DNA of 64,000 bases from Pseudonocardia benzenivorans CB1190 (lineage in GTDB: Bacteria; Actinomycetota; Actinomycetes; Mycobacteriales; Pseudonocardiaceae). Of this stretch, positions 1 through 64,000 are shown piece by piece; within the stretch, counting starts at the first letter, position 1; each line of letters starts with the position of its first letter. The notes under the pieces were generated by a model. It did not search any database. It was not told where the DNA came from and saw nothing but the letters and a program-made list of their open reading frames with translations. The stretch is from NCBI RefSeq assembly GCF_000196675.2, contig NC_015312.1, forward strand, positions 744,001-808,000. The letters are read 5' to 3'. Position numbers and translations under genes: made by a program.

Positions 1-1095
1 CCGGACGTCACCGCGGCGGCCCTCGCGGCCATGCGCGCCGCGGCCGACCGGTTCGGTTTCACCCTGTCCACCACCGACTTCGACCTCGGCGCGGCGAGCT
101 ACCACCGCACCGGGGTGGCACTCGACGACTCCGCCGTGGAGCAGTTGCGCGGCCACGACGCGATCCTCCTCGGCGCCATCGGGGACCCGAGCGTGGCTCC
201 CGGGATCCTGGAGCGCGGCGTCGTGCTCGCGCTGCGGGTCGCGCTGGCCCAGTCGGTCAACGTGCGGCCCGTCCGGCTGTACCCGGGGGTGCAGAGCCCG
301 GTGCGTGGCATCACGCCCCAACGCTGCGACATGGTGATCCTGCGCGAGAACACCGAGGGCCTCTACGCCGGCGGCGGCGCTCTCGTCCACGAGGGGACGG
401 CGAACGCCCTCGCGTTGCAGCAGTCGGTGACCACGGCGTCGGCCACCCGCTCGATCGTGGAGGTGGCGTTCCGGCTCGCCGCGGCCCGCCGGGGACGGCT
501 GGCGTTGTGCCACAAGTCCAACGTCCTCACCTACGCGGGACGGCTGTGGGACGAGGTCGTCGAGGAGGTCGGCGCCGAGTACCCCGACGTGACGCGCGAC
601 TACGTCCACGTCGACGCGATGTGCCAGCACCTGCCGCTGAGCCCCGAGCGGTTCGACGTCGTCGTCACCGACAACCTGTTCGGCGACATCATCAGCGACC
701 TCGGCGCGACGGTGCAGGGCGGACTGGGGCTCGCGGCGAGCGCCAACCTCAACCCGACCGGGTCGGCCCCCAGCATGTTCGAGCCCGTCCACGGTTCCGC
801 GCCCGACATCGCGGGCAAGGGCTGGGCGAACCCGGCCGCGGCCGTGCTGTCGGGCGCGCTCTGCCTCGCCGCGCTCGGTGAGCGCGACGCGGCGCTGGCC
901 TGCGAGGCCGCGGCGGCGTCCGTCGTCGCGGAGCTGCCCGCGCTGTCGGGGGCGGCGATGGGCGCGTCGACGGCGGAGATCGGGGAGCGGATCGCCGCGC
1001 GCGTGGCGACGGCCGACCCGGCGACCATCGGCGACCCCGCGACGTCGCTGATGAGCGCCATGGCCGCCATCGCGCCGGTGCCCGACCGCGGCTGA
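1..1095 (+). CDS. Isopropylmalate/isocitrate dehydrogenase family protein, 5' end missing
   Basis: NAD-dependent beta-hydroxyacid oxidative decarboxylase, closest in pattern to 3-isopropylmalate dehydrogenase (leucine synthesis). The frame is open from base 1 (PDVTAAALAAM), which is the residue run after the family's GDGIG start, so only some 10-15 residues lie outside the window; the first in-window ATG at 31 is not the real start. Visible family motifs are RENTEGLYAG, CHKSNVL, DNLFGDIISDLGA and FEPVHGSAPDIAGKG, the last two forming the metal/NAD part of the active site. A second family member sits at 6746. Which hydroxyacid it uses cannot be read from sequence; it could serve leucine synthesis or a catabolic hydroxyacid. 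Confidence 0.88.
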   Translation, partial: PDVTAAALAAMRAAADRFGFTLSTTDFDLGAASYHRTGVALDDSAVEQLRGHDAILLGAIGDPSVAPGILERGVVLALRVALAQSVNVRPVRLYPGVQSPVRGITPQRCDMVILRENTEGLYAGGGALVHEGTANALALQQSVTTASATRSIVEVAFRLAAARRGRLALCHKSNVLTYAGRLWDEVVEEVGAEYPDVTRDYVHVDAMCQHLPLSPERFDVVVTDNLFGDIISDLGATVQGGLGLAASANLNPTGSAPSMFEPVHGSAPDIAGKGWANPAAAVLSGALCLAALGERDAALACEAAAASVVAELPALSGAAMGASTAEIGERIAARVATADPATIGDPATSLMSAMAAIAPVPDRG

Positions 1096-1181
1096 GCAGC
1101 GCGGTCCGTGCGACGCCGGGACCGCCGCCCCTGTTGCCCGGGGCTGCAGGTCCTCGACGGGAAAGGCTGCGGACGCCGGTC

Positions 1182-1221
1182 GTGAGTGGCGACGGTCGCC
1201 ATGGCGACCATCGCCACTCAC
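1182..1221. terminator. 40-bp near-perfect palindrome between convergent genes
   Basis: Two 19-nt arms (1182-1200 and 1203-1221) with one mismatch around an AT centre; the core reads GGTCGCCATGGCGACC. It lies between the ends of the dehydrogenase and the MFS gene, so a bidirectional terminator is the simplest reading. There is no T-run, and the near-absence of a loop is unusual for a terminator; a dispersed palindromic repeat is the alternative. Confidence 0.5.
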
Positions 1222-1238
1222 GGAAGAGCCGACCGGGG

Positions 1239-2456
1239 TCAGACCGCGCTGCCCGACGCGGCGACCAGCGGCCCCCGTCGTCCGACCGCCCACACCGCGA
1301 GTGCGAACGCGCTGGCCACCGCCCCCGCCACCGAGATCGCCGTCCACCCGCCGGCCGACCACAGCACCGTCGCCGCTGCCGAGCCGATCGCCCCGCCGAC
1401 GAAGTTGCCGGCCACGAGTGCGGTGTTGAGCCGGCTGCGCGCCTCGTGCGAGATCGCGAACACGCGCGTCTGGTTGAGGATGTTCTGGGCCTGGATCGCG
1501 ATGTCCAGCAGGACGACGACGACCAGCACCAGCACCAGCGAGTGCCCGGCGAAGGCCGCGACCACGAACGTCACCACCGCGAGCGCCCAGGCGACACCGC
1601 TGGCCGGCAGTGACCAGCCGCGGTCGTGCAGCCGCCCCGCTCGTTGCGCCGCGAGCGCGCCTGCCAGTCCGGCGAGGCCGACCAGCCCGATCACCGTCAC
1701 GGGCAGGTGGAACGGCGGGCCGCTGAGCAGGAAGGTCAGCGCCGTCCAGAACATCGAGAACACGCCGAACCCGGTCGCGGCGATGACCAGCGTCCAGCGC
1801 AGCACCCGCTCGTGCGCGAGGGCGCGGCCGACAGACGCGATCAGCGCCGGGTAGCGCAGCCGCGTCTTGGGCTCCAGCGGGGGCACCGCCCGGTACAGCA
1901 GCACCGCGAGGACGACGGTCAGCGCCGCCGCCGCAGCGAAGATCGCCCGCCATCCCGCGAACCCCGCGACGAGACCGCTGATCGTGCGCGACAACAGGAT
2001 CCCCGTCAGCATCCCGGACACGACGGTCCCGACGACCCGCCCGCGCACGGCGACGTCGGCCAGGTCGCCCGCGAGCGGCGCGAGGATCTGCCCGGCGACG
2101 GTCGTGACACCGAGCACGGCGATCGCGCCCAGCAGGAAGCCGATCGACGGCGCCAGCGCGCACGCCACGAGCGCGGCCGTGGCGCACAGCATCATCAACG
2201 GGATCAGCCGCCGTCGGTCGACGACGTCGCCGAGCGGCACGATGAGCAGGATCCCGATCGCATACCCGACCTGGGTCGCCGTGACCAGCCAGCCCGCGAC
2301 GGCGGTGGGGGCGTGCAGGTCGTCGGCGATGAAGTCCAGCAGGGGCTGGGCCCAGTAGAGGTTGCCGACGGCCGCACCGCCCGCGACGGCGAAGAGGAAC
2401 GTCAGCCCGCGGGTCATCACCGCGGGCGCGTCCGACCGGACCTGGATGCCGCTCAC
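1239..2456 (-). CDS. MFS transporter (drug/arabinose efflux type)
   Basis: Proton-coupled exporter of the major facilitator superfamily with about twelve hydrophobic helices in roughly 400 residues. The N-terminus carries the subgroup signature NLYWAQPLLDFIADDL, and the cytoplasmic loop after helix 2 has the MFS motif-A type run PLGDVVDRRRL. The frame stays open upstream to 2576, but that extension is Arg-rich and unlike a transporter N-terminus; I take the GTG at 2456, with the ATG at 2417 as the other candidate. Neither has a clear ribosome site. Substrate unknown. It is divergent from the lipoprotein gene at 2662. Confidence 0.85.
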   Translation of the reverse strand: MSGIQVRSDAPAVMTRGLTFLFAVAGGAAVGNLYWAQPLLDFIADDLHAPTAVAGWLVTATQVGYAIGILLIVPLGDVVDRRRLIPLMMLCATAALVACALAPSIGFLLGAIAVLGVTTVAGQILAPLAGDLADVAVRGRVVGTVVSGMLTGILLSRTISGLVAGFAGWRAIFAAAAALTVVLAVLLYRAVPPLEPKTRLRYPALIASVGRALAHERVLRWTLVIAATGFGVFSMFWTALTFLLSGPPFHLPVTVIGLVGLAGLAGALAAQRAGRLHDRGWSLPASGVAWALAVVTFVVAAFAGHSLVLVLVVVVLLDIAIQAQNILNQTRVFAISHEARSRLNTALVAGNFVGGAIGSAAATVLWSAGGWTAISVAGAVASAFALAVWAVGRRGPLVAASGSAV

Positions 2457-2661
2457 GCGGCGGCGCTCGACGTCACCGTCCGATCCTGCGCTGCCGGCGT
2501 CGATGTCGCGTCGTGGGCTGCGGCACAGGCGGTGCCGGCGGACGGATCCGTCCAGGGGCAACTCGGATGTGGGCAACTCCGATCGGACGAACGACTATTC
2601 CGAATGCAGTAGTTCACGTCGTACGCTCGCGCCGGGCCGGGGAGACCATCTGGAGGCATTG

Positions 2662-3954
2662 ATGCCCGCACGTCGCCTTGGTCGCAGCCTTGTCCTGGTC
2701 CTCGTCGCGCCGCTCGTCGTCACGGCGTGCGTCGGAACCCCCGCCGCTCCGGCAGCGTCGTCGACGAGCTCGCAGCCGACCGCGCAGCCGACCGCGCAGC
2801 CGGCGGTCCCGCAGGGCGGCATCGACCCCGCGACCGCGTTCACCCCGGTCTCCGCGACGACTCTGACCACGCCGGCGCCCGTCACCGGCACCGACGGGAA
2901 GACCCACCTCGCCTACGAGCTGCTGCTCACCAACGCCAGCCCGGCTCCGCTGCGGCTCGACGAGGTCGACGTCCTCGACGCCGGCTCCCGGAACGTGCTG
3001 CTCTCGTTGAGCGGCCCGGCGCTCGCCGCCTCGAGCAACCTGGTCGGTGGCGACACCGGCGACGAGGGGACGGCCGAACCCACCACGGTCGGGACGCCGA
3101 TCCCGGGCTCGGCCACCACGGTCGTGTGGCTCGACGTCACCGTCGACGGCGCCCCGCCAGCCGCGCTCACCCACCGCGTCGCCGCCACGATGACGACCCC
3201 CGGCGGCGACCGGCCCCTGGAGTCGACCGTCGGCCGCGTCGACGTCTCCACCGCGAAGGCGCCCGTCCTCGGCCCGGTCATGGCCGGTGGCCCCTGGTAC
3301 GCCAGCGACGGCTGCTGCGCCGACGACACCCATCACCGCCGCGGCCTCGCGCCGATCAACGGGACGCTGCTCGTCCCGCAGCGCTACGCGATCGACTGGT
3401 ACCTGCTCGACGACCAGCACCGCGCCTGGACCGGCGATCCCAGCAAGCTGACCAGCTACTACGCCTACGACAAGCCCGCGCTCGCGGCTGCCGACGGTGT
3501 CGTCGTCGACGCGACCGACGGCATCGCCGAGACCACCTCGGCACCCGAGCCGCCGCCGCTGCCGCCGATCAAGGACACCGTCGGCAACCACGTCACCGTC
3601 ATGATCGCGCCCGGGGTCTACCTGCTCTACGCGCACTTCAAGCCGAACACCGTCGCGGTGAAGACCGGCCAGACGGTCAAGCGCGGCGACGTCCTCGGCC
3701 ACATCGGCAGCTCCGGGAACTCCACGGCCCCGCACCTGCACTTCCAGATCATGACCGAGCCGACGTTCTTCCCGACCGACAGCACCCCGTTCGCCTTCGA
3801 CTGCTTCGCGGTGAACGGCCAGGTCACCGAACGCATCTGGGACGACGTCCTCGGCCTGCAGCCCGACCCGGTGCTGCCGTACGCGGCGGCGACGGACACG
3901 AGCCGGCGGAGCGGACAGATGCCCCTGGACCGCAACGTCGTCACATTCTGCTGA
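2662..3954 (+). CDS. Lipoprotein with C-terminal M23 (LytM-type) peptidase domain
   Basis: 430 residues. The ATG at 2662 follows a GGAGG (2652-2656) and starts a lipoprotein signal: basic MPARRLGR, a Leu/Val core, and Cys at about residue 22 (VVTAC). A Gln/Pro/Thr-rich linker made of a short repeat (QPTAQPTAQP) follows. The C-terminal third is an M23 fold with YLLYAHFKP, a Gly-rich turn GHIGSSGNS and the zinc-ligand motif APHLHF. The middle (residues about 60-190) is not recognised. M23 proteins cleave peptidoglycan cross-bridges or, when degenerate, activate amidases; His-Leu-His is present here so activity is plausible. Exported and membrane-anchored. Confidence 0.85.
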   Translation: MPARRLGRSLVLVLVAPLVVTACVGTPAAPAASSTSSQPTAQPTAQPAVPQGGIDPATAFTPVSATTLTTPAPVTGTDGKTHLAYELLLTNASPAPLRLDEVDVLDAGSRNVLLSLSGPALAASSNLVGGDTGDEGTAEPTTVGTPIPGSATTVVWLDVTVDGAPPAALTHRVAATMTTPGGDRPLESTVGRVDVSTAKAPVLGPVMAGGPWYASDGCCADDTHHRRGLAPINGTLLVPQRYAIDWYLLDDQHRAWTGDPSKLTSYYAYDKPALAAADGVVVDATDGIAETTSAPEPPPLPPIKDTVGNHVTVMIAPGVYLLYAHFKPNTVAVKTGQTVKRGDVLGHIGSSGNSTAPHLHFQIMTEPTFFPTDSTPFAFDCFAVNGQVTERIWDDVLGLQPDPVLPYAAATDTSRRSGQMPLDRNVVTFC

Positions 3955-4003
3955 GCCGCCCCTGCCCCGTGATCCTCCGTCGGTCCGCCGCTACGGTGGG
4001 GCC

Positions 4004-4543
4004 GTGGGGGACGGCGTGGCGCGGCGTGATCTGCGGGTGTCCCACGCCGAGCGCGAGCACGTAGCCCGCCTGCTCACGGCCCACTTCGAGGCCGGGCGGC
4101 TCACCCCGGACGAGTACGAGACCCGCAGCGCCGCGGCGGCGGTCGCGGTGACGCGCGCCGACCTCAACGGGTTGCTGATCGACCTGCCCGGGGTCGACGC
4201 GGTGCGGGCGCGCGAGGTCCTGGAGTGGACCAGCGGCAGGGGCGACCTGAAGCGCTCCGGCGACTGGCTGGTCCCGCCACGGATCGTGCTGCGGTCGCGG
4301 TTCGGCGACGCCGGGCTCGACTTCCGCCACGCCCGCTTCATGGAGCCGTCGGTCACGGTCGCCGTGGACATGTGGGTCGGTGACGTCGACCTGCGACTGC
4401 CGCCCGGTGGGTCGGTCGATCTCGACGGCGTCCGCACCCACGTGGGCCACGTGAAGGACAGGACGGGCGCGTCCGGGCGGCGCGGGGACCCGCACATCGT
4501 CGTCACCGGCCGGATGTACGTGGGCGACATCAGGATCCGCTGA
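4004..4543 (+). CDS. DUF1707 (SHOCT-like) protein with LiaF-like C-terminal part
   Basis: 179 residues. Residues 8-60 match the actinobacterial DUF1707 pattern (LRVSHAEREHV, then LTPDEYETRSAAAAVAVTRADL, ending in DLPG). The rest is a beta-rich segment like the C-terminal domain of LiaF/cell-wall-response proteins (GDVDLRLPPGGSVDLDGV). DUF1707 proteins are small, often membrane-linked, of unknown biochemical role. Start is GTG at 4004. Its end overlaps the end of the convergent gene at 4530 by 14 bases. Confidence 0.75.
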   Translation: MGDGVARRDLRVSHAEREHVARLLTAHFEAGRLTPDEYETRSAAAAVAVTRADLNGLLIDLPGVDAVRAREVLEWTSGRGDLKRSGDWLVPPRIVLRSRFGDAGLDFRHARFMEPSVTVAVDMWVGDVDLRLPPGGSVDLDGVRTHVGHVKDRTGASGRRGDPHIVVTGRMYVGDIRIR

Positions 4544-4850
4544 CGGTCCTCGGCGGGGGAGCAGGGCCTCGGCGGGCGGAGCCGGAGAACGGCCCGGCCG
4601 TCGGCAGCCCCGCCTCGTCGAGCGGGCGCCGCCCCGTCCGGTGGTCGTGCACGGTGCTGTCGAGGACCCAGACGACCCCGGCGAGCATCAGCAGGCCCAC
4701 GATGACCGCGACGTGCAGCCAGCCGGCGACGAGCAGCACGACGCCGGCACCGACGAGCAGAGCCGCGAGGCGGACGCCCGGGTGGCGACGCGGCGCCGAG
4801 GGCTGCTCGGGCTCGGCCGCGGGGGCGGCGGTGGCGATGGTGGTGTTCAT
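4530..4850 (-). CDS. Small two-helix membrane protein, paralogue of 5058-5357
   Basis: 106 residues with two hydrophobic segments (about 27-43 LAALLVGAGVVLLVAGW and 46-63 VAVIVGLLMLAGVVWVL). ATG at 4850 is preceded by GGAG at a good distance, within a leader almost identical to that of the next gene upstream (5058-5357). Shape, size and leader point to a tandem duplication, although the proteins have diverged. The tail is Pro/Arg-rich and cytoplasmic if the N-terminus is inside. No known family recognised; function unknown. Confidence 0.65.
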   Translation of the reverse strand: MNTTIATAAPAAEPEQPSAPRRHPGVRLAALLVGAGVVLLVAGWLHVAVIVGLLMLAGVVWVLDSTVHDHRTGRRPLDEAGLPTAGPFSGSARRGPAPPPRTVSGS

Positions 4851-4905
4851 GGTCCGGTCTCCGATCCGTGCTGGTGAGGCGTCGTTCCCGATGCCTCGAG
4901 CGTGG
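4851..4905 (-). promoter_or_regulatory. Duplicated leader, copy 1
   Basis: Upstream of the 4850 start, minus strand: ribosome site context GGATCGGAGACCGG, then the block CTCGAGGCATCGGG (4887-4900) 37 bp before the ATG. The same two elements with the same spacing occur before 5357 (copy 2), while the sequence between them differs. Conservation of two islands at fixed spacing suggests a shared promoter or operator. Confidence 0.5.
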
Positions 4906-5057
4906 TCCGGAGCGGGCGTCGGCGCGGTCGGCCCGGTGGAGGGTGCGGGGGACGAGACCGGTGTCGGTCGATCGGGGGACGCCCCGGACACGCCGCGAGC
5001 CCGGCCACGGGCCGGGCGAGGCGGGGCGGATCGGGTGGCGATCCCCTGTCGGGTGGG

Positions 5058-5357
5058 TCAGCGCTCGCTGGGCAGCGTCCCCGCCATCGGGGCCGCGGGC
5101 CGGAACTGGGCGAGTCGCAGCCGGCGGCTCCCCGTCACGTGGCCGTAGGTGACGGTGCCGACGAGCAGGAGCAGCGCGCCGAGCATCAGCAGCGAGACGT
5201 CGACCGCGGTGTGGGCGCTCGACGCGAACGCGATCGCGATACCGGCTCCGAACACCAGCGCGACGGCGCGCACGGCGTTGTGGCGCAGGGTCTCCGCTTC
5301 GCGGGGCGAGCGCTCGACGGGGGCGAAGGGGTTGGTGGGGGTGAAGGGCGCGTCCAT
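5058..5357 (-). CDS. Small two-helix membrane protein, paralogue of 4530-4850
   Basis: 99 residues, ATG at 5357 with GGAG 10 bases upstream. Two hydrophobic helices at about 28-45 and 52-70 (SLLMLGALLLLVGTVTYG), short basic C-terminal tail. Same layout as its downstream paralogue. The name of the family is not known to me and no catalytic residue is apparent. Roughly 200 bp separates the two genes, each with its own copy of the leader, so they are probably transcribed from separate, co-regulated promoters. Confidence 0.65.
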   Translation of the reverse strand: MDAPFTPTNPFAPVERSPREAETLRHNAVRAVALVFGAGIAIAFASSAHTAVDVSLLMLGALLLLVGTVTYGHVTGSRRLRLAQFRPAAPMAGTLPSER

Positions 5358-5412
5358 GATCCGGTCTCCGATCCGTGTGGCCCGGGGCTGTTTCCCCGAT
5401 GCCTCGAGGTTC
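5358..5412 (-). promoter_or_regulatory. Duplicated leader, copy 2
   Basis: Mirror of the leader at 4851-4905: GGATCGGAGACCGG next to the start and CTCGAGGCATCGGG at 5395-5408, 38 bp from the ATG. Confidence 0.5.
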
Positions 5413-5711
5413 GTCCCGAATCCGCCCCGGCACCGTCAGTCGGCCGGTGGGTGCGCGGGGCGACGCCCGTGTCCCCCGCTCGGCCCCCTCAGCCCTCGTC
5501 CGCCAATAGATGGTGGAAGTCCTCGTGGATCATCTGGCCCCCGGGCGCGCCTCGGGGTCGGGATCGGGCCGACAAGATCGGGCCGTCGGCGGAGCGCGGG
5601 ATGCCGCAGGTGGTGAGGCGCGGCGGGACGTGCGCTGATGCGGGCTCGGACCGCGCGCCAGGGCTCCGCCGACCTCGACGTCGGGCCGGTTCGATCACGA
5701 ACCCGGCATCG
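5413..5711. other. Non-coding stretch, nothing recognised
   Basis: About 300 bases between the small membrane gene's leader and the end of the LysR gene. Open frames here are Arg/Pro-rich and look like chance frames in GC-rich DNA. A short minus-strand frame (5489-5698) ends in a more protein-like run (MIHEDFHHLL) but has no ribosome site and no recognisable family. Confidence 0.4.
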
Positions 5712-6629
5712 TCAGCAAGCGGTGGCGGCCCCGAGCCGACGGTCGAGCTCGACGGCGAGATGGTCGAGCGCCGCGGCGGCCCGCCGGGACAGGGCGTGGT
5801 GCGCCGGGTGCACGGCGACGACGTCGGCCCGCGGCGTCGGCACGTCCTCCAGGACGCGGACGAGGGCGCCGTCGCGCAGCAGCGGACCGACGTGCCAGAG
5901 CGAGCGCATGATCAGGCCGTGCCCGTCGAGGCACCAGCGGGTCGCGACGTCGCCGTCGTTGGTCACCATGGTGCCCGGCACCCGGACCGTCGTCTCGGCG
6001 CCGTCGGACCCGAAGCGCCACAGGGCGTGGTCGGTGTCGATCTCTCGGATGACGATGCAGTCGTGGTCGGCGAGGTCGGTGAGGCCGCGTGGCGCCGGAC
6101 GGGTGGCGAGGTAGTGGGGCGACGCGCAGACGACGCGGCGGTTGGGCAGGAGCATCCGCGTCCGCACCGAGGTGTCGTCACGGCGCCCGACGCGGATCGC
6201 GAAGTCGAACGGGCTCCCGGCCACGTGCAGTGGCAGGTGCGAGAGCTCCAGCTCGACCGAGACGGCCGGGTGGGCCGCGGCGAACGCCCCCATGACAGGA
6301 GCGACGTGGGCGCGCCCGAGCCCCATCGTGCAGTGCACAGCGACGCTGCCGCGCAGGACGTCGCGGCGGTGCCCGACGTCCTCCTCGAGGTCGTTGATCA
6401 GCGGCAGGAGCCGGGCCGCGCCGGCGGCGTAGCGGACGCCCTCGTCGGTCAGGCTGAGCCGGCGGGTGCTGCGCCGCACCAGCTGTGCGCCGAGCCGGCG
6501 CTCCAGGTGCGCGAGCCGCTTGCTCACCGCCGACGTCGACACCCCCCAGCGCCGGGCGGCCTCGGTGAGCGTCACGGCCGTCGCGATGCCGTCGAAGAAC
6601 TCGAGGTCGTCGAGGTCGGGGAGATCCAC
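5712..6629 (-). CDS. dmlR: LysR-family transcriptional regulator, DmlR-like
   Basis: 305 residues, the normal LysR length. The N-terminal winged helix-turn-helix occupies about 8-66 (FFDGIATAVTLTEAARRWGV, then STSAVSKRLAHLERRLG), followed by a substrate-binding co-inducer domain (about 92-300; FAIRVG, ASPHYLA). It is divergent from the D-malate/tartrate dehydrogenase gene 116 bp away, the same arrangement as dmlR-dmlA in enterobacteria, so it probably activates that gene in response to its hydroxyacid substrate. The name rests on this context as much as on sequence. Confidence 0.85.
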   Translation of the reverse strand: MDLPDLDDLEFFDGIATAVTLTEAARRWGVSTSAVSKRLAHLERRLGAQLVRRSTRRLSLTDEGVRYAAGAARLLPLINDLEEDVGHRRDVLRGSVAVHCTMGLGRAHVAPVMGAFAAAHPAVSVELELSHLPLHVAGSPFDFAIRVGRRDDTSVRTRMLLPNRRVVCASPHYLATRPAPRGLTDLADHDCIVIREIDTDHALWRFGSDGAETTVRVPGTMVTNDGDVATRWCLDGHGLIMRSLWHVGPLLRDGALVRVLEDVPTPRADVVAVHPAHHALSRRAAAALDHLAVELDRRLGAATAC

Positions 6630-6745
6630 CTCGGCGTACTCCTTTCGTCTCGCGCAAAGGTGCTTGGGCCGAATCTCGCCTGGAACTGCCCTTTTGTGCT
6701 ACCTAGGCTACAGAGAGCAGCTCAGGCGATCTCGAAAGGAAGCGC
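6630..6745. promoter_or_regulatory. Divergent promoter region of LysR and dehydrogenase genes
   Basis: Short AT-richer interval between two divergent starts, where a LysR protein would bind. Contains candidate T-N11-A elements such as TTTCGTCTCGCGCAAA (about 6643-6658) and a CCTAGG-centred imperfect palindrome near 6700-6710. A good ribosome site (AAAGGAAG) precedes the ATG at 6746. Confidence 0.45.
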
Positions 6746-7816
6746 ATGACGACGCACCGCATTGCTGTGATCCCCGGCGACGGAATCGGCAAGGAGGTGG
6801 TGCCCGAGGGCGTGCGGGTGCTGCGCGCCGCGGCCGCGGCCCACGGCTTCGACGTCGAGCTCGCCGACTTCGACTTCGCGTCCGCCGACTACTACCAGCA
6901 GCACGGCACGATGCTGCCCGACGACTGGTTCGAGACCCTCCGCGGCTTCGACGCGATCTTCTTCGGCGCCGTCGGCTGGCCGGAGGTCGTCCCGGATCAC
7001 GTCTCGTTGTGGGGCAGCCTGTTGCAGTTCCGCCGCCGCTTCGACCAGTACGTCAACCTGCGCCCGGTCAAGCTGCTCGACGGCGTGCGCAGCCCGCTGG
7101 CCGACCGCAAGCCGGGCGACGTCGACTTCCTCGTCGTCCGGGAGAACACCGAGGGGGAGTACTCCAGCGTCGGCGGCCGGATGTTCGAGGGCACCGAGCG
7201 GGAGACCGTGCTGCAGGAGACGGTGATGACGCGCGTCGGCGTCGACCGGATCCTGCGGTACGCCTTCGATCTCGCGCGGGCCCGCCCGGAGCGCCACCTC
7301 ACCTCGGCGACCAAGAGCAACGGCATCTCGATCTCCATGCCGTACTGGGACGAGCGCGTGGAGGCGATGGCCGCGGGCTACCCCGACGTGCGCGTCGACA
7401 AGTACCACATCGACATCCTGACGGCGCAGTTCGTGATGAACCCGGACCGGTTCGACGTCGTCGTCGCCAGCAACCTCTTCGGCGACATCCTCTCCGACCT
7501 CGGCCCCGCCTGTACCGGCACGATCGGCATCGCGCCCAGCGGCAACATCAACCCGGAGCGGGACTACCCCAGCCTGTTCGAGCCCGTGCACGGTTCGGCG
7601 CCCGACATCGCGGGCAAGGGGATCGCCAACCCCGTCGGCCAGATCTGGTGCGTGTCGATGATGCTCGAGCACCTCGGCGAGACCGAGGCGGCCGCGGCGG
7701 TCATGGGCGCGATCGAGAGGGTGCTCGCTCGCGGGGGCGACCTCCTGACACCCGACATGGGCGGTACCGGGACGACGAGCGGGCTGGGCGCGGCGGTCGC
7801 GGCCGAGATCGGCTGA
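6746..7816 (+). CDS. dmlA: Tartrate dehydrogenase / D-malate dehydrogenase (decarboxylating)
   Basis: 356 residues, full length. Cytosolic NAD- and Mn/Mg-dependent enzyme that oxidises D-malate to pyruvate and CO2 and can act on tartrate. Motifs: VIPGDGIGKEVVPEG at the N-terminus, QYVNLRPVKLLDGVRSPL, VRENTEGEYSSVGGR (the EYSSVGG loop is the group's substrate-specificity loop, unlike leucine-pathway enzymes), ATKSNGI, NLFGDILSDLGPA, FEPVHGSAPDIAGKG. ATG follows AAAGGAAG. Divergent LysR gene fits substrate induction. The exact substrate, D-malate or tartrate, is not separable by sequence. Confidence 0.9.
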   Translation: MTTHRIAVIPGDGIGKEVVPEGVRVLRAAAAAHGFDVELADFDFASADYYQQHGTMLPDDWFETLRGFDAIFFGAVGWPEVVPDHVSLWGSLLQFRRRFDQYVNLRPVKLLDGVRSPLADRKPGDVDFLVVRENTEGEYSSVGGRMFEGTERETVLQETVMTRVGVDRILRYAFDLARARPERHLTSATKSNGISISMPYWDERVEAMAAGYPDVRVDKYHIDILTAQFVMNPDRFDVVVASNLFGDILSDLGPACTGTIGIAPSGNINPERDYPSLFEPVHGSAPDIAGKGIANPVGQIWCVSMMLEHLGETEAAAAVMGAIERVLARGGDLLTPDMGGTGTTSGLGAAVAAEIG

Positions 7817-7832
7817 GGAACGAGTAGGGATC

Positions 7833-7852
7833 GCCCCCGCGGGAACGGGGGC
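7833..7852 (+). terminator. Stem-loop after the dehydrogenase gene
   Basis: GCCCCCG (7833-7839), six-base loop, CGGGGGC (7846-7852), 16 bases after the stop codon. No T-run follows, as usual in this genome. Confidence 0.55.
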
Positions 7853-7952
7853 CCGCTCGCTGTCCCGCGGTTCGCGAAACGGGCAAAGTTCTTCTCATCG
7901 GACGGAGCGACACAAAGGTCTCTCCTCATACGAGAAGCGACGGAGCCCCCAA

Positions 7953-8234
7953 ATGTTCAAGAGCACCTGCCCCTCCAGGTCCGGTCACGACAAGTGGAAC
8001 GACGGCGGCGGCTACGGCGGCAAGAACCACGACAAGTACGACGACAAGTGGGGCGGCTACGGCGGCGGCAAGCACCACGACAAGTACGAGGACAAGTGGG
8101 GCTGCCACGACAGCAGGTCCGACCACTACGAGAACGACAAGTGGGACTGCGACTCGAAGTACGACCGCAACGACAAGTGGGACGACGACAAGTGGGGCTG
8201 CCACGACGACAAGTACTCCCACTGCAACAGCTGA
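7953..8234 (+). CDS. Asp-Lys-Trp repeat, low-complexity protein
   Basis: 93 residues made almost wholly of Asp, Lys, Gly, His, Tyr, Trp, Asn and Cys. The triplet DKW occurs six times, usually preceded by Asp, Glu or Asn, with HDKY/DDKY variants, Gly-Tyr-rich linkers (GGGYGG) and three WGC/WDC cysteines. ATG follows CGGAG eight bases upstream. The DNA shows the repeat as degenerate 12-mers ending in GACAAGTGG. No signal peptide or membrane helix, and no family I know. Composition suggests a flexible, metal-binding (His/Asp/Cys) or aromatic self-assembling protein, but that is inference. A terminator follows, so it is a single-gene unit. Confidence 0.7.
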   Translation: MFKSTCPSRSGHDKWNDGGGYGGKNHDKYDDKWGGYGGGKHHDKYEDKWGCHDSRSDHYENDKWDCDSKYDRNDKWDDDKWGCHDDKYSHCNS

Positions 8235-8273
8235 CCGGTCCTCTCGTGGGGGGAGGATCGATCAGGAAGCGGT

Positions 8274-8310
8274 TACGCGCCCGGGCGATGGGCCTCGCCC
8301 CGGGCGCGTA
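8274..8310 (+). terminator. Long stem-loop after the repeat-protein gene
   Basis: About 15 paired bases with one bulge: TACGCGCCCGGGCGA against TCGCCCCGGGCGCGTA around a short loop (TGGGCC), 40 bases after the stop at 8234. Confidence 0.6.
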
Positions 8311-8358
8311 CCCGTGTGTGGCGACCCGGGCGGCGCCTTGCGGGCCGGGACGACATAG

Positions 8359-8377
8359 GTAATCTCTCATTGATTAC
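8359..8377. promoter_or_regulatory. Dyad GTAATC-N7-GATTAC, likely operator
   Basis: Perfect 6-bp arms (8359-8364 and 8372-8377) in a locally AT-rich patch, about 50 bp before the flavin-reductase start. Size and position suit a dimeric repressor (TetR, MarR or GntR class); the regulator is not identifiable. Confidence 0.5.
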
Positions 8378-8428
8378 GTCGTCGGGAGCCTGTCCCTCCC
8401 GCAGCGCACGATGGGAGCCAGCCGTCCG

Positions 8429-9136
8429 ATGATCATCGACACCTCGACGCTCGACGCCGCCTCGGCGTACAAACTGCTGATCGGGAGCATCGTCCCGCGG
8501 CCGATCGGGTGGATCAGCACGATGTCGGTCGACGGTGTCGCGAACCTCGCGCCCATCTCCTTCTTCACATGCGTCGGCCGCAAGCCGCCGATGGTGTCCA
8601 TCACGATGCAGCCCCGGTCCGACGGGCAGCTGAAGGACACCTTCGTCAACGTCCGCGACACGGGTGAGTTCTGCTTCAACCTGGTCTCCCTGCCGCACGC
8701 CCACCATGCGCACCGCTCGGCCGCGGAGTTCCCCACCGAGGTCGACGAGTTCGACGTGCTCGGCCTCGGCAAGGCCCCGTCGGACGTGGTGGCGGTGCCC
8801 CGCGTCGACGGCGCCCCGATCTCGTTCGAGTGCACGCTCGAGCGCGTCATCCCCGTGGGCAACGACGATCACGTCGTCTTCGGCATCGTGCAGCGGGTCC
8901 ACATCCGCGACGACCTCTACCTCGAGGGCGGCCGCGTCGACACCGCCGCCCTCGGGCCCGTCGGGCGCCTGGCAGCCGAGTACACGCTGGTGGAGAACGT
9001 GTTCACCACGCCGCTCGACGACGAGATCCTCGCGGCCCGCCACCCCGCCCGGATGCACCGGCTCGACGGCCGGCCGACGGAGTTCTCGCCGATCGCCACG
9101 AAGGCCTGGTCCCCGTCCGGGTCCGTCATTTACTGA
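8429..9136 (+). CDS. Flavin reductase-like, FMN-binding split-barrel protein
   Basis: About 235 residues of the DIM6/NTAB flavin-reductase-like family. Typical elements are LLIGSIVPRPIGWISTMS (the conserved PRPIGW turn), NLAPISFFTCVGRKPPMV and TFVNVRDTGEFCFNLVS. Members bind FMN and either reduce free flavin for a partner oxygenase or act on their own; no partner oxygenase is adjacent. I favour ATG 8429, which has GGGAG at 8413-8417; the ATG at 8411 is in frame but lacks a ribosome site. Confidence 0.8.
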   Translation: MIIDTSTLDAASAYKLLIGSIVPRPIGWISTMSVDGVANLAPISFFTCVGRKPPMVSITMQPRSDGQLKDTFVNVRDTGEFCFNLVSLPHAHHAHRSAAEFPTEVDEFDVLGLGKAPSDVVAVPRVDGAPISFECTLERVIPVGNDDHVVFGIVQRVHIRDDLYLEGGRVDTAALGPVGRLAAEYTLVENVFTTPLDDEILAARHPARMHRLDGRPTEFSPIATKAWSPSGSVIY

Positions 9137-9267
9137 CGGCGGGCCGCGGCTGTCCCCGGCGGCGGAAAAGTCGAAAAACTTCCTCGCGAGGATGTCGAGA
9201 ACGCGACCTCGGCTCCGTCTCGGGTGCACGATCGGCCATCGGGGCCGGGCGAGGAAGGGAAGACATC

Positions 9268-9675
9268 GTGAAGTACCTGCTGCTCAAGCACTACCGAGGC
9301 GGACCGACCCCCGTCGTCGACCACCCGCCGATCGACCGGTGGGCGCCGGAGGAGGTCGACGCGCACGTGCGGTTCATGCGCGAATTCGCCGACCGCCTCG
9401 TCGAGACCGGCGAGTTCGTCGACGCGCAGGCCCTGTCGCAGGAGGGTGCGTTCGTCCGCTCCGACGGCGCGGGACGTCCCCCGGTCACCGACGGCCCGTT
9501 CGCCGAGACCAAGGACCTCGTCGCCGGGTGGATGGTCATCGACGTCGAGTCGTGGGAGCGGGCCGTCGAGCTGGCGGGGGAGCTGTCGGCCGCACCCGGG
9601 CCGCGCGGCGAGCCGATCCACGAGTGGCTCGAGGTGCGGCCGTTCCTCACCGAGGCGCCCTCGGGGAGCGAATGA
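9268..9675 (+). CDS. YCII-related (DGPF) domain protein
   Basis: 135 residues. GTG at 9268 follows AGGAAGGGA. The fold starts KYLLLKHY and includes the family signature TDGPFAETKDLVAGW; YCII domains are small ferredoxin-like dimers of uncertain chemistry. The stop overlaps the start of the sigma-factor gene (ATGA at 9672-9675), so the two are translationally coupled. This pairing is the hallmark of ECF42-type sigma factors, and the protein probably acts with or on that sigma factor's output. Confidence 0.88.
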   Translation: MKYLLLKHYRGGPTPVVDHPPIDRWAPEEVDAHVRFMREFADRLVETGEFVDAQALSQEGAFVRSDGAGRPPVTDGPFAETKDLVAGWMVIDVESWERAVELAGELSAAPGPRGEPIHEWLEVRPFLTEAPSGSE

Positions 9676-10823
9676 ACCCGGAGCTGGTCCGCGAGCTGGT
9701 GCCCGCGGTCATCGGTGTGCTCGTCCGCCGCGGAGCCGACTTCGCGGCGGCCGAGGACGCCGTGCAGGAGGCGCTCGTGCGCGCCCTGGAGACCTGGCCC
9801 GACGATCCGCCTCGCGAGCCGAAGGCATGGCTGATCGCGGCCGCGTGGCGCAAGTTCCTCGACGCGACCCGGTCCGAGTCGGCACGCCGGAGCCGGGAGC
9901 TCGCCGCCGACGCCGAACCACCCGCTGCTCCGGCGCCCGCGGCCGACGACACGCTGCGGCTCTACTTCCTCTGCGCGCACCCGACGTTGTCGCCCGCGGC
10001 CGCGGTCGCGCTGACCCTGCGGGCGGTCGGCGGTCTGACGACGCGCCAGATCGCCGCGGCGCACATGGTCCCCGAGGCGACGATGGCGCAGCGGATCAGC
10101 CGCGCCAAGCGTCGGATCGAGGGGTTGCCGCTCGACGCGCCGGGCGACCTGACGACGGTGCTGCGGGTGCTCTACCTGGTGTTCAACGAGGGCTACGGCG
10201 GCGACGTCGACCTCGCGGCCGAGGCCATCCGGCTCGCCCGCCAGCTCGCGGCGCTCTCCGCCGAGCCCGAGGCGGCGGGCCTGCTCGCGCTCATGCTGCT
10301 GCACCACGCCCGGCGCGCCTCCCGCACCGCGCCCGACGGCCGGCTCGTGCCGCTGGCCGAGCAGGACCGGTCGTCGTGGGACACCCGCATGATCGAGCAG
10401 GGGGTGGCCATCCTGCAGGCCGCGCTCGCCCGCGACCGCCTCGGCGAGTACCAGGCCCAGGCCGCGATCGCCGCGCTGCACGCCGACGCGCCCACGGCGG
10501 CCGAAACCGACTGGGTGCAGATCGTCGAGTGGTACGACGAGCTGCTGGCGCTCACGGACTCGCCCGTCGTGCGGCTCAACCGGGCGGTCGCCGTCGGCGA
10601 GGCGGACGGTCCGCAGGCCCGTCTCGCCGCGTTGGCCGACCTCGACCCGGCCCTGCCGCGCCACGCCGCCGCGACCGCCTACCTGCTCGAACGGGCAGGC
10701 GACCTGCCCGGTGCCGCCGCCCGCTACGCCGAGGCCGCGCGCGTCGCGACGAGCGTTCCCGAGCGCGACCACCTGACCCGGGAGGCCGCGCGGCTGCGGC
10801 AGCTCACGAGGGCACAGAGGTGA
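9672..10823 (+). CDS. ECF42-type RNA polymerase sigma factor with TPR-like C-terminal extension
   Basis: 383 residues, about twice an ordinary ECF sigma. Region 2 is near residues 10-75 (DFAAAEDAVQEALVRALETW), region 4 near 95-155 (LTTRQIAAAHMVPEATMAQRIS). The remaining 220 residues are helical and TPR-like (VLYLVFNEGYGG, LLALMLLHHARR, LNRAVAVGEADGP, RHAAATAYLLERAGD), as in group ECF42, where this extension replaces an anti-sigma factor as control. Genes of this group usually direct their own YCII partner. No anti-sigma gene is nearby, in agreement. Confidence 0.92.
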   Translation: MNPELVRELVPAVIGVLVRRGADFAAAEDAVQEALVRALETWPDDPPREPKAWLIAAAWRKFLDATRSESARRSRELAADAEPPAAPAPAADDTLRLYFLCAHPTLSPAAAVALTLRAVGGLTTRQIAAAHMVPEATMAQRISRAKRRIEGLPLDAPGDLTTVLRVLYLVFNEGYGGDVDLAAEAIRLARQLAALSAEPEAAGLLALMLLHHARRASRTAPDGRLVPLAEQDRSSWDTRMIEQGVAILQAALARDRLGEYQAQAAIAALHADAPTAAETDWVQIVEWYDELLALTDSPVVRLNRAVAVGEADGPQARLAALADLDPALPRHAAATAYLLERAGDLPGAAARYAEAARVATSVPERDHLTREAARLRQLTRAQR

Positions 10824-10835
10824 GACGATGCGGCT

Positions 10836-13109
10836 GTGCTGCCACGACCGTCGACCGGCTTCGTGGGCCGGGAGGGCGAGCTGGCCCGGGCGCGGGCGCT
10901 GCTGCTCGGCACGCGGTTGCTGACGTTGACCGGACCCGGTGGCTGCGGCAAGACGAGGATGGCGATCGAGCTGGCGGGCAGGTCGCCGGAGGACTTCCCG
11001 GACGGCGTGCACTTCGTGTCACTGGCGGCGGTGCGGGACCCCGCGCTGGTGCCGGTGTCGACGGCCCGCGGCATCGGGTTGCAGGACGCCAGGGGCACGC
11101 CGCTGCTGGAGCACCTCAGCGGCTACCTGTCCGAGCGGGACGCCCTGGTGATCCTGGACAACATGGAGCAGGTGCTCGCCGCCCGCGGGTTCGTCGCCGA
11201 CCTGCTCGCCGCCACCACCCGGCCGCGGATCCTCGTCACCAGCCGCTCGCCGCTGCACCTGTCGTGGGAGCAGGAGTTCCCGGTGCCCGCGCTGGGCGTC
11301 CCGCCGGGTGGCCCCGCCGCCTCGACGGCGTCGGTCGCCGGATGCGAGTCGGTGCGGCTGTTCGTCGCGCGGGCGGCCGCGTCGGCGCCCGGGTTCACCG
11401 TCACCGGTGAGAACGCGGCGGCCGTCGCCGGGATCGCCGAGCGCCTCGAGGGGCTGCCGCTGGCGATCGAGCTGGCGGCCGCACGGGTGAAGGTCCTGGA
11501 GCCGGCGGCGATCCTGGCGCGGCTGGAGGACTCCCTGGGGCTGCTGGTCGGCGGTCGCCGGGACGCCCCGGACCGGCACCGGGCGCTGCGCGCAACGATC
11601 CTCTGGAGCCACGAGCTCCTGAGCGAGGCGGCGAAGGCGCTGCTCGCCGTCTGCTCGGTCTTCCGGGGCGGCATCGACCTGGCCGTCCTCGAAGGCGTGT
11701 GCAGGGAGGCGGTCCACCTGCCCGTCCCCGTGCTGGACGCGCTGACGGAGCTCGTCGACCACAGCCTCGTCCGGGCCGATCCGGTGCTCGGTGCCGCCCC
11801 CAGGTTCGCGATGCTGGAGACCGTCCGCGAGTTCGCGGCCGAACAGCTGGTGGCGCTACCCGGCCACGAGCGGGTCCGCGCGGCGCACGCGGCGGCGTTC
11901 CGGGCGCTGGCCGAGGGACTGGCCCGCCCGCCGGCGGGCCCGGACCGGGTGGGCCTCGACCTGGTCGAGCGCGAGCACGACAACTTCCGTGCCGCGCTGG
12001 ACCACTACGGCGAGACGGAGCCCGGTACGGCGCTGCGCCTCGCGAACCGGCTCACCGCCTTCTGGTCCATCCGCGGGCACTTCTCCGAGGGCAGGCGGCG
12101 GCTGGGCGAGCTGCTCGCCCGGGTCCCGGACGACGACCCCGAGCGGGTGGACGCGCTCAACGGTGCGGCGTGGCTCGCGACCGACCAGGGGGACGGGGCC
12201 GCGGCCGTCCCGTTGCTCGACGAGACCCTCGCCCGCGCCCGGGCCGCGGGGGACCGCGCGGGCGAGGCCACGGTCCTGTACTACCGGGGCCGGGCGTCGG
12301 CGATCGCCGGTGATCCCGCCGGCCGGGCCGACATCGAACGGGCGTTGGAGCTGCAGCTCGAGACGGGTGACGACGCGGGCATCGCCGCGGCCCTGTGGCT
12401 GGGCGGCGCGGTCGCCATCCTCGGGGAGGACCACCGGCTCGCCCGCGAGCGGCTGGAACGCTGCGTGGCGCTGTGCGAGGCGCGCGGCCTGCCGGCGATC
12501 GAGGCCCGGGCCCGCCAGCTGCACGCCATGGCCGATCTCGAGCTCGGCGACCTGGCGCGGGCACGGGCGGTGCTGACGAGGGCGGTGCCCGCCGTCGTCG
12601 ACCTCGGGGACCGCTTCGCCATCGCCGTCGGGCTGAGCCTGCTGGCAGGACTGGCCGCCAGGACCGGACGACCCCGCGTCGCGCTGCGGCTCGCCGGTGC
12701 CGCCGCGGCCTACGAGGAGGTCAACCAGACCCACCGGCCGCAGAACGTCCGCGCGCGGCTCGACGCGTGGCTGGAGCCGGCTCGCGCGACGGTCGGTGCG
12801 GCAGCCGCGAAGCTCGTCGAGGGCGGGCGCGGGATGACCGTCGACCAGGCCGTCGCGTTGGGTCTGGCCGACGCGCCCGAGGACCCGTGGCGAGCCGGCC
12901 CGGGGGCGGGCCTCACCCGCCGCGAGCGCGAGATCGCCGCGCTGGTGGCCACCGGCATGACCAACCGGGAGATCGCGGGGCGGCTCCAGCTCTCGGTGCG
13001 CACCGTCGAGGTGCACGTCGACCACGCCCTGACCAAGGTCGGGCTCCGCACGCGCACCCAGCTCGCCGCGTGGCTGCACCAGGACGGTCTCGCCCCCGGA
13101 AATACGTAG
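10836..13109 (+). CDS. Large ATP-binding LuxR-type transcriptional regulator
   Basis: 757 residues. N-terminal NTPase with Walker A GPGGCGKTR (33-41) and NB-ARC-like motifs (LVILDNMEQV, ILVTSRSPL, LPLAIELAAARV), a central helical TPR-like region, and a C-terminal LuxR helix-turn-helix (about 698-755: LTRREREIAALVATGMTNREI, then VRTVEVHVDHALTKVG split here). GTG at 10836 is 12 bases after the sigma-factor stop, so the gene may be read with the ECF42 operon. Regulators of this build sense a ligand and activate transcription. The FAD monooxygenase just downstream is a plausible target. Confidence 0.88.
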   Translation: MLPRPSTGFVGREGELARARALLLGTRLLTLTGPGGCGKTRMAIELAGRSPEDFPDGVHFVSLAAVRDPALVPVSTARGIGLQDARGTPLLEHLSGYLSERDALVILDNMEQVLAARGFVADLLAATTRPRILVTSRSPLHLSWEQEFPVPALGVPPGGPAASTASVAGCESVRLFVARAAASAPGFTVTGENAAAVAGIAERLEGLPLAIELAAARVKVLEPAAILARLEDSLGLLVGGRRDAPDRHRALRATILWSHELLSEAAKALLAVCSVFRGGIDLAVLEGVCREAVHLPVPVLDALTELVDHSLVRADPVLGAAPRFAMLETVREFAAEQLVALPGHERVRAAHAAAFRALAEGLARPPAGPDRVGLDLVEREHDNFRAALDHYGETEPGTALRLANRLTAFWSIRGHFSEGRRRLGELLARVPDDDPERVDALNGAAWLATDQGDGAAAVPLLDETLARARAAGDRAGEATVLYYRGRASAIAGDPAGRADIERALELQLETGDDAGIAAALWLGGAVAILGEDHRLARERLERCVALCEARGLPAIEARARQLHAMADLELGDLARARAVLTRAVPAVVDLGDRFAIAVGLSLLAGLAARTGRPRVALRLAGAAAAYEEVNQTHRPQNVRARLDAWLEPARATVGAAAAKLVEGGRGMTVDQAVALGLADAPEDPWRAGPGAGLTRREREIAALVATGMTNREIAGRLQLSVRTVEVHVDHALTKVGLRTRTQLAAWLHQDGLAPGNT

Positions 13110-13120
13110 CGACCTACGTA
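13103..13120. promoter_or_regulatory. Perfect dyad TACGTAG-N4-CTACGTA
   Basis: Seven-base arms (13103-13109, 13114-13120) around CGAC. The left arm contains the TAG stop of the LuxR-type regulator. It lies 46 bp before the monooxygenase ATG, the right place for an operator. Such TACGTA-type dyads suit TetR-family or similar dimers; the LuxR-type protein upstream is another candidate. Confidence 0.6.
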
Positions 13121-13165
13121 GTCCTTCTCACGACGTCGCCGCTCGGCCGGTCCACCGTTGCCGCC

Positions 13166-14722
13166 ATGACGACACGCACACGTTCGGCGGACTGCCAGGT
13201 GCTGGTCATCGGCGCCGGCCCGGCCGGGCTGGCCACCGCGATCACCGCCATCCGCAACGGCGCCGGGGCGCTGGTGGTCGAGCGGCACCCGGGCACGTCC
13301 ATTCATCCGCGGGCCACCGGGGTGCACCTGCGCACGATGGAGCTGCTGCGAACCTGGGGTCTGCGCCGCGAGGTCCGAGCGCTCGACGCCCGGGTCCGTC
13401 CGCTGCGGTCGGTGTCGCCGACCCTGCGCGAGGCCACCCCGGTGCCGATGGGTTACCCGACCGACCCGAGGGAGGTGCTCGCGGTCAGCCCGGTGCTGCC
13501 GGTCTGCTGCCCGCAGGACCGCCTGGAGCCGGTGCTGCTCGACCACCTGCGGGCGCTGGGCGGCGAGGTCCGGTTCGGGGTGGAGCTCGTCGACCTGGTC
13601 GACGACCGCGCCGGGGTCACCGCGACCCTGCGCGACCGGGCCACCGGAGCCGCCTCCGTCGTGCGGGCCCGGTTCGTGGTCGGGGCGGACGGCACGCGCA
13701 GCGTCGTCCGGCGGTTGTCGGGGATTCCGCTGGAGCGCCTCGGCGAAATCGGGGAGTTCGTCCTCGTGCACTTCGCCGCGAACCTCGACGACCTGCTCGG
13801 CGAGGACCGCCGCTTCGGCATGTACGTCGTCACCCATCCGGACGCCGAGGTGGTCGTCGTCCGCGCCGGCGGCGACCGGTGGTCCCTGGCCCGGCAGTGG
13901 TTCCCGGAACGCGGGGAGTCACCGGCGGACTTCACGCCGGACCGCTGCGTGGAGCTCGTCCGCACCGCCGCCGGGGACCCGGCCCTCGACGTACGAGTGC
14001 TGACGCACATGCCGTTCACGATGGTCGGTGAGCTGGCAGCCACCTTCCGCGCGGGAAACGCCTTCGTGGTCGGCGACGCGGCGCACCGGATGACGCCCGC
14101 AGGCGCGCTCGGGATGAACACGGCGATCCAGTCGGCGCACAACCTGGGCTGGAAGCTGGCCTGGGTGGCGCGGGGGTCGGCCGGAGAGGCGCTGCTGGAC
14201 ACCTACCACGCCGAGCGCAAGCCGGCGGGCGAGCGGAACGCGCGCCGGTCGCTGGAGATGCTGGAGGTGCCTCCGACGGACGGCGAGTGGACCGTCGACC
14301 TGGACCGCCGGTACGTCTCCGCTGTGATCGCGCCGACCGGGTCGCACCTCGGCGGCGTGCTCCCCGGACGCCGGGCGCCACACGCCTGGGTGTCGGTCGC
14401 CGGCCGCCGCCGCTCACTGCTGGACCTGTTCGACGGCCGGCTCACGCTGATCGTCGGCCCCGACGCGGACGGTTGGCGGGCCGCCGCGGCGTCCTCGCCC
14501 GTGCCGGTGCAGGTCCTCGGAATCGGCCGGGAGCTGGGGTGCGACGCGCAGCGGCTGGCCCGGCGGTACGGCGTCGCCTCCGGCGGCGCGGTGCTCGTCC
14601 GCCCGGACGGCCATGTCGCCTGGACCTGCGCCAGGGCCGCGGAGCCCGTCGGCCGGCTGCTCGCCGCCGTCGACCTCGCCCTCGGGCGGGCCGGTGGTTA
14701 CGCGCTCGCCGCATCCGCGTAG
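13166..14722 (+). CDS. FAD-dependent aromatic monooxygenase (PheA/TfdB type)
   Basis: 518 residues. N-terminal dinucleotide fold VLVIGAGPAGLATAITA, second FAD motif VVGADGTRSVVRR near 170, and the FAD-closing motif VVGDAAHRMTPAGALGMNT near 300-320, followed by NLGWKLAWV. The C-terminal 150 residues are a thioredoxin-like domain as in phenol hydroxylase-type enzymes (LTLIVGPDADGW, VLVRPDGHVAWT). It uses NAD(P)H and O2 to hydroxylate an aromatic or polyketide substrate; substrate unknown. Probably under the dyad at 13103. Confidence 0.87.
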   Translation: MTTRTRSADCQVLVIGAGPAGLATAITAIRNGAGALVVERHPGTSIHPRATGVHLRTMELLRTWGLRREVRALDARVRPLRSVSPTLREATPVPMGYPTDPREVLAVSPVLPVCCPQDRLEPVLLDHLRALGGEVRFGVELVDLVDDRAGVTATLRDRATGAASVVRARFVVGADGTRSVVRRLSGIPLERLGEIGEFVLVHFAANLDDLLGEDRRFGMYVVTHPDAEVVVVRAGGDRWSLARQWFPERGESPADFTPDRCVELVRTAAGDPALDVRVLTHMPFTMVGELAATFRAGNAFVVGDAAHRMTPAGALGMNTAIQSAHNLGWKLAWVARGSAGEALLDTYHAERKPAGERNARRSLEMLEVPPTDGEWTVDLDRRYVSAVIAPTGSHLGGVLPGRRAPHAWVSVAGRRRSLLDLFDGRLTLIVGPDADGWRAAAASSPVPVQVLGIGRELGCDAQRLARRYGVASGGAVLVRPDGHVAWTCARAAEPVGRLLAAVDLALGRAGGYALAASA

Positions 14723-14827
14723 CCGCCCCGACCTGAGAACGGGGCACAGGTGCGGCACCGTGACGAGCCGGGACCCGGGGGCGTCCCTTCCTGGGCCCGG
14801 CGTCTCGACCCCGACCGGGTACGCCGG

Positions 14828-15850
14828 CTACCCCTCGCTGTACTGAGCCCGCGCCGAAACGTACTCGTCGAGTCCACGCAGGTGCGCCTGCACGGCGTCG
14901 GCGGGCAGGAACGACGACCGGAAGGAGTTCGCCGCGAGCGTCTGCAGTTCGGCGACGGTGAGGCCGAGGGTCTCGCGGACCGCGTCGAGGTTGTCCCCGA
15001 CGTAGCCGCCGAAGTAGGCGGGATCGTCGGAGTGGACCGACACGTTGAGCCCCACTCGCAGCATCCGCGCGACGGGATGGTCGGCGAGCGTGTCGCAGCC
15101 GCGCAGCCGGACGGTCGAGAACGGGCAGACCGTCAGCGGCAGCCCCGTCCCGACGAGATGCGCGACGAGCGCCGGATCCTCCAGCGACCGCAGGCCGTGG
15201 TCGACCCGTTCGACGTGGAGCGTCCGGATCGCCTCCCACACGTACTCCGCCGGACCCTCCTCACCCGCATGCGCGACGACGTGCAGGCCCGCCGCGCGGG
15301 CGTCGGCGAAGACCTGCGCGAACAGGCCCGGGGGGTACCCGACCTCTGCGGAGTCGAGACCCACACCGACCAGCTTGTCGACGTGCGGCAGTGCCGCGGC
15401 GAGGGTGGCTGCGGCGTCGTCGACGGGACGGTCGCGCATCATGCAGAGGATCAGCCCGGCGGTGAGCCCGTGTCGCTCCCGCGCCGTCGACGTCGCGGCG
15501 TACAGCCCGTCGATCACCGTCTCGATCGGCAGGCCGCGGGCGACGTGGGCCTGCGGGTCGAAGAACATCTCGACGTGGCGGACGCCTTGGGCCGCAGCGC
15601 GTGCGAGGTAGGCGTCCGCGACGTCGGCGAAGTCGGCCGGCGTGCACAGCACCGCCATGACCGCGTAGTAGACGTCGAGGAACGACTGCAGGTCGGCGAA
15701 GTCGTGCGCCGCGGCCAGCTCGTCGGGTGTGGCCCAGGGCAGCCGCACACCGTTGCGCGCGGCGAGCGCGAAGGCGGTCGCCGGCTCGATCGTGCCCTCG
15801 ACGTGGACGTGCAGCTCCGCCTTGGGCAGGCCCATGACGAACTCGCGCAC
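14828..15850 (-). CDS. Adenine deaminase-type member of the adenosine deaminase family
   Basis: 340 residues, zinc-dependent amidohydrolase. Metal and catalytic motifs: LHVHVEGTIEP (HxH), VAHAGEEGPAEYVWEA (His and catalytic Glu), VDHGLRS, and SDDPAYFGGYVGDN (Asp pair). The combination HAGEEGP plus SDDPAYFGGY is that of the bacterial/fungal adenine deaminases (Aah1 type) rather than adenosine deaminases, so it probably converts adenine to hypoxanthine in purine salvage. GTG at 15850 has AGAGG seven bases upstream; the ATG at 15835 lacks a site. Unrelated to the transporter behind it except by direction. Confidence 0.85.
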   Translation of the reverse strand: MREFVMGLPKAELHVHVEGTIEPATAFALAARNGVRLPWATPDELAAAHDFADLQSFLDVYYAVMAVLCTPADFADVADAYLARAAAQGVRHVEMFFDPQAHVARGLPIETVIDGLYAATSTARERHGLTAGLILCMMRDRPVDDAAATLAAALPHVDKLVGVGLDSAEVGYPPGLFAQVFADARAAGLHVVAHAGEEGPAEYVWEAIRTLHVERVDHGLRSLEDPALVAHLVGTGLPLTVCPFSTVRLRGCDTLADHPVARMLRVGLNVSVHSDDPAYFGGYVGDNLDAVRETLGLTVAELQTLAANSFRSSFLPADAVQAHLRGLDEYVSARAQYSEG

Positions 15851-15859
15851 CGTACCGCC

Positions 15860-15887
15860 TCTCGCGCCGGCCCCGACCGGCGCGAGA
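15860..15887 (-). terminator. Hairpin between MMPL gene and adenine deaminase gene
   Basis: 11-bp perfect stem TCTCGCGCCGG / CCGGCGCGAGA with a six-base loop. On the minus strand it follows the MMPL stop and abuts the deaminase ribosome site (AGAGG), so it may end the upstream transcript or affect translation of the deaminase. Confidence 0.5.
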
Positions 15888-15942
15888 GACGCCGGTCCCG
15901 ACCGGCCGAACGTACCTCCCCGTGGGCCGAGCGGCGCGCGGT

Positions 15943-18162
15943 TCAGGCCGGCGGCGCGGTCCCCGCGGCGACGACGGGCCGGTCCTCGCCCTTCGGGTCC
16001 CGTCGGGCGAGGGCACCGGGCCACCAGATCGGACGGCCGATGTCCAGGGCGAGCGCGGGTACCAGGACCGACCGGACGATGAGGGTGTCGACCAGGACGC
16101 CTACGGCCACGAGGAACGCGATCTGCACGAGGAAGAGGATCGGCAGCACCGCGAGCGCCGCGAACGTCGCGGCCAGGACCACCCCGGCGGAGGTGATCAC
16201 CCCTCCGGTGACCTCCAGGCCGCGGACCACACCGTCGCGGGTGCCGACCTGCTCGGCCTCCTCCCGCACCCGGCTCATCAGGAAGATGTTGTAGTCCACG
16301 CCGAGTGCGACGAGGAAGACGAACGCGAACAACGGGACGCTCGGGTCGGCGCCCGGTAGGTCCAGCACGTGGTTGAACACGAGCGCACCGATCCCCAGCG
16401 TGGCCGCGAACGACAGCACCACCGAGGCGATGAGCAGCAACGGCGCGACGAGCGCGCGCAGGAGCAGGGCGAGCACGAGGAACACCACGACCAGCACCGC
16501 GGGCACCACGACGCGCAGGTCGCGCGCGGCGGTGTCCTGGCTGTCGAGCTGCGTCGCCGTCACCCCGCCGACCAGTGCGTCCGCGCCGGGCACGGTCGCC
16601 AGCGTCCGTCGCAGCTCGGTGACCGTCGCGACGGCGGCCTCGCTGTCCGCCGGGTCGGCGAGGATCGCCGACAGCTGCACCCGCCCGTCGACGACCTGCG
16701 GGGAGCCGCGGTCCACCGACACGATGCCGGGTACGGTCCGCGCCGTCGCGACGGTCCGCTCCTCGGCCGGGGCGGCGACGATGATGACCGCCGGCGACCC
16801 GGTGCCGCCGGGGAAGTGCCGGCTCAGCGCCTCCTGGCCCTGCACGGAGTCCACAGCGGCCTTGTCGACGAAGAAGTCCGACTGCGCGACCCCGGACGCC
16901 TGGAACTGCGGGACGAACGCGGCGAGCGCACCGAGGACGATCGCGGAGGCGATCCACAGCCGCCGGGGCCGCCTGCCGACGGCCGCGGCGATCCGGCTCC
17001 ACAGCCCGCTGGTCGACCCCGCGGTCCCGACCTTCGGACGGAAGGGCCAGAACGCCGCGCGCCCGAACAGCAGCAGGGCGGCGGGGAGGAACGTCAGCGC
17101 GGCCAGCACCGCGGCGACGATGCCGATCGCGGCCACCGGCCCGAGACCGCGGTTGGAGTTCAGGCCCGACAGCAGCAGGCACAACAGGCCCAGGATGACC
17201 GTGCCCGCGGACGCCAGCACCGGTTCGACGGTGGCGCGGTAGGCGAGGCGCATGGCCGTCCAGGTGGACTCGGTGCGGCGCAGCTCCTCGCGGTAGCGGG
17301 CGATCAGGAGCAGGGCGTAGTCCGTGGCGGCGCCGACGATGAGGATGAACAGGATCCCCTGCGTCTGCCCCGACAACGTGATCCACCCGGCGTCGGCCAT
17401 CAGGTACACCACGACGACCGCGAGGCACAGCGCGAGCCCCGCGGACAGCAGCACGAGTACCGGCAGCAGCGGGCTGCGGTAGACGATCAGCAGGATCAGC
17501 GCGACCACCCCGGCGGCGACCAGGAGCAGCAGGCCGTCGATGCCGGCGAACGCCGCGCTCAGGTCCGCGGCCAGCCCGGCTGGCCCGGTGACGTGCACGG
17601 ACAGGCCCGCGGGCAGGCCAGTCGCCAGGCTGTCACGCAGTTCGGGGACGAGCTCGTCGAGCTCACCGCGCTCGGCCCCCGGGTAGGCGACGACGAACTG
17701 TGCGGCCGCGGGGTCCGGCGCCGGGATCACCGGCGACACGTCCTGCACCCCCGGGGCCGCCGCGGCCGCGGCGGCGTGGCCGCGGATCGCGTCGAGGTCC
17801 TGTGCGGTCAGGCCGTCGGTGCGTTCGTAGACGACGACGGCCGGCAGCGGTTGGGCGCCGGTGAATTCCTGCTGCTCCTGCGCGGCGCGGGTGGACTCGG
17901 CGTCGGCGGGCAGGAAGGTGCTGCTGTCGTTGGTCTGGACCTCCGCCAGCCGCCCCTGGAAGGGGCCGCTGATGCCGCCGATGGCGAGCCACGCGAGCAG
18001 TAGCCCCGCCACGACCGCCCACCGGACCACCGAGGCCCGGCGGGACCCCGACCCGGACCCGGAGCTGCCTCGGTTCGCCGTCGGCGAGCCGGGCGACGGG
18101 TCCGCCGCCGGGCTCTCCCCCGGCGATGATCCGGGCGAAGGGTCCGAATTCAGGCGCATCAC
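15943..18162 (-). CDS. MMPL/RND-type membrane transporter
   Basis: 739 residues. After a 45-residue Ser/Gly/Pro-rich cytosolic tail comes TM1 (WAVVAGLLLAWLAIGGI), a large extracytoplasmic loop, a five-helix bundle (GIDGLLLLVAAGVVALILLIVYRSP; then ATDYALLLIARYREELRR, the MMPL signature), then the second repeat with its own loop and bundle (ALGVDYNIFLMSRVREEAEQVG). Such proteins export lipids, siderophores or drugs using proton force. Substrate unknown. It reads alone; the gene behind is separated by a hairpin. Confidence 0.9.
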   Translation of the reverse strand: MMRLNSDPSPGSSPGESPAADPSPGSPTANRGSSGSGSGSRRASVVRWAVVAGLLLAWLAIGGISGPFQGRLAEVQTNDSSTFLPADAESTRAAQEQQEFTGAQPLPAVVVYERTDGLTAQDLDAIRGHAAAAAAAPGVQDVSPVIPAPDPAAAQFVVAYPGAERGELDELVPELRDSLATGLPAGLSVHVTGPAGLAADLSAAFAGIDGLLLLVAAGVVALILLIVYRSPLLPVLVLLSAGLALCLAVVVVYLMADAGWITLSGQTQGILFILIVGAATDYALLLIARYREELRRTESTWTAMRLAYRATVEPVLASAGTVILGLLCLLLSGLNSNRGLGPVAAIGIVAAVLAALTFLPAALLLFGRAAFWPFRPKVGTAGSTSGLWSRIAAAVGRRPRRLWIASAIVLGALAAFVPQFQASGVAQSDFFVDKAAVDSVQGQEALSRHFPGGTGSPAVIIVAAPAEERTVATARTVPGIVSVDRGSPQVVDGRVQLSAILADPADSEAAVATVTELRRTLATVPGADALVGGVTATQLDSQDTAARDLRVVVPAVLVVVFLVLALLLRALVAPLLLIASVVLSFAATLGIGALVFNHVLDLPGADPSVPLFAFVFLVALGVDYNIFLMSRVREEAEQVGTRDGVVRGLEVTGGVITSAGVVLAATFAALAVLPILFLVQIAFLVAVGVLVDTLIVRSVLVPALALDIGRPIWWPGALARRDPKGEDRPVVAAGTAPPA

Positions 18163-18250
18163 CCGATGTTATCGACGCTCTGTAGAAGTCGCCTGTTCAA
18201 CGGGGGTGCGCACGCGAGGTGCGGCTCACACGCGAACTCGAGTACGCGGG

Positions 18251-19510
18251 TCATGCCCGCTCGGTGGGCGATGCGTACTCCGGGCTGGCCCCGTGCCGGG
18301 CCTCGCGGCTCGCGGATCCGCCGTACCAGTCGAGGCAGAGGACGGTGGCGTCGTCGCGCAGGGCGCCGCCGGTGATCCGCAGCACCGCCGCACCGAGCGC
18401 GTGCACGACCTCGCGCGGGTGCAGGTGGGCGGTGTCGCGCAGCGTGGCGTGGAAGTCCAGCTCCGCGGCGTGCCGTTCGAGCATCCCGTCGGTGACGAAC
18501 ACGATCCGGTCCCCGGGTTCGAGCGGGAGCGGCTGCACCCGGAACGGCCTACCCGGCTCGAGACCGAACGGGATGTCGACGGCCAGCTCGACCTCCTCGA
18601 CCCGGCCCCCGCGCAGCCGCAGGGGTCTCGGATGGCCGGCGTTGACGATGGCGGCGGTCCTGCGGCCCAGGTCGATCCGCACGACCTGACCGGTGACGAA
18701 CCAGCCGGCCGAGGAGTACGCCGCGAGATCGTCGTTCGCGCGGACGACCTGGGAGGCCAGGTCCATCCCGGCGCGCCGCGCGTTGCGCAGGGCACCGACG
18801 AGCACGGTGGCGAGCATCGCCGCCTGCACGTCGTGGCCCGCGGCGTCGGTGATCGACAGGTGCAGGGTCCCGCGATCGAACGCGTAGTCGAAGGTGTCAC
18901 CACCCACCGTGCTCGCGGGTTCGAGCCAGCCGGCGAGGGTGAACTGCCCCGCCTCGCAGGTGAAGGCGGCCGGCAGGAGCCGTCGCTGGATCTCGGCGGA
19001 CAACGACACGGGCGTGGTGCGTTGGCCCCACTCGAACAGGTCGGTGTAGCGCCGGTTGACGACGATCACGTGGCCGAGGAGGTGCCCGATCCCCGCGATG
19101 TCGGCCACCTGTCGCGGCGTCGGCGGGGCAGGCAGCACGAGGTCCATCGCGCCGATGACATCTCCGCGCACCGTCACCGGAGCCGTGACGCGCGCGCCGT
19201 CGCCGACCTCGCGGACGGCGACCTGCTGGGTGCGCAGCACCTCCTCGTACACCGTCCCGGGCAGCGGCACCGACTCCGCGTTCTCGGTGTCGTGCGTGCG
19301 CTCGCCGCGGGCGGGTGTCCGTCCGAGCCGGACGAGCATCCGGCCGCTGTAGTCCACGATCAGGAGTCCGACCTCGCGCGCGCCGAGCAGCGCCGCGAGC
19401 TCGTCGGCCGCGACGTCGATCGCGTCGACGGGTGCAGCCGTCTCGACGCGCTCCAGCAGCGTCTGCATGTCCGTGACCTGGACGCTCCCGTCGGGCATGG
19501 CCGTGAGCAT
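18251..19510 (-). CDS. GAF-SpoIIE (PP2C-type) serine phosphatase
   Basis: 419 residues. A GAF-like sensor domain lies at about 30-165 (VGLLIVDYSGRML; VRGDVIGAMDLVLP), and an RsbU/SpoIIE phosphatase domain at about 180-400 with the metal-binding motifs STVGGDTFDYAF, LSITDAAGHDVQAAM, NAGHPRPL, FVTDGMLERH and DDATVLCLDW. These enzymes dephosphorylate anti-sigma-factor antagonists in partner-switching control, here perhaps linking redox sensing to stress transcription. Its start (ATG 19510, alternative ATG 19498) is divergent from the first universal stress gene with a DosR-like box between them. Confidence 0.88.
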   Translation of the reverse strand: MLTAMPDGSVQVTDMQTLLERVETAAPVDAIDVAADELAALLGAREVGLLIVDYSGRMLVRLGRTPARGERTHDTENAESVPLPGTVYEEVLRTQQVAVREVGDGARVTAPVTVRGDVIGAMDLVLPAPPTPRQVADIAGIGHLLGHVIVVNRRYTDLFEWGQRTTPVSLSAEIQRRLLPAAFTCEAGQFTLAGWLEPASTVGGDTFDYAFDRGTLHLSITDAAGHDVQAAMLATVLVGALRNARRAGMDLASQVVRANDDLAAYSSAGWFVTGQVVRIDLGRRTAAIVNAGHPRPLRLRGGRVEEVELAVDIPFGLEPGRPFRVQPLPLEPGDRIVFVTDGMLERHAAELDFHATLRDTAHLHPREVVHALGAAVLRITGGALRDDATVLCLDWYGGSASREARHGASPEYASPTERA

Positions 19511-19565
19511 ATGAGGGCCGAGCGGCGTCGTCCGCCGTCGTGCGAACCACGATCGTGGCAGGTGG

Positions 19566-19579
19566 GGGACCTTGGTCCC
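19566..19579. promoter_or_regulatory. DosR-like box A (GGGACCTTGGTCCC)
   Basis: Perfect 14-bp dyad matching the core of the mycobacterial DosR box (GGGACT-WW-AGTCCC pattern). 88 bp before the USP start at 19668 and 55 bp before the phosphatase start at 19510. Identical, in reverse complement, to box J before the DosR-like gene. Confidence 0.8.
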
Positions 19580-19667
19580 GGAACCGCCCGACGACGGCCT
19601 CTGTGCCTGCGGGCGGGTCGCGAGGACGCTGGAAGGACCGGAGCAGGCGTCGAGGAGGAGTTGTCGA

Positions 19668-20552
19668 ATGTCCAGCGCGCCCCGTCCCCTCCCCGTCGTC
19701 GTCGGTGTCGACGAGTCCGCGTCCGCGCGCGACGCCCTGCACTGGGCGGCCGAGCTCGCGGCGGCGATCGGGGCACCGCTCGTGCTGCTGCACGCGCAGC
19801 TCCACGGCTCGGCGGACCTGGCATCCGCGCCGCTCCCGCCCTACATGCGAGAACTGGTCGCGGACGCCGAGCGCTGCGGCGTGGCGCGGGCGTCGGTGGA
19901 GATCGTCCACGGCAACACCGTCGACCTGCTGCACACGCGCGCGCGCCACGCCCGCCTGCTCGTCGTGGGGAGCTACGGCGACGGTGCCTGGTCGGGAACG
20001 CTGGTGGGGCACATCGCGCTCGGCCTCGCGGGGCGGGTGGGCTGCCCGGTCGCCGTGGTCCGGGGCACGTCGCCGGGAGTCCCGCCCGCGCGTGGCGGCC
20101 CGGTCGTCGCGGCGCTCGAGGATCTCGGGACCGGGCCGGGCGTCCTCGACACCGCACTGCTGCTCGCCCGGGCGTCCGGGGCGTCGGTCCTCGTCGTGCA
20201 CTGCGCACCCGGCCCGACGTCGTCGGGAACGAGCTCGGCGGACGACGACGCGGCTCGACGGCTCGTGGACCGTGGTGTTCAGTGGATCACCGACCAGGCC
20301 CCCGAGGTCGCGGTGGCCGGTGAGGTGGTCGAGGACGGGGCCGGGCAGGGACTGGTGGACCTCGCGACGGCGGCGCGGGTGATCGTGGTGGGGCATCATC
20401 TGCAACCGGTGTCGACGCGGTCGACGATGCGCAGGCTCGTCGAGTTCGCGCCGTGCCCGATCGTCGCCGTTCCGGCGCAGCCGGCCGTGCACGCGGCGGT
20501 CGATTCCGACCGGGCGCCGGCCGACGTGGCGTCGGCGCCGCCGACGCGGTGA
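19668..20552 (+). CDS. Universal stress protein, tandem UspA
   Basis: 294 residues. First UspA domain is canonical: VVVGVDESASARDALHWAAELAAA split at VGVDES, ending in the nucleotide-binding run VGSYGDGAWSGTLVGH. The second (from about 140) is degenerate: PVVAALEDL replaces the VGVDGS strand and the binding loop reads VGHHLQPVSTRSTMR. ATG 19668 follows GAGGAGGAG. Cytosolic; family members bind ATP and act in stress and dormancy. Preceded by DosR-like box A. The stop overlaps the next gene (GTGA). Confidence 0.88.
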   Translation: MSSAPRPLPVVVGVDESASARDALHWAAELAAAIGAPLVLLHAQLHGSADLASAPLPPYMRELVADAERCGVARASVEIVHGNTVDLLHTRARHARLLVVGSYGDGAWSGTLVGHIALGLAGRVGCPVAVVRGTSPGVPPARGGPVVAALEDLGTGPGVLDTALLLARASGASVLVVHCAPGPTSSGTSSADDDAARRLVDRGVQWITDQAPEVAVAGEVVEDGAGQGLVDLATAARVIVVGHHLQPVSTRSTMRRLVEFAPCPIVAVPAQPAVHAAVDSDRAPADVASAPPTR

Positions 20553-20902
20553 CCCCGTCGCCCGACCGGCGTGACCCGGCCGTCGGGTCCGCCCGGTCGC
20601 GCCGGGACAGGCGTGCCGCAGCGCGGGAGAGCACGACGCACCCCTCCGAGGTCCGCGCCGAGGACGGCGTAGAGGTCGGCGCCGAGGACGGCGCCGAGGA
20701 CGACGACTGTGTGACCGCCGCGGTCGCGCGGCTCGCCGGTGAGTTCGCCGGCCGGGTCGACCGCGGGACGGTCCGGCGCACCGTCGTGAGCTGCCGGGCC
20801 GACCTCGACGCGGCGCCGCCGCCCGCGCTGCCCGAGCTCGTGGAACGGTTGGCCCGGCAGCGGTTGTTGCAGCTCGCGGGCCGGGCGTCCGAGTCGGGGT
20901 GA
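20549..20902 (+). CDS. Small acidic protein with three-helix-bundle dimerisation-like domain
   Basis: 117 residues, GTG at 20549 overlapping the stop of the universal stress gene (GTGA). The N-terminal 30 residues are Arg/Ser-rich; residues 33-52 are an acidic repeat (EDGVEVGAEDGAEDDD). The last 65 residues (VARLAGEFAGRVDRGTV; VVSCRADLDAAPPPALPELV; RLARQRLLQLA) resemble the short helical domain found in small actinobacterial proteins annotated as three-helix bundle dimerisation proteins. Role unknown; coupling to a stress protein suggests the same regulon. Confidence 0.6.
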   Translation: MTPSPDRRDPAVGSARSRRDRRAAARESTTHPSEVRAEDGVEVGAEDGAEDDDCVTAAVARLAGEFAGRVDRGTVRRTVVSCRADLDAAPPPALPELVERLARQRLLQLAGRASESG

Positions 20903-20937
20903 CGCGGACGTGACGCGGACGAGGCGCTGTCGGCGTC

Positions 20938-20951
20938 GGGACGAAAGGCCC
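20938..20951 (+). promoter_or_regulatory. DosR-like box B (GGGACGAAAGGCCC)
   Basis: One mismatch in the right half (GGCCC for GTCCC). 78 bp before the ATG at 21030. Confidence 0.6.
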
Positions 20952-21029
20952 CGTCCGGCGGGCCGATGCGCCGCAGTCGGCCGGCGGGCCCGTTTGTCAG
21001 GCTCGGCGGAGACCATCCGGGAGGTAGCA

Positions 21030-21959
21030 ATGGCCGGTTCCGAGGCGTCGCCGCACGGTGAACGATCGGTGGTGGTGGGCGTCGACGGCTCCCGCCACTG
21101 CCTCGACGCGGCCGTCTGGGCCGCGCGCGAGGCGGATCGGCGCGGCCTCCGACTGCGGCTGGTCGAGGTCGTGGAGTGGCAGGGCGTCGTGGCGGGTCAT
21201 CCGGAGGCGGTCCGGGCCGCCGCCCAGGTCCGGTCCGAGCTGCGTTCGATCGCCCGCCGCGACGTCGACCGGACCGCGGCCCACGTCGACGCGCTGCTCC
21301 CCGACATGCCCGTGTCGGCGGAGGTCTGCGACGGCGTGCCCGTCGACGTGCTCGGCGAGGCGTCCGAGCACGCCGCGCTGCTCGCGATCGGACGGCCCGT
21401 CGGCGGGTGGGGCGGGACGCTGCTGGGGGTCGCGCTGGCCGGCCGGTCGGCGTGCCCGCTCGTCTTCGTCAACGAACTGCCCGACGCCGGGCCCGACGAC
21501 CCGGTCGTGGTCGGGGTCGACGGTTCGCCGGACTCCGACGCGGCGCTCGAGGTCGCGTTCGCCGAGGCGCGCGACCGCAACGTGTACCTGCGGGTGCTGC
21601 ACGCCTGGAGCGACGTCCCCCTGGACGCCTGTGCCGATCCGGCCGTCGAGTTCGGCGACTTCGCCTCGGGCGTGCGGGCGTCGGTGTACGAGCGGGTCGC
21701 GCCGTACGCCCGGCGCCACCCCGACGTCGAGGTCCGGCACAGCACCACCCGCGACCATCCCGAGCGGGCGCTGCGCGAGCTCTCCGCGAACGCCCACCTC
21801 GTCGTGATCGGCGCCGGCGGCCGCTCCGGGGGGCTCGGGCTCGGGCAGGTGAGCCGGCGCATCGTGACGACGGCCCGGTGCCCGGTGATGGTCGTCGGGC
21901 CGCGCATGCGCGCGGGTGCGACCGCGCCGGCACCGGAGGACGTCCGCGTGGCGGACTGA
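21030..21959 (+). CDS. Universal stress protein, tandem UspA
   Basis: 309 residues, two UspA domains: [20 protein letters not shown] at the N-terminus and [20 protein letters not shown] near 158. The nucleotide-binding loop of domain 1 is altered (IGRPVGGWGGTLLGVALAG) while domain 2 keeps IGAGGRSGGLGLGQVS. ATG follows GGGAGGT (21019-21025). Own promoter expected from box B at -78. Likely ATP-binding cytosolic stress protein of the dormancy block. Confidence 0.88.
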   Translation: MAGSEASPHGERSVVVGVDGSRHCLDAAVWAAREADRRGLRLRLVEVVEWQGVVAGHPEAVRAAAQVRSELRSIARRDVDRTAAHVDALLPDMPVSAEVCDGVPVDVLGEASEHAALLAIGRPVGGWGGTLLGVALAGRSACPLVFVNELPDAGPDDPVVVGVDGSPDSDAALEVAFAEARDRNVYLRVLHAWSDVPLDACADPAVEFGDFASGVRASVYERVAPYARRHPDVEVRHSTTRDHPERALRELSANAHLVVIGAGGRSGGLGLGQVSRRIVTTARCPVMVVGPRMRAGATAPAPEDVRVAD

Positions 21960-22031
21960 GCGGGCCCCGGGCGACGGGCCGTAGGACCCGCTCCGGTCCC
22001 GGGGAAACCGAGTCCGGAGGCCCGTCGGCTC

Positions 22032-22045
22032 GGGCCTTTCGTCGG
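22032..22045 (+). promoter_or_regulatory. DosR-like box C (GGGCCTTTCGTCGG)
   Basis: Degenerate dyad, 83 bp before the CBS-protein ATG; close to box H (GGGACCTTCGTCGG on the minus strand). Confidence 0.5.
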
Positions 22046-22128
22046 CAGCCGCGGCGTTCGTCGCCGACCTAACGTCGAACCCAGGGGCCCCGGATCGGGC
22101 CGGGTCCGGTGCTCGGAGGAGGAGAGTC

Positions 22129-22743
22129 ATGCGTGTCCGTGAGGTGATGTCGGCACCCGCCGTGGTCGTCGCGTGCGACACCACCGTCAAGGAGGCGGCG
22201 CGGTTGCTGGACGAACACGGCTTCACCGCGTTGCCCGTCGTCGACGCCGCCGGACGGCTGGCCGGCATCGTCGGCGAGGCCGACGTCCTGGCCGACCGGC
22301 TCCCACCGGATCCCCGGCTGCCGGTCCCGGCCCGCCCCACGCGCACGATCGGCCGCCTCGTCGAGGACGTCATGCGGCGCGACGTGCTCACGGCCTCCCC
22401 GCGCGACGGCGCGAGCGACATGCTCGTCGTGATGCGCGAAGGGGGTCTGCGCTCGATCCCGGTCGTCGACGACGACGTCGTCGTCGGGGTCGTGACCTGG
22501 CGGGACCTCGTCCACGCGCTCGCCCGGCCGGACACCGAGATCGCAGCGGACGCCCACCGCCGGCTCGCGCTGCGGTTCGGGGACCGCTGGACGGTTCAGG
22601 TGGACGACGGGGACGTCCTGCTCACCTCGGACCGGCCCGCCGACGTGCCGGACCGCAGCCTCGCGATCCGGATCGCGGAGTCGGTGATCGGGACCACCCG
22701 CTGCAGGATCGCGGGCGACGTGCCGATGGCCGCCGCCACCTGA
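22129..22743 (+). CDS. CBS-domain pair protein with BON-like C-terminus
   Basis: 204 residues. CBS 1 at about 1-60 (VREVMSAPAVVVACDTTVKE; HGFTALPVVDAAGRLAGIVGEADVL) and CBS 2 at about 75-132 (VEDVMRRDVLTASP; GLRSIPVVDDDVVVGVVTWRDL), then a BON-like tail. The paired CBS module binds adenine nucleotides. It resembles hypoxic response protein 1 (Rv2626c) of the mycobacterial DosR regulon, though that protein lacks the tail. ATG follows GGAGGAG. Confidence 0.85.
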   Translation: MRVREVMSAPAVVVACDTTVKEAARLLDEHGFTALPVVDAAGRLAGIVGEADVLADRLPPDPRLPVPARPTRTIGRLVEDVMRRDVLTASPRDGASDMLVVMREGGLRSIPVVDDDVVVGVVTWRDLVHALARPDTEIAADAHRRLALRFGDRWTVQVDDGDVLLTSDRPADVPDRSLAIRIAESVIGTTRCRIAGDVPMAAAT

Positions 22744-22760
22744 GCGGCCCCGACCCTGAC

Positions 22761-22794
22761 GACGCCCGTGGCCCTTGCGAGGGCCACGGGCGTC
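22761..22794. terminator. Perfect 15-bp stem bidirectional terminator
   Basis: GACGCCCGTGGCCCT (22761-22775), loop TGCG, AGGGCCACGGGCGTC (22780-22794). Lies between the convergent CBS and universal stress genes. Confidence 0.75.
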
Positions 22795-22855
22795 GAGCAT
22801 TCGGGGCGCGCCCGGTGCGACGACGTGTGCCGGACCCGCCGCCGGGCGGGCCGTG

Positions 22856-23707
22856 TCAGGAGTCGGCGCGGCCCGCCGGGTCGTCCGCGGCGACGCCCGC
22901 GTCGTGCAGGCCCGCGTGGGGTGCGACGACGACCGGGCACGCGCTGTTCCAGACGAGCACCCGGCTGGTCGAGCCCAGCAGCACCCGGGCGACACGATGG
23001 TGCCCCCGGCTCCCGACCACCAGCATCCGCGCCCCCGCCGAGCGCGCGGCGAGGACGTCGGCCGCCGATCCCCTCACCCCCTCGATCTGGACGCCGACCT
23101 GCGGGAACCGTTTCGCCCACCGGTCGACCTCGTCGACCAGCTCGGTGGGGGGAAGGCCGTGCCGGTGCCCGTCGGCGTGGACGACCGTCAGCGGGTCGCC
23201 GTGCGCGTCGGCCTCGGCGAACGCGAGGGCGAGCGCGCCGGCGTCGGCGGCCGGGGAACCGATCCCGGCCAGGACACCGGCACCCCCGATCGCGTCGCTG
23301 CGCCGGATCACCGCGACCGGGCACGTGGCATGGCCGAGCACGTCCAGCGTCACCGAGCCGAGGACGGCGTCGGCGACGGTCTCGGAGACCAGGCCGGCGA
23401 CGAGGAGGCGGGCGCCCTCGGCCTCGTCGATCAACCCCGGCAGGGCGTGCTCGGTGCTGAGGCGGGTGCGGACCGGGAGTCCCCGACGCTCGTGCTCCGC
23501 GACCGACTTGGCGCGACCGAGGATCCCGTTCGCCCGGCGGATGCCGTGTTCGTCCACCGCGTACGGGGCGGCGTGGACGATCGTGAGCGACCCGTCGTGG
23601 GCAGCGGCCTCCTCGGCGGCCCAGGCGACCGCGTGCAGCGCGGTCGACGTGCCGTCCACCCCGACGGCGACGTCGGTTCCGCGATCGGATGCGTGCTGCT
23701 GGCTCAT
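22856..23707 (-). CDS. Universal stress protein, tandem UspA
   Basis: 283 residues with two UspA domains: VAVGVDGTSTALHAVAWAAE from residue 12 and a second from about 150 whose first strand reads VLAGIGSPAADAGALALAFA. Domain 2 retains the nucleotide loop VVGSRGHHRVARVLLGSTS; domain 1's is weak (VAGLVSETVADAVLGSVT). ATG 23707 follows AGGGAG. A half DosR-like box lies about 100 bp upstream. Confidence 0.87.
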   Translation of the reverse strand: MSQQHASDRGTDVAVGVDGTSTALHAVAWAAEEAAAHDGSLTIVHAAPYAVDEHGIRRANGILGRAKSVAEHERRGLPVRTRLSTEHALPGLIDEAEGARLLVAGLVSETVADAVLGSVTLDVLGHATCPVAVIRRSDAIGGAGVLAGIGSPAADAGALALAFAEADAHGDPLTVVHADGHRHGLPPTELVDEVDRWAKRFPQVGVQIEGVRGSAADVLAARSAGARMLVVGSRGHHRVARVLLGSTSRVLVWNSACPVVVAPHAGLHDAGVAADDPAGRADS

Positions 23708-23803
23708 GGCTGCTCCCTGGGTGCCGGGCCCGGCGGCGTCGACCGATCCGCGGCGCTCGTCGATGTGCGACCGACGGTGCGCCCAGACGGTGGCACGGCG
23801 CCC

Positions 23804-23817
23804 GAGGCGAAGGTCCC
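23804..23817 (-). promoter_or_regulatory. DosR-like half box D
   Basis: Minus strand GGGACCTTCGCCTC: intact left half and centre, weak right half. 96 bp before the start at 23707. Confidence 0.4.
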
Positions 23818-23924
23818 GGGTGGCCGGTCCCGTCGACTCGGGCCCGGCGGGCGTGCGGCGGGTGTGGGGCCCGTCCCGGCGCGCGTCGGCAGGCCGTCGG
23901 TGCGGGACGCGGGACGGCGGGTGC

Positions 23925-24470
23925 TCAGCCCGACGTGACGGTCCCGCCGTCGGTACGGCCGCGGGCGGGGGCGAACCGGGCGCCGAGCTCCTCGCCCCAC
24001 CGCCGGGCGCGGTCCAGCTCGTCGTCGAGCAGCGGCCCGGGGACGCCGTCGACCCAGAACGTCGTCGGGGAGCCGAGCATCCGGAACCCGAGACGCCGGA
24101 GCCGCGCCGCGGCCCGGTGCGCGGCCGAGCCCGGGACGCGCGGGCGCCGGACCCGCGTGTCGAACGTGGCGGCGGCCGTTCCCCGGGCCGGTGCGAGGCC
24201 CTCGATCCATTCGCGGATGCCGATCGCGTCGGCGTCGTAGTCGCGACCGGCCTGCTCCGCGCCGTCGCGGCGGGTCGTCGGTCGGCTCATGCCGAGCGCG
24301 TGGGTAGGGCCCCCGACGACCAGGAGGTCGAGGTCGTCCGGCAGCGTCGCCGGTGCCGCCGTGACCTCGACGAGGGTGGCGGGCAGCGCCCCCGTGAGAC
24401 CGCGGGCGACCGCCTCCGCGACCTGCCGGGTGTTGCCGAACACGGATTCGTAGACCACGAGCGCCTGCAC
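23925..24470 (-). CDS. Flavodoxin-domain protein
   Basis: 181 residues. The FMN phosphate loop is at the N-terminus (VVYESVFGNTRQVAEAVARG, matching the T/S-x-T/G-N-T pattern), followed by DLDLLVVGGPTHALGMSRP, the ring-binding loop. The C-terminal half is longer than in a minimal flavodoxin (TFDTRVRRPR; AARLRRLGFRML). GTG 24470 follows GAGGAGG. Likely cytosolic electron carrier or FMN-dependent reductase, suited to low-oxygen redox metabolism; perfect DosR-like box E lies upstream. Confidence 0.85.
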   Translation of the reverse strand: MQALVVYESVFGNTRQVAEAVARGLTGALPATLVEVTAAPATLPDDLDLLVVGGPTHALGMSRPTTRRDGAEQAGRDYDADAIGIREWIEGLAPARGTAAATFDTRVRRPRVPGSAAHRAAARLRRLGFRMLGSPTTFWVDGVPGPLLDDELDRARRWGEELGARFAPARGRTDGGTVTSG

Positions 24471-24579
24471 GGCTGTCGCCTCCTCGGCTCGTCGGCCGGG
24501 CGGGTCCCGGCCGGACGAGGGACACCGACGATGCTGCGCGACGGCGACATCTGCCACGGCCGCCCGGCCCGCCACCGGC

Positions 24580-24593
24580 GGGACCAGCGTCCC
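24580..24593 (-). promoter_or_regulatory. DosR-like box E (GGGACCAGCGTCCC)
   Basis: Both half sites perfect, with centre CAGC. 109 bp before the flavodoxin start; also on the upstream side of the divergent Rv1733c-like gene. Confidence 0.7.
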
Positions 24594-24634
24594 GGGTCCC
24601 CGGTGGACGAACCGGGACCTCCGGGAGCCGGTGA

Positions 24635-24648
24635 CGGACCGTTGGCCC
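24635..24648 (+). promoter_or_regulatory. DosR-like box F (CGGACCGTTGGCCC)
   Basis: Degenerate, one mismatch per half. 101 bp before the ATG at 24750. Confidence 0.45.
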
Positions 24649-24749
24649 TAGGCCGGGGGCGTACCGATGCGGTGTGCTCGCCGGTGAACCGTCCGCGGCC
24701 GCCGGGGGAGCCGGGCTCAGCGGTCGCCGAGAGCCCTCGGGAGGACGTC

Positions 24750-25343
24750 ATGCGCACGGACGAGCAGCCCGAGCGCCGGGCCCGTCGGCCGCGGCGCCTG
24801 CCGCGGCGCCGCAGCGACCGGGTGGAGGCGCTGACGACGTGGGTGCTCTGCGGGCTCGTCGCCGCGACCCTGGTGGCCACGGCACTCGTCGGCGGCTGGG
24901 TGCACGCCTTCGCCTCCGACAGGATCCGTGCCGAGCAGAGCGACCGTCGGCCGGTCCCGGCGGTCGCGGTTGCCGACGCGCCGGTCGTTCCGGGGGACGG
25001 CGGCGTCGGACCGACGTACGGCACCGTCCGGTGGACCGCCCCCGACGGAACCGAGCGCGCCGGGTCCGCGCAGGTTCCGCCGCTGACGAAGGCGGGGGGT
25101 GCCGTCACGGTCTGGACCGACGACAGGGGCGACGTCGTGGCGCCTCCACTGGGTTCGGAGTTCCCCCTGGTCATGACCGCGACGAGCGTCGTGTTCACCC
25201 TCCTGGCCGGGTTCGTCCTGATCGTGTTCGCGGTGCTGGGCGAGCGCCGGTTGCTCGACCGGCTGCGGGCGGCGGAATGGGGCGCCGGCTGGCGCCGGGT
25301 CGAGCCGGTCTGGAGCGGCCGTGAGGACTCGGGACGGCGGTAG
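24750..25343 (+). CDS. Rv1733c-like two-helix membrane protein
   Basis: 197 residues. A strongly basic cytosolic N-terminus (RRARRPRRLPRRRSDRVE) precedes TM1 (about 27-52, TTWVLCGLVAATLVATALVG). An extracytoplasmic loop of about 85 residues follows, containing VRWTAPDGTERAGSA and VTVWTDDRGD, then TM2 (about 141-164, FTLLAGFVLIVFAVLG) and a basic tail. This is the layout of Rv1733c, a DosR-regulon membrane protein of M. tuberculosis whose function is unknown. Its position inside this block supports the assignment. Confidence 0.82.
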   Translation: MRTDEQPERRARRPRRLPRRRSDRVEALTTWVLCGLVAATLVATALVGGWVHAFASDRIRAEQSDRRPVPAVAVADAPVVPGDGGVGPTYGTVRWTAPDGTERAGSAQVPPLTKAGGAVTVWTDDRGDVVAPPLGSEFPLVMTATSVVFTLLAGFVLIVFAVLGERRLLDRLRAAEWGAGWRRVEPVWSGREDSGRR

Positions 25344-25351
25344 GGCCCGGG

Positions 25352-26329
25352 TCAGTCCTCGACCGTCGTGAGGACGTCGGACACGGGCCGGCGCGGCGTG
25401 CGCGGCAGCTCGCCCGACGGCGGCCAGCCGACGCGCAGGACGAGCTGCGGGACCGAGGTGCCGCCGAGGACGTCGTCGCGCAGCGCGAGGCGGGTGCGGG
25501 TGACCTCCATCGGGGTGCTGAGCGGGCACGAGGCGAGACCCTGCACGACCGCGCGCAGCGAGACGGCGGAGAGCGCCTCCCCGGCGCGCAGCCACGACAG
25601 GGGGTCGTCGGAGGACGTCGCGATGATCAGCAGCTGCGCGCCGTCGTCGACGTCGGGGTACCGCTCCTCCAGCACGCCGGGGGTGAAGTGGCGTACGGCC
25701 GGACCGGCGGCGCCGGGATCGGCGGGCAGGTTCGCCGCGGGCACCCCGTCGGGCCCGACGAGTCCCCCGCTCCACATCGCCAGCTCCGTGCTGTAGCCGG
25801 GGAGCGACTGCTGCGCGAGCCCGGCGTCGCGGATCGCCCGCAGCACGGCAGCGTGGTCGGCCGGCTCGACGGGTGTCAGCCGGGCACCGTTCGCAGCCGC
25901 GGCTGCGACCAGCTCGTCCAGGAACGCGGGCGGCACCGGCCACGTGCTGAACCGGCGGCGGTCGCTGCGCCGCACGGGGATCGCCGAGGCCAGGCCGATG
26001 TCGGTCTCGGTGTCCGGGCGTCCGTCCGCGCGCAGCTCGACGGCGGCGAGATGGTCGCCGTCGGCGGGGTTGGGCAGCCGGTGCACGACGGCGTGCCGAC
26101 CCGCGGCGACCAGCGCCACGCGCAGGTGGTGCAGTGCCGCGCCGCAGCTCATCACGAGGTCGCGGCCGTCGGGGTCGGTGACCTGCAACCACCGGCCGAG
26201 GTCCGCGTGCAGGTGCAGGCTCGCCGGCCCGACGAGCCAGCGCCACGGCTGGCTGTTGTGCACCGACGGTGCCATGCAGGCGAGGCCGACGGCCGCCCGC
26301 ACGGTCGCGGCGTCACGGGTGTCGAGCAT
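25352..26329 (-). CDS. Acg-type nitroreductase-family protein
   Basis: 325 residues. The start MLDTRDAATVRAAVGLACMAPSVHNSQPW contains the family's APSVHNSQPWRW motif (split here), and the C-terminus WPPSGELPRTPRRPVSDVL is also typical. Acg (Rv2032) and its relatives Rv3127 and Rv3131 are DosR-regulon flavin-fold proteins that bind FMN and may sequester it rather than reduce nitro groups. ATG 26329 follows GAAGGAG. Only 56 bp separates it from the universal stress gene upstream, and no DosR-like box lies between, so the two are probably one transcript. Confidence 0.87.
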   Translation of the reverse strand: MLDTRDAATVRAAVGLACMAPSVHNSQPWRWLVGPASLHLHADLGRWLQVTDPDGRDLVMSCGAALHHLRVALVAAGRHAVVHRLPNPADGDHLAAVELRADGRPDTETDIGLASAIPVRRSDRRRFSTWPVPPAFLDELVAAAAANGARLTPVEPADHAAVLRAIRDAGLAQQSLPGYSTELAMWSGGLVGPDGVPAANLPADPGAAGPAVRHFTPGVLEERYPDVDDGAQLLIIATSSDDPLSWLRAGEALSAVSLRAVVQGLASCPLSTPMEVTRTRLALRDDVLGGTSVPQLVLRVGWPPSGELPRTPRRPVSDVLTTVED

Positions 26330-26385
26330 GGTCGAACTCCTTCGATCGAGGGCGGCCGTGCGGCCGCGATGGGGCAGCGGCACTG

Positions 26386-27294
26386 TCACGACGCCGCGTC
26401 GGCGGTGCCGGGTCCCGTGCGCTCCCGGCCGCCGAGCGGGGTGGCCGCGAACAGCAGCGGGCACGCGCTCGCGGTGAGCAGGGCCCGTCCGACCGTCCCG
26501 ACGCCCCCGTGCCGGCCGCCGCCGACGACGACCAGGGCGGCCCCGGACGACCTCAGGGCGAGGGCCGTCGCGGGCTCCTCCTGCACCGCATCGGCGGTGA
26601 CACGCACGGACGGGTAGGGGACGGACCAGGCCGCCAACTGGTCGTCGACGTCGTCGGGGACGCGTGGGCGCGGACCGTGACCGGCGTGCACCACGGTGAG
26701 CGGCAGGTCGTGCGCCGCGGCGGCACCGAACGCCGCGGCGAGGACCGCGGTGTCGGCCGTCGTGCCGTCGACGCCCGCGATCACGGGACCGTCGGGGCCC
26801 ACCGGGCCGTCGGGGCTCGCCAGGACGACCACGACCGGGCACGACGTGCGGCCGACCAGGTCCGACGGGCCCGGTCCGCGGGCCGCACCCAGCACGAGGA
26901 GCCGGGCGTCCTCGGCGACGTCCAGCAGGCCGGCGACGGGTTCGTCGTCGACGCGGCGGACCCCGACGACGAGCGAGGGCTGCCGCCGCCGGGCGACGCC
27001 GCGCGCGTGCTCCAGGACGCCGCCCGGGTGCCGGCCGGCGCCGACGCCGAGATCGTCGACCGCACCGAGGACCACGAGCCCGCACCCGCGGGCCGCCGCC
27101 TCGTCCGCCGCCCAGGCGACCGCTCCGAACGCCGTCGCGCTGTCGTCGACGGCGACGACGACCGGGGCACCGACGACCGGGGCACCGACGACCGGGGCAC
27201 CGACGACCGGAGAAACACCGGCCGGGGCGACGAGGTCGGCCGGCTCGGCGGCACCCGCGAGCGCCATGGCCGCCCCGGGTCGTGGCTCGTTCAT
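26386..27294 (-). CDS. Universal stress protein, tandem UspA, with repeat N-terminus
   Basis: 302 residues. The first 45 residues are an Ala/Pro/Val extension holding a GAPVV pentapeptide repeated three to four times, then two UspA domains (VVVAVDDSATAFGAVAWAAD; VIAGVDGTTADTAVLAAAFG). Nucleotide loops are partly altered (LGAARGPGPSDLVG; VGGGRHGGVGTVGR). ATG 27294 follows GGGAG; ATG 27267 (MALAG) is an alternative. Box G lies 62 bp upstream. The repeat extension is not usual for the family. Confidence 0.85.
   Translation of the reverse strand: MNEPRPGAAMALAGAAEPADLVAPAGVSPVVGAPVVGAPVVGAPVVVAVDDSATAFGAVAWAADEAAARGCGLVVLGAVDDLGVGAGRHPGGVLEHARGVARRRQPSLVVGVRRVDDEPVAGLLDVAEDARLLVLGAARGPGPSDLVGRTSCPVVVVLASPDGPVGPDGPVIAGVDGTTADTAVLAAAFGAAAAHDLPLTVVHAGHGPRPRVPDDVDDQLAAWSVPYPSVRVTADAVQEEPATALALRSSGAALVVVGGGRHGGVGTVGRALLTASACPLLFAATPLGGRERTGPGTADAAS
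27156..27210 (-). repeat. 15-bp tandem repeat in a universal stress gene
   Basis: Unit CGACGACCGGGGCAC, 3.7 exact copies, coding for GAPVV on the minus strand. Multiples of 15 keep frame, so copy number could vary without inactivating the gene. Confidence 0.85.
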
Positions 27295-27356
27295 GTCCGT
27301 CTCCCGACGTCTGGTGGGCATGTTCGACGGTGCGTCGAAAATGGTGGACGGCGCGC

Positions 27357-27370
27357 GGGCCGAACGTCCC
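27357..27370 (-). promoter_or_regulatory. DosR-like box G (GGGCCGAACGTCCC)
   Basis: One mismatch (C for A) in the left half. 62 bp before the universal stress start at 27294. Confidence 0.6.
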
Positions 27371-27416
27371 GGGCCCGTGGACCGGTGGGCCCGCGTCCCC
27401 GCCGGGCCGCCCCGGG

Positions 27417-28424
27417 TCAGGGCCGGTCGGGTCCGTCGTCGCTGCCGAGGACGTCCTCGACCGGTCGTCGTGGGGTCGCGGCCACCGGCCAGCCGTGGCC
27501 GATCCGCAGGACGACCTGCGGCGGGCGCGACCCGCTGATCAGCCGGCGCATCCGGTCGCGGGCCTCGGGCACCTCGATCAGCTGCGACAGGAACGACACC
27601 GCCAACCCGTGCACGGTGGCCGTCAGCAGGACGCGTTGGAGTGCCTCGCCCGCCCGGATCTCCTCGCGCGGACCCTCTCCGTGCACGCTCAGCACGGCGA
27701 TGAGGGGTTCGTCCTCGTAGACGCGGTCGCCCGGCGCGGTGCCACCGCTGAAGTCGCGCAGGACCCAGGTCGAGTTGGGCGGCGGCAACGGGCCGCCCGC
27801 CCACGCCGGCACTCCGTCCGGCCGGTCGGCGGTGTGGCCGGTCCAGGCCTCCAGTTCGGCCGCGAACGCGGGGTCCGCGACCTGCTTCTCGTGGGCCCGG
27901 CGGGCGAGATCGCTCAGCTCCCAACGGGTCTCGGGGTCGGTGACGAGATCGAGCCACGCGCCCTCCTCGACGGCCGCGCGGCGCAGCTCGTACCGCGCGA
28001 CCGTCGACACCTCGACGTCGGCGAACGGGTTGCGGTTGGTGCGCCGGCGCGGCACGGCGTCGAGCAGCTGCAGCATCCGCGGGCCGGCGGGGCGGTCGCC
28101 GCTGCGCCGCACGGAGGCGATCAGGTCCGGGCGGTCCCGGTCCGGGAGGATGCTCACCAGCGGCCGGATCCCGGCGCCGAGCAACGCCAGCCGAAGGGTG
28201 AAAAGCGCTGCGCCGCAAGCGATTCGCAGTTCGCGACCGTCCGGGTCCGCGACGCGCAGCTGCCGGTCGCGGTCGGCGTGCAGCTCGATCGCGTCGGGCG
28301 TCGTCCGGAACCGCCACGGCTGGCTGTTGTGCAGCGACGGCGCCATGCCTGCCGTGCTCAGCGCGTCGCGCACCTGGGTCCCGGACAGCCCGAGCGCTCC
28401 CGCGGTCTCGATCATCATGCCCAC
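27417..28424 (-). CDS. Acg-type nitroreductase-family protein
   Basis: 335 residues, paralogue of 25352-26329. Motifs APSLHNSQPWRF near residue 28 and the C-terminal WPVAATPRRPVEDVLG; the middle includes RRRTNRNPFADVEVS and the long lid region typical of Acg proteins. Start GTG 28424 or ATG 28418; neither has a strong ribosome site. Divergent from the DosS-type kinase with box H between, as expected if both answer to the same regulator. Flavin-binding is family knowledge; enzymatic role unproven. Confidence 0.86.
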   Translation of the reverse strand: MGMMIETAGALGLSGTQVRDALSTAGMAPSLHNSQPWRFRTTPDAIELHADRDRQLRVADPDGRELRIACGAALFTLRLALLGAGIRPLVSILPDRDRPDLIASVRRSGDRPAGPRMLQLLDAVPRRRTNRNPFADVEVSTVARYELRRAAVEEGAWLDLVTDPETRWELSDLARRAHEKQVADPAFAAELEAWTGHTADRPDGVPAWAGGPLPPPNSTWVLRDFSGGTAPGDRVYEDEPLIAVLSVHGEGPREEIRAGEALQRVLLTATVHGLAVSFLSQLIEVPEARDRMRRLISGSRPPQVVLRIGHGWPVAATPRRPVEDVLGSDDGPDRP

Positions 28425-28495
28425 CGTCGTCGAGGCGGACGGGCGTCGTCCGCCGATCGGGCCCAGCCTGCGACCGCGGTCGCGCGCACGGACAC

Positions 28496-28509
28496 CCGAC
28501 GAAGGTCCC
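28496..28509 (-). promoter_or_regulatory. DosR-like box H (minus strand GGGACCTTCGTCGG)
   Basis: Intact left half and centre, right half GTCGG. 71 bp before the nitroreductase start and 79 bp before the kinase start, so it can serve both. Confidence 0.6.
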
Positions 28510-28588
28510 GCCGAGGGGGGTCTTCCAGCGGGGGCGGCCGGGATTCCGACCCGTGCCGCGGCGCGCCGGGCCGTGTCACCGTTCGGCG

Positions 28589-30232
28589 ATGAGGTACGAC
28601 ATCGGCGGCACGGGCACGATCACGTCCGACGGCGCTCGCCTCGACGTGGACCGTGCTCGTCTGGTCGAGGCCGCGCTGGCCGTCGCGTCCGGCTCGGAGC
28701 TCGAGGCGACGCTGCACCGGGTCGTCGAGGCCGCGACCGCGCTGGTGGACGCCCGGTACGGCGCGCTCGGTGTCCTCGGGGCCGACGGCCGGGTCGTGCG
28801 CGTCGTCGAGGTCGGGTCCGGCGACCGCGACCGGATCTGGGACCGTAATCCTGGAGCCACCCCTGTCGCACCGCCCGCGGCGCGGACGTTCCTCGGCGTC
28901 CCGATCCGGGCCGGGGACGTGGTCTTCGGCAACCTCTGGCTGACCGCGCAGGACGCCTTCACCGCCGCCGACGAACGCCTCGTCCAGGCATTGGCCGCGG
29001 CCGCGGGCGTCGCGGTGCACAACGCCGTCCTCCTCGAACGCGCGCGGACGCGCGAGCGCTGGCTCGAGGCGCTCGGCGACGTCCGCGGTGAGGTCCTCGG
29101 TGGCGCGACGACCGCCGAGGTGCTCACGCTCGTCGCGACCCGCACCGTCGAGCTGACCGCGTCCACGTCGGCCGTCGTGCTGCTCGGGCCCGACGACGAC
29201 GGCCGCTACCGCGCGGTCGCGTCCGCCGGCGCGCCGCCGGACGCCCCGTCCGTGATGCCGGGTGTGCTCGACGAGGTGACCGAGAGCCGCGGACCGGTGC
29301 TGGGCGCCCGGCCGCCTGCGGGCGCGGGCGATCCCGCCGGGCCGTGGCTCGCGGTGCCCATGCTGGCGGGCGAGCGGGTCGAAGGGGTCCTGCTCGCCGT
29401 CCGCCCGGCCGGTGCCGACGCGTTCGTGCCGGCCGAGGTGCCGCTGCTGACGTCGTTCGCCGAGCAGGCCGTGCTCGCGCTCGACATCGCCGAGAAGGCC
29501 CGTGCCCAGCGCCGTCTCGACGTCCTCGCGGACCGTGAGCGGATCGCGCGCGAGGTGCACGATCGCGTCATCCAGCGGCTGTTCGCGACGGGGCTGCAGC
29601 TGCAGAGCGCGTTGCGGCGGACCACCGACGACGACGTCGCCGGCCGGGTCCGGCGCGCCGTCGACCAGCTCGACCGGACGGTCCGCGACATCCGCGCGTC
29701 CGTGTTCGACCCGCAGCCCGACGACGGCGACCCCGGCCTGAGCCGTGCGCTGCTGGACCTCGTCGCCAGGGCCGGTGCGGGTTCGGGGATCCGGGTCGCC
29801 CTGCACACCGACGGGCCCGTCGACACCGTGGTGGGGCCTGACCTGGTCCCGCACGTCCTGGCCGTCGCGCGGGAGGCCGTCGCCAACGCCGTCCGGCACT
29901 CGGGCGCCCGCCTGGTCACGTTGACCGTCCGGGCCGGCGCGGACCTCGTGGTCCGCGTCGTGGACGACGGCATGGGCATCCGTCCGGGCGCGGCGGGCGA
30001 CGGACTGGCCGACATCGTCGCCCGGGCACGCGACCTGGGCGGAACGGCATCGGTGGAGCGCAGGCTCGGCGGTGGGACGCGCATCGTCTGGCGGGTACCG
30101 CTCGACGACGATCTCGACGGGGATCCCGGCGGCGAGCACAGCGACGTCCCCGCGGGTCCGGCCCCCGTCGAGGAGGGCGGGACCTCGGCCGCTGCGGGAC
30201 GGGCCGAAGGACCTGCGCCGGCGGGTCACTGA
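28589..30232 (+). CDS. DosS/DevS-type sensor histidine kinase (GAF-GAF-HisKA_3-HATPase)
   Basis: 547 residues, no membrane helix, so cytosolic. GAF-A at about 21-150 ([33 protein letters not shown]), GAF-B at about 170-300, dimerisation/phosphoacceptor helix with His324 ([13 protein letters not shown]), ATPase motifs near 420-510 ([36 protein letters not shown]). Alignment from memory with M. tuberculosis DosS/DosT shows GAF-A is about 30 residues short between GVLG and RTFLGVP, the stretch carrying the haem-ligand histidine; no His lies between residues 44 and 143. It may thus sense through GAF-B or differently. Start ATG 28589; GTG 28553 also possible. Confidence 0.88.
30201..30214 (+). promoter_or_regulatory. 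DosR-like box I (GGGCCGAAGGACCT)
   Basis: Degenerate dyad inside the 3' end of the kinase gene, 80 bp before the ATG at 30295. Confidence 0.4.
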
Positions 30233-30294
30233 GCCGCTGCCGCGCCCCGCCGCGGACGGCCATCGTCGTGAGCGGGGACGGAGCGGGAGGGACG

Positions 30295-31209
30295 ATGGAC
30301 ATCCACATCGGATCGGTGGTCGTCGGGATCGACGGGTCCGCGCACGCACTCGCCGCCACCCGGTGGGCCGCGGTGGAGGCGTGCCGGCGTGGGCTGCCGT
30401 TGCGCCTGGTCTCCGCGGTCGGCTGGGCGACCTGGTCGCCGATCGGCCTGCCCGCACTCGGCGAGGAGTACGAGCGGGGCGTCCTCCTCGAGACGGCGCA
30501 CGCGATGGTCGACGCCGCCGCCGACGCCGCGACCGCGACCGTGCCGGGCGTCGAGGTGCAGCGCGAGGTCCGTGGCGGCGTGCCGGCCCGGGTGCTCGTC
30601 GAGGAGTCCGCCGCGGCCGCGCTGCTCGTCGTCGGCAACCGGGGCAGTGGCGGCTTCACCGGGCTCCTGCTCGGGTCGGTCGGTGTGACCGTTGCGGCGC
30701 ATGCCCATTGCCCCGTCGTCGTCGTTCGCGGGGACGCCGCCCGGCCCGTGCGCCCCGACGGACCGGTGGTCGTGGGTGTGGGGGAGGAGGCCGAGGCCGA
30801 GGCGGCGATCGCGTTCGCGTTCGACGAGGCCGCCCGCCGCGGGGTGCCGCTCGTCGCCGTCCACTCCTGGATCGAGACGGTCGTCGACCCGTACCTGGTC
30901 CCGTACGTCGACTGGGAGTCCGTCGCGCTCGAGGAACGCCGGGTCCTGACCGACGCGCTGGCGCCCTGGACCGGCAAGTACCCGGGTGTCGAGGTGCGCG
31001 AGGTCGTCGTCCGTGACGGCGCGGCCCGCGCACTGCTGTCGGCGGCCGCGGGCGCGGACCTCGTCGTCGTCGGGTCCCGGGGCTACGGCGCGGCCAGGGG
31101 GCTGCTGCTGGGCTCGGTCAGCCAGGCGATGCTGCAGCACGCGCCGTGCCCGGTGGCCGTGGTGCGCAGCCGCACCGTGGACGCGGCCGCCCTCCTGGAG
31201 CAGCCGTGA
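30295..31209 (+). CDS. Universal stress protein, tandem UspA
   Basis: 304 residues, the most canonical of the six. Domain 1 [20 protein letters not shown] with nucleotide loop [18 protein letters not shown]; domain 2 [20 protein letters not shown] with [21 protein letters not shown] 30295 follows GGGAGGG (30286-30292); the in-frame GTG at 30268 is less well placed. Likely ATP-binding. Its stop overlaps the next universal stress gene (GTGA), so the two are coupled; the kinase gene ends 62 bp upstream. Confidence 0.9.
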
Positions 31210-32051
31210 CGCACCCGAACGGGACGTCCACACGGCCCTGCGTCGTCGTGGGCGTCGACGGGTCGGCCGCCGCGTCGGACGCCGTCCGCTGGGCCGCGGC
31301 GGACGCGGCCCTGCGCGGGCTGCCGCTGCGGCTGGTCGCGGTGGCGCGGTGGCCCGCGCGCCGTCGTGCGCCGTCGGCGGACAGGTTGTTCGACGGGTGC
31401 GCCGCCGAGCAGCTGGCGGCGGCCGCCGCCCTCGTGCGTTCGGTGGCGCCGACCGTTCCGGTCACCCGGGCCGCCGGCCGCGGCCCGACGGCGGCGGTGC
31501 TGTCCGCGGCAGGCCGCGACGCCGAGCTCGTCGTGCTCGGTTCCCGCGGCCGGGGGCCCGTCACCGGGGCGCTGCTGGGTTCCGTGGGCCGCACGCTCGC
31601 GGAGACCGGGCCGTGTCCCGTCGTCGTGGTGCACGAGCGCGGGTGGTGGGAGGCGTTGCGCGCCGACGGTGATCCGGTCGTCGTCGGTGTCGGGCACCTG
31701 GCCGGCGCGGCGCAGGCGGTGCGTTTCGCGTTCGACGAGGCCGAGCGGCGCGCCGCCGCGCTGCACGTCGTGCGGGTGGTCCGCACGGCCCGGCCCGACG
31801 ACCGGGCCGCCCTCGACGGCCTGCTGGCCGACGAGACCCGGCGCCGTCCCTCGGTGGACGTCGTTCCGCGCGTCGTCGAGGGCGACCCGGTCGACGTCCT
31901 GACCCGGTTGTCGGCGACCGCCCAGCTCGTGGTGCTCGGAACCCGGGTGCGGCGCCGTCCGTGGTCGCCACGCGGGCACGTCCACCGCGCGCTGCTGCGC
32001 CACGCCCGCTGCCCGACGGTCGTCGTGCGCAGCCGGGACGGACGCGCCTGA
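31206..32051 (+). CDS. Universal stress protein, tandem UspA
   Basis: 281 residues, GTG start overlapping the previous stop. Domain 1 [20 protein letters not shown] with loop [18 protein letters not shown]; domain 2 starts [20 protein letters not shown] and is shortened, with loop [20 protein letters not shown] lacking the usual glycines. Second gene of a stress-protein pair behind the DosS-type kinase. Confidence 0.88.
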
Positions 32052-32088
32052 CCGTGCCCGTGCGCCGCGTCGTCGGGCGACCCGGCGG

Positions 32089-32733
32089 CTACTGGCCGGC
32101 GCGGCGTCGTTCGGCGTAGACGGCGGCCTCGGTGCGGCGGGAGAAGCCGAGCTTGTGCAGCAGTGAGGACACGTAGTTCTTGACGGTTTTCTCGGCGAGG
32201 AACAGTTCGGCGCCGATCTGTTTGTTGGTCAGGCCGTCGGCGACGAGGTCGAGGATGCGTCGTTCCTGGGGGGAGAGGCCGGCGTAGCGGGGGTCTTCGG
32301 TGTCCTCGCCGCGGCGGAGGCGTTCGAGGACGGAGGCGGTGGCTTTGGGGTCGAGGAGTGAGCCGCCGGCGGCGACGGTGCGGACGGCGCCGATGAGGTC
32401 GGTGCCGGCGACTTGTTTGAGCAGGTAGCCGGAGGCGCCGGCCATGATCGCGCCGAAGAGGGCTTCGTCGTCGGAGAAGGAGGTGAGCATGAGGCAGGCG
32501 GGTGGTGGGGAGGTGGCGGAGCGGACGTCGCGGCAGACGGCGACGCCTTCGCCGTCGGGGAGGCGGACGTCGAGGATGGCGACGTCGGGGCGGACGGCGG
32601 GGATGCGGGCGAGGGCTTGGGCGGCGGTGGCGGCTTCGCCGACGATCTGGATGTCGTCCTCGGTCTCGAGGAGTTGGGCGATGCCGCGTCGGACGATCTC
32701 GTGGTCGTCGAGCAGGAACACCGAGATCGTCAC
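32089..32733 (-). CDS. DosR/DevR-type response regulator (NarL/LuxR family)
   Basis: 214 residues. Receiver domain 1-120 with acidic pocket LLDDHE, phosphoacceptor Asp55 (AILDVRLPDG), LTS near 83 and Lys near 105 (GYLLKQ). LuxR helix-turn-helix at about 150-205 (LSPQERRILDLVADGLTNKQ); its recognition helix AEKTVKNYVS is identical to that of M. tuberculosis DosR as I recall it, which explains the DosR-like boxes. GTG 32733 has AGGAGG seven bases upstream. Box J lies 81 bp upstream (autoregulation). Codon use is unlike its neighbours: C-ending codons, GAA and AAA predominate, suggesting separate ancestry. Confidence 0.93.
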   Translation of the reverse strand: MTISVFLLDDHEIVRRGIAQLLETEDDIQIVGEAATAAQALARIPAVRPDVAILDVRLPDGEGVAVCRDVRSATSPPPACLMLTSFSDDEALFGAIMAGASGYLLKQVAGTDLIGAVRTVAAGGSLLDPKATASVLERLRRGEDTEDPRYAGLSPQERRILDLVADGLTNKQIGAELFLAEKTVKNYVSSLLHKLGFSRRTEAAVYAERRRAGQ

Positions 32734-32814
32734 CGGGGGCCTCCTGGGGTGCCGTGCCCTCGACACTAACCCCCGTTCGTCCCCCGGGGCACCGACCCGA
32801 CGACCTCACGTCGC

Positions 32815-32828
32815 GGGACCAAGGTCCC
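32815..32828. promoter_or_regulatory. DosR-like box J (GGGACCAAGGTCCC)
   Basis: Perfect 14-bp dyad, reverse complement of box A. 81 bp before the response-regulator start and 53 bp before the TetR start. Confidence 0.8.
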
Positions 32829-32838
32829 TGACTGTTCG

Positions 32839-32852
32839 ACAACACTTGTTGT
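32839..32852 (+). promoter_or_regulatory. TetR-type operator 1 (ACAACA-CT-TGTTGT)
   Basis: Perfect 6-bp arms, ending 29 bp before the TetR start; overlaps a candidate -35 (TTGTTG). Confidence 0.6.
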
Positions 32853-32859
32853 GGATGAC

Positions 32860-32873
32860 ACTACAGCTGTAGT
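32860..32873 (+). promoter_or_regulatory. TetR-type operator 2 (ACTACAGCTGTAGT)
   Basis: Perfect 14-bp palindrome centred 15 bp before the GTG, overlapping a candidate -10 (TGTAGT, 32868-32873 region). 21 bp centre to centre from operator 1, two helical turns. Confidence 0.7.
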
Positions 32874-32881
32874 TTCGCGAT

Positions 32882-33475
32882 GTGTCCAACCGGCGCGAGG
32901 TCCTGCTCGACGCGGCGGTCCGGGTGCTCGGCGGCCGCGGGATGCGGGCGCTGACCCACCGGGCCGTCGACGCGGAGGCGGCCGTGCCCGTCGGCTCGAC
33001 CGCGAACTACTTCCCGAACCGGGAGTCGCTGCTCGGCGCGATCGTCGAACGGATCTCGGCCCGCGAACGCGCGAACTTCGAGGAGATCGCCAGGACGGTC
33101 TCGCCGACGACCCCGGCCGAGCTCGCCCGCGTCCTCGGTGCGGCGGCCCGCGACGCCGCGGGCGTGCACCGCGAGCTGACGCTCGCGCGGTACGCGATCC
33201 TCGTCGAGGCCGGGCACAACGCCGCGATCCGCCGGCGCGTCGCCGAGAACGGGAGCAGGGTCGATGCGTGGTTCGCCGTCTGGTTGCGGCTCATCGGGTC
33301 CCACGATCCCGGCCATCTGCACCTGGTCGCCAACTACCTCACCGGGCTGATCCTGCACCAGCTCGCCGTGCCCGACCCGGCGTTCGACCCGACGGCCATG
33401 ATCGCCGGCTTCCTCGAGTCCCTGGTCGCGGCCGTCGGCACACACGAGTCCGAGACCGCGGGGAGGACGATCTGA
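32882..33475 (+). CDS. TetR-family transcriptional repressor
   Basis: 197 residues. N-terminal helix-turn-helix at about 5-50 (REVLLDAAVRVLGGRGMRALTH; STANYFPNRESLLGAIVER), C-terminal ligand/dimer domain of the TetR_C_6 kind (LARYAILVEAGHNAAIRRR). The GTG at 32882 has no ribosome site and the likely promoter ends just before it, so the message may be leaderless. Two palindromes cover that promoter, implying autorepression. Stop and next start overlap (TGATG), so it controls its own operon including the downstream DinB-like gene. Confidence 0.88.
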   Translation: MSNRREVLLDAAVRVLGGRGMRALTHRAVDAEAAVPVGSTANYFPNRESLLGAIVERISARERANFEEIARTVSPTTPAELARVLGAAARDAAGVHRELTLARYAILVEAGHNAAIRRRVAENGSRVDAWFAVWLRLIGSHDPGHLHLVANYLTGLILHQLAVPDPAFDPTAMIAGFLESLVAAVGTHESETAGRTI

Positions 33476-34146
33476 TGACGCGCCAGGAACCCTGGAGCCC
33501 GGCCCAGATGGACCGCACCCAGGCATGGACCGCCATCGACGCGCACCGCCAGGACCTGGTGCGGCTGCTGGAGGATCTGTCGGCAGACGAGTGGCGACGA
33601 CCCTCGCTGTGCGCGGGCTGGACCGTCCGCCAGGTGGCCGCGCACATCGCGCTGCAGAACACAGGCTGGTCCGACATGCCACGGGCGATGGTCGACACGA
33701 TCCGGCACGGCGGGATGAACGCGGCGATCCATGCCGCGGCGTGCCGGCACGCGGAACTCCCGGTCGACGTGATCGTCGACGAGATCCGCGTCCGGATCGG
33801 GGTCTGGCGTCCGCTGCCGACCCTGACCCACCACGCGACCGCCATCGACTACCTCGTGCACGGGCAGGACATCGCCCTCCCGCTCGGGCGCACCCTCGCG
33901 ATGCCGCCACGGCTCGCCGCCCTGGCCGCCGACCGCGTGTGGTCGCACGGGGCGATGTTCCACGCCCGGCGGCGGCTGGCCGGATACCGGTTCGTGGCCG
34001 ACGACATCGAGTGGGCCGCCGGGGCGGGCCGCGAGGTCCGCGGGTCCATCGGCGCCCTGCTCCTGCTGCTCACCGGCCGCCCCGCCGCGCTGGACCGGCT
34101 GACCGGTCCCGGGGTGCCCGCGCTGCGCGCCCCCGCGGCGCCGTGA
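33475..34146 (+). CDS. Maleylpyruvate isomerase-family (DinB-like, TIGR03083 type) protein
   Basis: 223 residues. The opening (WTAIDAHRQDLVRLLEDLSADEW; SLCAGWTVRQVAAHIA) is the mycothiol-dependent isomerase/DinB-like four-helix bundle, with metal-ligand His candidates in VAAHIA, THHATAIDYLVHGQDI. Family members use mycothiol as cofactor, for isomerisation or detoxification. Coupled to the TetR gene, so its expression probably follows an inducing small molecule. Substrate unknown. Confidence 0.8.
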   Translation: MTRQEPWSPAQMDRTQAWTAIDAHRQDLVRLLEDLSADEWRRPSLCAGWTVRQVAAHIALQNTGWSDMPRAMVDTIRHGGMNAAIHAAACRHAELPVDVIVDEIRVRIGVWRPLPTLTHHATAIDYLVHGQDIALPLGRTLAMPPRLAALAADRVWSHGAMFHARRRLAGYRFVADDIEWAAGAGREVRGSIGALLLLLTGRPAALDRLTGPGVPALRAPAAP

Positions 34147-34148
34147 CA

Positions 34149-34223
34149 CCCGGCCGCGCCTCCGGAGCGGCGCGGCCGCGGGTGACGACGTGGGGCCCGG
34201 CGAACATCGCCGGGCCCCACGTC
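34149..34223. terminator. Two successive hairpins between convergent genes
   Basis: First: 10-bp stem CGGCCGCGCC (34151-34160) with GGCGCGGCCG (34169-34178). Second: perfect 17-bp stem GACGTGGGGCCCGGCGA (34187-34203), loop ACA, mirrored arm to 34223. Strong bidirectional terminator. Confidence 0.75.
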
Positions 34224-34279
34224 GATCGGGCCGCGTGCCGGTGCGTCGGGTCAGGAGGGGTTCCTGTCGGGCCGCAGGG

Positions 34280-34642
34280 TCACCCGGCGGCTGACGACTC
34301 CCCGGCTGCCTGCTGACCGGTGCCCTCGTGGGCGCGCACCGCGATCGGCGCCCCGGCGAGGTCCTCGTCGTTGCACAGCAACTTGACCTCGTAGTAGACG
34401 CCGTCGGGGCTGTCGTCGTAGTCGAGGTGGATGCCGATGACGTCGACGGGCTCCCCGAGCCACTCCTGGACCTCCCGCAGCCAACGGGCCGAACGCTCCA
34501 GGGCCGAGGGCAGGTCGTCGTCGCGGAATCCGACGGGCCGGAACGGTACGTCCTGGATCGCGTCGTGCCGGTGATCCGGCCGCGGGAGGCCGCGGGCCAG
34601 GCCGGAGTCGTCGAGGTCCAGGGCTACTGACTTCTCGCTCAC
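34280..34642 (-). CDS. Hypothetical protein
   Basis: 120 residues from GTG 34642 (VSEKSVALDLDDSG). Middle and end are well-formed and mixed in composition (PSALERSARWLREVQEWLG; VDVIGIHLDYDDSPDGVYYE; VKLLCNDEDL), so it is likely a real protein, though the ribosome site is weak. No signal peptide, helix or known domain. The codon-position pattern supports coding on this strand. Family not recognised. Confidence 0.6.
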   Translation of the reverse strand: MSEKSVALDLDDSGLARGLPRPDHRHDAIQDVPFRPVGFRDDDLPSALERSARWLREVQEWLGEPVDVIGIHLDYDDSPDGVYYEVKLLCNDEDLAGAPIAVRAHEGTGQQAAGESSAAG

Positions 34643-34765
34643 CCGTCCAGGATGGCCGCGCCGCCGCGGGCCGGGCAACTCGGCACCTCCGAGCGGGGAC
34701 GAGACGCACGACCTCGCCGGTGCTCCTCGTCCGGTGAACGCGGTGACACGGGCCGAGCGACCGCG

Positions 34766-34933
34766 GACGGCCACCTGTCCCGGCACATCTTGGGCGGCAA
34801 CGGGATCTCCGGCGAGTACTCGCCGCTGCGGCACGCCAACAACCTCGAGTCGGTGCGAACCTACGAGGGCACCGACGAGGTCCACACCCTCGTCGTCGGC
34901 CAGGCGCTCACCGGGCAGGCCGCCTACCGGTGA
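34766..34933 (+). pseudogene. Remnant of an acyl-CoA dehydrogenase C-terminus
   Basis: The last 55 residues of this frame (SRHILGGNGISGEYSPLRHA; NLESVRTYEGTDEVHTLVVG) match the end of glutaryl-CoA dehydrogenase-type acyl-CoA dehydrogenases: the GGNGIS loop, the NLE.V.TYEGT..VH segment that binds FAD in the partner subunit, and a normal stop. Upstream sequence in all frames lacks the rest, so about 330 residues are gone. It is closer to GcdH than to the two intact acyl-CoA dehydrogenases at 42 and 44 kb. Its end overlaps the end of the nucleoside hydrolase gene. Confidence 0.82.
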
Positions 34934-35901
34934 CCGGGCTGCGCCGCGTGCGCGACCCGGTCGAGCGTCGTCAGCCGCCGCAGGATCTCGGTGAGGACCG
35001 CGTCGACGTCGGCGTCGAGGGCGACCTCGACGGGTGCGCCGGGTGCCTCGGGGCGGCGGTCCGGGACCATGAGCCCCCGCTCCGGGCCCATCGTGCACGC
35101 GACGCCGAGCCGGAACGCGGTCGTCCGGAGCGTGCCCGGGACGGCGGCCTCGAGCACCGCCAGCGTGTCGTGCAGGACCAGGGCGTCGCGGCCGTAGCGG
35201 CCGAGGAAGGTGCTGCGGTAGAGCGCGGCGGTCCCGGCGAGCGTGGCGCACCGGGGGCCCGCCGCGGTGAGCTCGTCGAGCCACGTGCCCTCGACGGCGC
35301 AGCGCATGGTCAGGTCGAGCGGCACGAGGGTGACGGGCACGTCGGCCTGGGTGAGCACCCGGTGTGCCGCCTCCGGATCGGCGTAGATGTTGAACTCCCC
35401 GGCGCCACGGGTGTTCCCGCTGCCCAGCGACCCGCCCATCGCGACGATCCGCCCGATCCGGGGGATCAGCGCGGGGTGGCTCCCGAGCAGCAGCGCGGCG
35501 TCGGTCATCGGGCCCAGGCAGACGATCGTCACCGGGGCCTCCGCGGAGGTGAGCACGTCGGCCATGAGCTCGACGGCCGACCGGGCATCGCCCGGGCCGG
35601 GCGCGGGGAACGCGTCGGCGCGGAGCCCGAGACCGTCGACGCCGTGCCAGTCGGGCGCGGTCTCGGCCTGCGGGTGGACGAGCGGACGGACCGCGCCGGC
35701 AGCGGCCGGCACGTCGGCGCGGTCGGCGAGCGCGAGGATGCGCCGCAGGTTCGGGAACGTCTGCTCCCGGCCGACGTTGCCGAACGTCGCGGTCACTGCC
35801 CGCACGTCGCACTCGGGGCTCCGCAGCGCGAGGACCAGCGCGAACGCGTCGTCGACACCCGGGTCGGTGTCGATGATCATGGGGATCGGACCGCTCGTCA
35901 C
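34924..35901 (-). CDS. Inosine-uridine-type nucleoside hydrolase
   Basis: 325 residues. The calcium-site motif PMIIDTDPGVDDAFALVLAL at the N-terminus, GNVGREQTFPN, VCLGPMTDAALLL, GAGEFNIYADPEAAHRVL with the conserved Asn, and VPLDLTMRC are all family landmarks. Hydrolyses ribonucleosides to base plus ribose for salvage. GTG 35901 follows AGGAG at eight bases. It lies 28 bp behind a decayed LOG-family gene on the same strand; both would act in nucleotide turnover. Specificity (purine or pyrimidine) is not clear. Confidence 0.9.
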   Translation of the reverse strand: MTSGPIPMIIDTDPGVDDAFALVLALRSPECDVRAVTATFGNVGREQTFPNLRRILALADRADVPAAAGAVRPLVHPQAETAPDWHGVDGLGLRADAFPAPGPGDARSAVELMADVLTSAEAPVTIVCLGPMTDAALLLGSHPALIPRIGRIVAMGGSLGSGNTRGAGEFNIYADPEAAHRVLTQADVPVTLVPLDLTMRCAVEGTWLDELTAAGPRCATLAGTAALYRSTFLGRYGRDALVLHDTLAVLEAAVPGTLRTTAFRLGVACTMGPERGLMVPDRRPEAPGAPVEVALDADVDAVLTEILRRLTTLDRVAHAAQPGHR

Positions 35902-35929
35902 CGCTCGTCTCCTGTCGTCGGGCTCGTGG

Positions 35930-36351
35930 TCAGGAGCCTTCCACCGGCTCCCACCGCCGGTCATGTCGAGGCTGCCACGCCCGCAGCCGGTCGAGCAGCG
36001 TGGCGGGGTCGGTCGCGGAGAGGACGAGTGCGCAGTCGGCCGCGCGGAGGAAGCCCTGCTCGACGGCGTGGTCGAGGAAGCGGAGGAAATGGTCGTAGTA
36101 CCCGGCGGTGTCGAGCAGCGCCGTCGGCTTCGCGTGGATGCCCAGCTGCGACCAGGCAGGGCGTCCGCGAGCCCACCCGGCCCCCGGCGGCGAGAACGGC
36201 GTCGGCGAGTGCGCCCATCGTGCCGACGGCGGCGCCCCCGTCCACGAGCCCGATGCCGTCGGTGGCGAGCCGGGTGCCGAGCCGTCGTGCGGCGTCGAGG
36301 TAGGCCGACGTTCGATCCGCAGAACACGCACAGGGTGTCGATCGTGCCCAC
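35930..36351 (-). pseudogene. Decayed LOG-family phosphoribohydrolase gene
   Basis: Reading across three frames rebuilds a LOG (TIGR00730) protein: GTG 36351 gives LCVFCGSNVGL, a shift near 36303 continues with YLDAARRLGTRLATDG and GIGLVDGGAAVGTMGAL, then a second shift near 36160 joins SQLGIHAKPTALLDTAGYYD and FLDHAVEQGF to the stop. About 60 central residues are missing, including the catalytic PGGxGTxxE motif, so the gene cannot make an active enzyme. The start still has a good ribosome site (GAGGTG), consistent with recent decay. Confidence 0.85.
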
Positions 36352-36599
36352 AGGTCACCTCGGGCGTCGACGTGGCGTTCGGTCGATCGCGGACCGACCG
36401 GCCGGGCAGTGGAGTGGCGAGCGGGGAGAGAAACGTTTCTGTCACTGTGGAGTCCGAACGCGAACGCGGTCAACGACGGACGGCGGCTGCCGAATCGGAG
36501 TGGTCATGGCTCACGCCACTCAAGAAGGCCTGCGAGGATAGAATCGATTCACGAGGCAAGGGTCCGCTCGCTCGCCGGTCGGCCGCGAGGCCCCGGAGG

Positions 36600-37535
36600 T
36601 CAGGCCGGGAAGACGGTGGTCCAGTCGTTCCTGATGCTCGCGACGGTCCAGTTGTCGGTCTTCGCCCGCGAGAGCGCCTCCTCGGCGCCGGCGGTGTAGG
36701 CGAACTCGCGCTCGGGGTCGTCGTGCAGCAGGAGGAGCCGCAGGGTGGGCGCGTCGGGGCGGTGGGTGAACTCGAGCATCGGGACGTCACCGTTGGAGTT
36801 GCCGGCGGCGAGGAGGGGACGGCGGCCGGTGCGGTTCCAGATCCGGATCGGCTTCTCGGGGCCGTCGTCGAGGTAGTCGGCCTCGGGCCTGTGCGTGATC
36901 GTCCCGCCGACGTCGTTGCTGGTGTAGGTGAAGGTGCTGCTGCTGCCGATCACGCGCTCGCGGGGGATGGCGTACATGTCCTGGCTGACCGGACGTATGA
37001 AGTCGCGGCCGCCGCCGGAGGCGATGTAGGTCGTGAACCCGTTGTCGGTCAGGTGGTCGAGCAGCTCGACCATCGGGGCGTAGGCGCAGCGCAGGTAGCC
37101 GCGACCGAGTGTGGGGTGGGTCGCGGTGCGCAGGAACGTGTCGGCCTGGCGTTCGAAGTCCTCCACGCTGATCCCGGCGTAGGCGGCGAGGATCCCGCCC
37201 GCCAGCGTCCGCACATCGGTGTCGTCCCCGGCGTAGTGCGCGGTCATCAGGGAGGCGAACCAGCCGAGGTCACCGGTGGCGGCGGCCGCCCACGGCTGAC
37301 GTTCGCGCAGCTCCGGTCGTGCCTCCGCCATCTCGGTGAGCCGGCGCAGGATGAAGTCGAGCTGGATGGGCATCGGCTTCTCGCACCAGAGGGTGCCGTC
37401 GTTGTCGAACACGGCGACGCGTTCCTCGACCGGCACCGGCGGGGATCCGTCCTCGCCGCAGGTGCGCCGGACGAAGTCGAGGACGGCGTCCTTCGTCGGT
37501 CCGTCGCGCCACGTCGCGAGTGGGGTGTCGGCCAC
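36600..37535 (-). CDS. HAD-superfamily hydrolase
   Basis: 311 residues. Motif I FDNDGTLWCEKP (nucleophile and acid Asp, near 43-54), motif II TYIASGGGRDF, motif IV GNSNGDVPML with DDP further on. The large helical insertion between motifs I and II is of the phosphoserine-phosphatase-like C1 type. Probably a cytosolic phosphatase. ATG 37535 lies 84 bp behind the formylglycine-generating enzyme gene on the same strand, so it may be read with it. Substrate unknown. Confidence 0.87.
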   Translation of the reverse strand: MADTPLATWRDGPTKDAVLDFVRRTCGEDGSPPVPVEERVAVFDNDGTLWCEKPMPIQLDFILRRLTEMAEARPELRERQPWAAAATGDLGWFASLMTAHYAGDDTDVRTLAGGILAAYAGISVEDFERQADTFLRTATHPTLGRGYLRCAYAPMVELLDHLTDNGFTTYIASGGGRDFIRPVSQDMYAIPRERVIGSSSTFTYTSNDVGGTITHRPEADYLDDGPEKPIRIWNRTGRRPLLAAGNSNGDVPMLEFTHRPDAPTLRLLLLHDDPEREFAYTAGAEEALSRAKTDNWTVASIRNDWTTVFPA

Positions 37536-37619
37536 GACTCGTCCTCCTGGGCTCGGTGCGCCGCTGCTCTTGCTCTGGTCCGACGACCGGGCGGCCGGTC
37601 GTGCTCGGGTGGGGGAGGG

Positions 37620-38528
37620 TCAGGGATCGGCCGCCATGCGGAAGCCGATGTTGCCGGCGCTGCTGTCGGGGGTGTTGGCCGAACGCGCGGCGCAGCGGTA
37701 GCGCCAGCAGTAGGACTCGTGGCAGAGGTAGGACCCGCCGCGCATGTTCCGTTGCCCGGGCCGGCCCGGGCCGAACCGGTCGGCACACCACTCCCAGACG
37801 TTGCCCGTCATGTTGTGCAGCCCATACCCGTTGGGCGCGAACGCGTGCACCGGCGCCGTACCGCGGTAGCCGTCCGCGCCGGTGTCGTGTGCGGGGAAGC
37901 GGCCTTGGAAGACGTTCATGCGGTGCTGGCCGCCGGGCGTCAGCTCGTCGCCCCACGGGTAGCGGGCGCCGTCCAGCCCGCCGCGCGCCGCGTACTCCCA
38001 CTCGGTCTCCGACGGCAGGCGCCCGCCGGCCCAGCGGCAGTACTCGCGGGCGTCGAGCCACGAGACGTGGACGACGGGATGGTCGCCGCGACCCTCGAGG
38101 TCCGACCGCGGGCCTTCCGGTCGGCGCCAGTCGGCGAGGTGGACCTGGCGCCACCACGGGGCCCCGACGACCGAGCGGGTCGGGGGGAACCGGTCGGGCA
38201 GCAGACCCACGAACACGAAGGACCAGCCCTCCCGTTCGGCCGTGGTGAGGTACCCGGTGGCGTCGACGAACGCCGCGAAGTCGTCGTTGCTCACCGCGTG
38301 TGCCGCGATCCCGAACGGCGCGACCCTGGCGACCCGCGTGGGGCCTTCACCGTCCTCGGGGTAGCGCTGCTCGTCGGAGCCCATCGTGAACTCGCCCCCG
38401 GCGAGCGCCACGAGTGCGGTCTCCGCCGGTGCGCGCGCGCCGGGACCCGGTTCCTCGACGGTGGCCCGGATGGTCGGCGAGGACGGACAGCAGCACGTGT
38501 CGCTGCCGGCACCGACGGGTCGGGTCAC
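37620..38528 (-). CDS. Formylglycine-generating enzyme (sulfatase-modifying factor)
   Basis: 302 residues, copper- and O2-dependent oxidase that turns the active-site Cys of sulfatases into formylglycine. Family motifs: GGEFTMGSDE, PFGIAAHAVSNDDFAAFVDA, HPVVHVSWLDAREYCRWAGG, RLPSETEWEYAARGG, NMTGNVWEWC, and GGSYLCHESYCWRYRC, whose two cysteines (about 269 and 274) are the copper-binding catalytic pair. The probable client, a Cys-type sulfatase, is the divergent gene at 38789. The N-terminal 40 residues have extra cysteines (DTCCC) and could start later. Confidence 0.95.
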   Translation of the reverse strand: MTRPVGAGSDTCCCPSSPTIRATVEEPGPGARAPAETALVALAGGEFTMGSDEQRYPEDGEGPTRVARVAPFGIAAHAVSNDDFAAFVDATGYLTTAEREGWSFVFVGLLPDRFPPTRSVVGAPWWRQVHLADWRRPEGPRSDLEGRGDHPVVHVSWLDAREYCRWAGGRLPSETEWEYAARGGLDGARYPWGDELTPGGQHRMNVFQGRFPAHDTGADGYRGTAPVHAFAPNGYGLHNMTGNVWEWCADRFGPGRPGQRNMRGGSYLCHESYCWRYRCAARSANTPDSSAGNIGFRMAADP

Positions 38529-38788
38529 GGCCCGACTATCGGCGGCCCGCCCACCTCATCGCATCACTCGCGAAGGGTGAGGGCCGCCGCCGCGCCGCGC
38601 CCCGCCCGAGCCTGGCTCGCTCACCCTCGCCGGGTGGTCCGTGGCGCGCCCCGGGCTGGGCAGGGTCTGAGTCCTCGCCGTCCTCCGCCTCACACCTCGC
38701 GCGGACCGGACCGCGCACGGGCGTGATCGGCGGGCCGGGTCCGCGGCGGCGCGCGTCCTGGTGACGAGGCGGCAGAGGAGACAGTTCC

Positions 38789-41164
38789 ATGGCACCACGA
38801 CCGTTCCGCGGTGTGATCAACGTCGACATCCGCGACTCGAAACCGGACTGGACGCCGTTCGAGCCGCCGAGAGCGCCCGACGGCGCGTCGAACGTCGTCT
38901 ACATCGTGCTCGACGACGTCGGTTTCTCGGCCATGTCCTGCTACGGCGGCCCGATCGCGACCCCGAACATCGACCGCATCGCCGACGACGGGGTCCGCTT
39001 CACCCAGTGGCACACGACGGCCCTCTGCTCGCCGACGCGGTCGTGCCTGTTGACCGGGCGCAACCACACCCGCAACTCGATGGCCTGCATCACCGAAGCG
39101 GCCGTCGGCTTCCCGAACGCGAGTGGCACCGTCCCGCCGGAGAACGGCATGTTGCCCGAGATCCTGGGCGAGCGCGGCTGGAACACCTACATGGTCGGCA
39201 AGTGGCACCTGTGCCCGACGGTCGAGATGAACCTGGCCTCGACCCGGCGGAACTGGCCGTCCGGGCGAGGCTTCGAGCGCTGGTACGGGTTCCTCGGGGC
39301 GGAGACGAACCAGTGGTATCCCGACCTGGTCTACGACAACCACCCGGTGGACCAGCCGAAGTCGCCGGAGGAGGGCTACCACCTCACCGAGGACCTCACC
39401 GACAAGGCGATCGAGTTCATCCGCGACGCCAAGACCATCGCGCCGGAGAAGCCCTTCTTCCTCTACTACGCCCCCGGTGCGGCGCACGCCCCGCACCACG
39501 CCCCCAAGGAGTGGATCAGCAGGTTCGCCGGGCAGTTCGACATGGGCTACGAGGCCATGCGCGTCCAGACCCTCGCGCGGCAGAAGGAGCTCGGGATCGT
39601 CCCGCAGGACACCGAACTGCCGCCCATCAACCCGCTCGGCACGCCGGAGACCCGCACCGGGCCCGACGGGCAGCCGTTCCCGCCGCTGGACGAGACCCGG
39701 CCCTGGGACTCGCTGGGCGACGACGAGAAGCGGTTGTTCACGCGGATGGCCGAGGTGTACGCCGGCTTCCTCGCGCACGCCGACCATCACATCGGCCGGC
39801 TGCTGGACTACCTGGAGGAGTCCGGACAGCGCGACAACACGATGATCATCGTGGTGTCGGACAACGGCGCCAGCGGCGAGGGCGGCCCCGACGGGTCGAT
39901 CAACGAGATGAAGTTCGCCAACGGCATCCCCGACGACATGCAGTCCAACCTGGCGATGCTCGACGAGCTCGGCGGCACGCGCACCTACAACCACTACCCG
40001 AACGGCTGGGCGATGGCCTTCAACACGCCGTTCAAGATGTGGAAGCGCTACGAGTTCAACGGCGGCACCGCCGACCCGTGCATCATCTCCTGGCCCACGG
40101 CCGGCGCCGCGGCCGACGTGGCGGGCAACGGTCAGCTGCGCCACCAGTACCACCACGCGATCGACATCGTGCCGACGATCCTGGACACGCTCGGCGTCGA
40201 GGCCCCGGACACGATCAAGGGTCATGTGCAGAGCCGGATCGACGGCGTCAGCATGCGTTACAGCATCGGCGACCCGTCCGCGCCGTCGGCGAGGACGACG
40301 CAGTTCTACTCGATGCTCGGCTCGCGCGGCATCTGGCACGACGGCTGGAAGGCGGTCACGACCCACCCCACGCTGAGCGGCTGGAGCGACTTCAACAACG
40401 ACACCTGGGAGCTCTACCACGTCGACGTCGACCGGGCCGAGCTGCACGACCTGGCGGAGGAGCAGCCCGACAAGCTGCGTGAGCTGGTCAGCCTGTGGTA
40501 CGCCGAGGCCGGCGACAACGGTGCCTTCCCGCTCGACGACCGGTCCGCGCTGGAGATCATGATCACGCCGCGCCCACAGGTGACGGCCGAGCGCGACCGA
40601 TACATCTACTACCCGAACACCGCCGAGGTTCCCGAGCAGCAGGCGGTCAACGTCCGCAACCGGTCGTTCTCGATCGGCGCGCTCGTCGACATCCCGGCCC
40701 CGGGCGCGCAGGGTGTGCTGTTCGCCCACGGCTCACGCTTCGGCGGCCACGCCCTCTACGTCAAGGAGGGCCGGCTGCACTACGTCAACAACTTCGTCGG
40801 TCTGACGGAGCAGAAGATCGACGGCACGGTCGACCTGCCGACCGGTGAGAAGCTGCTGCTCGCGGCCTCGTTCGACAAGGACGGCGAGGACCCCAAGGGT
40901 GTCGCCACCGGGATCCTGTCGCTCTACCACGCCGACCGGAAGGTCGGCGAGGGCCGGATCAAGACCCAGCCCGGGCTCTACAGCCTGGCCGGGGAAGGCC
41001 TGTGCGTCGGGCGCGACAGCGGCGAGGCGGTGACGTCGGACTACCCCGGCGAGCACCCGTTCGCGTTCACCGGCGGAACGATCCGGCGCGTCGCCGTCGA
41101 CGTCAGCGGTGACCTGTACGTCGACCTGGAGCGTGAGGCCCAGGCCATGATGGCGAGGGAGTAG
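38789..41164 (+). CDS. Cysteine-type arylsulfatase with C-terminal extension
   Basis: 791 residues. Metal site YIVLDDVGFSAMSCYG; sulfatase signature CSPTRSCLLTGRN with Cys80 to be converted to formylglycine by the neighbouring enzyme; second signature MVGKWHL; metal ligands in VVSDNGASGEGG. No signal peptide, so cytosolic like Pseudomonas AtsA. The last 220 residues form a separate beta-rich domain (SRFGGHALYVKEGRLHYVNN; SLYHADRKVGEGRI). Releases sulfate from an aryl or alkyl sulfate ester. ATG follows AGAGGAGAC. HAD, formylglycine enzyme and sulfatase likely form one functional unit. Confidence 0.94.
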   Translation: MAPRPFRGVINVDIRDSKPDWTPFEPPRAPDGASNVVYIVLDDVGFSAMSCYGGPIATPNIDRIADDGVRFTQWHTTALCSPTRSCLLTGRNHTRNSMACITEAAVGFPNASGTVPPENGMLPEILGERGWNTYMVGKWHLCPTVEMNLASTRRNWPSGRGFERWYGFLGAETNQWYPDLVYDNHPVDQPKSPEEGYHLTEDLTDKAIEFIRDAKTIAPEKPFFLYYAPGAAHAPHHAPKEWISRFAGQFDMGYEAMRVQTLARQKELGIVPQDTELPPINPLGTPETRTGPDGQPFPPLDETRPWDSLGDDEKRLFTRMAEVYAGFLAHADHHIGRLLDYLEESGQRDNTMIIVVSDNGASGEGGPDGSINEMKFANGIPDDMQSNLAMLDELGGTRTYNHYPNGWAMAFNTPFKMWKRYEFNGGTADPCIISWPTAGAAADVAGNGQLRHQYHHAIDIVPTILDTLGVEAPDTIKGHVQSRIDGVSMRYSIGDPSAPSARTTQFYSMLGSRGIWHDGWKAVTTHPTLSGWSDFNNDTWELYHVDVDRAELHDLAEEQPDKLRELVSLWYAEAGDNGAFPLDDRSALEIMITPRPQVTAERDRYIYYPNTAEVPEQQAVNVRNRSFSIGALVDIPAPGAQGVLFAHGSRFGGHALYVKEGRLHYVNNFVGLTEQKIDGTVDLPTGEKLLLAASFDKDGEDPKGVATGILSLYHADRKVGEGRIKTQPGLYSLAGEGLCVGRDSGEAVTSDYPGEHPFAFTGGTIRRVAVDVSGDLYVDLEREAQAMMARE

Positions 41165-41177
41165 CGGCACGTGCGTC

Positions 41178-41215
41178 CTCCGGGGGATCGGTGGGCGACA
41201 GCCGATCCCCCGGAG
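41178..41215. terminator. Perfect 14-bp stem terminator
   Basis: CTCCGGGGGATCGG (41178-41191), ten-base loop, CCGATCCCCCGGAG (41202-41215), between the convergent sulfatase and lipid-kinase-like genes. Confidence 0.75.
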
Positions 41216-41231
41216 CGGGCCGCACCGCGGT

Positions 41232-42122
41232 TCAGCCGACCGTCGCGAGAGCGCCGGGTGCGATCTCGACCCGGACGGGGGTGTGCGCCTCGACGGCGAG
41301 GACCTCTCCGTCGAGCTGCAGGGGGGTCGGCTTGTGGGTGACGAACCGGTAGGCGGTCGCCGTCGGTTGCGGGCCCAGTCCGCGGGTCGCCGCCCTTATC
41401 GCGACGCCGAGGACCTTCCATTTCGACACGTGCGGGAGCGCGATCACCTCGAACCGGCCGTCGTCGGGTCGCCCGGTCGCGCTGATCGTCGCGTACTTGG
41501 CCATCTGGGCGATGTTGGCGAAGAGGAGGCTGTCGAGGTTGCGGCGGGTGCCGTCGTCCAGGGTGACGGCGAACGGGCGGAACCGCGCGAACGTGCGCAC
41601 CACCGAGACGATTTCCCGCAGTGAGTTCTTGCCCCCCTTCTCCAGGTCGATGGCGACGATCGGGGTGAGGCCGACGCCGATGTAGGAATGCGCGTAGCGG
41701 ACGACGGTGCCGGGCCCCTCGCCGACGGTGAGGCGCGGCAGGTCGAGGTGCCGTACCTCGCCGGCGACGATGGCGTCGCCGAGGGCCTGCTCGCGGGTGG
41801 TCCGGCGGTGGTCGTTGGCGTTGCCCGCGGCCATGACCGCACAGACCGTTCCGGTGTCGCCCGCCTGCATGACGCCGTCGACGACCTCGTTGTAGCCGCC
41901 GTCCCCGCTCACCGAGACGATCAGGGAACGGGGCACGCGGGCCGCCTCCCCGGCCAGCTCGCGAGCATGGCCCGCGCGTTCGGTGGGGCGCAGGCGAACC
42001 GTCGTCCGCGGCAGGCGCCGGGTGAGCTCGGCGCCGAGTTCCGCCGCCAGCTCGGCGGCGGAACCCGTGCTGTGCGGGTTGAAGATCACGACGATGCGAT
42101 CGAACCGGGGCCGGGTGGTCAC
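41232..42122 (-). CDS. Diacylglycerol/sphingosine kinase-family protein
   Basis: 296 residues of the DAGK catalytic fold. Motifs: VVIFNPHSTGSAAELAAE at the N-terminus, VSVSGDGGYNEVVDGV (the GGDGT-type nucleotide loop, here SGDGGYNE), and PTPLQLDGEVLAVEA near the end. Family members phosphorylate lipids or transfer to polyprenols; substrate unknown. The usual GGDGT is altered to SGDGG, which may change activity. GTG 42122 follows GGGAGG; the frame continues upstream to 42341 but that part is not protein-like. Divergent from the acyl-CoA dehydrogenase at 42353. Confidence 0.85.
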   Translation of the reverse strand: MTTRPRFDRIVVIFNPHSTGSAAELAAELGAELTRRLPRTTVRLRPTERAGHARELAGEAARVPRSLIVSVSGDGGYNEVVDGVMQAGDTGTVCAVMAAGNANDHRRTTREQALGDAIVAGEVRHLDLPRLTVGEGPGTVVRYAHSYIGVGLTPIVAIDLEKGGKNSLREIVSVVRTFARFRPFAVTLDDGTRRNLDSLLFANIAQMAKYATISATGRPDDGRFEVIALPHVSKWKVLGVAIRAATRGLGPQPTATAYRFVTHKPTPLQLDGEVLAVEAHTPVRVEIAPGALATVG

Positions 42123-42352
42123 GTCTGCCTCCCGCGGTGTCCCGTGTCGTCCTCCGCCTCGGGCAGGCACTCGCCGAGCCCCGGACTGCACGGTACGAGC
42201 CCGTCGGCGGAACGCAACACGGGGCAACCGGCCCGCAACGTCGAAAAAACGCATGTGAAATACGGATTCGGGAAGGTCATCGAGCCGGCGGCCGTGGCCG
42301 TGCACACCCGGGCACCGGCGAGTCCTCGTCCCACACCCCACCTGGAGAATCG

Positions 42353-43663
42353 ATGACCATCGACTTCACGATGTCCGACGAGCAGAAGAAGCTGCAGTAC
42401 GACGTGCGTGCGTTCGCCGAGAACGTGCTCAAGCCGATCGTCGCCGCAGCCGACGCGGAACCGGACCCGCTCAAGGGCTTCCAGATGACCAAGCCGGCCT
42501 ACGTCGAGGCGTACAAGGCCGGGATCGCCATGTGCATGCTGCCGGCCGAGTACGGCGGCGGCGGCATCTCCTGCGTCGACCTGGTGATCGCCGCCGAGGA
42601 GATCTGCGTCGTCGACCCCGGGTTCGCCTGCACCGTGCTGTGCAACGGGCTCGGCCTGATGCCGGTGGCGTGGTACGGCTCGGAGGAGCAGAAGCAGAAG
42701 TTCCTGGGTGCCGCGACCTCGGACCCGACCGGCGAGTACCTCGGTGGCTGGACCGCGAGCGAACCGCCCGGCAACCCGTCCGGGACCGCGAACTTCGACA
42801 TCCCGCTGCCGCGGCCGGCCGGGGTCGGCCTCACCGCCGAGCTCGATGGTGACCACTACGTCGTCAACGGCCGCAAGTACTGGCCGTCATCGGCGGGCTG
42901 GGACGAACGCGGGGTCAACGCGGGCACGTTGATCGTCCGGACCGACCCGAACGTCGGCGGCACCTCCGGTCTCTCGGCCCTGGTCCTGGAGCGGGACACC
43001 CCGGGCGTCACCTACCGGCACCTCGACAAGACGGGGCATCGGCTGGCGTCGAACGCGGAGATCGTCTTCGAGAACGCCAGGATCCCCGCGACGAACCTGC
43101 TCCCGGGTGCCGTCGGGAACGGCGATCTGGTGATCAACAGGAACTTCGCCTGGTCCGGGCCGGTCGCGGCGATCGCTGCGGTGGGCATGGCGCGGGCGGC
43201 CTACGAGATGGCGCTCGACTTCGCCAAGGGCAACACCGCCGGTGCGCTGAAGCCGATCATGGGCTTCCAGAACGTCGGGTACGTCCTCGGTGACGTCGCG
43301 GCGAAGATCGAGATGGGCCGCTACTTCTCCTGGCGGGCCGCGGACTACCTGGACAAGCACGACCAGCACGCGGAGCTGGTCGGGGCGATGAACAAGATCC
43401 AGGTCACCGAGCTGATGTTCGAGTGCGTGTACAAGTGCATGCAGATCGTCGGGGTGAACAGCCTGGAGACCAAGAACGGTTTCGGCAAGATCCTGCGTGA
43501 GGCCTCCGTCCTGCCCATCTACGACGGCGGGAACATGGGTATGCAGCGTCGCCGGGTGCACGGAATCCTCGCCGACCCGCTGTTCAACCCGCGGGCGATC
43601 ATGGAGGACGACTACGTGGTGTTCGGGAAGCACCACGAGGAGATCGACACGATCGCCGGCTGA
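42353..43663 (+). CDS. Acyl-CoA dehydrogenase-family protein (paralogue 1)
   Basis: 436 residues. N-terminal helical domain (FTMSDEQKKLQYDVRAFAEN), middle beta domain (GGWTASEPPGNPSGTANFD, the flavin-contact strand, and NGRKYWPSSAGW), C-terminal helical domain (GAMNKIQVTELMFECVYKC; QIVGVNSLETKN; YDGGNMGMQRRRVHG). The usual YEGT flavin-site run is replaced by YDGGN, so it is an atypical subgroup. FAD-dependent; substrate unknown. The Rrf2 regulator and a paralogue of identical length follow. ATG follows GGAGA. Confidence 0.88.
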   Translation: MTIDFTMSDEQKKLQYDVRAFAENVLKPIVAAADAEPDPLKGFQMTKPAYVEAYKAGIAMCMLPAEYGGGGISCVDLVIAAEEICVVDPGFACTVLCNGLGLMPVAWYGSEEQKQKFLGAATSDPTGEYLGGWTASEPPGNPSGTANFDIPLPRPAGVGLTAELDGDHYVVNGRKYWPSSAGWDERGVNAGTLIVRTDPNVGGTSGLSALVLERDTPGVTYRHLDKTGHRLASNAEIVFENARIPATNLLPGAVGNGDLVINRNFAWSGPVAAIAAVGMARAAYEMALDFAKGNTAGALKPIMGFQNVGYVLGDVAAKIEMGRYFSWRAADYLDKHDQHAELVGAMNKIQVTELMFECVYKCMQIVGVNSLETKNGFGKILREASVLPIYDGGNMGMQRRRVHGILADPLFNPRAIMEDDYVVFGKHHEEIDTIAG

Positions 43664-43672
43664 GCCGGGCGG

Positions 43673-43702
43673 CCCGGCCCGGCGCTGCTCCGCCGGGCCG
43701 GG
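43673..43702 (+). terminator. 12-bp stem-loop after acyl-CoA dehydrogenase 1
   Basis: CCCGGCCCGGCG (43673-43684), loop CTGCTC, CGCCGGGCCGGG (43691-43702), starting ten bases after the stop. Confidence 0.65.
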
Positions 43703-43748
43703 CCGGTATCGGGTAGGTTCGGGCCGTCCCAAACGAGACGAGCCGAAG

Positions 43749-44195
43749 TTGAGACACACCAACCACGCCGACTACGCGCTGCGTGTCCTGCTCTACCTCC
43801 GGGTCGCGCCGGGTAGGCGGGGCTCGGTCGGCGACATCGCCACCGCGCACCACATCTCCCGTCACCATCTCGACAAGGTCGTCACCGGGCTGGCCGCGGC
43901 GGGGCTGGTGGAGACGGCCAGGGGCCGCGGCGGCGGGGTGCGCCTCGTCCGGGATCCGGCCTCGATCACGCTGGGCGAGATCATGCGGGCGATGGAGAAC
44001 GACTACGCGGTGGTGGAGTGCCTGGGCCCGGCGCGGTTCTGCCGGGTGGCCGGGGTCTGCGGGGCGCGGAACGTCTTCTCGCGCGCACTGGACGCCTATT
44101 TCGCCGTGCTCGACGACGCCACGCTCGAGGAGATCGCCGACAACGACCTCGGTCTGCGCGGCGCGCTCGGTCTGAGCGGCGGCACCGGACACTGA
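43749..44195 (+). CDS. Rrf2-family regulator, NsrR-like
   Basis: 148 residues from a TTG start (MRHTNHADYALRVLLYL), matching the NsrR N-terminus; no later start would keep the helix. Winged helix-turn-helix with IATAHHISRHHLDKVVTGLA and the wing GRGGGVRL. Cys91, Cys98 and Cys104 (CX6CX5C) are placed as in NsrR, where they hold an iron-sulfur cluster read out by nitric oxide. It sits between the two acyl-CoA dehydrogenase genes and probably controls one or both. An NO or iron/redox signal is inferred from the cysteines. Confidence 0.87.
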   Translation: MRHTNHADYALRVLLYLRVAPGRRGSVGDIATAHHISRHHLDKVVTGLAAAGLVETARGRGGGVRLVRDPASITLGEIMRAMENDYAVVECLGPARFCRVAGVCGARNVFSRALDAYFAVLDDATLEEIADNDLGLRGALGLSGGTGH

Positions 44196-44264
44196 ACCGC
44201 TCGCGTTCCCGGACGGCCGTCGTGACGCCCCGGGGACCATCGTCTCGTGCCTGAAGGGGACATC

Positions 44265-45575
44265 GTGGCCGTCGACTTCGCGCTCACGGATCGGCAGCGT
44301 GCGCTCAAGCGCAATGCTCGTGAGTTCGCCCGTGAGGTGCTGCGGCCCGCCGCGGAGGCGGCCGACCGGATCGCCGATCCGCACGAGGCGTTCCGGGCCA
44401 TGAAGCCGGTGTACGAGCAGGCCGCTGCGGCGGGCATGACCACCATGTTCCTGCCCGCGGAGTACGGCGGGGGCGGCGCGTCGAACGTCGACTTCCTGAT
44501 CGCCATCGAGGAGCTCTGCGCGGTCGACCCGGGGTTCCCGACGATCCTGCTCGTGAACGGGCTGGCCCTCATGCCCGTGCTCTGGCACGGCACCGACGAG
44601 CAGCGGGAGAGGTGGCTCGGGTACGCGACCGGACCGCGCCGCAGCGACTTCCTGGCGGGCTGGGCCGTGAGCGAACGGGGTGGCACCGCGAACTTCGACC
44701 ATCCGAGCCCGCGCGCCGGGATCCAGCTGCTCGCCGAGCTCGACGCGGCCACCGACGAGTACGTGCTCACCGGCGAGAAGCACTGGCCCTGCAACTCGGG
44801 GGGCTGGGACCTCGACGGGGCCGACATGAGCGTCTGCATCGTGCGGACGGACCGGTCCGGCGGCGGCACGGAGGCGCTGAGCGCGATCATCGTCGAGCGT
44901 GGCACCCCGGGCATCACCTACGAATCCATCGACAAGCTCGCGCACCGCACCTGTCAGAACGTGACGATGACGTTCCGCGGCGCCCGGGTCCCGGCCGCGA
45001 ACCTCCTCTGCCCCGGCGACGGGGATTTGCTGATCAGTCGGAACTTCACGTGGTCGGGCCCCATCGCCGCGATCGCCTCGGTCGGCGTGGCGCGCGGGGC
45101 CTACGACTTCGCGCTCAAGTGGGCGAAGTCCTACACCGGCGGGGGAGCGGGGCCGATCATCGAGCACCAGGCCGTCGGGCACCTGCTCACCGACATCGCG
45201 GCCAGGATCGAGGCTGCCCGGTACTTCTGCTGGAAGGCCGCCCACTACCTCGACGCCCATCCCGACGGCGGCCACGCGATCGGCGCGATGAACAAGACCT
45301 TCTGCGGCGACCTCATGCAGAGGGTCGTCTTCGACTGCATGCGTCTGGTCGGCGTCAACGCCCTCGACACGCGGTTCCCGTTGGCGCGCCTCTACCGGGA
45401 GTCGGTCGTGTTCCCGCTCTACGACGCGGGCAACCTGGGGATGCAGCGCCGCCGGGCCTGGGGGGTCATGGCCGATCGCGGATTCAGCCCCGACACCTTC
45501 GTGGACGGGGACCCGCTGCCGTTCACGAAGGCGATGGAGGGCTACGGCGCCGGGGGCGTACCCGGCCTCCCCTGA
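44265..45575 (+). CDS. Acyl-CoA dehydrogenase-family protein (paralogue 2)
   Basis: 436 residues, same length and layout as paralogue 1: FALTDRQRALKRNAREFARE, LPAEYGGGGASNVDFL, GWAVSERGGTANFD, LTGEKHWPCNSGGW, YDAGNLGMQRRRAWG. I choose GTG 44265 because it aligns with the paralogue's start and has AAGGGG just upstream; GTG 44247 is in frame. FAD-binding, with the same unusual YDxGN run. Two such paralogues may form a heteromer, as in some actinobacterial acyl-CoA dehydrogenases; this is a guess. Confidence 0.88.
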   Translation: MAVDFALTDRQRALKRNAREFAREVLRPAAEAADRIADPHEAFRAMKPVYEQAAAAGMTTMFLPAEYGGGGASNVDFLIAIEELCAVDPGFPTILLVNGLALMPVLWHGTDEQRERWLGYATGPRRSDFLAGWAVSERGGTANFDHPSPRAGIQLLAELDAATDEYVLTGEKHWPCNSGGWDLDGADMSVCIVRTDRSGGGTEALSAIIVERGTPGITYESIDKLAHRTCQNVTMTFRGARVPAANLLCPGDGDLLISRNFTWSGPIAAIASVGVARGAYDFALKWAKSYTGGGAGPIIEHQAVGHLLTDIAARIEAARYFCWKAAHYLDAHPDGGHAIGAMNKTFCGDLMQRVVFDCMRLVGVNALDTRFPLARLYRESVVFPLYDAGNLGMQRRRAWGVMADRGFSPDTFVDGDPLPFTKAMEGYGAGGVPGLP

Positions 45576-45626
45576 CCGTGAGCCGGCGGGCGGGCCGCCG
45601 CGACAGCGGGCGCGAGACGCGCCGCC

Positions 45627-45798
45627 GGAAGATCCGGTTCGGGTGCCGTCGGCCGTGGCGGCGGGCTCACTCGTGTGGTTCCGACGGGTGAGTGACCGGC
45701 GAGCCTCGTTTGCGTTATTGCGTCGCACCGCGGTCGGCGCGTACACCGGAATGCGTACTCCTGGGGCGGCCATCGGAAGATCCGCTTGCGGCAGCGTC
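45627..45798. promoter_or_regulatory. Region with a direct repeat upstream of the LytTR regulator
   Basis: Two 24-bp copies (45627-45650 and 45775-45798) share GGAAGATCCG exactly and 17 of 24 bases overall, 148 bp apart, in the 293-bp gap before the regulator gene. Direct repeats suit autoregulation by a LytTR protein, but the function is unproven. Confidence 0.35.
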
Positions 45799-45868
45799 GC
45801 CCGACCGTGGACGCGCGGGGCCGGTACGCACCGGGCCGGCTTCGGACGAACCAAAGGCGGTTCTCCAT

Positions 45869-47260
45869 ATGACCGACGGACAGCGGCTCGCAACACCACC
45901 CGGAACGGGCAACGGTTCGGTGCTGGACGCATGGGAGCGGTTCCAGCAGGGCGACGACCACATCCGTGGGGTCCGGCCCGAAGTGGTGGTGTCGTGGCTG
46001 CGCTGCCGGGAGAAGTACAAGGTCGACCCGCACCTCACCGAGGCGCCCGCGGCCCCCGCCGCCGGCGAGCACGCGCTGGAGCACGGTGTGGTCTTCACCG
46101 AGATGGGTGGGGTCGCGGCGTCCGCGACCCGCGAGGTGGAGGGCCTCAACGGCATCGTCACCGTCACCGACTGCACGGGCCGTGTCCTGGCCGTCTGGGG
46201 TGACCCGGCCACCCGGCTGCGCGCCGACGAGGCGAACCTGAAGCCGTGGCACTGCTGGTCGGAGTGCGCCGCGGGCACCAACGGCATGGGGACGGCACTG
46301 GAGACGCACGGCCCTGTGCTGGTCGGCGGGGCCGAACACTGGTGCGAGGCGTTCCACAACTGGGTGTGCGCCGGCGTCGCCGTGCGTGACGTCGTGACCC
46401 GCGAGCCGATCGCGGTCCTGAACGTCTCGTGCTGGCGCACCGCGCTGCCCCGGTCGACCGCGGGCTGGCTCGCCAACGCGGTCATGCGGGCCCAGAGCAT
46501 CCTGAAACGCCGCGCCCGCGACAGCGGCGCGGAGCTCGTCGCCGCGTTCACGCAGGCCAAGGGGCAGTCGAGCAGCCCGCTGGCCGCGGTGGACACCGCC
46601 GGCAAGGTCGTGATCGCGAACGACCCGGCGAGCGTGCTGATGGGCGTGCCGGCATCGACGCCGGCGGTGGATCCGACGGTCCGCTGGAACTCCGGGCTAC
46701 CCGACATCATCGGCGCCGCGCGATACGCCAGCGTGCACGCTGCGCACAACCCCGCCTGGGTCGGCTCCACCCAGGTCTTCACCCACCTCGCCGACGACCC
46801 GACGCCCGTCAGCATCCGGCCCGTCTTCCTGTCCGGGCACCTGGTCGGCAGCCTGATCGCGTTCGGGTCCTCGGACGGCGAGCGCCTCGCGCCCGGCGAG
46901 GGGGCCGCGCACCCCCGCATGCCGGTCCGGCGCCTGGTGGGCGTCCGGGACGACCGGATGGTGCTGCTGCGGTTGCCGGAGGTGTCCTTCGCCGAGTCCG
47001 ACGGCAACGACGTCTGGCTGGCGACCGACGAGGGGCGGTTGCGCGCGGCCACGCCCGGCCTCGACAAGCTCGACGCCGAGCTCGCCGACTCGGGGTTCCT
47101 GCGGGTCCACCGCCGCTACGTCGTCAACGTGGACCGGATCCGCGAGATCGAGCGGGGGCCGCGGGGCGAGATGCTGCTGGTCATGGAGGGTCGGCAGCGG
47201 GAAGCGGTGCCCGTTTCGCGACGCAACTCCGCGGCCGTCCGCCGCGCGCTCGGAATCTGA
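45869..47260 (+). CDS. AcoR-like GAF regulator with C-terminal LytTR DNA-binding domain
   Basis: 463 residues. The start (VRPEVVVSWLRCREKYKVDP) and GAF domain (about 85-215; CWSECAAGTNGMGTALETHG) are those of AcoR/MimR-type sigma-54 activators, but no AAA+ or Fis domain follows. Instead there is a PAS-like segment (about 230-345; LAAVDTAGKVVIANDPASVL) and a LytTR domain (about 365-463; FAESDGNDVWLATDEG; LDKLDAELADSGFLRVHRRY; VVNVDRIREIE). ATG follows AAAGGCGG. Placed between the dehydrogenases and the katG/quinoprotein operon, it probably controls alcohol or acyl metabolism in response to a small molecule. Confidence 0.88.
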   Translation: MTDGQRLATPPGTGNGSVLDAWERFQQGDDHIRGVRPEVVVSWLRCREKYKVDPHLTEAPAAPAAGEHALEHGVVFTEMGGVAASATREVEGLNGIVTVTDCTGRVLAVWGDPATRLRADEANLKPWHCWSECAAGTNGMGTALETHGPVLVGGAEHWCEAFHNWVCAGVAVRDVVTREPIAVLNVSCWRTALPRSTAGWLANAVMRAQSILKRRARDSGAELVAAFTQAKGQSSSPLAAVDTAGKVVIANDPASVLMGVPASTPAVDPTVRWNSGLPDIIGAARYASVHAAHNPAWVGSTQVFTHLADDPTPVSIRPVFLSGHLVGSLIAFGSSDGERLAPGEGAAHPRMPVRRLVGVRDDRMVLLRLPEVSFAESDGNDVWLATDEGRLRAATPGLDKLDAELADSGFLRVHRRYVVNVDRIREIERGPRGEMLLVMEGRQREAVPVSRRNSAAVRRALGI

Positions 47261-47272
47261 GCGGAACCGGGT

Positions 47273-47301
47273 GCGAACGGTGTCGATCGGTCCGCGAACG
47301 G
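47273..47301. promoter_or_regulatory. GCGAACGG direct repeats, candidate LytTR sites before katG
   Basis: GCGAACGG at 47273-47280 and 47294-47301, start to start 21 bp, the spacing of paired LytTR half sites. A related GGGAACGG is at 47311. A single ACGAACGG occurs at 49722 ahead of the quinoprotein operon. Confidence 0.35.
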
Positions 47302-47492
47302 CGCGTTCCGGGGAACGGACGGTGAACTCGGCGGACCCCGATCGCGGCGGGCGTAGAGTCGTTCTCCCGGGACGGCCCGAACGGGTGCCGGCCCGGATTC
47401 GCGTGTGTGCGAGCGCGGGGCGGGCGCCGCCGTGGGCGTGACGATTCCGCCGCGCCGTCGTGACAGTTCTGGAGCGTCTCCGAAGGAATTCC

Positions 47493-49688
47493 GTGTCCGC
47501 CACCCATGACGTGTCCGCCACCTATGACGTCGTCCTCCGTACGCGGAACGCCGAGCGCGCCGCCCTCCCGCACCCGACGCGCGGCGGCGCCAACCGGGTC
47601 TGGTGGCCGCACCGGCTGGACCTGACGGTCCTCGCGCCCGACGCCGCCGACCCGTGGGCTGCGGGCTTCGACTACGGCGCCGCGTTCGAGACGCTCGATC
47701 TCGCCGCCGTGCGCCGCGACATCGAGCGGGTCCTCACGACCTCGCAGCCCTGGTGGCCCGCGGACTACGGCAGCTACGGCCCGCTCATGGTGCGCATGGC
47801 GTGGCACGCCGCCGGCACCTACCGCGTCCGCGACGGGCGCGGCGGTGCCCGCGGCGGCTACCAGCGCTTCGCGCCGCAGAACAGCTGGCCGGACAACAAG
47901 GGGCTGGACAAGGCGCGGCGACTGCTGTGGCCGGTGAAGAAGCGGTACGGCCGCGCGCTGTCGTGGGCCGACCTGATGATCTTCGCCGGTACCGTCGCGC
48001 TGGAGACCATGGGCGTGCCGACGCTGGGCTTCGGTGGTGGCCGCGAGGACGCGTGGGCGCCGGACGACTCGGTCGACTGGGGCCCGGAGCGCGCCTGGCT
48101 CGCCGACGAGCGGCACACCCGTGTCCGCGAGCTGGACGAGCCGCTCGCCGCCTCGGAGATGGGCCTGATCTACGTCAACCCCGAGGGCCCGCGCAGCGTC
48201 CCCGATCCGTGGCTCGCCGGGCGGGACATCCGGGAGACGTTCCGGCGCATGGGGTTCGACGACGAGGAGACGGTCGCCCTGATCGCGGGCGGGCACACGT
48301 TCGGCAAGACCCACGGTGCCGCGCACGACCGTCACCTCGGGCCGGAGCCCGAGGGCGCCCCGCTGGAGGAGCAGGGTCTGGGCTGGCGCAACGACCACGG
48401 CACCGGCGTCGGACCCGACGCGATCGTGAGCAGCCTGGAGGGCGTCTGGACGGCGCACCCGACCCGCTGGGACCACGGCTACCTGGAGACGCTCTACCGC
48501 TACGACTGGGACGCGGTGCTCAGCCCTGCCGGGCTCTGGCAGTGGGTCCCGTCCGGCGGGGCCGGTGCCGGCACGGTGCCCGATGCCCACGACCCGGCGG
48601 TCACCCATGTCCCCACGTTCCTCACGACGGACCTGGCGCTGCGCTACGACCCCGGGTACGAGCCGGTCTCGCGGCGCTTCCTCGAACGGCCCGACCTGTT
48701 CGCCGACGCCTTCGCCCACGCGTGGTTCAAGCTCACCCACCAGGACATGGGCCCGATCCAGTGCTATCGCGGGTCGCTGGTCCCCGCGGAGCCACAGCTG
48801 TGGCAGGACCGCGTCCCCGACGTCCACCACGAGCTGGTCGGGCCGGCGGAGGTCGCCGACCTGAAGCGGCGGCTCCTCGCCGCAGGGCTGTCCGTGGCGC
48901 AGCTCGTGACCACGGCATGGGCGTCGGCCTCGACGTTCCGGGTGAGCGACCGCCGCGGCGGCGCGAACGGTGCCCGGATCCGCCTGCGTCCGCAGCGCGA
49001 CTGGGAGGTCAACGAGCCCGCCCGGCTCGCCGAGGTCCTGGACGCGCTCGAGCAGGTCCGGGCGGCGGCACCGCACCCGGTGTCGCTCGCCGACCTCGTC
49101 GTCCTGGGCGGGTGCGCGGCCGTCGAGCGGGCCGCGGCCGACGCGGGCCACGACCTGCAGGTCCCGTTCGTGCCGGGCCGCACCGACGCCACCCAGGAGC
49201 AGACCGACGTCGACTCGTTCGCGGCGCTGGAACCCGTCGCGGACGGTTTCCGCCAGTACCGGGGCCCGGGCTGCCGGCTGCCGGGCGAGCACGCGCTGGT
49301 CGAGCGCGCCGCCCTGCTGGGCCTCAGCGCACCGGAGACGGTGGTGCTCCTCGGGGGCCTGCGGGCGCTCGGGGTGACCGTCGGCGGGTCGCGGCGGGGG
49401 GTGCTCACCGCGACGCCCGGTGTGCTGACCACCGACTTCTTCGTGAACCTGCTCGACCCGGGCACGTCGTGGACCCCCGCGGGCGCCGACGCCTTCGACG
49501 GCCGCGATCGCGCCACCGGGGAGCTCCGGTGGACCGCGAGTCGCGTCGACCTCGCCGTCGGCTCGAACTCCGAACTGCGCGCGATCGCGGAGGTGTACGC
49601 CGCCGACGACGCCCATGGGCGGTTCGTCACGGATTTCGCGGCGGCCTGGGACAAGGTCATGACCCTCGACCGCTTCGACCTCCGATGA
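47493..49688 (+). CDS. katG: Catalase-peroxidase
   Basis: 731 residues, haem b enzyme that removes hydrogen peroxide. Distal triad in [13 protein letters not shown] (Arg, Trp, His), proximal His in [15 protein letters not shown], and the Met-Tyr-Trp crosslink residues present: Trp in AWHAAG, Tyr in [10 protein letters not shown], Met in [12 protein letters not shown]. The C-terminal half is the usual inactive duplicate. GTG 47493 has GAAGGA five bases before it; the in-frame GTG at 47460 is poorer. It stands between the LytTR regulator and the quinoprotein operon, perhaps because alcohol oxidation raises peroxide stress. Confidence 0.96.
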
Positions 49689-49894
49689 CCCACGCGTGGC
49701 ACGAGCGGTGCCCCTGCTCACACGAACGGTAGGCGGGTCAGGGTGAGCGGCGCGGCTCTTGTGAGCGGAAATCCGGCGGGCGTACGCTCCGAATACCGAA
49801 TTCGCAAAGCATTGCCGCGAGGGGTCTCGAATTCAATCCCGCGGACCAAGAATGCTGTCGAGAAACGGATTCCAGGCTCAGGGAGGTGACGCCC

Positions 49895-50356
49895 GTGACC
49901 AGTGCTCAGGAGCGATCGGACCTGATGGGCAAACTCGGGCTGAACGTGCAGAACAGAGCGGCGATCGGGAGGCTGCTCAATTCGGGCAATGTCGGTGAGG
50001 CCAAGGAACACGGGGACGGCCGCATGACGGCCACGATCCGGATCAACCCGGACGAACTGACCTGGGACCCGCAGATCCTGGTCATGCCGCACGGCGGCGA
50101 CATCGAGCTCGAGCTCATCAACGACGACCAGAACACCCACTGCGCGCTGCTGCCGAGCAACGGCGACCGCAAGTTCATCTGGCTGGTGAACCACTCGCGC
50201 GGCCGGGCGACCCTCAACCTCGACGGCCCCGGTTGCTACTGGTACAGCTCGCCGACCGGCAACGACGAGGGCCGCGGTCTGACCGGTGCCATCGTCGTGC
50301 TCGGCGACGTGCCGCCGGAAGCGCGCCTCGACCGACCCGACCAGCCGCGCCCATAG
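49895..50356 (+). CDS. Cupredoxin-like PQQ-associated protein (MSMEG_3727 type)
   Basis: 153 residues from GTG 49895, which has GGGAGG eight bases upstream; the GTG at 49886 overlaps that site. The C-terminal 100 residues have a cupredoxin outline: PQILVMPHGGDIELELINDD, then NTHCALLPSNG, and GCYWYSSPTGNDEGRGLTGA near the end, but the Cys-His-Met cluster of a blue copper site is not complete. No signal peptide. In mycobacteria a similar gene precedes the quinoprotein alcohol dehydrogenase, as here (14 bp gap). It may be an electron acceptor or a folding/delivery partner. Confidence 0.75.
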   Translation: MTSAQERSDLMGKLGLNVQNRAAIGRLLNSGNVGEAKEHGDGRMTATIRINPDELTWDPQILVMPHGGDIELELINDDQNTHCALLPSNGDRKFIWLVNHSRGRATLNLDGPGCYWYSSPTGNDEGRGLTGAIVVLGDVPPEARLDRPDQPRP

Positions 50357-50370
50357 GAGGAGCACACGCC

Positions 50371-52059
50371 ATGACCGTCGAGTACGTCGACGCCGGCGAG
50401 GCGATCGACCAGGGAGATCTCAGCGGCAACCACGGCACCGCGCCGCCGGTCGTCGAGGGCGTCACCTACGAGCGGATCCTCGAGGCCCGCTCCGAGCCGC
50501 AGAACTGGCTCACCTACTACGGCGCCTACAACGGGCAGCGGTTCAGCCCGCTCGACCAGATCAACACCGAGAACGTGAAGCGGATCGGGCCGGCCTGGGT
50601 CTTCCAGGCGGGGTCCAGCGGCATGATCGCGGGCGCCTCGACCTACGCGTTCGAGGCCGCCCCGCTCGTGGTCGACGGGGTCATGTTCGTCTCGGGCTGG
50701 GACGGCTGGGTCTGGGCGCTGAACGCGGCGACCGGCAACGAGATCTGGCGCTACAAGCACGCGACCCCGTACGACGTGTCGCTGTGCTGCGGCAACGTCA
50801 ACCGCGGCGTCGCCGTCGCCAAGGGCAAGGTCTTCAGCGTCACGCCGAACGCACACCTCATCGCCCTCGATGCGACCACCGGGAAGAAGCTCTGGGACCG
50901 GACCTACGGCGACGTGCGGGCAGGGGAGAGCGCGACGTGCGCCCCGCTGATCGTGAAGAACCTCGTCATCGTGGGCAGCTCCGGCGGCGAGTTCGGCGTC
51001 CGCGGCCACCTCGACGCCTTCGACCTCGACAGCGGCGAGCACGCGTGGCGCTGCTACATGGTGCCCAAGCCCGGCGAGCCCGGCTCGGACACGTGGCCGT
51101 CCGAGGGACAGGCGTGGGCGCGCGGCGGCGGCAACTGCTGGCTCACCGGCACGTTCGACCCGGAGACCAACCTTCTCTACTGGGGCACCGGCAACCCGGC
51201 CCCGGACTTCGACGGCGAGGTGCGCGAGGGCGACAACCTCTACACCGACAGCATCGTCGCGATCGATGCCGACGCGGGTGAGATCCGCTGGCACTACCAG
51301 TGCACGCCGCACGACGTGTGGGACTACGACTCGATCTCCGAGTGCATCCTGTTCGAGCACGAGGGCCGCAAGCTGCTCGGGCACTTCGACAAGAACGGAT
51401 ACTTCTTCGTCGTCGACCGCACCAACGGCGAGCTGGTCCGGATCACGCCGTTCGTCGACCGGATCGACTGGGGCAACATCACCCGCGACGGCAAGGTCAC
51501 ACCGTCGCGCTATCCGGAGAAGGAGGGCGAGCCGGTCCACTTCTTCCCGGGTCCGGCCGGTGCCAAGGAGTGGACGCACGCGGCGTACAACCCGGAGACG
51601 GAGCTGTTCTACGTACCGGTGCAGGACGTCGGTGCCACCGCGACCCGGCGCCGCCGCGAGTTCAAGGAGAGCATCCCGTACTGGGGTGCCGGCGTGCAGG
51701 TCGACATCGAGGACATGACCGGCTACGTCAGCGCCTACGACGCGAACGGCGAGGAGAAGTGGCGCTGGCGCGCCAAGCTCCCGATGTGTGCGTCGGTGCT
51801 GACCACGGGCGGCGGCCTCGTCTTCGCCGGGGAGCCCAACGGCATGTTCAACGCCCTCGACGCCCGCACCGGCGAGCACCTGTGGCAGTTCCAGTGCGGC
51901 AGCGGCCACCACAGCAGCCCCGTCAGCTACAGCGTCGACGGCCGGCAGTTCGTCGCCGTCCCCGTCGGCTGGGGCGGTTGGGCCGAGGGCTTCCTGCCCG
52001 GGATGCTCGGCGCCGGCCACGGCAGCGCGCTGATGGTCTTCGCCCTGCCGCCGGAGTGA
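50371..52059 (+). CDS. PQQ-dependent alcohol dehydrogenase, lanthanide-type (XoxF-like)
   Basis: 562 residues, eight-bladed propeller quinoprotein. Vicinal disulfide pair Cys139-Cys140 (SLCCGNVNRG), metal ligands Glu207 (GGEFGVRG) and Asn275 (GTGNPAPDF), catalytic Asp318 in VWDYDS, and a second Asp two residues on (Asp320). That Asp-Tyr-Asp is the mark of lanthanide-dependent enzymes (XoxF, PedH); calcium-type MxaF has Ala there. Tryptophan-docking repeats such as GYVSAYDANGEEKWRW occur. ATG follows TAGGAGGAG. The N-terminus (MTVEYVDAGEAIDQGDLSGN) is no Sec or Tat signal, unusual for this normally exported enzyme. Substrate probably a primary alcohol. Confidence 0.92.
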   Translation: MTVEYVDAGEAIDQGDLSGNHGTAPPVVEGVTYERILEARSEPQNWLTYYGAYNGQRFSPLDQINTENVKRIGPAWVFQAGSSGMIAGASTYAFEAAPLVVDGVMFVSGWDGWVWALNAATGNEIWRYKHATPYDVSLCCGNVNRGVAVAKGKVFSVTPNAHLIALDATTGKKLWDRTYGDVRAGESATCAPLIVKNLVIVGSSGGEFGVRGHLDAFDLDSGEHAWRCYMVPKPGEPGSDTWPSEGQAWARGGGNCWLTGTFDPETNLLYWGTGNPAPDFDGEVREGDNLYTDSIVAIDADAGEIRWHYQCTPHDVWDYDSISECILFEHEGRKLLGHFDKNGYFFVVDRTNGELVRITPFVDRIDWGNITRDGKVTPSRYPEKEGEPVHFFPGPAGAKEWTHAAYNPETELFYVPVQDVGATATRRRREFKESIPYWGAGVQVDIEDMTGYVSAYDANGEEKWRWRAKLPMCASVLTTGGGLVFAGEPNGMFNALDARTGEHLWQFQCGSGHHSSPVSYSVDGRQFVAVPVGWGGWAEGFLPGMLGAGHGSALMVFALPPE

Positions 52060-52094
52060 CCACCCGCCCGCGATCGACAGACAGGAGGTGACCA

Positions 52095-52193
52095 GTGGAA
52101 ACGACCGCTCGTAGCGAGTGGGAGGCACCCGAGTTCGACGAGATCGGCTGCGCTCCCGAGGTGACGATGTACGTCGCCCGCAAGGAGGACTGA
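52095..52193 (+). CDS. pqqA: PQQ precursor peptide PqqA
   Basis: 32 residues (GTG start, AGGAGG six bases before). The precursor core FDEIGCAPEVTMYVARKED has the conserved Glu22 and Tyr26 (E-V-T-M-Y), which PqqE crosslinks and which become the PQQ skeleton. It lies directly between the quinoprotein gene and pqqB. Confidence 0.93.
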   Translation: METTARSEWEAPEFDEIGCAPEVTMYVARKED

Positions 52194-52198
52194 GGGCG

Positions 52199-52232
52199 CG
52201 CGGGGCGCCGGCCGCACGGTCGGCGCCCCGCG
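52199..52232 (+). terminator. Hairpin between pqqA and pqqB (attenuator)
   Basis: Perfect 12-bp stem CGCGGGGCGCCG / CGGCGCCCCGCG with a ten-base loop, six bases after the pqqA stop. No T-run. It probably lowers pqqB-E expression relative to the peptide precursor or stabilises the pqqA message. Confidence 0.6.
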
Positions 52233-52255
52233 TCCGTCGGACGGGGAGGTCCGCG

Positions 52256-53149
52256 ATGTGGCTGCAGGTGCTCGGCTCGGCTGCGGGCGGCGGCTTCCCG
52301 CAGTGGAACTGCGGGTGCCCGGGCTGCCGCGCGGTCCGCGACGGCTCGCGACCCGCCCGCCCGCGGACGCAGTCCTGCGTGGCGGTGAGTGCCGACCGGC
52401 AGCGCTGGTTCCTGCTCAACGCATCGCCGGACGTCCGCAGCCAGGTCGAGGCGTTCCCGCCCCTGCAACCGCGCGCCGGCCGGGCCACTCCGCTGGGCGC
52501 GGTCCTGCTCACCGACGGGGAGCTCGACCACACGTTGGGTTTGCTCCTGCTGCGGGAGGCCGAGCGCCTGGAGGTGCACGCCACCGAGGCCGTCGCCGCG
52601 ACCCTGCGCGACGGCAGCGGCGTGCTCGCGACGCTGGAGCGTTACTGCGACGTGGACCTCCGGACGGTCGTACCCGGCGTCGACGTGCCGCTCGCCGACG
52701 GCCTGACCTACCGCGCCTTCGACGTCCCGACCACCAAGCGGGCGCGCTTCGGCGGCGGTCCGCTGGAGGGCCGGGTCGTCGGCTACCGGCTGACCGACGG
52801 GCGCAGCGGCCGGGCGGCCGTCCACCTGCCGGGCATGCAGCGGCTCACCCCCCAGGTGCGCGCGGAGATCGACGGCTGCGCGTGCCTGTTCCTCGACGGC
52901 ACCTGCTGGGACGACGACGAGCTGATCCGCCTCGGGCTCGCGGCGAAGACGTCGCAGGAGATGGGGCACCTGGCGATCGGCGGTCCCGGCGGGAGCCTGG
53001 AGCAGCTGGCCGGGTTGGACGTCGAGCGCACGATCTACATCCACATGAACAACACCAACCCCGTCCTGCTCGAGGACTCCGCGCAGCGACGGACGCTCAC
53101 CGACCGCGGCCTGGACGTGGCCGAGGACGGTCTCGAAGTGAAGGTGTAG
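52256..53149 (+). CDS. pqqB: PqqB, metallo-beta-lactamase-fold PQQ biosynthesis protein
   Basis: 297 residues. N-terminal [20 protein letters not shown] is diagnostic for PqqB, with the Cys cluster. The hydrolase-fold metal motif is changed to [14 protein letters not shown] (HxHxDH degenerate), as in other PqqB. C-terminal [12 protein letters not shown] is also typical. Implicated in hydroxylation of the Tyr-derived intermediate. ATG follows GGGGAGGT. Second gene of the pqq operon. Confidence 0.95.
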
Positions 53150-53156
53150 GGGGCCC

Positions 53157-53855
53157 ATGACCACGTCGTTGCAGACGTCGCACACCGAGGCGTTCGTCGA
53201 GGCGCTGCGCGCGCAGTCGCGTGCCTACCACGACCAGCACCCGTTCCACGTGCGGATGAACGCAGGACTGCTGAGCCGCAACCAGCTGCAGGGCTGGGTG
53301 GCCAACCGCTTCTGCTACCAGCTGGCCATCCCGCGCAAGGATGCCGCGATCCTCGCCAACTGCCCGGACGTCGCGGTGCGCAGGCGCTGGATCCGGCGCA
53401 TCGTCGATCACGACGGCACGGGGCCCGGGGAGGGCGGCATCGAGGCCTGGCTGCGGCTGGGCGAGGCCGTCGGGCTCTCGCGCGAGGACATGCTCGCCGA
53501 GACCCTCATCGTGCCGAGCGTGCGGTTCGCCGTCGACGCGTACGTGACCTTCGCGCGCACCCGCCCGTGGGTGGACGCGGTCGCCTCGTCGCTGACCGAG
53601 CTGTTCGCCCCCGACCTCATGGCCGAGCGGCTCGCCGCGTTCGAGCGCCACTACCCTTGGATCGACCGCGACGGCCTCGCCTACTTCCGTGCCCGCCTGT
53701 ACCAGGCGCCGCGCGACTCCGAGCACGCGCTGGAGGTCGTCACCGAGCACTGCCGCACGCCGGAGGACCAGCAGCGCGCCGTGGCCGCACTGGCGTTCAA
53801 GTGCGACGTGCTCTGGAGCATCCTGGACGGCATCGACCGGGCGTACCCGGAGTGA
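53157..53855 (+). CDS. pqqC: PqqC, pyrroloquinoline-quinone synthase
   Basis: 232 residues, cofactor-free oxidase that closes the rings and performs the final oxidation to PQQ. Family landmarks: [60 protein letters not shown], active-site His in [23 protein letters not shown] follows pqqB by seven bases; stop overlaps pqqD (GTGA). Confidence 0.96.
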
Positions 53856-54139
53856 CCGCCGTGGACGGCGGGGAGGTCGTCGAGGACGTCCGCAGGCCGC
53901 GGCTCGCCCCGCACGTCCGGCTGAGGTTCGACGCCGTCCGTGGCCGGCACGTCCTGCTCAGCCCCGAGACCGTCGCGGTGCTCAACGCGACCAGCGCGGA
54001 CATCCTGCTGCTGTGCGACGGGCGGACCGTCGCCGAGATCGTCGCGGAGCTGCGGGCGCGGTACGACCACGTCGAGGAGGCGGACGTGCGCGAGTTCCTG
54101 CGGCAGATGGCCGAGCGACGCTGCGTGGAGGTGCGATGA
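53852..54139 (+). CDS. pqqD: PqqD, PqqA-binding chaperone
   Basis: 95 residues, GTG overlapping the pqqC stop. Winged-helix peptide-binding (RRE) fold: [53 protein letters not shown]. Presents PqqA to PqqE. Stop overlaps the pqqE start (ATGA). Confidence 0.94.
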
Positions 54140-55221
54140 ACCGGCCGTTCGGACTGCTCGCCGAGCTGACCTACCGCTGCCCGCTGTCGTGTGCCTACTG
54201 CTCGAACCCGGTCACCCTGGCCGAGTACGGCGACGAGCTGACGACGGCCGAGTGGTGCCGCGTGTTCGAGCAGGCCCAGGAGCTGGGTGTGCTGCAGCTG
54301 CACCTGTCGGGCGGGGAGCCCCTGCTGCGCCGCGACGTCGTCGAGCTGGCGGCCACCGCCCGCGAGCTGGGGATGTACTCGAACCTCGTGACGAGCGCGC
54401 TCGGACTCGACCGTCGCCGTGCCGAGCGGCTGCGCGCAGCGGGCCTCGATCACGTGCAGGTCAGCGTGCAGGCGGACGAGCAGGAGATGTCGGACCGGAT
54501 CGCCGGCACGCGCTCGTTCGACCGCAAGATCGAGGCGTGCCGGCTCGTGAAGGAGCTGGGCTGGCCGCTCACGCTCAACGTCGTGCTGCACCGACAGAAC
54601 ATCCACCGGGTCGGCGACCTGCTGGCGCTGGCCGAGGAGCTGGACGCCGACCGGATCGAGCTGGCCAACACCCAGTACTACGGGTGGGCCTGGCGCAACC
54701 GCGACGCGCTGCTGCCCAGCCGGGCGCAGCTCGCCGAGGCCGAGCCGGTCGTCAGCGCGGCCCGGGCGCGGCTGGCCGGCCGCATGGAGGTCGTGTACGT
54801 GCTGCCCGACTACTACAGCCGCTACCCGAAGCCGTGCATGGGCGGCTGGGCCGAACGCCAGCTCACGGTGGCGCCCAACGGCGACGTGCTGCCCTGCCCG
54901 GCAGCGCAGTCGCTGCCCCTGCCGCGCGCGAGCGTGCGCGAGGACCCGCTCGAACGGATCTGGACGAGCTCGCCGCTGTTCGAGAGCTACCGGGGCACGG
55001 ACTGGATGCCCGACCCGTGCCGCGGCTGTGACCGGCGGGAGATCGACTTCGGCGGTTGCCGGTGTCAGGCGTTCCAGCTCACGGGCGACGCGGGGCGCAC
55101 GGATCCCGTCTGCCACCTCTCACCCGACCACCACCTCGTCGACGAGGCGGTGCGGGTCGCGAACGGGGAGCCGGTGGAGCTGGAGCTCGTGCCGCGGCCG
55201 CACCGGGCGGGCGCGTCGTGA
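54136..55221 (+). CDS. pqqE: PqqE, radical SAM PqqA crosslinking enzyme
   Basis: 361 residues. Radical SAM cluster CPLSCAYC (Cys15, 19, 22), GGEP motif in LHLSGGEPLLRRD, and the C-terminal SPASM cluster cysteines (PKPCMGGW, VLPCPAA, DPCRGCDRREIDFGGCRC). Forms the Glu-Tyr C-C bond in PqqA using SAM. Overlaps pqqD by ATGA and the next gene by GTGA, so the whole set is one coupled unit. Confidence 0.96.
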   Translation: MNRPFGLLAELTYRCPLSCAYCSNPVTLAEYGDELTTAEWCRVFEQAQELGVLQLHLSGGEPLLRRDVVELAATARELGMYSNLVTSALGLDRRRAERLRAAGLDHVQVSVQADEQEMSDRIAGTRSFDRKIEACRLVKELGWPLTLNVVLHRQNIHRVGDLLALAEELDADRIELANTQYYGWAWRNRDALLPSRAQLAEAEPVVSAARARLAGRMEVVYVLPDYYSRYPKPCMGGWAERQLTVAPNGDVLPCPAAQSLPLPRASVREDPLERIWTSSPLFESYRGTDWMPDPCRGCDRREIDFGGCRCQAFQLTGDAGRTDPVCHLSPDHHLVDEAVRVANGEPVELELVPRPHRAGAS

Positions 55222-55781
55222 CCGAGATCAACGCCGACTCGGCGATCAGCATCGCCGTCCTCGCCTTCTTCCTCAGCCTGGACAACTTCCGGTCCGCGAT
55301 CGCGATCGGGACCGTCCCGTTCGGGATCCGGCGGGCGGTGCAGATCGCACTCGTCTTCGGGCTCTGGGACTTCGTCGCGCCCCTGGTGGGCGGCGAGTTG
55401 GGCCACCTCGTCGGCGACGCGATCGGCGACGTCTCCGAGTACGTCGGCCCGGTCGTCCTCGGCGTCTACGGGCTGTACCTGCTCATCGGGGCGCTGCGGA
55501 AACCCGAGCCGGAGGAGGTGGACCATCCCTGGGTGACGCTGCTGGGCATGCCGCTCGCGCTGAGCGTCGACAACCTGCTGGCCGGTACGGGTCTGGGTCT
55601 GCTCGGCGTCGCGCCCGTCGTCCCGGCGCTGGTGTTCGGCCTCGCCACCGTCGTGATGTCGCTGGCGGGACTGTTCATCGGGCGGCTGGTCGCCCGTGCC
55701 ATCCCGATCCGCGCGGACCTGCTCTCCGGCATCTCGCTCGTCACCGCCGCCGTGGTGCTGCCGCTCGTGTTCTCTTCCTGA
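55218..55781 (+). CDS. MntP-like membrane protein, last gene of the pqq operon
   Basis: 187 residues, GTG overlapping the pqqE stop. About six membrane helices in two similar halves, each with an Asp motif in a helix: FFLSLDNFRSAIAIGTV in the first and LALSVDNLLAGTGLGLLG in the second. This repeat resembles the MntP/YtaF cation-efflux family. Translational coupling to PqqE is unusual for a pqq set and suggests a role in metal handling for the metal-dependent quinoprotein, such as keeping cytosolic metal low or moving lanthanide or calcium; this is inference. Confidence 0.75.
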   Translation: MTEINADSAISIAVLAFFLSLDNFRSAIAIGTVPFGIRRAVQIALVFGLWDFVAPLVGGELGHLVGDAIGDVSEYVGPVVLGVYGLYLLIGALRKPEPEEVDHPWVTLLGMPLALSVDNLLAGTGLGLLGVAPVVPALVFGLATVVMSLAGLFIGRLVARAIPIRADLLSGISLVTAAVVLPLVFSS

Positions 55782-55798
55782 CGCGCCTGCCCGCATCG

Positions 55799-56068
55799 TC
55801 AGACTCCCGCGGCAGGTGGGGGGTGCCGCGGGGAATCCTGCCGGTCTCGCTGCAGCGCCAGGGTGGGGCAGGCGTCGATCGCCGCCTGGGCGAGTCGCAG
55901 CAGCGAGTGCGGAAGCGGGTCGCTCGTCCGCCCGTTCGCGAGTATCGGGTATCCCCACTCGTCCAGCGTGATCACCTCGGGCAGCAGCTGGGCGCAGAGC
56001 GCGTGCCCGTCGCAGGCGACGAAGTCGACGCGTAGACGTACGTCCGACACCCGGCGGCGATCGCTCAT
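55799..56068 (-). CDS. Small [3Fe-4S]-type ferredoxin
   Basis: 89 residues from ATG 56068 (MSDRRRVSDVRLRVDF). Cluster ligands CDGHALC (CX5C) and a distal AIDACPTLAL give the three-cysteine pattern of actinobacterial [3Fe-4S] ferredoxins; EWGYPIL is typical of the fold. Acts as a one-electron carrier. ATG overlaps the end of the NuoF-like gene (ATGA), so it is the last cistron of the redox cluster and probably accepts or donates electrons there. Confidence 0.88.
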   Translation of the reverse strand: MSDRRRVSDVRLRVDFVACDGHALCAQLLPEVITLDEWGYPILANGRTSDPLPHSLLRLAQAAIDACPTLALQRDRQDSPRHPPPAAGV

Positions 56069-57339
56069 CGGGCACGGCCCGGCAGGGGGAAGAGTGCCGG
56101 TGCGGCCGCACCCGCGCACGGCAGGCCCCGCAGGTGATCGTGCAGGTCGTGCCGAAAGACCCGGAGGGCGCTGCGCACCAGCCGGACGGAGCCGTCCGGA
56201 TGTGCACAGGCGCCACGGCCGTCGACGGTCCCCAGCCGGCGCTGGAGGCGGGCGTGCGCGTCGGGGGCGCCGGGAGAGCCGTGCACGATCGCCCGCAGGT
56301 CCTGGGCGATCGCCGGCAGGCCGAACCGGCACGGTCCGCACTGCCCGGCGGACTCGGCGGCGAGATGGTCGAGCAGGTGGGCGGTCTGACCCAGCCCGCA
56401 CACGCGGGTGGGCAGCGCGAGCAGCGTCGGGACGCCGAGTGCCGATCCCGCGGACCGCATCGCCTCGTGGGTGAGCGGGGTGGCGAGCGCGTCGATCCCG
56501 AGCCACGCGCCGCCGTAGCCGCCGGACAGGATCGCCTGCACGGGCTCGGCCGGACCGCCGGCGAGTTCGAGGACCGCCTGCACGGTCGTGCCGCCGGGAA
56601 CCTCGTCGACGCCGGGGTCACGGAGTGCGCCACCGGTGGTGACGAGCAGCGTGCCGGGCAGGTCGGACGTCCCGGCGCGGCGGAACCAGTCCGGTCCGTG
56701 GTGGGCGATCAGCGCGAGGTGGGCGAGTGTCTCGACGTTGTCGACCAGCGTCGGACGGCCGGCGACGCCGCGCTCGGCGGGTCGCGGCGGCGTGGTCGTC
56801 GGCAGCGCGGGCCGGCCCGAGAGGTACCCGACCAGCGCGGACTCCTCGCTCGCGACGTAGCGGCGGGGGACGGTGACCACCCGCGCGGGGACCCGGTCGT
56901 CGCGGGTGGCCACCGCGGCCCGCAGATCCCCGAGGCCCGGCTCGCCGGTGTGCACGCAGAGGATGGCGTCGTCGGCTCCGAGGGCGTCCGCGGCGGCGGC
57001 GAGCCCGTCGAGCACGAGGTGCGGGGAGTGGTGGAGCAGGACGGCGTCCTTGCGCGAGGCGGGCTCGCCCTCGCACCCGTTGGCGACGACGACCGGGACG
57101 CGCCGGCGTGCGCGCACACCCCGCGCGGCGACGGCGCGCAGCTTCACTGCGGTCGGGAACCCCGCCCCGCCGCGCCCTCGCAGCCCGGCCACCTCGACGA
57201 GGTCGGCGAGCCCGGCAACGTCGAGCACCGGCAGGGACCCGTGGCGGCGCCGGTGCGCCGCCAGGTCGTCGCGGTCGCCGTCGGCGTACCACGAGGCCAG
57301 GAGCCGGTGGGCGTGCGACAGGTCCTGGGCGGTCGTCAT
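56065..57339 (-). CDS. NuoF-like NADH-binding flavoprotein with SLBB domain
   Basis: 424 residues. FMN-binding GLRGRGGAGFPTAVKL, then the NADH/FMN contact VVANGCEGEPASRKDAVLL, SLBB part (GGTTVQAVLELAG; ILSGGYGGAWLG), and a C-terminal cluster region ESAGQCGPCRFG with GRGACAHPDGSVRLV. In complex I NuoF the cluster has four Cys; here the first (ESCG) is Ala, leaving three. Probably oxidises NADH and passes electrons to the ferredoxin or membrane partner. ATG overlaps the haem-protein stop. Confidence 0.86.
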   Translation of the reverse strand: MTTAQDLSHAHRLLASWYADGDRDDLAAHRRRHGSLPVLDVAGLADLVEVAGLRGRGGAGFPTAVKLRAVAARGVRARRRVPVVVANGCEGEPASRKDAVLLHHSPHLVLDGLAAAADALGADDAILCVHTGEPGLGDLRAAVATRDDRVPARVVTVPRRYVASEESALVGYLSGRPALPTTTPPRPAERGVAGRPTLVDNVETLAHLALIAHHGPDWFRRAGTSDLPGTLLVTTGGALRDPGVDEVPGGTTVQAVLELAGGPAEPVQAILSGGYGGAWLGIDALATPLTHEAMRSAGSALGVPTLLALPTRVCGLGQTAHLLDHLAAESAGQCGPCRFGLPAIAQDLRAIVHGSPGAPDAHARLQRRLGTVDGRGACAHPDGSVRLVRSALRVFRHDLHDHLRGLPCAGAAAPALFPLPGRAR

Positions 57340-57878
57340 CGTGTGGGCTCCCGGGAGTCGTCGGACCAGATCAGCGCCCGCCAGAGCAGCCCGGCGGTGG
57401 CCGCCGCGACGCAACCGAGGGTGAGGACGAGGACCCAGCCGGTGGTCGAGTCGGCTCCCCCGATGCCGAGCCCGTGCGCGACGGCGAGCGGCCAGCACGC
57501 GTACGCGGTCATGTGGACCGCCTTCCACGCGCGCAGGCCCAGCCGGGCGCGCAGCAGGCTCGTGACGACCAGCGCGGCGAGGAGGTCGAAGGCCACCGCG
57601 CCCAGCCCGAGCCAGAACGGCTCGTATGCGGAGGTGAAGGGGAGCACGACGTCGAGCCACCGGATCGGGACGTAGCCGTCGAGTACCGCGGTGGCCACGT
57701 GCACCGCGAGGAACACGATCGCGAGCAGCGAGACGTTGCGGTGCAGGCGGCCCAGCGCGAACCGGGGCCAGCGTGTCGTGGCCGCGCGGGCGACCCCGGA
57801 GATGCCGAGCAGCAGCGTCGTGGTGAGCAGCACGAGCACGACGAGGCCCGCAGCACGGCTCGCGTACCAGGTCCACAT
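57336..57878 (-). CDS. Ferric-reductase-like haem b membrane protein
   Basis: 180 residues with about five membrane helices. Histidines fit haem ligation: ALGRLHRNVSLLAIVFLAVH (two His spaced 13) and WKAVHMTAYACWPLAVAHGL (two more, spaced 13), the bis-His pattern of ferric-reductase-like transmembrane domains. It would move electrons across the membrane between the NuoF-like protein inside and an outside acceptor. Starts ATG 57878 at the end of apbE. Confidence 0.85.
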   Translation of the reverse strand: MWTWYASRAAGLVVLVLLTTTLLLGISGVARAATTRWPRFALGRLHRNVSLLAIVFLAVHVATAVLDGYVPIRWLDVVLPFTSAYEPFWLGLGAVAFDLLAALVVTSLLRARLGLRAWKAVHMTAYACWPLAVAHGLGIGGADSTTGWVLVLTLGCVAAATAGLLWRALIWSDDSREPTR

Positions 57879-58810
57879 CAGCGTGCGTCGAGATCGGCCG
57901 GCCAGCCGCCCAGTACCACGAGCTGCCCGTCGTCGGCGACGAGCCGCGCGGGCAGGTTCGCCTGCGACAACCAGTGGCAACCCTCGTGCCCCGCCACGAT
58001 CGCCGCGGTGGCCGCGGTGTTCGCCTCCAGGCACGTCCTGGCGGCGACGCTGACGGTCCGCCAACCGCCCGCGGTCGGAAGGCCCGTCCGTGGGTCGACG
58101 ATGTGGTGACAGCGGAGGTCGCCGCGCCGCCAGCGTCGGCGGGTCGTCCCCGACGTCGCCAGCCCGCCGGAGGCGATCGCGACCACAGGCCCCGGACCGC
58201 GCGCGGCGTGGTCCTCGCCGATCCGGATCCGCCACCCGGTCGCCGGGGGCGGCCCGGCGACGGCCACGTCTCCGCCCAGGCTCACCAGCACTCCGCAGCC
58301 GGTGCGGTCCGCGATCGCCGCCGCGGACCGGTCGGCGGCGAGTGCCTTCGCCGTCGAGCCGAGGTCGATGCCGGTCCCGCGGGGGACCAGCACGGTCCGG
58401 TCGGTGACGTTCCAGCCGACCCGCCACCAACCCGGTGCGGGCACCGGGGCGGCGGCGGTGTCGGAGTCGGCCACGTCGGCGATGTCGCGGTCGTAGCCGA
58501 GGGCATCCATGCAGGTCCCGACCGTCGGATCCAGCAGGCCGTCGGTGAGCGACGCGGCCCGTAGCGCCGCGTCGAGGTGCAGGGCGAGGGTGTCGCCGAC
58601 GGGGACCGCCGTCCCGGCCCGCCGCTCGACCCCGCGGATCTCGGAGTCGACCCGGAACCGGGAGCAGGACCGGTCGAGCTCGTCGAGCTCCGCGCGCAGC
58701 ATCGCGACCGCCGTGCGGAGTGCGGCCCCGTCGGTCACGACGACCGTGGCGGTCGTGCCGATCGCGGGGAAGGACTCCGAGACCTCCGGCCCGACGACGG
58801 TGGCGGTCAC
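57878..58810 (-). CDS. apbE: ApbE, FAD:protein FMN transferase
   Basis: 310 residues. Motifs include FPAIGTTATVVV, SRFRVDSEI (Mg-FAD site), GIDLGSTAKALAAD, VSLGGDVAVAG, and HIVDPRTGLPTAGGWRTVSV with the catalytic Asp in ANTAATAAIV region. It covalently attaches FMN to Ser or Thr in target proteins outside the membrane. No signal peptide is evident from the GTG at 58810. Its start overlaps the stop of a small membrane-anchored protein ending in Ser-Gly-Ala-Ser, a possible target. Confidence 0.92.
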   Translation of the reverse strand: MTATVVGPEVSESFPAIGTTATVVVTDGAALRTAVAMLRAELDELDRSCSRFRVDSEIRGVERRAGTAVPVGDTLALHLDAALRAASLTDGLLDPTVGTCMDALGYDRDIADVADSDTAAAPVPAPGWWRVGWNVTDRTVLVPRGTGIDLGSTAKALAADRSAAAIADRTGCGVLVSLGGDVAVAGPPPATGWRIRIGEDHAARGPGPVVAIASGGLATSGTTRRRWRRGDLRCHHIVDPRTGLPTAGGWRTVSVAARTCLEANTAATAAIVAGHEGCHWLSQANLPARLVADDGQLVVLGGWPADLDAR

Positions 58811-59190
58811 GACGCACCCGACGAGACGTGATGTCCGCCCTGCGGCGCGACGGGGACCACCGGCGTCGCCGGCGCCTGCAGTCCCTGTCGGCCCGACGAG
58901 TGGTGCGACCGGTTCGGGACGGCGGGGTTCGTGCCCGGCGGGTCCGCCGCGGCCGGGCCGCCCTCGCCTGGGCCACCGTCATCGTCCGGGACCTGCCCGG
59001 TCAGAGCGGGCGGGGCAGTGGTCGCGGTGTCGGTGGTGGCCGCGGCCGGGGCCTGCGAGAACACGACCGCTGCCAGCGCCGTCGCCGCGATGCCGCCGAC
59101 CGCGATCCAGCCGGTCGCGGTGGAAGCCCGTTGCAGGGCGCGGTCGCGGGCGGCGGCGCGTCCCCGTTGCGAATCCGTCACGGCACCCAC
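58807..59190 (-). CDS. Small membrane-anchored protein, possible ApbE substrate
   Basis: 127 residues: a basic N-terminus (RGRAAARDRALQRAS), one membrane helix (about 28-50, WIAVGGIAATALAAVVFSQA), then a Thr/Pro/Ala/Gly-rich extracytoplasmic tail ending HHVSSGAS. The usual partner in such clusters is an FMN-binding-domain protein with an SGAT-type flavin site; here the only similar motif is the terminal SGAS. First gene of the redox cluster (GTG 59190 or 59181), 112 bp from the divergent response regulator. Confidence 0.65.
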   Translation of the reverse strand: MGAVTDSQRGRAAARDRALQRASTATGWIAVGGIAATALAAVVFSQAPAAATTDTATTAPPALTGQVPDDDGGPGEGGPAAADPPGTNPAVPNRSHHSSGRQGLQAPATPVVPVAPQGGHHVSSGAS

Positions 59191-59301
59191 TCAACCCCCG
59201 CGTTCTTGGAGATTCCTGGGGAGTGGGACACCCACGTGGAGCAGCGCGGACAAATCGTCCCGCGGCGGGTGGTGTCGGGGCACGGCGTTGCGCCGTTCGT
59301 C

Positions 59302-60060
59302 ATGATGGCGTCCATGAACGCGCCGTCCGGATCCGCCGTCCCGGGGTCCGCGCACCCCGGGGCACCCGTGACCGCGCGACCGCGGGTGCTGCTCGTGGAG
59401 GACGAGGGTGAGCTGGCCGCGATGCTGGCCGGGTTGTTCCGCGAGGAGGGCTACCTCGTCGACGTCGCCGCCGACGGGCACACCGGACTGCACTACGGGC
59501 TGACCCGCAGCTACGACGTCGCGGTGCTCGACCGGGGACTGCCCGCCCTCGAGGGGCTCGACCTGCTGGGCCGGCTGCGGCGCAGCGGGGTGACGACGCC
59601 GGTGCTCGTCCTCTCGGCCCTGGGCAATCCGGCCGACCGGGTCGCGGGGCTGGACGCGGGCGCCGAGGACTACCTCACGAAACCCTTCGACATCGACGAG
59701 CTGCTGGCCCGCCTGCGCGCGCTGCGCCGTCGGCATCTCGACGCGGCACGGGTGCTCCCGATCGGCGAGGCCCGGCTCGACCTGGACGCGCGCGACGTCG
59801 TCGTCGGTGGGAGCCGGGTCGCGCTGTCGGAACGCGAGTGCGCCCTGCTCGCGACGCTGGCCTCGCGGCCGCGTCAGGTGTTCGGTCGCGACGACCTGCT
59901 CGCGCTGGCGTTCCCCGAGGCCGAGAACCCCGTCGTCGTCGACACCTACGTGCACTACCTGCGGCGCAAGCTCGGGCGCGGCGTCGTCGAGACGGTGCGC
60001 GGGCGCGGCTACCGGGTCGGCGTCCCGGCCGCTCCCGGCGTCGACGGACCGGTGGGATGA
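59302..60060 (+). CDS. OmpR-family response regulator
   Basis: 252 residues from ATG 59302. Receiver VLLVEDEGELAAMLAGLFRE, phosphoacceptor Asp in YDVAVLDRGLPALEG, Lys in DYLTKPFDIDELLARLRAL, then a winged-helix (ALSERECALLATLASRPRQV; VVDTYVHYLRRKLGRG; TVRGRGYRVG). Start uncertain: ATGs at 59302, 59305, 59314 and GTG 59368 are in frame, none with a clear ribosome site; only residues after about 26 are conserved. Overlaps the kinase start by ATGA. Divergent from the redox cluster, so a likely regulator of it. Confidence 0.9.
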   Translation: MMASMNAPSGSAVPGSAHPGAPVTARPRVLLVEDEGELAAMLAGLFREEGYLVDVAADGHTGLHYGLTRSYDVAVLDRGLPALEGLDLLGRLRRSGVTTPVLVLSALGNPADRVAGLDAGAEDYLTKPFDIDELLARLRALRRRHLDAARVLPIGEARLDLDARDVVVGGSRVALSERECALLATLASRPRQVFGRDDLLALAFPEAENPVVVDTYVHYLRRKLGRGVVETVRGRGYRVGVPAAPGVDGPVG

Positions 60061-61286
60061 GGCCCCGGCCGGCGGGGGAGGCCCTGCTGGCGCGACGGGC
60101 CGCGGTCCGGCTCGGCGTGCAGGCCGCCGTCATCGCCGGGCTGATCGTCGTCGCGCTGACGGCGGTCGCGGTCGTCGTGCTGCTCGGTGCGCAACGCGCG
60201 CAGGTCGCCACCCAGCTGCAGCGGGCGATCGTCAGGGCCGACGACGTCGCCGACCCGCCCGACGGGATGTACCTCGTCCTGCGCGACCGGACCGGAGCGG
60301 TCACCGTCACCCCGGGCCTGCACGCCGGCGTCGCCGATCTCGGAGCCGTCGCCGACGCGGCCGCGGGCGGCTCCCCGCCGACCGTCGAACGCAGCGTCGA
60401 CCACGTCCAGTACGAGGTCGCCACCGAGCTGCGCAGCGACGGGACCACCGTGCAGGCGATCCTCGACCTGACCGTCAACCACGCCGAGCGGAACCGGCTG
60501 CTCGCCACCATGTTCGCGACCGGCCTCGCGGGCCTGCTCGTGGCGGGCGCGGCGGGGACCTGGCTGGGCCACCGGGCACTCGCGCCGTTGTCGGCCGCGC
60601 TGTCGTTGCAGCGGCGGTTCGTCGCCGACGCCGGCCACGAGCTCCGCACGCCGCTGACCTTGCTGGGCACCCGGGCGCAGCTGCTGCGCCGGCGGCTGCG
60701 TCGCGATCCCGGCGCCGACCCCGAGGTGGTCGCCGAGGTCGAAGGGGTCGTGACCGACGCCGGCCGGCTGACCGCGATCCTCGAGGACCTGCTGCTCGCC
60801 GCCGACCCGGTCGGCGCCCGGCCCCGCGAGGTCGTCGACCTGACCGACCTGTGCCGCGACGTGGTGGCCGCCGCCGAGGCCGACGCCACCGACCGTGGGA
60901 TCGATCTCGGACTCGACGTGGGTGACCCCGTGCACACGACGGGGTCGGCCGCCGCACTCCGCCGCGCGCTCACCGCGCTCGCGGACAACGCGGTGCGCCA
61001 CGCCGCGCGGGTCGTGACCATGACCGTCCGGGTCGAGGGGCACACCGCGGTCGTCGACGTCACCGACGACGGCGAGGGCGTCGACCCGGCTCTGGCGCCG
61101 CGGCTCTTCGACCGGTTCGCGACGACGTCGCGGCCCGGCGAGGCCGGCAGGCGCCGCTACGGCCTCGGGCTGGCCCTGGTCGCCGAGATCGCGGCGGCGC
61201 ACGACGGGCGCGTCGCGCTCGTCGACACCGCGGGCCGGGGCGCGACGTTCCGGCTCACCCTGCCCGTGGCTCCAAGGAACCTCTGA
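60057..61286 (+). CDS. Membrane sensor histidine kinase
   Basis: 409 residues. TM1 near 24-46 (AAVIAGLIVVALTAVAVVVL), an extracytoplasmic loop of about 115 residues, TM2 near 157-175 (FATGLAGLLVAGAAGTWLG), then HisKA with FVADAGHELRTPLTLLG, N-box ALTALADNAVRHA, and ATPase motifs VVDVTDDGEGVDPAL and RYGLGLALVAEIAAAHDG. Partner of the overlapping response regulator. Ligand unknown; the cluster context suggests redox or cell-envelope signals. Confidence 0.93.
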   Translation: MRPRPAGEALLARRAAVRLGVQAAVIAGLIVVALTAVAVVVLLGAQRAQVATQLQRAIVRADDVADPPDGMYLVLRDRTGAVTVTPGLHAGVADLGAVADAAAGGSPPTVERSVDHVQYEVATELRSDGTTVQAILDLTVNHAERNRLLATMFATGLAGLLVAGAAGTWLGHRALAPLSAALSLQRRFVADAGHELRTPLTLLGTRAQLLRRRLRRDPGADPEVVAEVEGVVTDAGRLTAILEDLLLAADPVGARPREVVDLTDLCRDVVAAAEADATDRGIDLGLDVGDPVHTTGSAAALRRALTALADNAVRHAARVVTMTVRVEGHTAVVDVTDDGEGVDPALAPRLFDRFATTSRPGEAGRRRYGLGLALVAEIAAAHDGRVALVDTAGRGATFRLTLPVAPRNL

Positions 61287-61343
61287 GAATTCGCCGCCAC
61301 GATCGACGTCGTCTCGTGACCGCCGTTGTGGAAGGCCGCGCCG

Positions 61344-61910
61344 TTGCCCACGTTCATGTTCGGACTCCCCCTGCATCCGCTGGTGGTGCACGCGGTGGTG
61401 GTGCTGGTGCCGGCCGCCGTCATCGGCTCGGTGCTCGTCGCGGCGTGGCCCCGGATCCGGCCGCGGTGGGGGTGGCCGGTGGTCGCCCTGACGGCCCTCG
61501 CGACGCTGGCGATCCCGGTCGCCACCAGCACCGGGGAGGGCCTCGAGCACAACCTCCCGCGCACGGCGGCGATGGAGACCCACACGCAGCTCGGTGACGA
61601 GCTGCTGGTCTTCGTCGCCCCGCTGCTGCTGTTCGTCGCGGGGCTCGTCCTGCTCGACCACCTGCGCCGCCGGACGACGGACCGCGACACCGCGACCGCC
61701 CGGCACGCCGGACCGGGCACGATGGCCGCGCCCCGCATCCGCGACGGGCAGGCGCGCGTCGGGGTCGTCGTCCTCGCGGTGCTCGTCGTCGTGTTCGCGG
61801 TGGTGTCGGCCGTGCAGGTCGTGCGCATCGGCGACAGCGGTGCGCGCGCGGCCTGGGGCGGCGTGCAGTACGCGCCCCAGCCGCGGCACCTCGATCGACC
61901 GGCCGGCTGA
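61344..61910 (+). CDS. DUF2231 membrane protein
   Basis: 188 residues with four membrane helices. The family start FGLPLHPLVVHAVVVLVPAA is present, with two His that fit haem or metal binding; helices at about 12-32, 43-58, 84-104 and 140-160. I choose TTG 61344 since GGAAGG precedes it by eight bases; ATG 61356 lies farther from that site. Function of the family is unknown, though it often accompanies haem-handling genes. 57 bp behind the kinase. Confidence 0.78.
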   Translation: MPTFMFGLPLHPLVVHAVVVLVPAAVIGSVLVAAWPRIRPRWGWPVVALTALATLAIPVATSTGEGLEHNLPRTAAMETHTQLGDELLVFVAPLLLFVAGLVLLDHLRRRTTDRDTATARHAGPGTMAAPRIRDGQARVGVVVLAVLVVVFAVVSAVQVVRIGDSGARAAWGGVQYAPQPRHLDRPAG

Positions 61911-61978
61911 CCCGGTCGCGGAGCCGTCGGCCGGGCTCCGGCGCCACGCTGCCGCGCTCGCCCGGGCACGCCCTGACC

Positions 61979-62036
61979 CCGGGCGCAACCCCACTGCTCC
62001 GGATCGGGCCGGCGCCGACCGTGGGGTTGCGCCCGG
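61979..62036. terminator. Perfect 16-bp stem between convergent genes
   Basis: CCGGGCGCAACCCCAC (61979-61994) and GTGGGGTTGCGCCCGG (62021-62036) around a 26-base loop that is itself GC-rich. Bidirectional terminator. Confidence 0.7.
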
Positions 62037-62082
62037 CTCCGACGTCCGCGGCGAGCCGCGTGGAGCAGACGAGGCCGTGGCG

Positions 62083-62418
62083 TCAGCAGTGACGCAGGTC
62101 GGGGGTGCTGACACTGATCGCGTCGCGGTGCACGAACCCGGTCGAGCCCTGCGGGTCGGGAGTCAGGCTGATCCGGAACCAGTTGTGGTTGCCGTCGACG
62201 GTCTGCCCCTCGGTGAAGCAGAGCGCGGTGACCTGCTGCCCGGGCTTGAGGTTGGTGAAGATCGGCGCGGACCGGTTGTCGGCGTGCTGGTAGGCCGTCG
62301 CGGGTGCCTTGATGTAGGCGGGATGCCCCGCCTCCGCGGCAGCCGCGGTCCCGGCGAACCCGACGAGGCCTGCCACGGCGACCGCGGCTCCGACGGCCGC
62401 GAGAAGACTGGTGCGCAT
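62083..62418 (-). CDS. Secreted SH3-like protein
   Basis: 111 residues. Sec signal peptide (MRTSLLAAVGAAVAVAGLVG, cleavage probably after AGTAAAA, near 28), then an SH3b-like fold: AYIKAPATAYQHADNRSAPI, LKPGQQVTALCFTEGQTVDG, NHNWFRISL, GSTGFVHRDAI. Two cysteines (in TALCFTE and the C-terminal RHC) may form a disulfide. Extracellular; such domains bind cell wall or peptides. Single-gene unit with a terminator. Confidence 0.82.
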   Translation of the reverse strand: MRTSLLAAVGAAVAVAGLVGFAGTAAAAEAGHPAYIKAPATAYQHADNRSAPIFTNLKPGQQVTALCFTEGQTVDGNHNWFRISLTPDPQGSTGFVHRDAISVSTPDLRHC

Positions 62419-62613
62419 TTGGTTGCCCTCCGTTTCGATGGTCGGCGCCGGGATTCCGGCGCAGGACCACCATGTCGCGAACCCGGCGTCCGCGATGTCG
62501 GGCGAGCGACGGAGCGCGTGGGGGAGGGCGGCGTCGGTCGATCGGCCGGGCCCCGGGTCCGCCGGTCCGCCGGCGGCACAGGAGCACTGGGCGCTGCGTC
62601 GGGGCGACAGCGG

Positions 62614-63306
62614 TCAGTCGAGCAGGTCGGCGACGGCACGCAGCACGGTCGCCGCGCGTGACCCGGTGCCGCGGTCGGCCGTGCCGTCCGGTGCTGGTTC
62701 CGGGGTGCCGCGGGGGGCGAGCAACGGTCGGGACGCCGCCGACGGGGCACTGTCGAGGAACGGCGTCTGCCGCGGGTTGCGTCCGAAAGCCGCGAGGACC
62801 TGCTCCTGGAACTGCTGGTTCGTGCCCTGGGCGGTGTCCAGCAGCGGCACGGCGATGCGCGAGTAGTCCCCGCGACCACCGGTCTCGAACGCCAGCTCGC
62901 TCTGCAGGCAGGCGCTGAAGGTTATCTCCCGCATCGCCTCCGTGCCCCTGGTCGACCGGCCGGCCGGGGTGGCGCCCGTGCGCTGGCGGAACGCGCGGTG
63001 CGCCGCCTCCAGCGCGGCGTCGGCGAGGATGAACCGCGGCCTGCCTGGTTCCGGCGGTGGCTCGTCGACGTGCCGGAGGTAGGCCCGGCGCGTCGCGGTG
63101 GCCGAGTGGCAGCAGTCCAGGAAGCAGGTCAGGTTCACCTGGTCCGGGAGGTCGGCGAAGAGGGCGCGGAGGAGGTCGACGTGACCGCGCGTTCGGGCCG
63201 CATGCCCCGGTACTCGACGAGATCGGCCTTGTCGACGAGCACCTCGCCGTCGCGCACGTGGCAGCCTCCAACTACCCGGTTCCGTCCGACGTCGACCTCG
63301 CCGCAC
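62614..63306 (-). pseudogene. Caspase-like (C14) peptidase, N-terminal half missing
   Basis: Residues from about 42 on (HVDLLRALFADLPDQVNLTC; FLDCCHSATATRRAYL; CLQSELAFE; FQEQVLAAFGR) are the C-terminal half of a bacterial metacaspase/caspase domain, with the catalytic Cys in DCCHSA. The upstream half carrying the catalytic His (GHG) is absent; the first 40 residues of the frame are Arg-rich and unrelated. The break lies near 63,190-63,250, where a DM13-domain remnant on the other strand begins. Without the His it cannot be an active protease. Confidence 0.72.
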
Positions 63307-63377
63307 TGCCGAGCCTGAGCATCTGGTGCGACCGGTTCAACGTCTCGTTCGCCGCGGCGGCGCTGACGACCGTCTGA
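63240..63377 (+). pseudogene. C-terminal remnant of a DM13-domain protein
   Basis: The plus-strand frame ends AASNYPVPSDVDLAALPS, LSIWCDRFNVSFAAAAL, TTV and a stop. That is the end of a DM13 (electron-transfer DM13) domain: an NY..P..VDL run, then the IWC.RF.V.F.sA.L strand with its conserved Cys. Preceding sequence has no match to the front of the domain and no start with a ribosome site. The 5' edge (63240) is approximate. Confidence 0.65.
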
Positions 63378-63741
63378 CCCCCGCCCGGGGCAGCCGGAGC
63401 GGCACCGGTCACGGCACGGATCGCGGCCCCTCGGCCGACGTCGGGCCGGCCGGGTCGACACCGGGTCAGGTCCTGCCGCGTCGTCGTCGACGGGGGTGCC
63501 GCTGCGCCTGCTCACCCTGCTCACCGACGCGGACGCCGGGCCGACGGACCGGCTGCGGGAGCGCGCGTGCACGCTGACCGGTCGGCTCCCCTGAGACCAC
63601 CGCGCACACCGCTCGCCGATCAGCGGCCGAACGCCCGTTGGTTCTTCCCGTACGCGTCGAGGCCCATCGGGGGCCTTTTCCCGGGTCGAACGTCCCTTTC
63701 TGCTGGATCGAGCGGCGGGGCCGGGTCCATACTCACCGGGC
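63378..63741. other. Non-coding stretch, nothing recognised
   Basis: 364 bases between the DM13 remnant and the lipoprotein start. Open frames are short and Arg/Pro/Cys-rich without ribosome sites. The last 40 bases probably hold the lipoprotein promoter; CATACT near 63728 could be a -10 giving a very short leader. Confidence 0.4.
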
Positions 63742-64000
63742 ATGTCGACCGACTGCAGGAATGTCCGGTGGTTCGGATCGGTACTGCTCGCCGTTGCGGG
63801 TGTGCTTCTTCTCGTCGGTTGCACGAACAGCGAGCGACCCAGCACCTTGCCGCAGACGGCGATGCCGCAGGCCCCGGCGGCGCCGCCCACGGCGAGCCCC
63901 GCCGCGTCGAAGACCTTCGTGGGGACGGCGGGCGGGACCGACGCCTTCGTCGCCGTCGTCGTCGACGGCTCCCGGGCGCTGGCGTACGTCTGTAACGGGG
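63742..64000 (+). CDS. Lipoprotein, 3' end beyond the window
   Basis: 86 residues visible from ATG 63742 with no stop. Lipoprotein signal: short polar start, hydrophobic core VLLAVAGVLLLV, lipobox LVGC with Cys at 27. A Pro/Ala/Thr linker follows (QAPAAPPTASPAAS), then the beginning of a folded domain (FVGTAGGTDAFVAVVVDGSR, ALAYVCNG). The opening of that domain, with VAVVVDGSRALAYVCNG, is common in actinobacterial secreted proteins, but I cannot name the family from this fragment. Confidence 0.75.
   Translation, partial: MSTDCRNVRWFGSVLLAVAGVLLLVGCTNSERPSTLPQTAMPQAPAAPPTASPAASKTFVGTAGGTDAFVAVVVDGSRALAYVCNG

Follow-up and report, generated by a model that had tools for sequence, protein, structure and literature searches.

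Does the gene island around the DosR-like regulator gene of Pseudonocardia benzenivorans CB1190 form one regulon, and are the 14-bp dyads that precede its genes the boxes through which that regulator acts? We examined a window of 64 kb (64,000 nucleotides, the whole stretch analysed), in which a first-pass annotation had marked ten dyads of the form GGGAC-N4-GTCCC.

The island includes a SpoIIE-type phosphatase gene (18251-19510, minus strand; Pfam PF07228). Genes for universal stress proteins (USP; PF00582) follow at 19668-20552 (USP1, plus), 21030-21959 (USP2, plus), 22856-23707 (USP3, minus), 26386-27294 (USP4, minus), 30295-31209 (USP5, plus) and 31206-32051 (USP6, plus, overlapping USP5 by 4 bp). 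Among them lie genes for a CBS-domain protein (22129-22743, plus; PF00571), a flavodoxin-like protein (23925-24470, minus; PF00258, 26.1 bits against a cut-off of 25) and a membrane protein (24750-25343, plus), which matched no Pfam family, shows two apparent membrane segments on reading its sequence and which we take to be Rv1733c-like. Two nitroreductases (PF00881; 25352-26329 and 27417-28418, both minus), a DosS-like histidine kinase (28589-30232, plus) and a DosR/DevR-type response regulator (32089-32733, minus; PF00072 and PF00196) are encoded there as well. Gene starts came from a simple ORF caller, those of USP2 and USP4 being corrected by hand.

A box motif learned from related genomes

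A matrix was trained on 99 upstream regions, taken at 20 loci from 18 further Pseudonocardia genomes, with this genome's DNA excluded. The loci were picked by homology to this genome's clusters, and because the positive set was chosen in this way the orthologues within it are not independent. The palindromic motif obtained was [CA]GGG[CA]C[GC]WW[CG]G[GT]CCC[GT], with a log-likelihood of 297; the two control fits, run with fewer restarts, reached 63 on a dinucleotide-shuffled set and 140 on 142 other upstream regions. Left unconstrained, the relatives' regions gave CGGG[AC]CCTTCG[GC]CCC[TG], which bears out the CTT centre of the local consensus first proposed. The site share estimated by the motif fit itself (0.94) was dropped as evidence, since the control fits gave 0.98-0.99.

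Boxes of at least 10 bits occurred in 67 of the 99 relatives' regions and in 28 of the 142 others; in those 67 the median distance from box to start was 83 bp (interquartile range 78.5-102). A GGG-M-C-N4-G-K-CCC box, mostly near 80 bp, stands before the units and the regulator, the arrangement by which we recognize a regulon of the DosR/OsdR type. Tandem boxes in the relatives were spaced by 22-23 bp in 12 of 43 pairs, and others fell near 35, 46, 57 and 68 bp; spacings off this series were also seen (62-64, 72-77 and 92-97 bp), and the control set held 11 pairs. Such spacing, counted over loci of related genomes, is suggestive of helical phasing.

Boxes of the island

All ten sequences are where the first-pass annotation had placed them; the arms are perfect at 19566, 24580 and 32815, and the first and last sites are reverse complements, as it had described. 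Its claim of a fixed distance to the starts did not hold: edge-to-start distances span 54-110 bp and cluster near 80 bp, in line with its looser range of about 55-110 bp.

Ranks below are those of the relatives' matrix across the window. Box 1 (GGGACCTTGGTCCC, 19566-19579; rank 4, 15.2 bits) lies between USP1 and the divergent gene for the SpoIIE-type phosphatase, 89 bp from the first and 56 bp from the second, and box 2 (GGGACGAAAGGCCC, 20938-20951; rank 8) 79 bp before USP2. The CBS gene is preceded by box 3a (GGGCCGTAGGACCC, 21976-21989; rank 5, 14.4 bits; rank 9 with the oriented matrix) at 140 bp and, 56 bp from it, by box 3b (22032-22045; rank 77, 6.4 bits; oriented rank 34) at 84 bp. 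By its score box 3a is the better candidate for the CBS gene; for 22032, one of the original ten, the evidence is mixed and its standing as a box doubtful. Box 4 (23804-23817; rank 13) is 97 bp before USP3, and box 5 (24580-24593; rank 10) 110 bp before the flavodoxin-like gene. The membrane-protein gene has box 6 (24635-24648; rank 14, oriented rank 52) 102 bp ahead of its start; boxes 5 and 6 are 55 bp apart. Box 7 (27357-27370; rank 3) lies 63 bp before USP4, which heads a unit with nitroreductase 1. As had been noted, no box was found before the latter gene, and USP4 lies 56 bp ahead of it on the same strand. Box 8 (28496-28509; rank 15) lies between nitroreductase 2 and the kinase and is common to both, at 78 and 80 bp from their respective starts. 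USP5 has box 9 (30201-30214; rank 6) 81 bp upstream, still inside the kinase gene at its 3′ end, with a weaker copy 22 bp off at 30179; in the relative genome G075 a 10.7-bit match lies 82 bp before the USP5 homologue. The arms of 22032 and 30201 are mismatched at 3 of 10 positions. Box 10 (GGGACCAAGGTCCC, 32815-32828; rank 1, 18.4 bits) is 82 bp before dosR and 54 bp before a TetR gene.

The box set exceeds chance

Dyads of this kind could be chance products of a G+C-rich genome from which the best-looking ones before starts had been picked, and the bare pattern lends this idea some weight. With up to two mismatches the window has 86 occurrences, fewer than its shuffles (mean 129). Across the genome (7.44 Mb) there are 23 perfect dyads, 3 of them in the island, and 2 of a reversed control pattern (594 against 281 with up to one mismatch); outside the island 19 of the 20 could be placed, and 15 of these fall within coding DNA. 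So do 9 of the 15 control matches of at least 12 bits and 12 of the 24 placed occurrences of GGGNCNTTNGNCCC outside the three clusters (25 places). Bare GGGAC-N4-GTCCC, the motif originally put forward, is uninformative alone; as a test it lacked specificity and was superseded by the relatives' matrix.

With that matrix, nine of the ten claimed sites, all but 22032, were among the 15 best places in the window. The upstream zone of the island (2,302 bp) held 10 matches of at least 10 bits where 0.59 were expected from controls (Poisson P ~9e-10), a density about 18 times that before genes in 20 control stretches spread over contig C1. The control zones (54,341 bp) held 13 such matches, three of them in one stretch with a USP/CBS cluster (L096) that looks like a further part of the regulon; because its genes and three boxes were included, the control background is if anything too high. 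Box positions also recur. Of 20 homologous dosR copies in other genomes, 13 have the box at 78-86 bp, two of these at 9.0-9.1 bits only, and 4 had none in the matrix scan; a match of at least 9.8 bits separates nitroreductase 2 and the kinase in all ten relative loci where the divergent pair is adjacent, these loci, like those behind the other conserved-position counts, belonging to the training set. The boxes exist, are dense beyond chance before the island genes and are found again, similarly spaced from the starts, in related species. For the site set as a whole the chance explanation is refuted, and we give it next to no credence; the weak single sites 22032 and 24635 may nevertheless be chance.

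Real boxes might instead be read mainly by another NarL/LuxR-type regulator, or by a 79% identical paralogue at 4.15 Mb, and not by the island DosR. This genome does hold at least 51 matches to the regulator family. Against such a reader, the boxes cluster around both DosR genes and the heme-type kinase, the paralogue has no match of at least 10 bits across its 2,626-bp upstream zone, and the motif belongs to the DosR/OsdR kind, the recognition helix of which is also that of the island protein. We regard reading by another regulator as very improbable.

The regulator and its second copy

The best solved relative of the island regulator is M. tuberculosis DevR/DosR (3c3w, E 7e-70; the next at 1e-40). 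It combines a REC domain with a LuxR-type HTH, and its recognition helix, AEKTVKNYVS, is identical in the alignment to 3c3w, as the first-pass annotation had stated. By sequence it is a DosR/DevR orthologue and, the helix being identical, the regulon is of a known kind, the DosR/OsdR type.

The regulator gene is repeated at 2.45 Mb. A 691-bp unit (32057-32747) matches C1:2449474-2450164 (L044:9475-10165) with 2 mismatches (689/691 identical), and both genes encode the same protein. The unit takes in the gene together with the 14 bp preceding it and does not include the box; no box precedes the second gene. Further boxed clusters lie at 2.45, 2.58 and 5.20 Mb, with 11 upstream matches of at least 10 bits in 3,310 bp at the second cluster (L044) and 4 in 2,416 bp at the third (L045).

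Two kinases, one without the heme histidine

The island kinase lacks about 28 residues of its first, heme-binding GAF domain, which is shortened around residues 79-98, and with them the proximal histidine that DosS/DosT-type kinases carry in an HPxM stretch of GAF-A (His149 of DosS); of the 120 nearest proteins listed, 117 have it. This loss, box 3a and the second regulator gene had all been missed by the first-pass annotation. The phospho-acceptor and ATP-binding regions are kept (HisKA_3 PF07730 and HATPase PF02518), with His324, Asn433, Asp459 and Gly461 invariant in a 27-row alignment, and the second GAF domain is present. In a Foldseek search with the kinase model, DosS was matched through its ATP-binding domain; the top 50 were mostly phytochrome and PDE structures, with no DosS/DosT GAF-A chain among these best 50 rows. 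Among genome contigs, a search for named relatives turned up 6 distant matches (27-33%), and one other species has a kinase with the same losses within an equivalent island. None of the papers listed in literature searches dealt with a heme-less DosS, as judged by title.

A second kinase (C1:2577724-2579484) has a complete GAF-A and keeps the ligand histidine: its GHPEM aligns with HHPPM and YHPPM of two solved relatives, and the alignment, with E 3e-38 to a DevS chain, spans the whole domain. It has its own box 95 bp upstream.

Without the histidine and the heme-holding segment, the island kinase probably does not sense oxygen in the usual way; it is DosS-like by sequence and, by the histidine feature, predicted to have lost heme. 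The shortened GAF-A might still sense oxygen or redox state, if another residue holds the heme, or through pairing with the heme-type kinase. The presence of the kinase core and second GAF domain would fit this, as would the gene being open not just here but also in a variant 99% identical to it and in a second species. Against it, the missing histidine is the one demonstrated as the ligand for DosS, DosT and the DosS of M. smegmatis (PMC4082495), the segment preceding it is gone too, and the predicted structure has no confident fold at residues 79-97. Continued sensing through this domain seems to us unlikely, if worth keeping in view.

Proposed mechanism

We consider it highly probable that the island forms a regulon of the DosR/DevR type, in which the boxed units and dosR itself are predicted to be switched on together by the regulator encoded at 32089-32733. 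A conserved near-palindromic box (CGGG[A/C]CCTTCG[G/T]CCC-like), mostly 54-110 bp before starts, marks the transcription units. The regulator is predicted to bind these boxes, so the units and its own gene would likely be activated together, transcription being raised by the phosphorylated form. The boxed regulator gene would likely provide positive feedback, and the boxless gene at 2.45 Mb a steady supply. The second kinase likely reports oxygen, redox state or NO, as DosS and DosT do, and the island kinase is likely either a second input that does not depend on oxygen or, for the most part, a phosphatase.

Extending this, some Pseudonocardia would run a dormancy regulon on two kinases, a heme-blind DosS retained beside its targets in the boxed island (in at least two species) and a heme-bearing partner, with a second, oxygen-independent input and two DosR genes of identical protein, one of them boxed; we hold the arguments for and against this wider scheme to be evenly balanced. 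The box logic of DosR is extended to the genus, and the matrix is applicable to any of its genomes. That one genome has sister kinases of both sorts, with the pocket and lacking it, makes a natural experiment on the need of DosS for heme, and if the heme-blind kinase is active, the dormancy response would be open to inputs besides oxygen.

Comparison with the DosR and OsdR regulons

A literature search on DosR in Pseudonocardia found no paper, and the DevR matches listed were off topic by title. Outside mycobacteria, the DosR orthologue OsdR of S. coelicolor has USP and nitroreductase genes nearby, a content similar to that of the island (PMC5069765). The table of that paper opens with OsdR boxes at -81, -100, -99 and -102 in its first four rows; positions in other rows range widely, and one listed site is AGGGACCTTCGGCCCC. 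The OsdR consensus given there, AGGGCCGATCGGCCCT, carries a GATC centre and a C as its fifth letter, unlike the island motif, and OsdK is described as keeping 15 of the 18 oxygen-sensing residues of DosT, whereas in the island kinase the heme histidine is missing. With a matrix built on 19 predicted OsdR sites of S. coelicolor, at least 8 bits were reached at 4 of 16 island starts and at 22 of 346 controls (Mann-Whitney P 0.001); several claimed sites scored low or negative; this poor fit counts against an OsdR-like specificity of the island boxes.

In Mycobacterium, boxes of this kind turn on the dormancy genes. The published M. tuberculosis DosR consensus is TTSGGGACTWWAGTCCCSAA. Its two best places in the window are claimed sites, 19566 (16/20) and 20938 (15/20), and 22032 (14/20) and 32815 are among the six best; only these four stand out, the other claimed sites doing so less or not at all, with 24635 and 30201 no better than 567 places. 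The M. tuberculosis regulon includes universal stress and nitroreductase genes, as the island does. The two systems share an identical recognition helix, a near-palindromic GGGAC-type box and two DosS-type kinases per genome. They differ in that the island boxes have a CTTC/GAAG centre and lack the AT flanks of the M. tuberculosis consensus, the island kinase is without the heme histidine, the regulator gene is present in two copies encoding the same protein, and boxed clusters in the present genome lie at no fewer than four places.

Boxes before the island's genes are recovered by a motif learned from relatives

The first-pass annotation had described ten sites resembling the dyad GGGAC-N4-GTCCC (19566 to 32815) in an island of the window (C1:744001-808000 in a genome of 7.44 Mb), and all ten were found where it had placed them. 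A fuller motif was trained on 99 upstream regions from 20 loci in 18 other Pseudonocardia genomes, with the DNA of the studied genome left out and with training genes chosen by their resemblance to those in the island or its sister clusters. The palindromic model read [CA]GGG[CA]C[GC]WW[CG]G[GT]CCC[GT] and the unconstrained model CGGG[AC]CCTTCG[GC]CCC[TG]; a site of at least 10 bits occurred in 67 of the 99 training regions versus 28 of 142 regions upstream of other genes at the same loci. When the window was scanned with this matrix, nine of the ten claimed sites fell within the top 15 places (ranks 1, 3, 4, 6, 8, 10, 13, 14 and 15), whereas 22032 ranked 77 and is doubtful as a box.

Matches of at least 10 bits before starts numbered 10 in 2,302 bp of the island versus 13 in 54,341 bp of 20 control stretches. 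The refuting condition set by the first-pass annotation, equal frequency in coding DNA elsewhere, counted against the bare dyad, since 15 of the 19 perfect copies placed outside the island (all but the one at 501306) lay within coding DNA. It did not count against the full motif: control stretches had 0.091 matches per kb of coding sequence and 0.239 per kb ahead of starts, versus 4.3 per kb ahead of island starts. Strict GGGNCNTTNGNCCC occurred at 35 places genome-wide versus 14 for the reversed pattern. Three short clusters account for 10 of the 35, and four of these 10 are in the island; of the 25 outside the clusters 24 were placed, 12 in coding DNA and 12 between genes.

Elsewhere in the window, an intergenic box near the right end (63683-63696, 17.6 bits) was second-best overall; no start was called within 400 bp, and the gene that it serves may be situated past the window end. 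Boxes at 15903-15916 and 44233-44246 (13.1 and 12.4 bits, respectively) lie ~52 bp before an adenosine-deaminase-like gene and directly before an acyl-CoA-dehydrogenase-like gene, both names being read from sequence.

Several box positions recur in relatives

Gene calls came from a simple codon-based caller and were checked against Pfam. Counted by position, thirteen transcription units have boxes in common. Three genes are box-less, a small ORF at 20549, nitroreductase 1 (25352-26329, − strand) and the universal stress protein (USP) gene USP6 (31206-32051, + strand), and each follows closely behind a boxed gene on the same strand.

The box of the regulator gene dosR (32089-32733, − strand) lies 82 bp from the start. 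Among 20 homologous copies, 13 have it 78-86 bp away, three have their best box at 64, 97 and 206 bp, and four have none. Divergent nitroreductase 2 (27417-28418, − strand) and the DosS-like kinase gene (28589-30232, + strand) were called adjacent in 10 loci, and every one of these had a match of at least 9.8 bits between the two genes. Box 30201 falls within the 3′-terminal part of the kinase gene, ahead of USP5 (30295-31209, + strand); its counterpart in G075, a genome of the genus left out of matrix training, scores 10.7 bits and lies 82 bp before the homologue of the same USP gene.

Tandem boxes are spaced 55 bp (24580/24635), 22 bp (30179/30201) and 56 bp (21976/22032); in relatives they are often 22-23 bp apart, or near 35, 46, 57 or 68 bp, as if phased by helical turns, with some spacings misfitting. 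The stretch that separates the dosR box from the TetR gene contains two palindromes, CAACACTTGTTG (32840-32851, imperfect centre) and ACTACAGCTGTAGT (32860-32873), that look like putative operators of the TetR repressor itself.

The island kinase lacks the heme histidine

The alignment of the kinase's first GAF domain (GAF-A) with DevS broke into two blocks, and 38 residues of DevS (chain positions 47-84) stood opposite 9. According to PMC4082495, His149 is the heme ligand of DosS. The histidine was kept in each of 16 other kinases of the family (the second of the studied genome and 15 from relatives), in 117 of the best 120 of 3,502 proteins above threshold, and in 28 of 29 loci found in 62 genomes of the genus, about nine of which were already among the sixteen. 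Among the proteins the histidine was missing from P0001 (the window's own cluster, slightly different), P0027 and P0076, and among the loci from L140 of G075.

In a tree of the sequence that follows GAF-A, the window kinase grouped with the G075/P0027 kinases (support 0.89), beside the heme-type kinase P0004 (support 0.996). Given this placement, loss of the histidine and its segment in these sequences may have been a single event. P0076, elsewhere in the tree, is a third kinase without the histidine, with a separate deletion; an assembly fault could instead explain the absence. G075 keeps the island order (nitroreductase 2, shortened kinase, USP5, USP6 and DosR homologues) and carries a histidine-bearing kinase ~10 kb away. 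Confidence in the predicted model of the window kinase is low across residues 79-97; the whole model has a mean pLDDT of 73.

One of two near-identical regulator copies is boxed

A segment of 691 bp that contains dosR is repeated at 2.45 Mb. Of its two mismatches, one falls after the gene and the other within it; the latter is silent, since the proteins are identical. Because the match stops 14 bp before the start codon, the box lies outside the duplication, and the best match in the 250 bp upstream of the second copy reached just 6.9 bits. The upstream zones around a third copy at 4.15 Mb (79%) held no match of at least 10 bits. Copies in the two two-copy relatives compared differ by 11.6 and 13.1%. 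Set against these two at least, such near-identity is unusual, and it would point to recent copying or gene conversion. The regulator gene has C at 0.77 of third codon positions versus 0.43-0.57 in its neighbours, a bias that foreign or highly expressed genes also show.

The island probably belongs to a DosR/OsdR-type regulon

The island regulator is a DosR/DevR orthologue. Boxes also cluster at 2.44-2.455 Mb, with USP and CBS genes and the second dosR; at 2.577-2.582 Mb, with a kinase and a nitroreductase gene; and at 5.20 Mb, with USP and CBS genes. The last of these, in the control stretch L096 (C1:5200000-5219999), has three USP genes, one GAPDH-like and one CBS gene (names read from sequence) with boxes of 16.2, 16.8 and 13.0 bits, and is probably a fourth regulon cluster.

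The finding is right and mostly ordinary, a further case of the DosR/OsdR kind, lifted above this by the heme-blind kinase and by the boxed/unboxed split between one regulator's two copies. Both are facts of the sequence; what they may mean for function we infer. The island with its further clusters resembles the published regulon of OsdR, the DosR-type regulator of S. coelicolor (PMC5069765), but the preferred centre of the box differs between the two.
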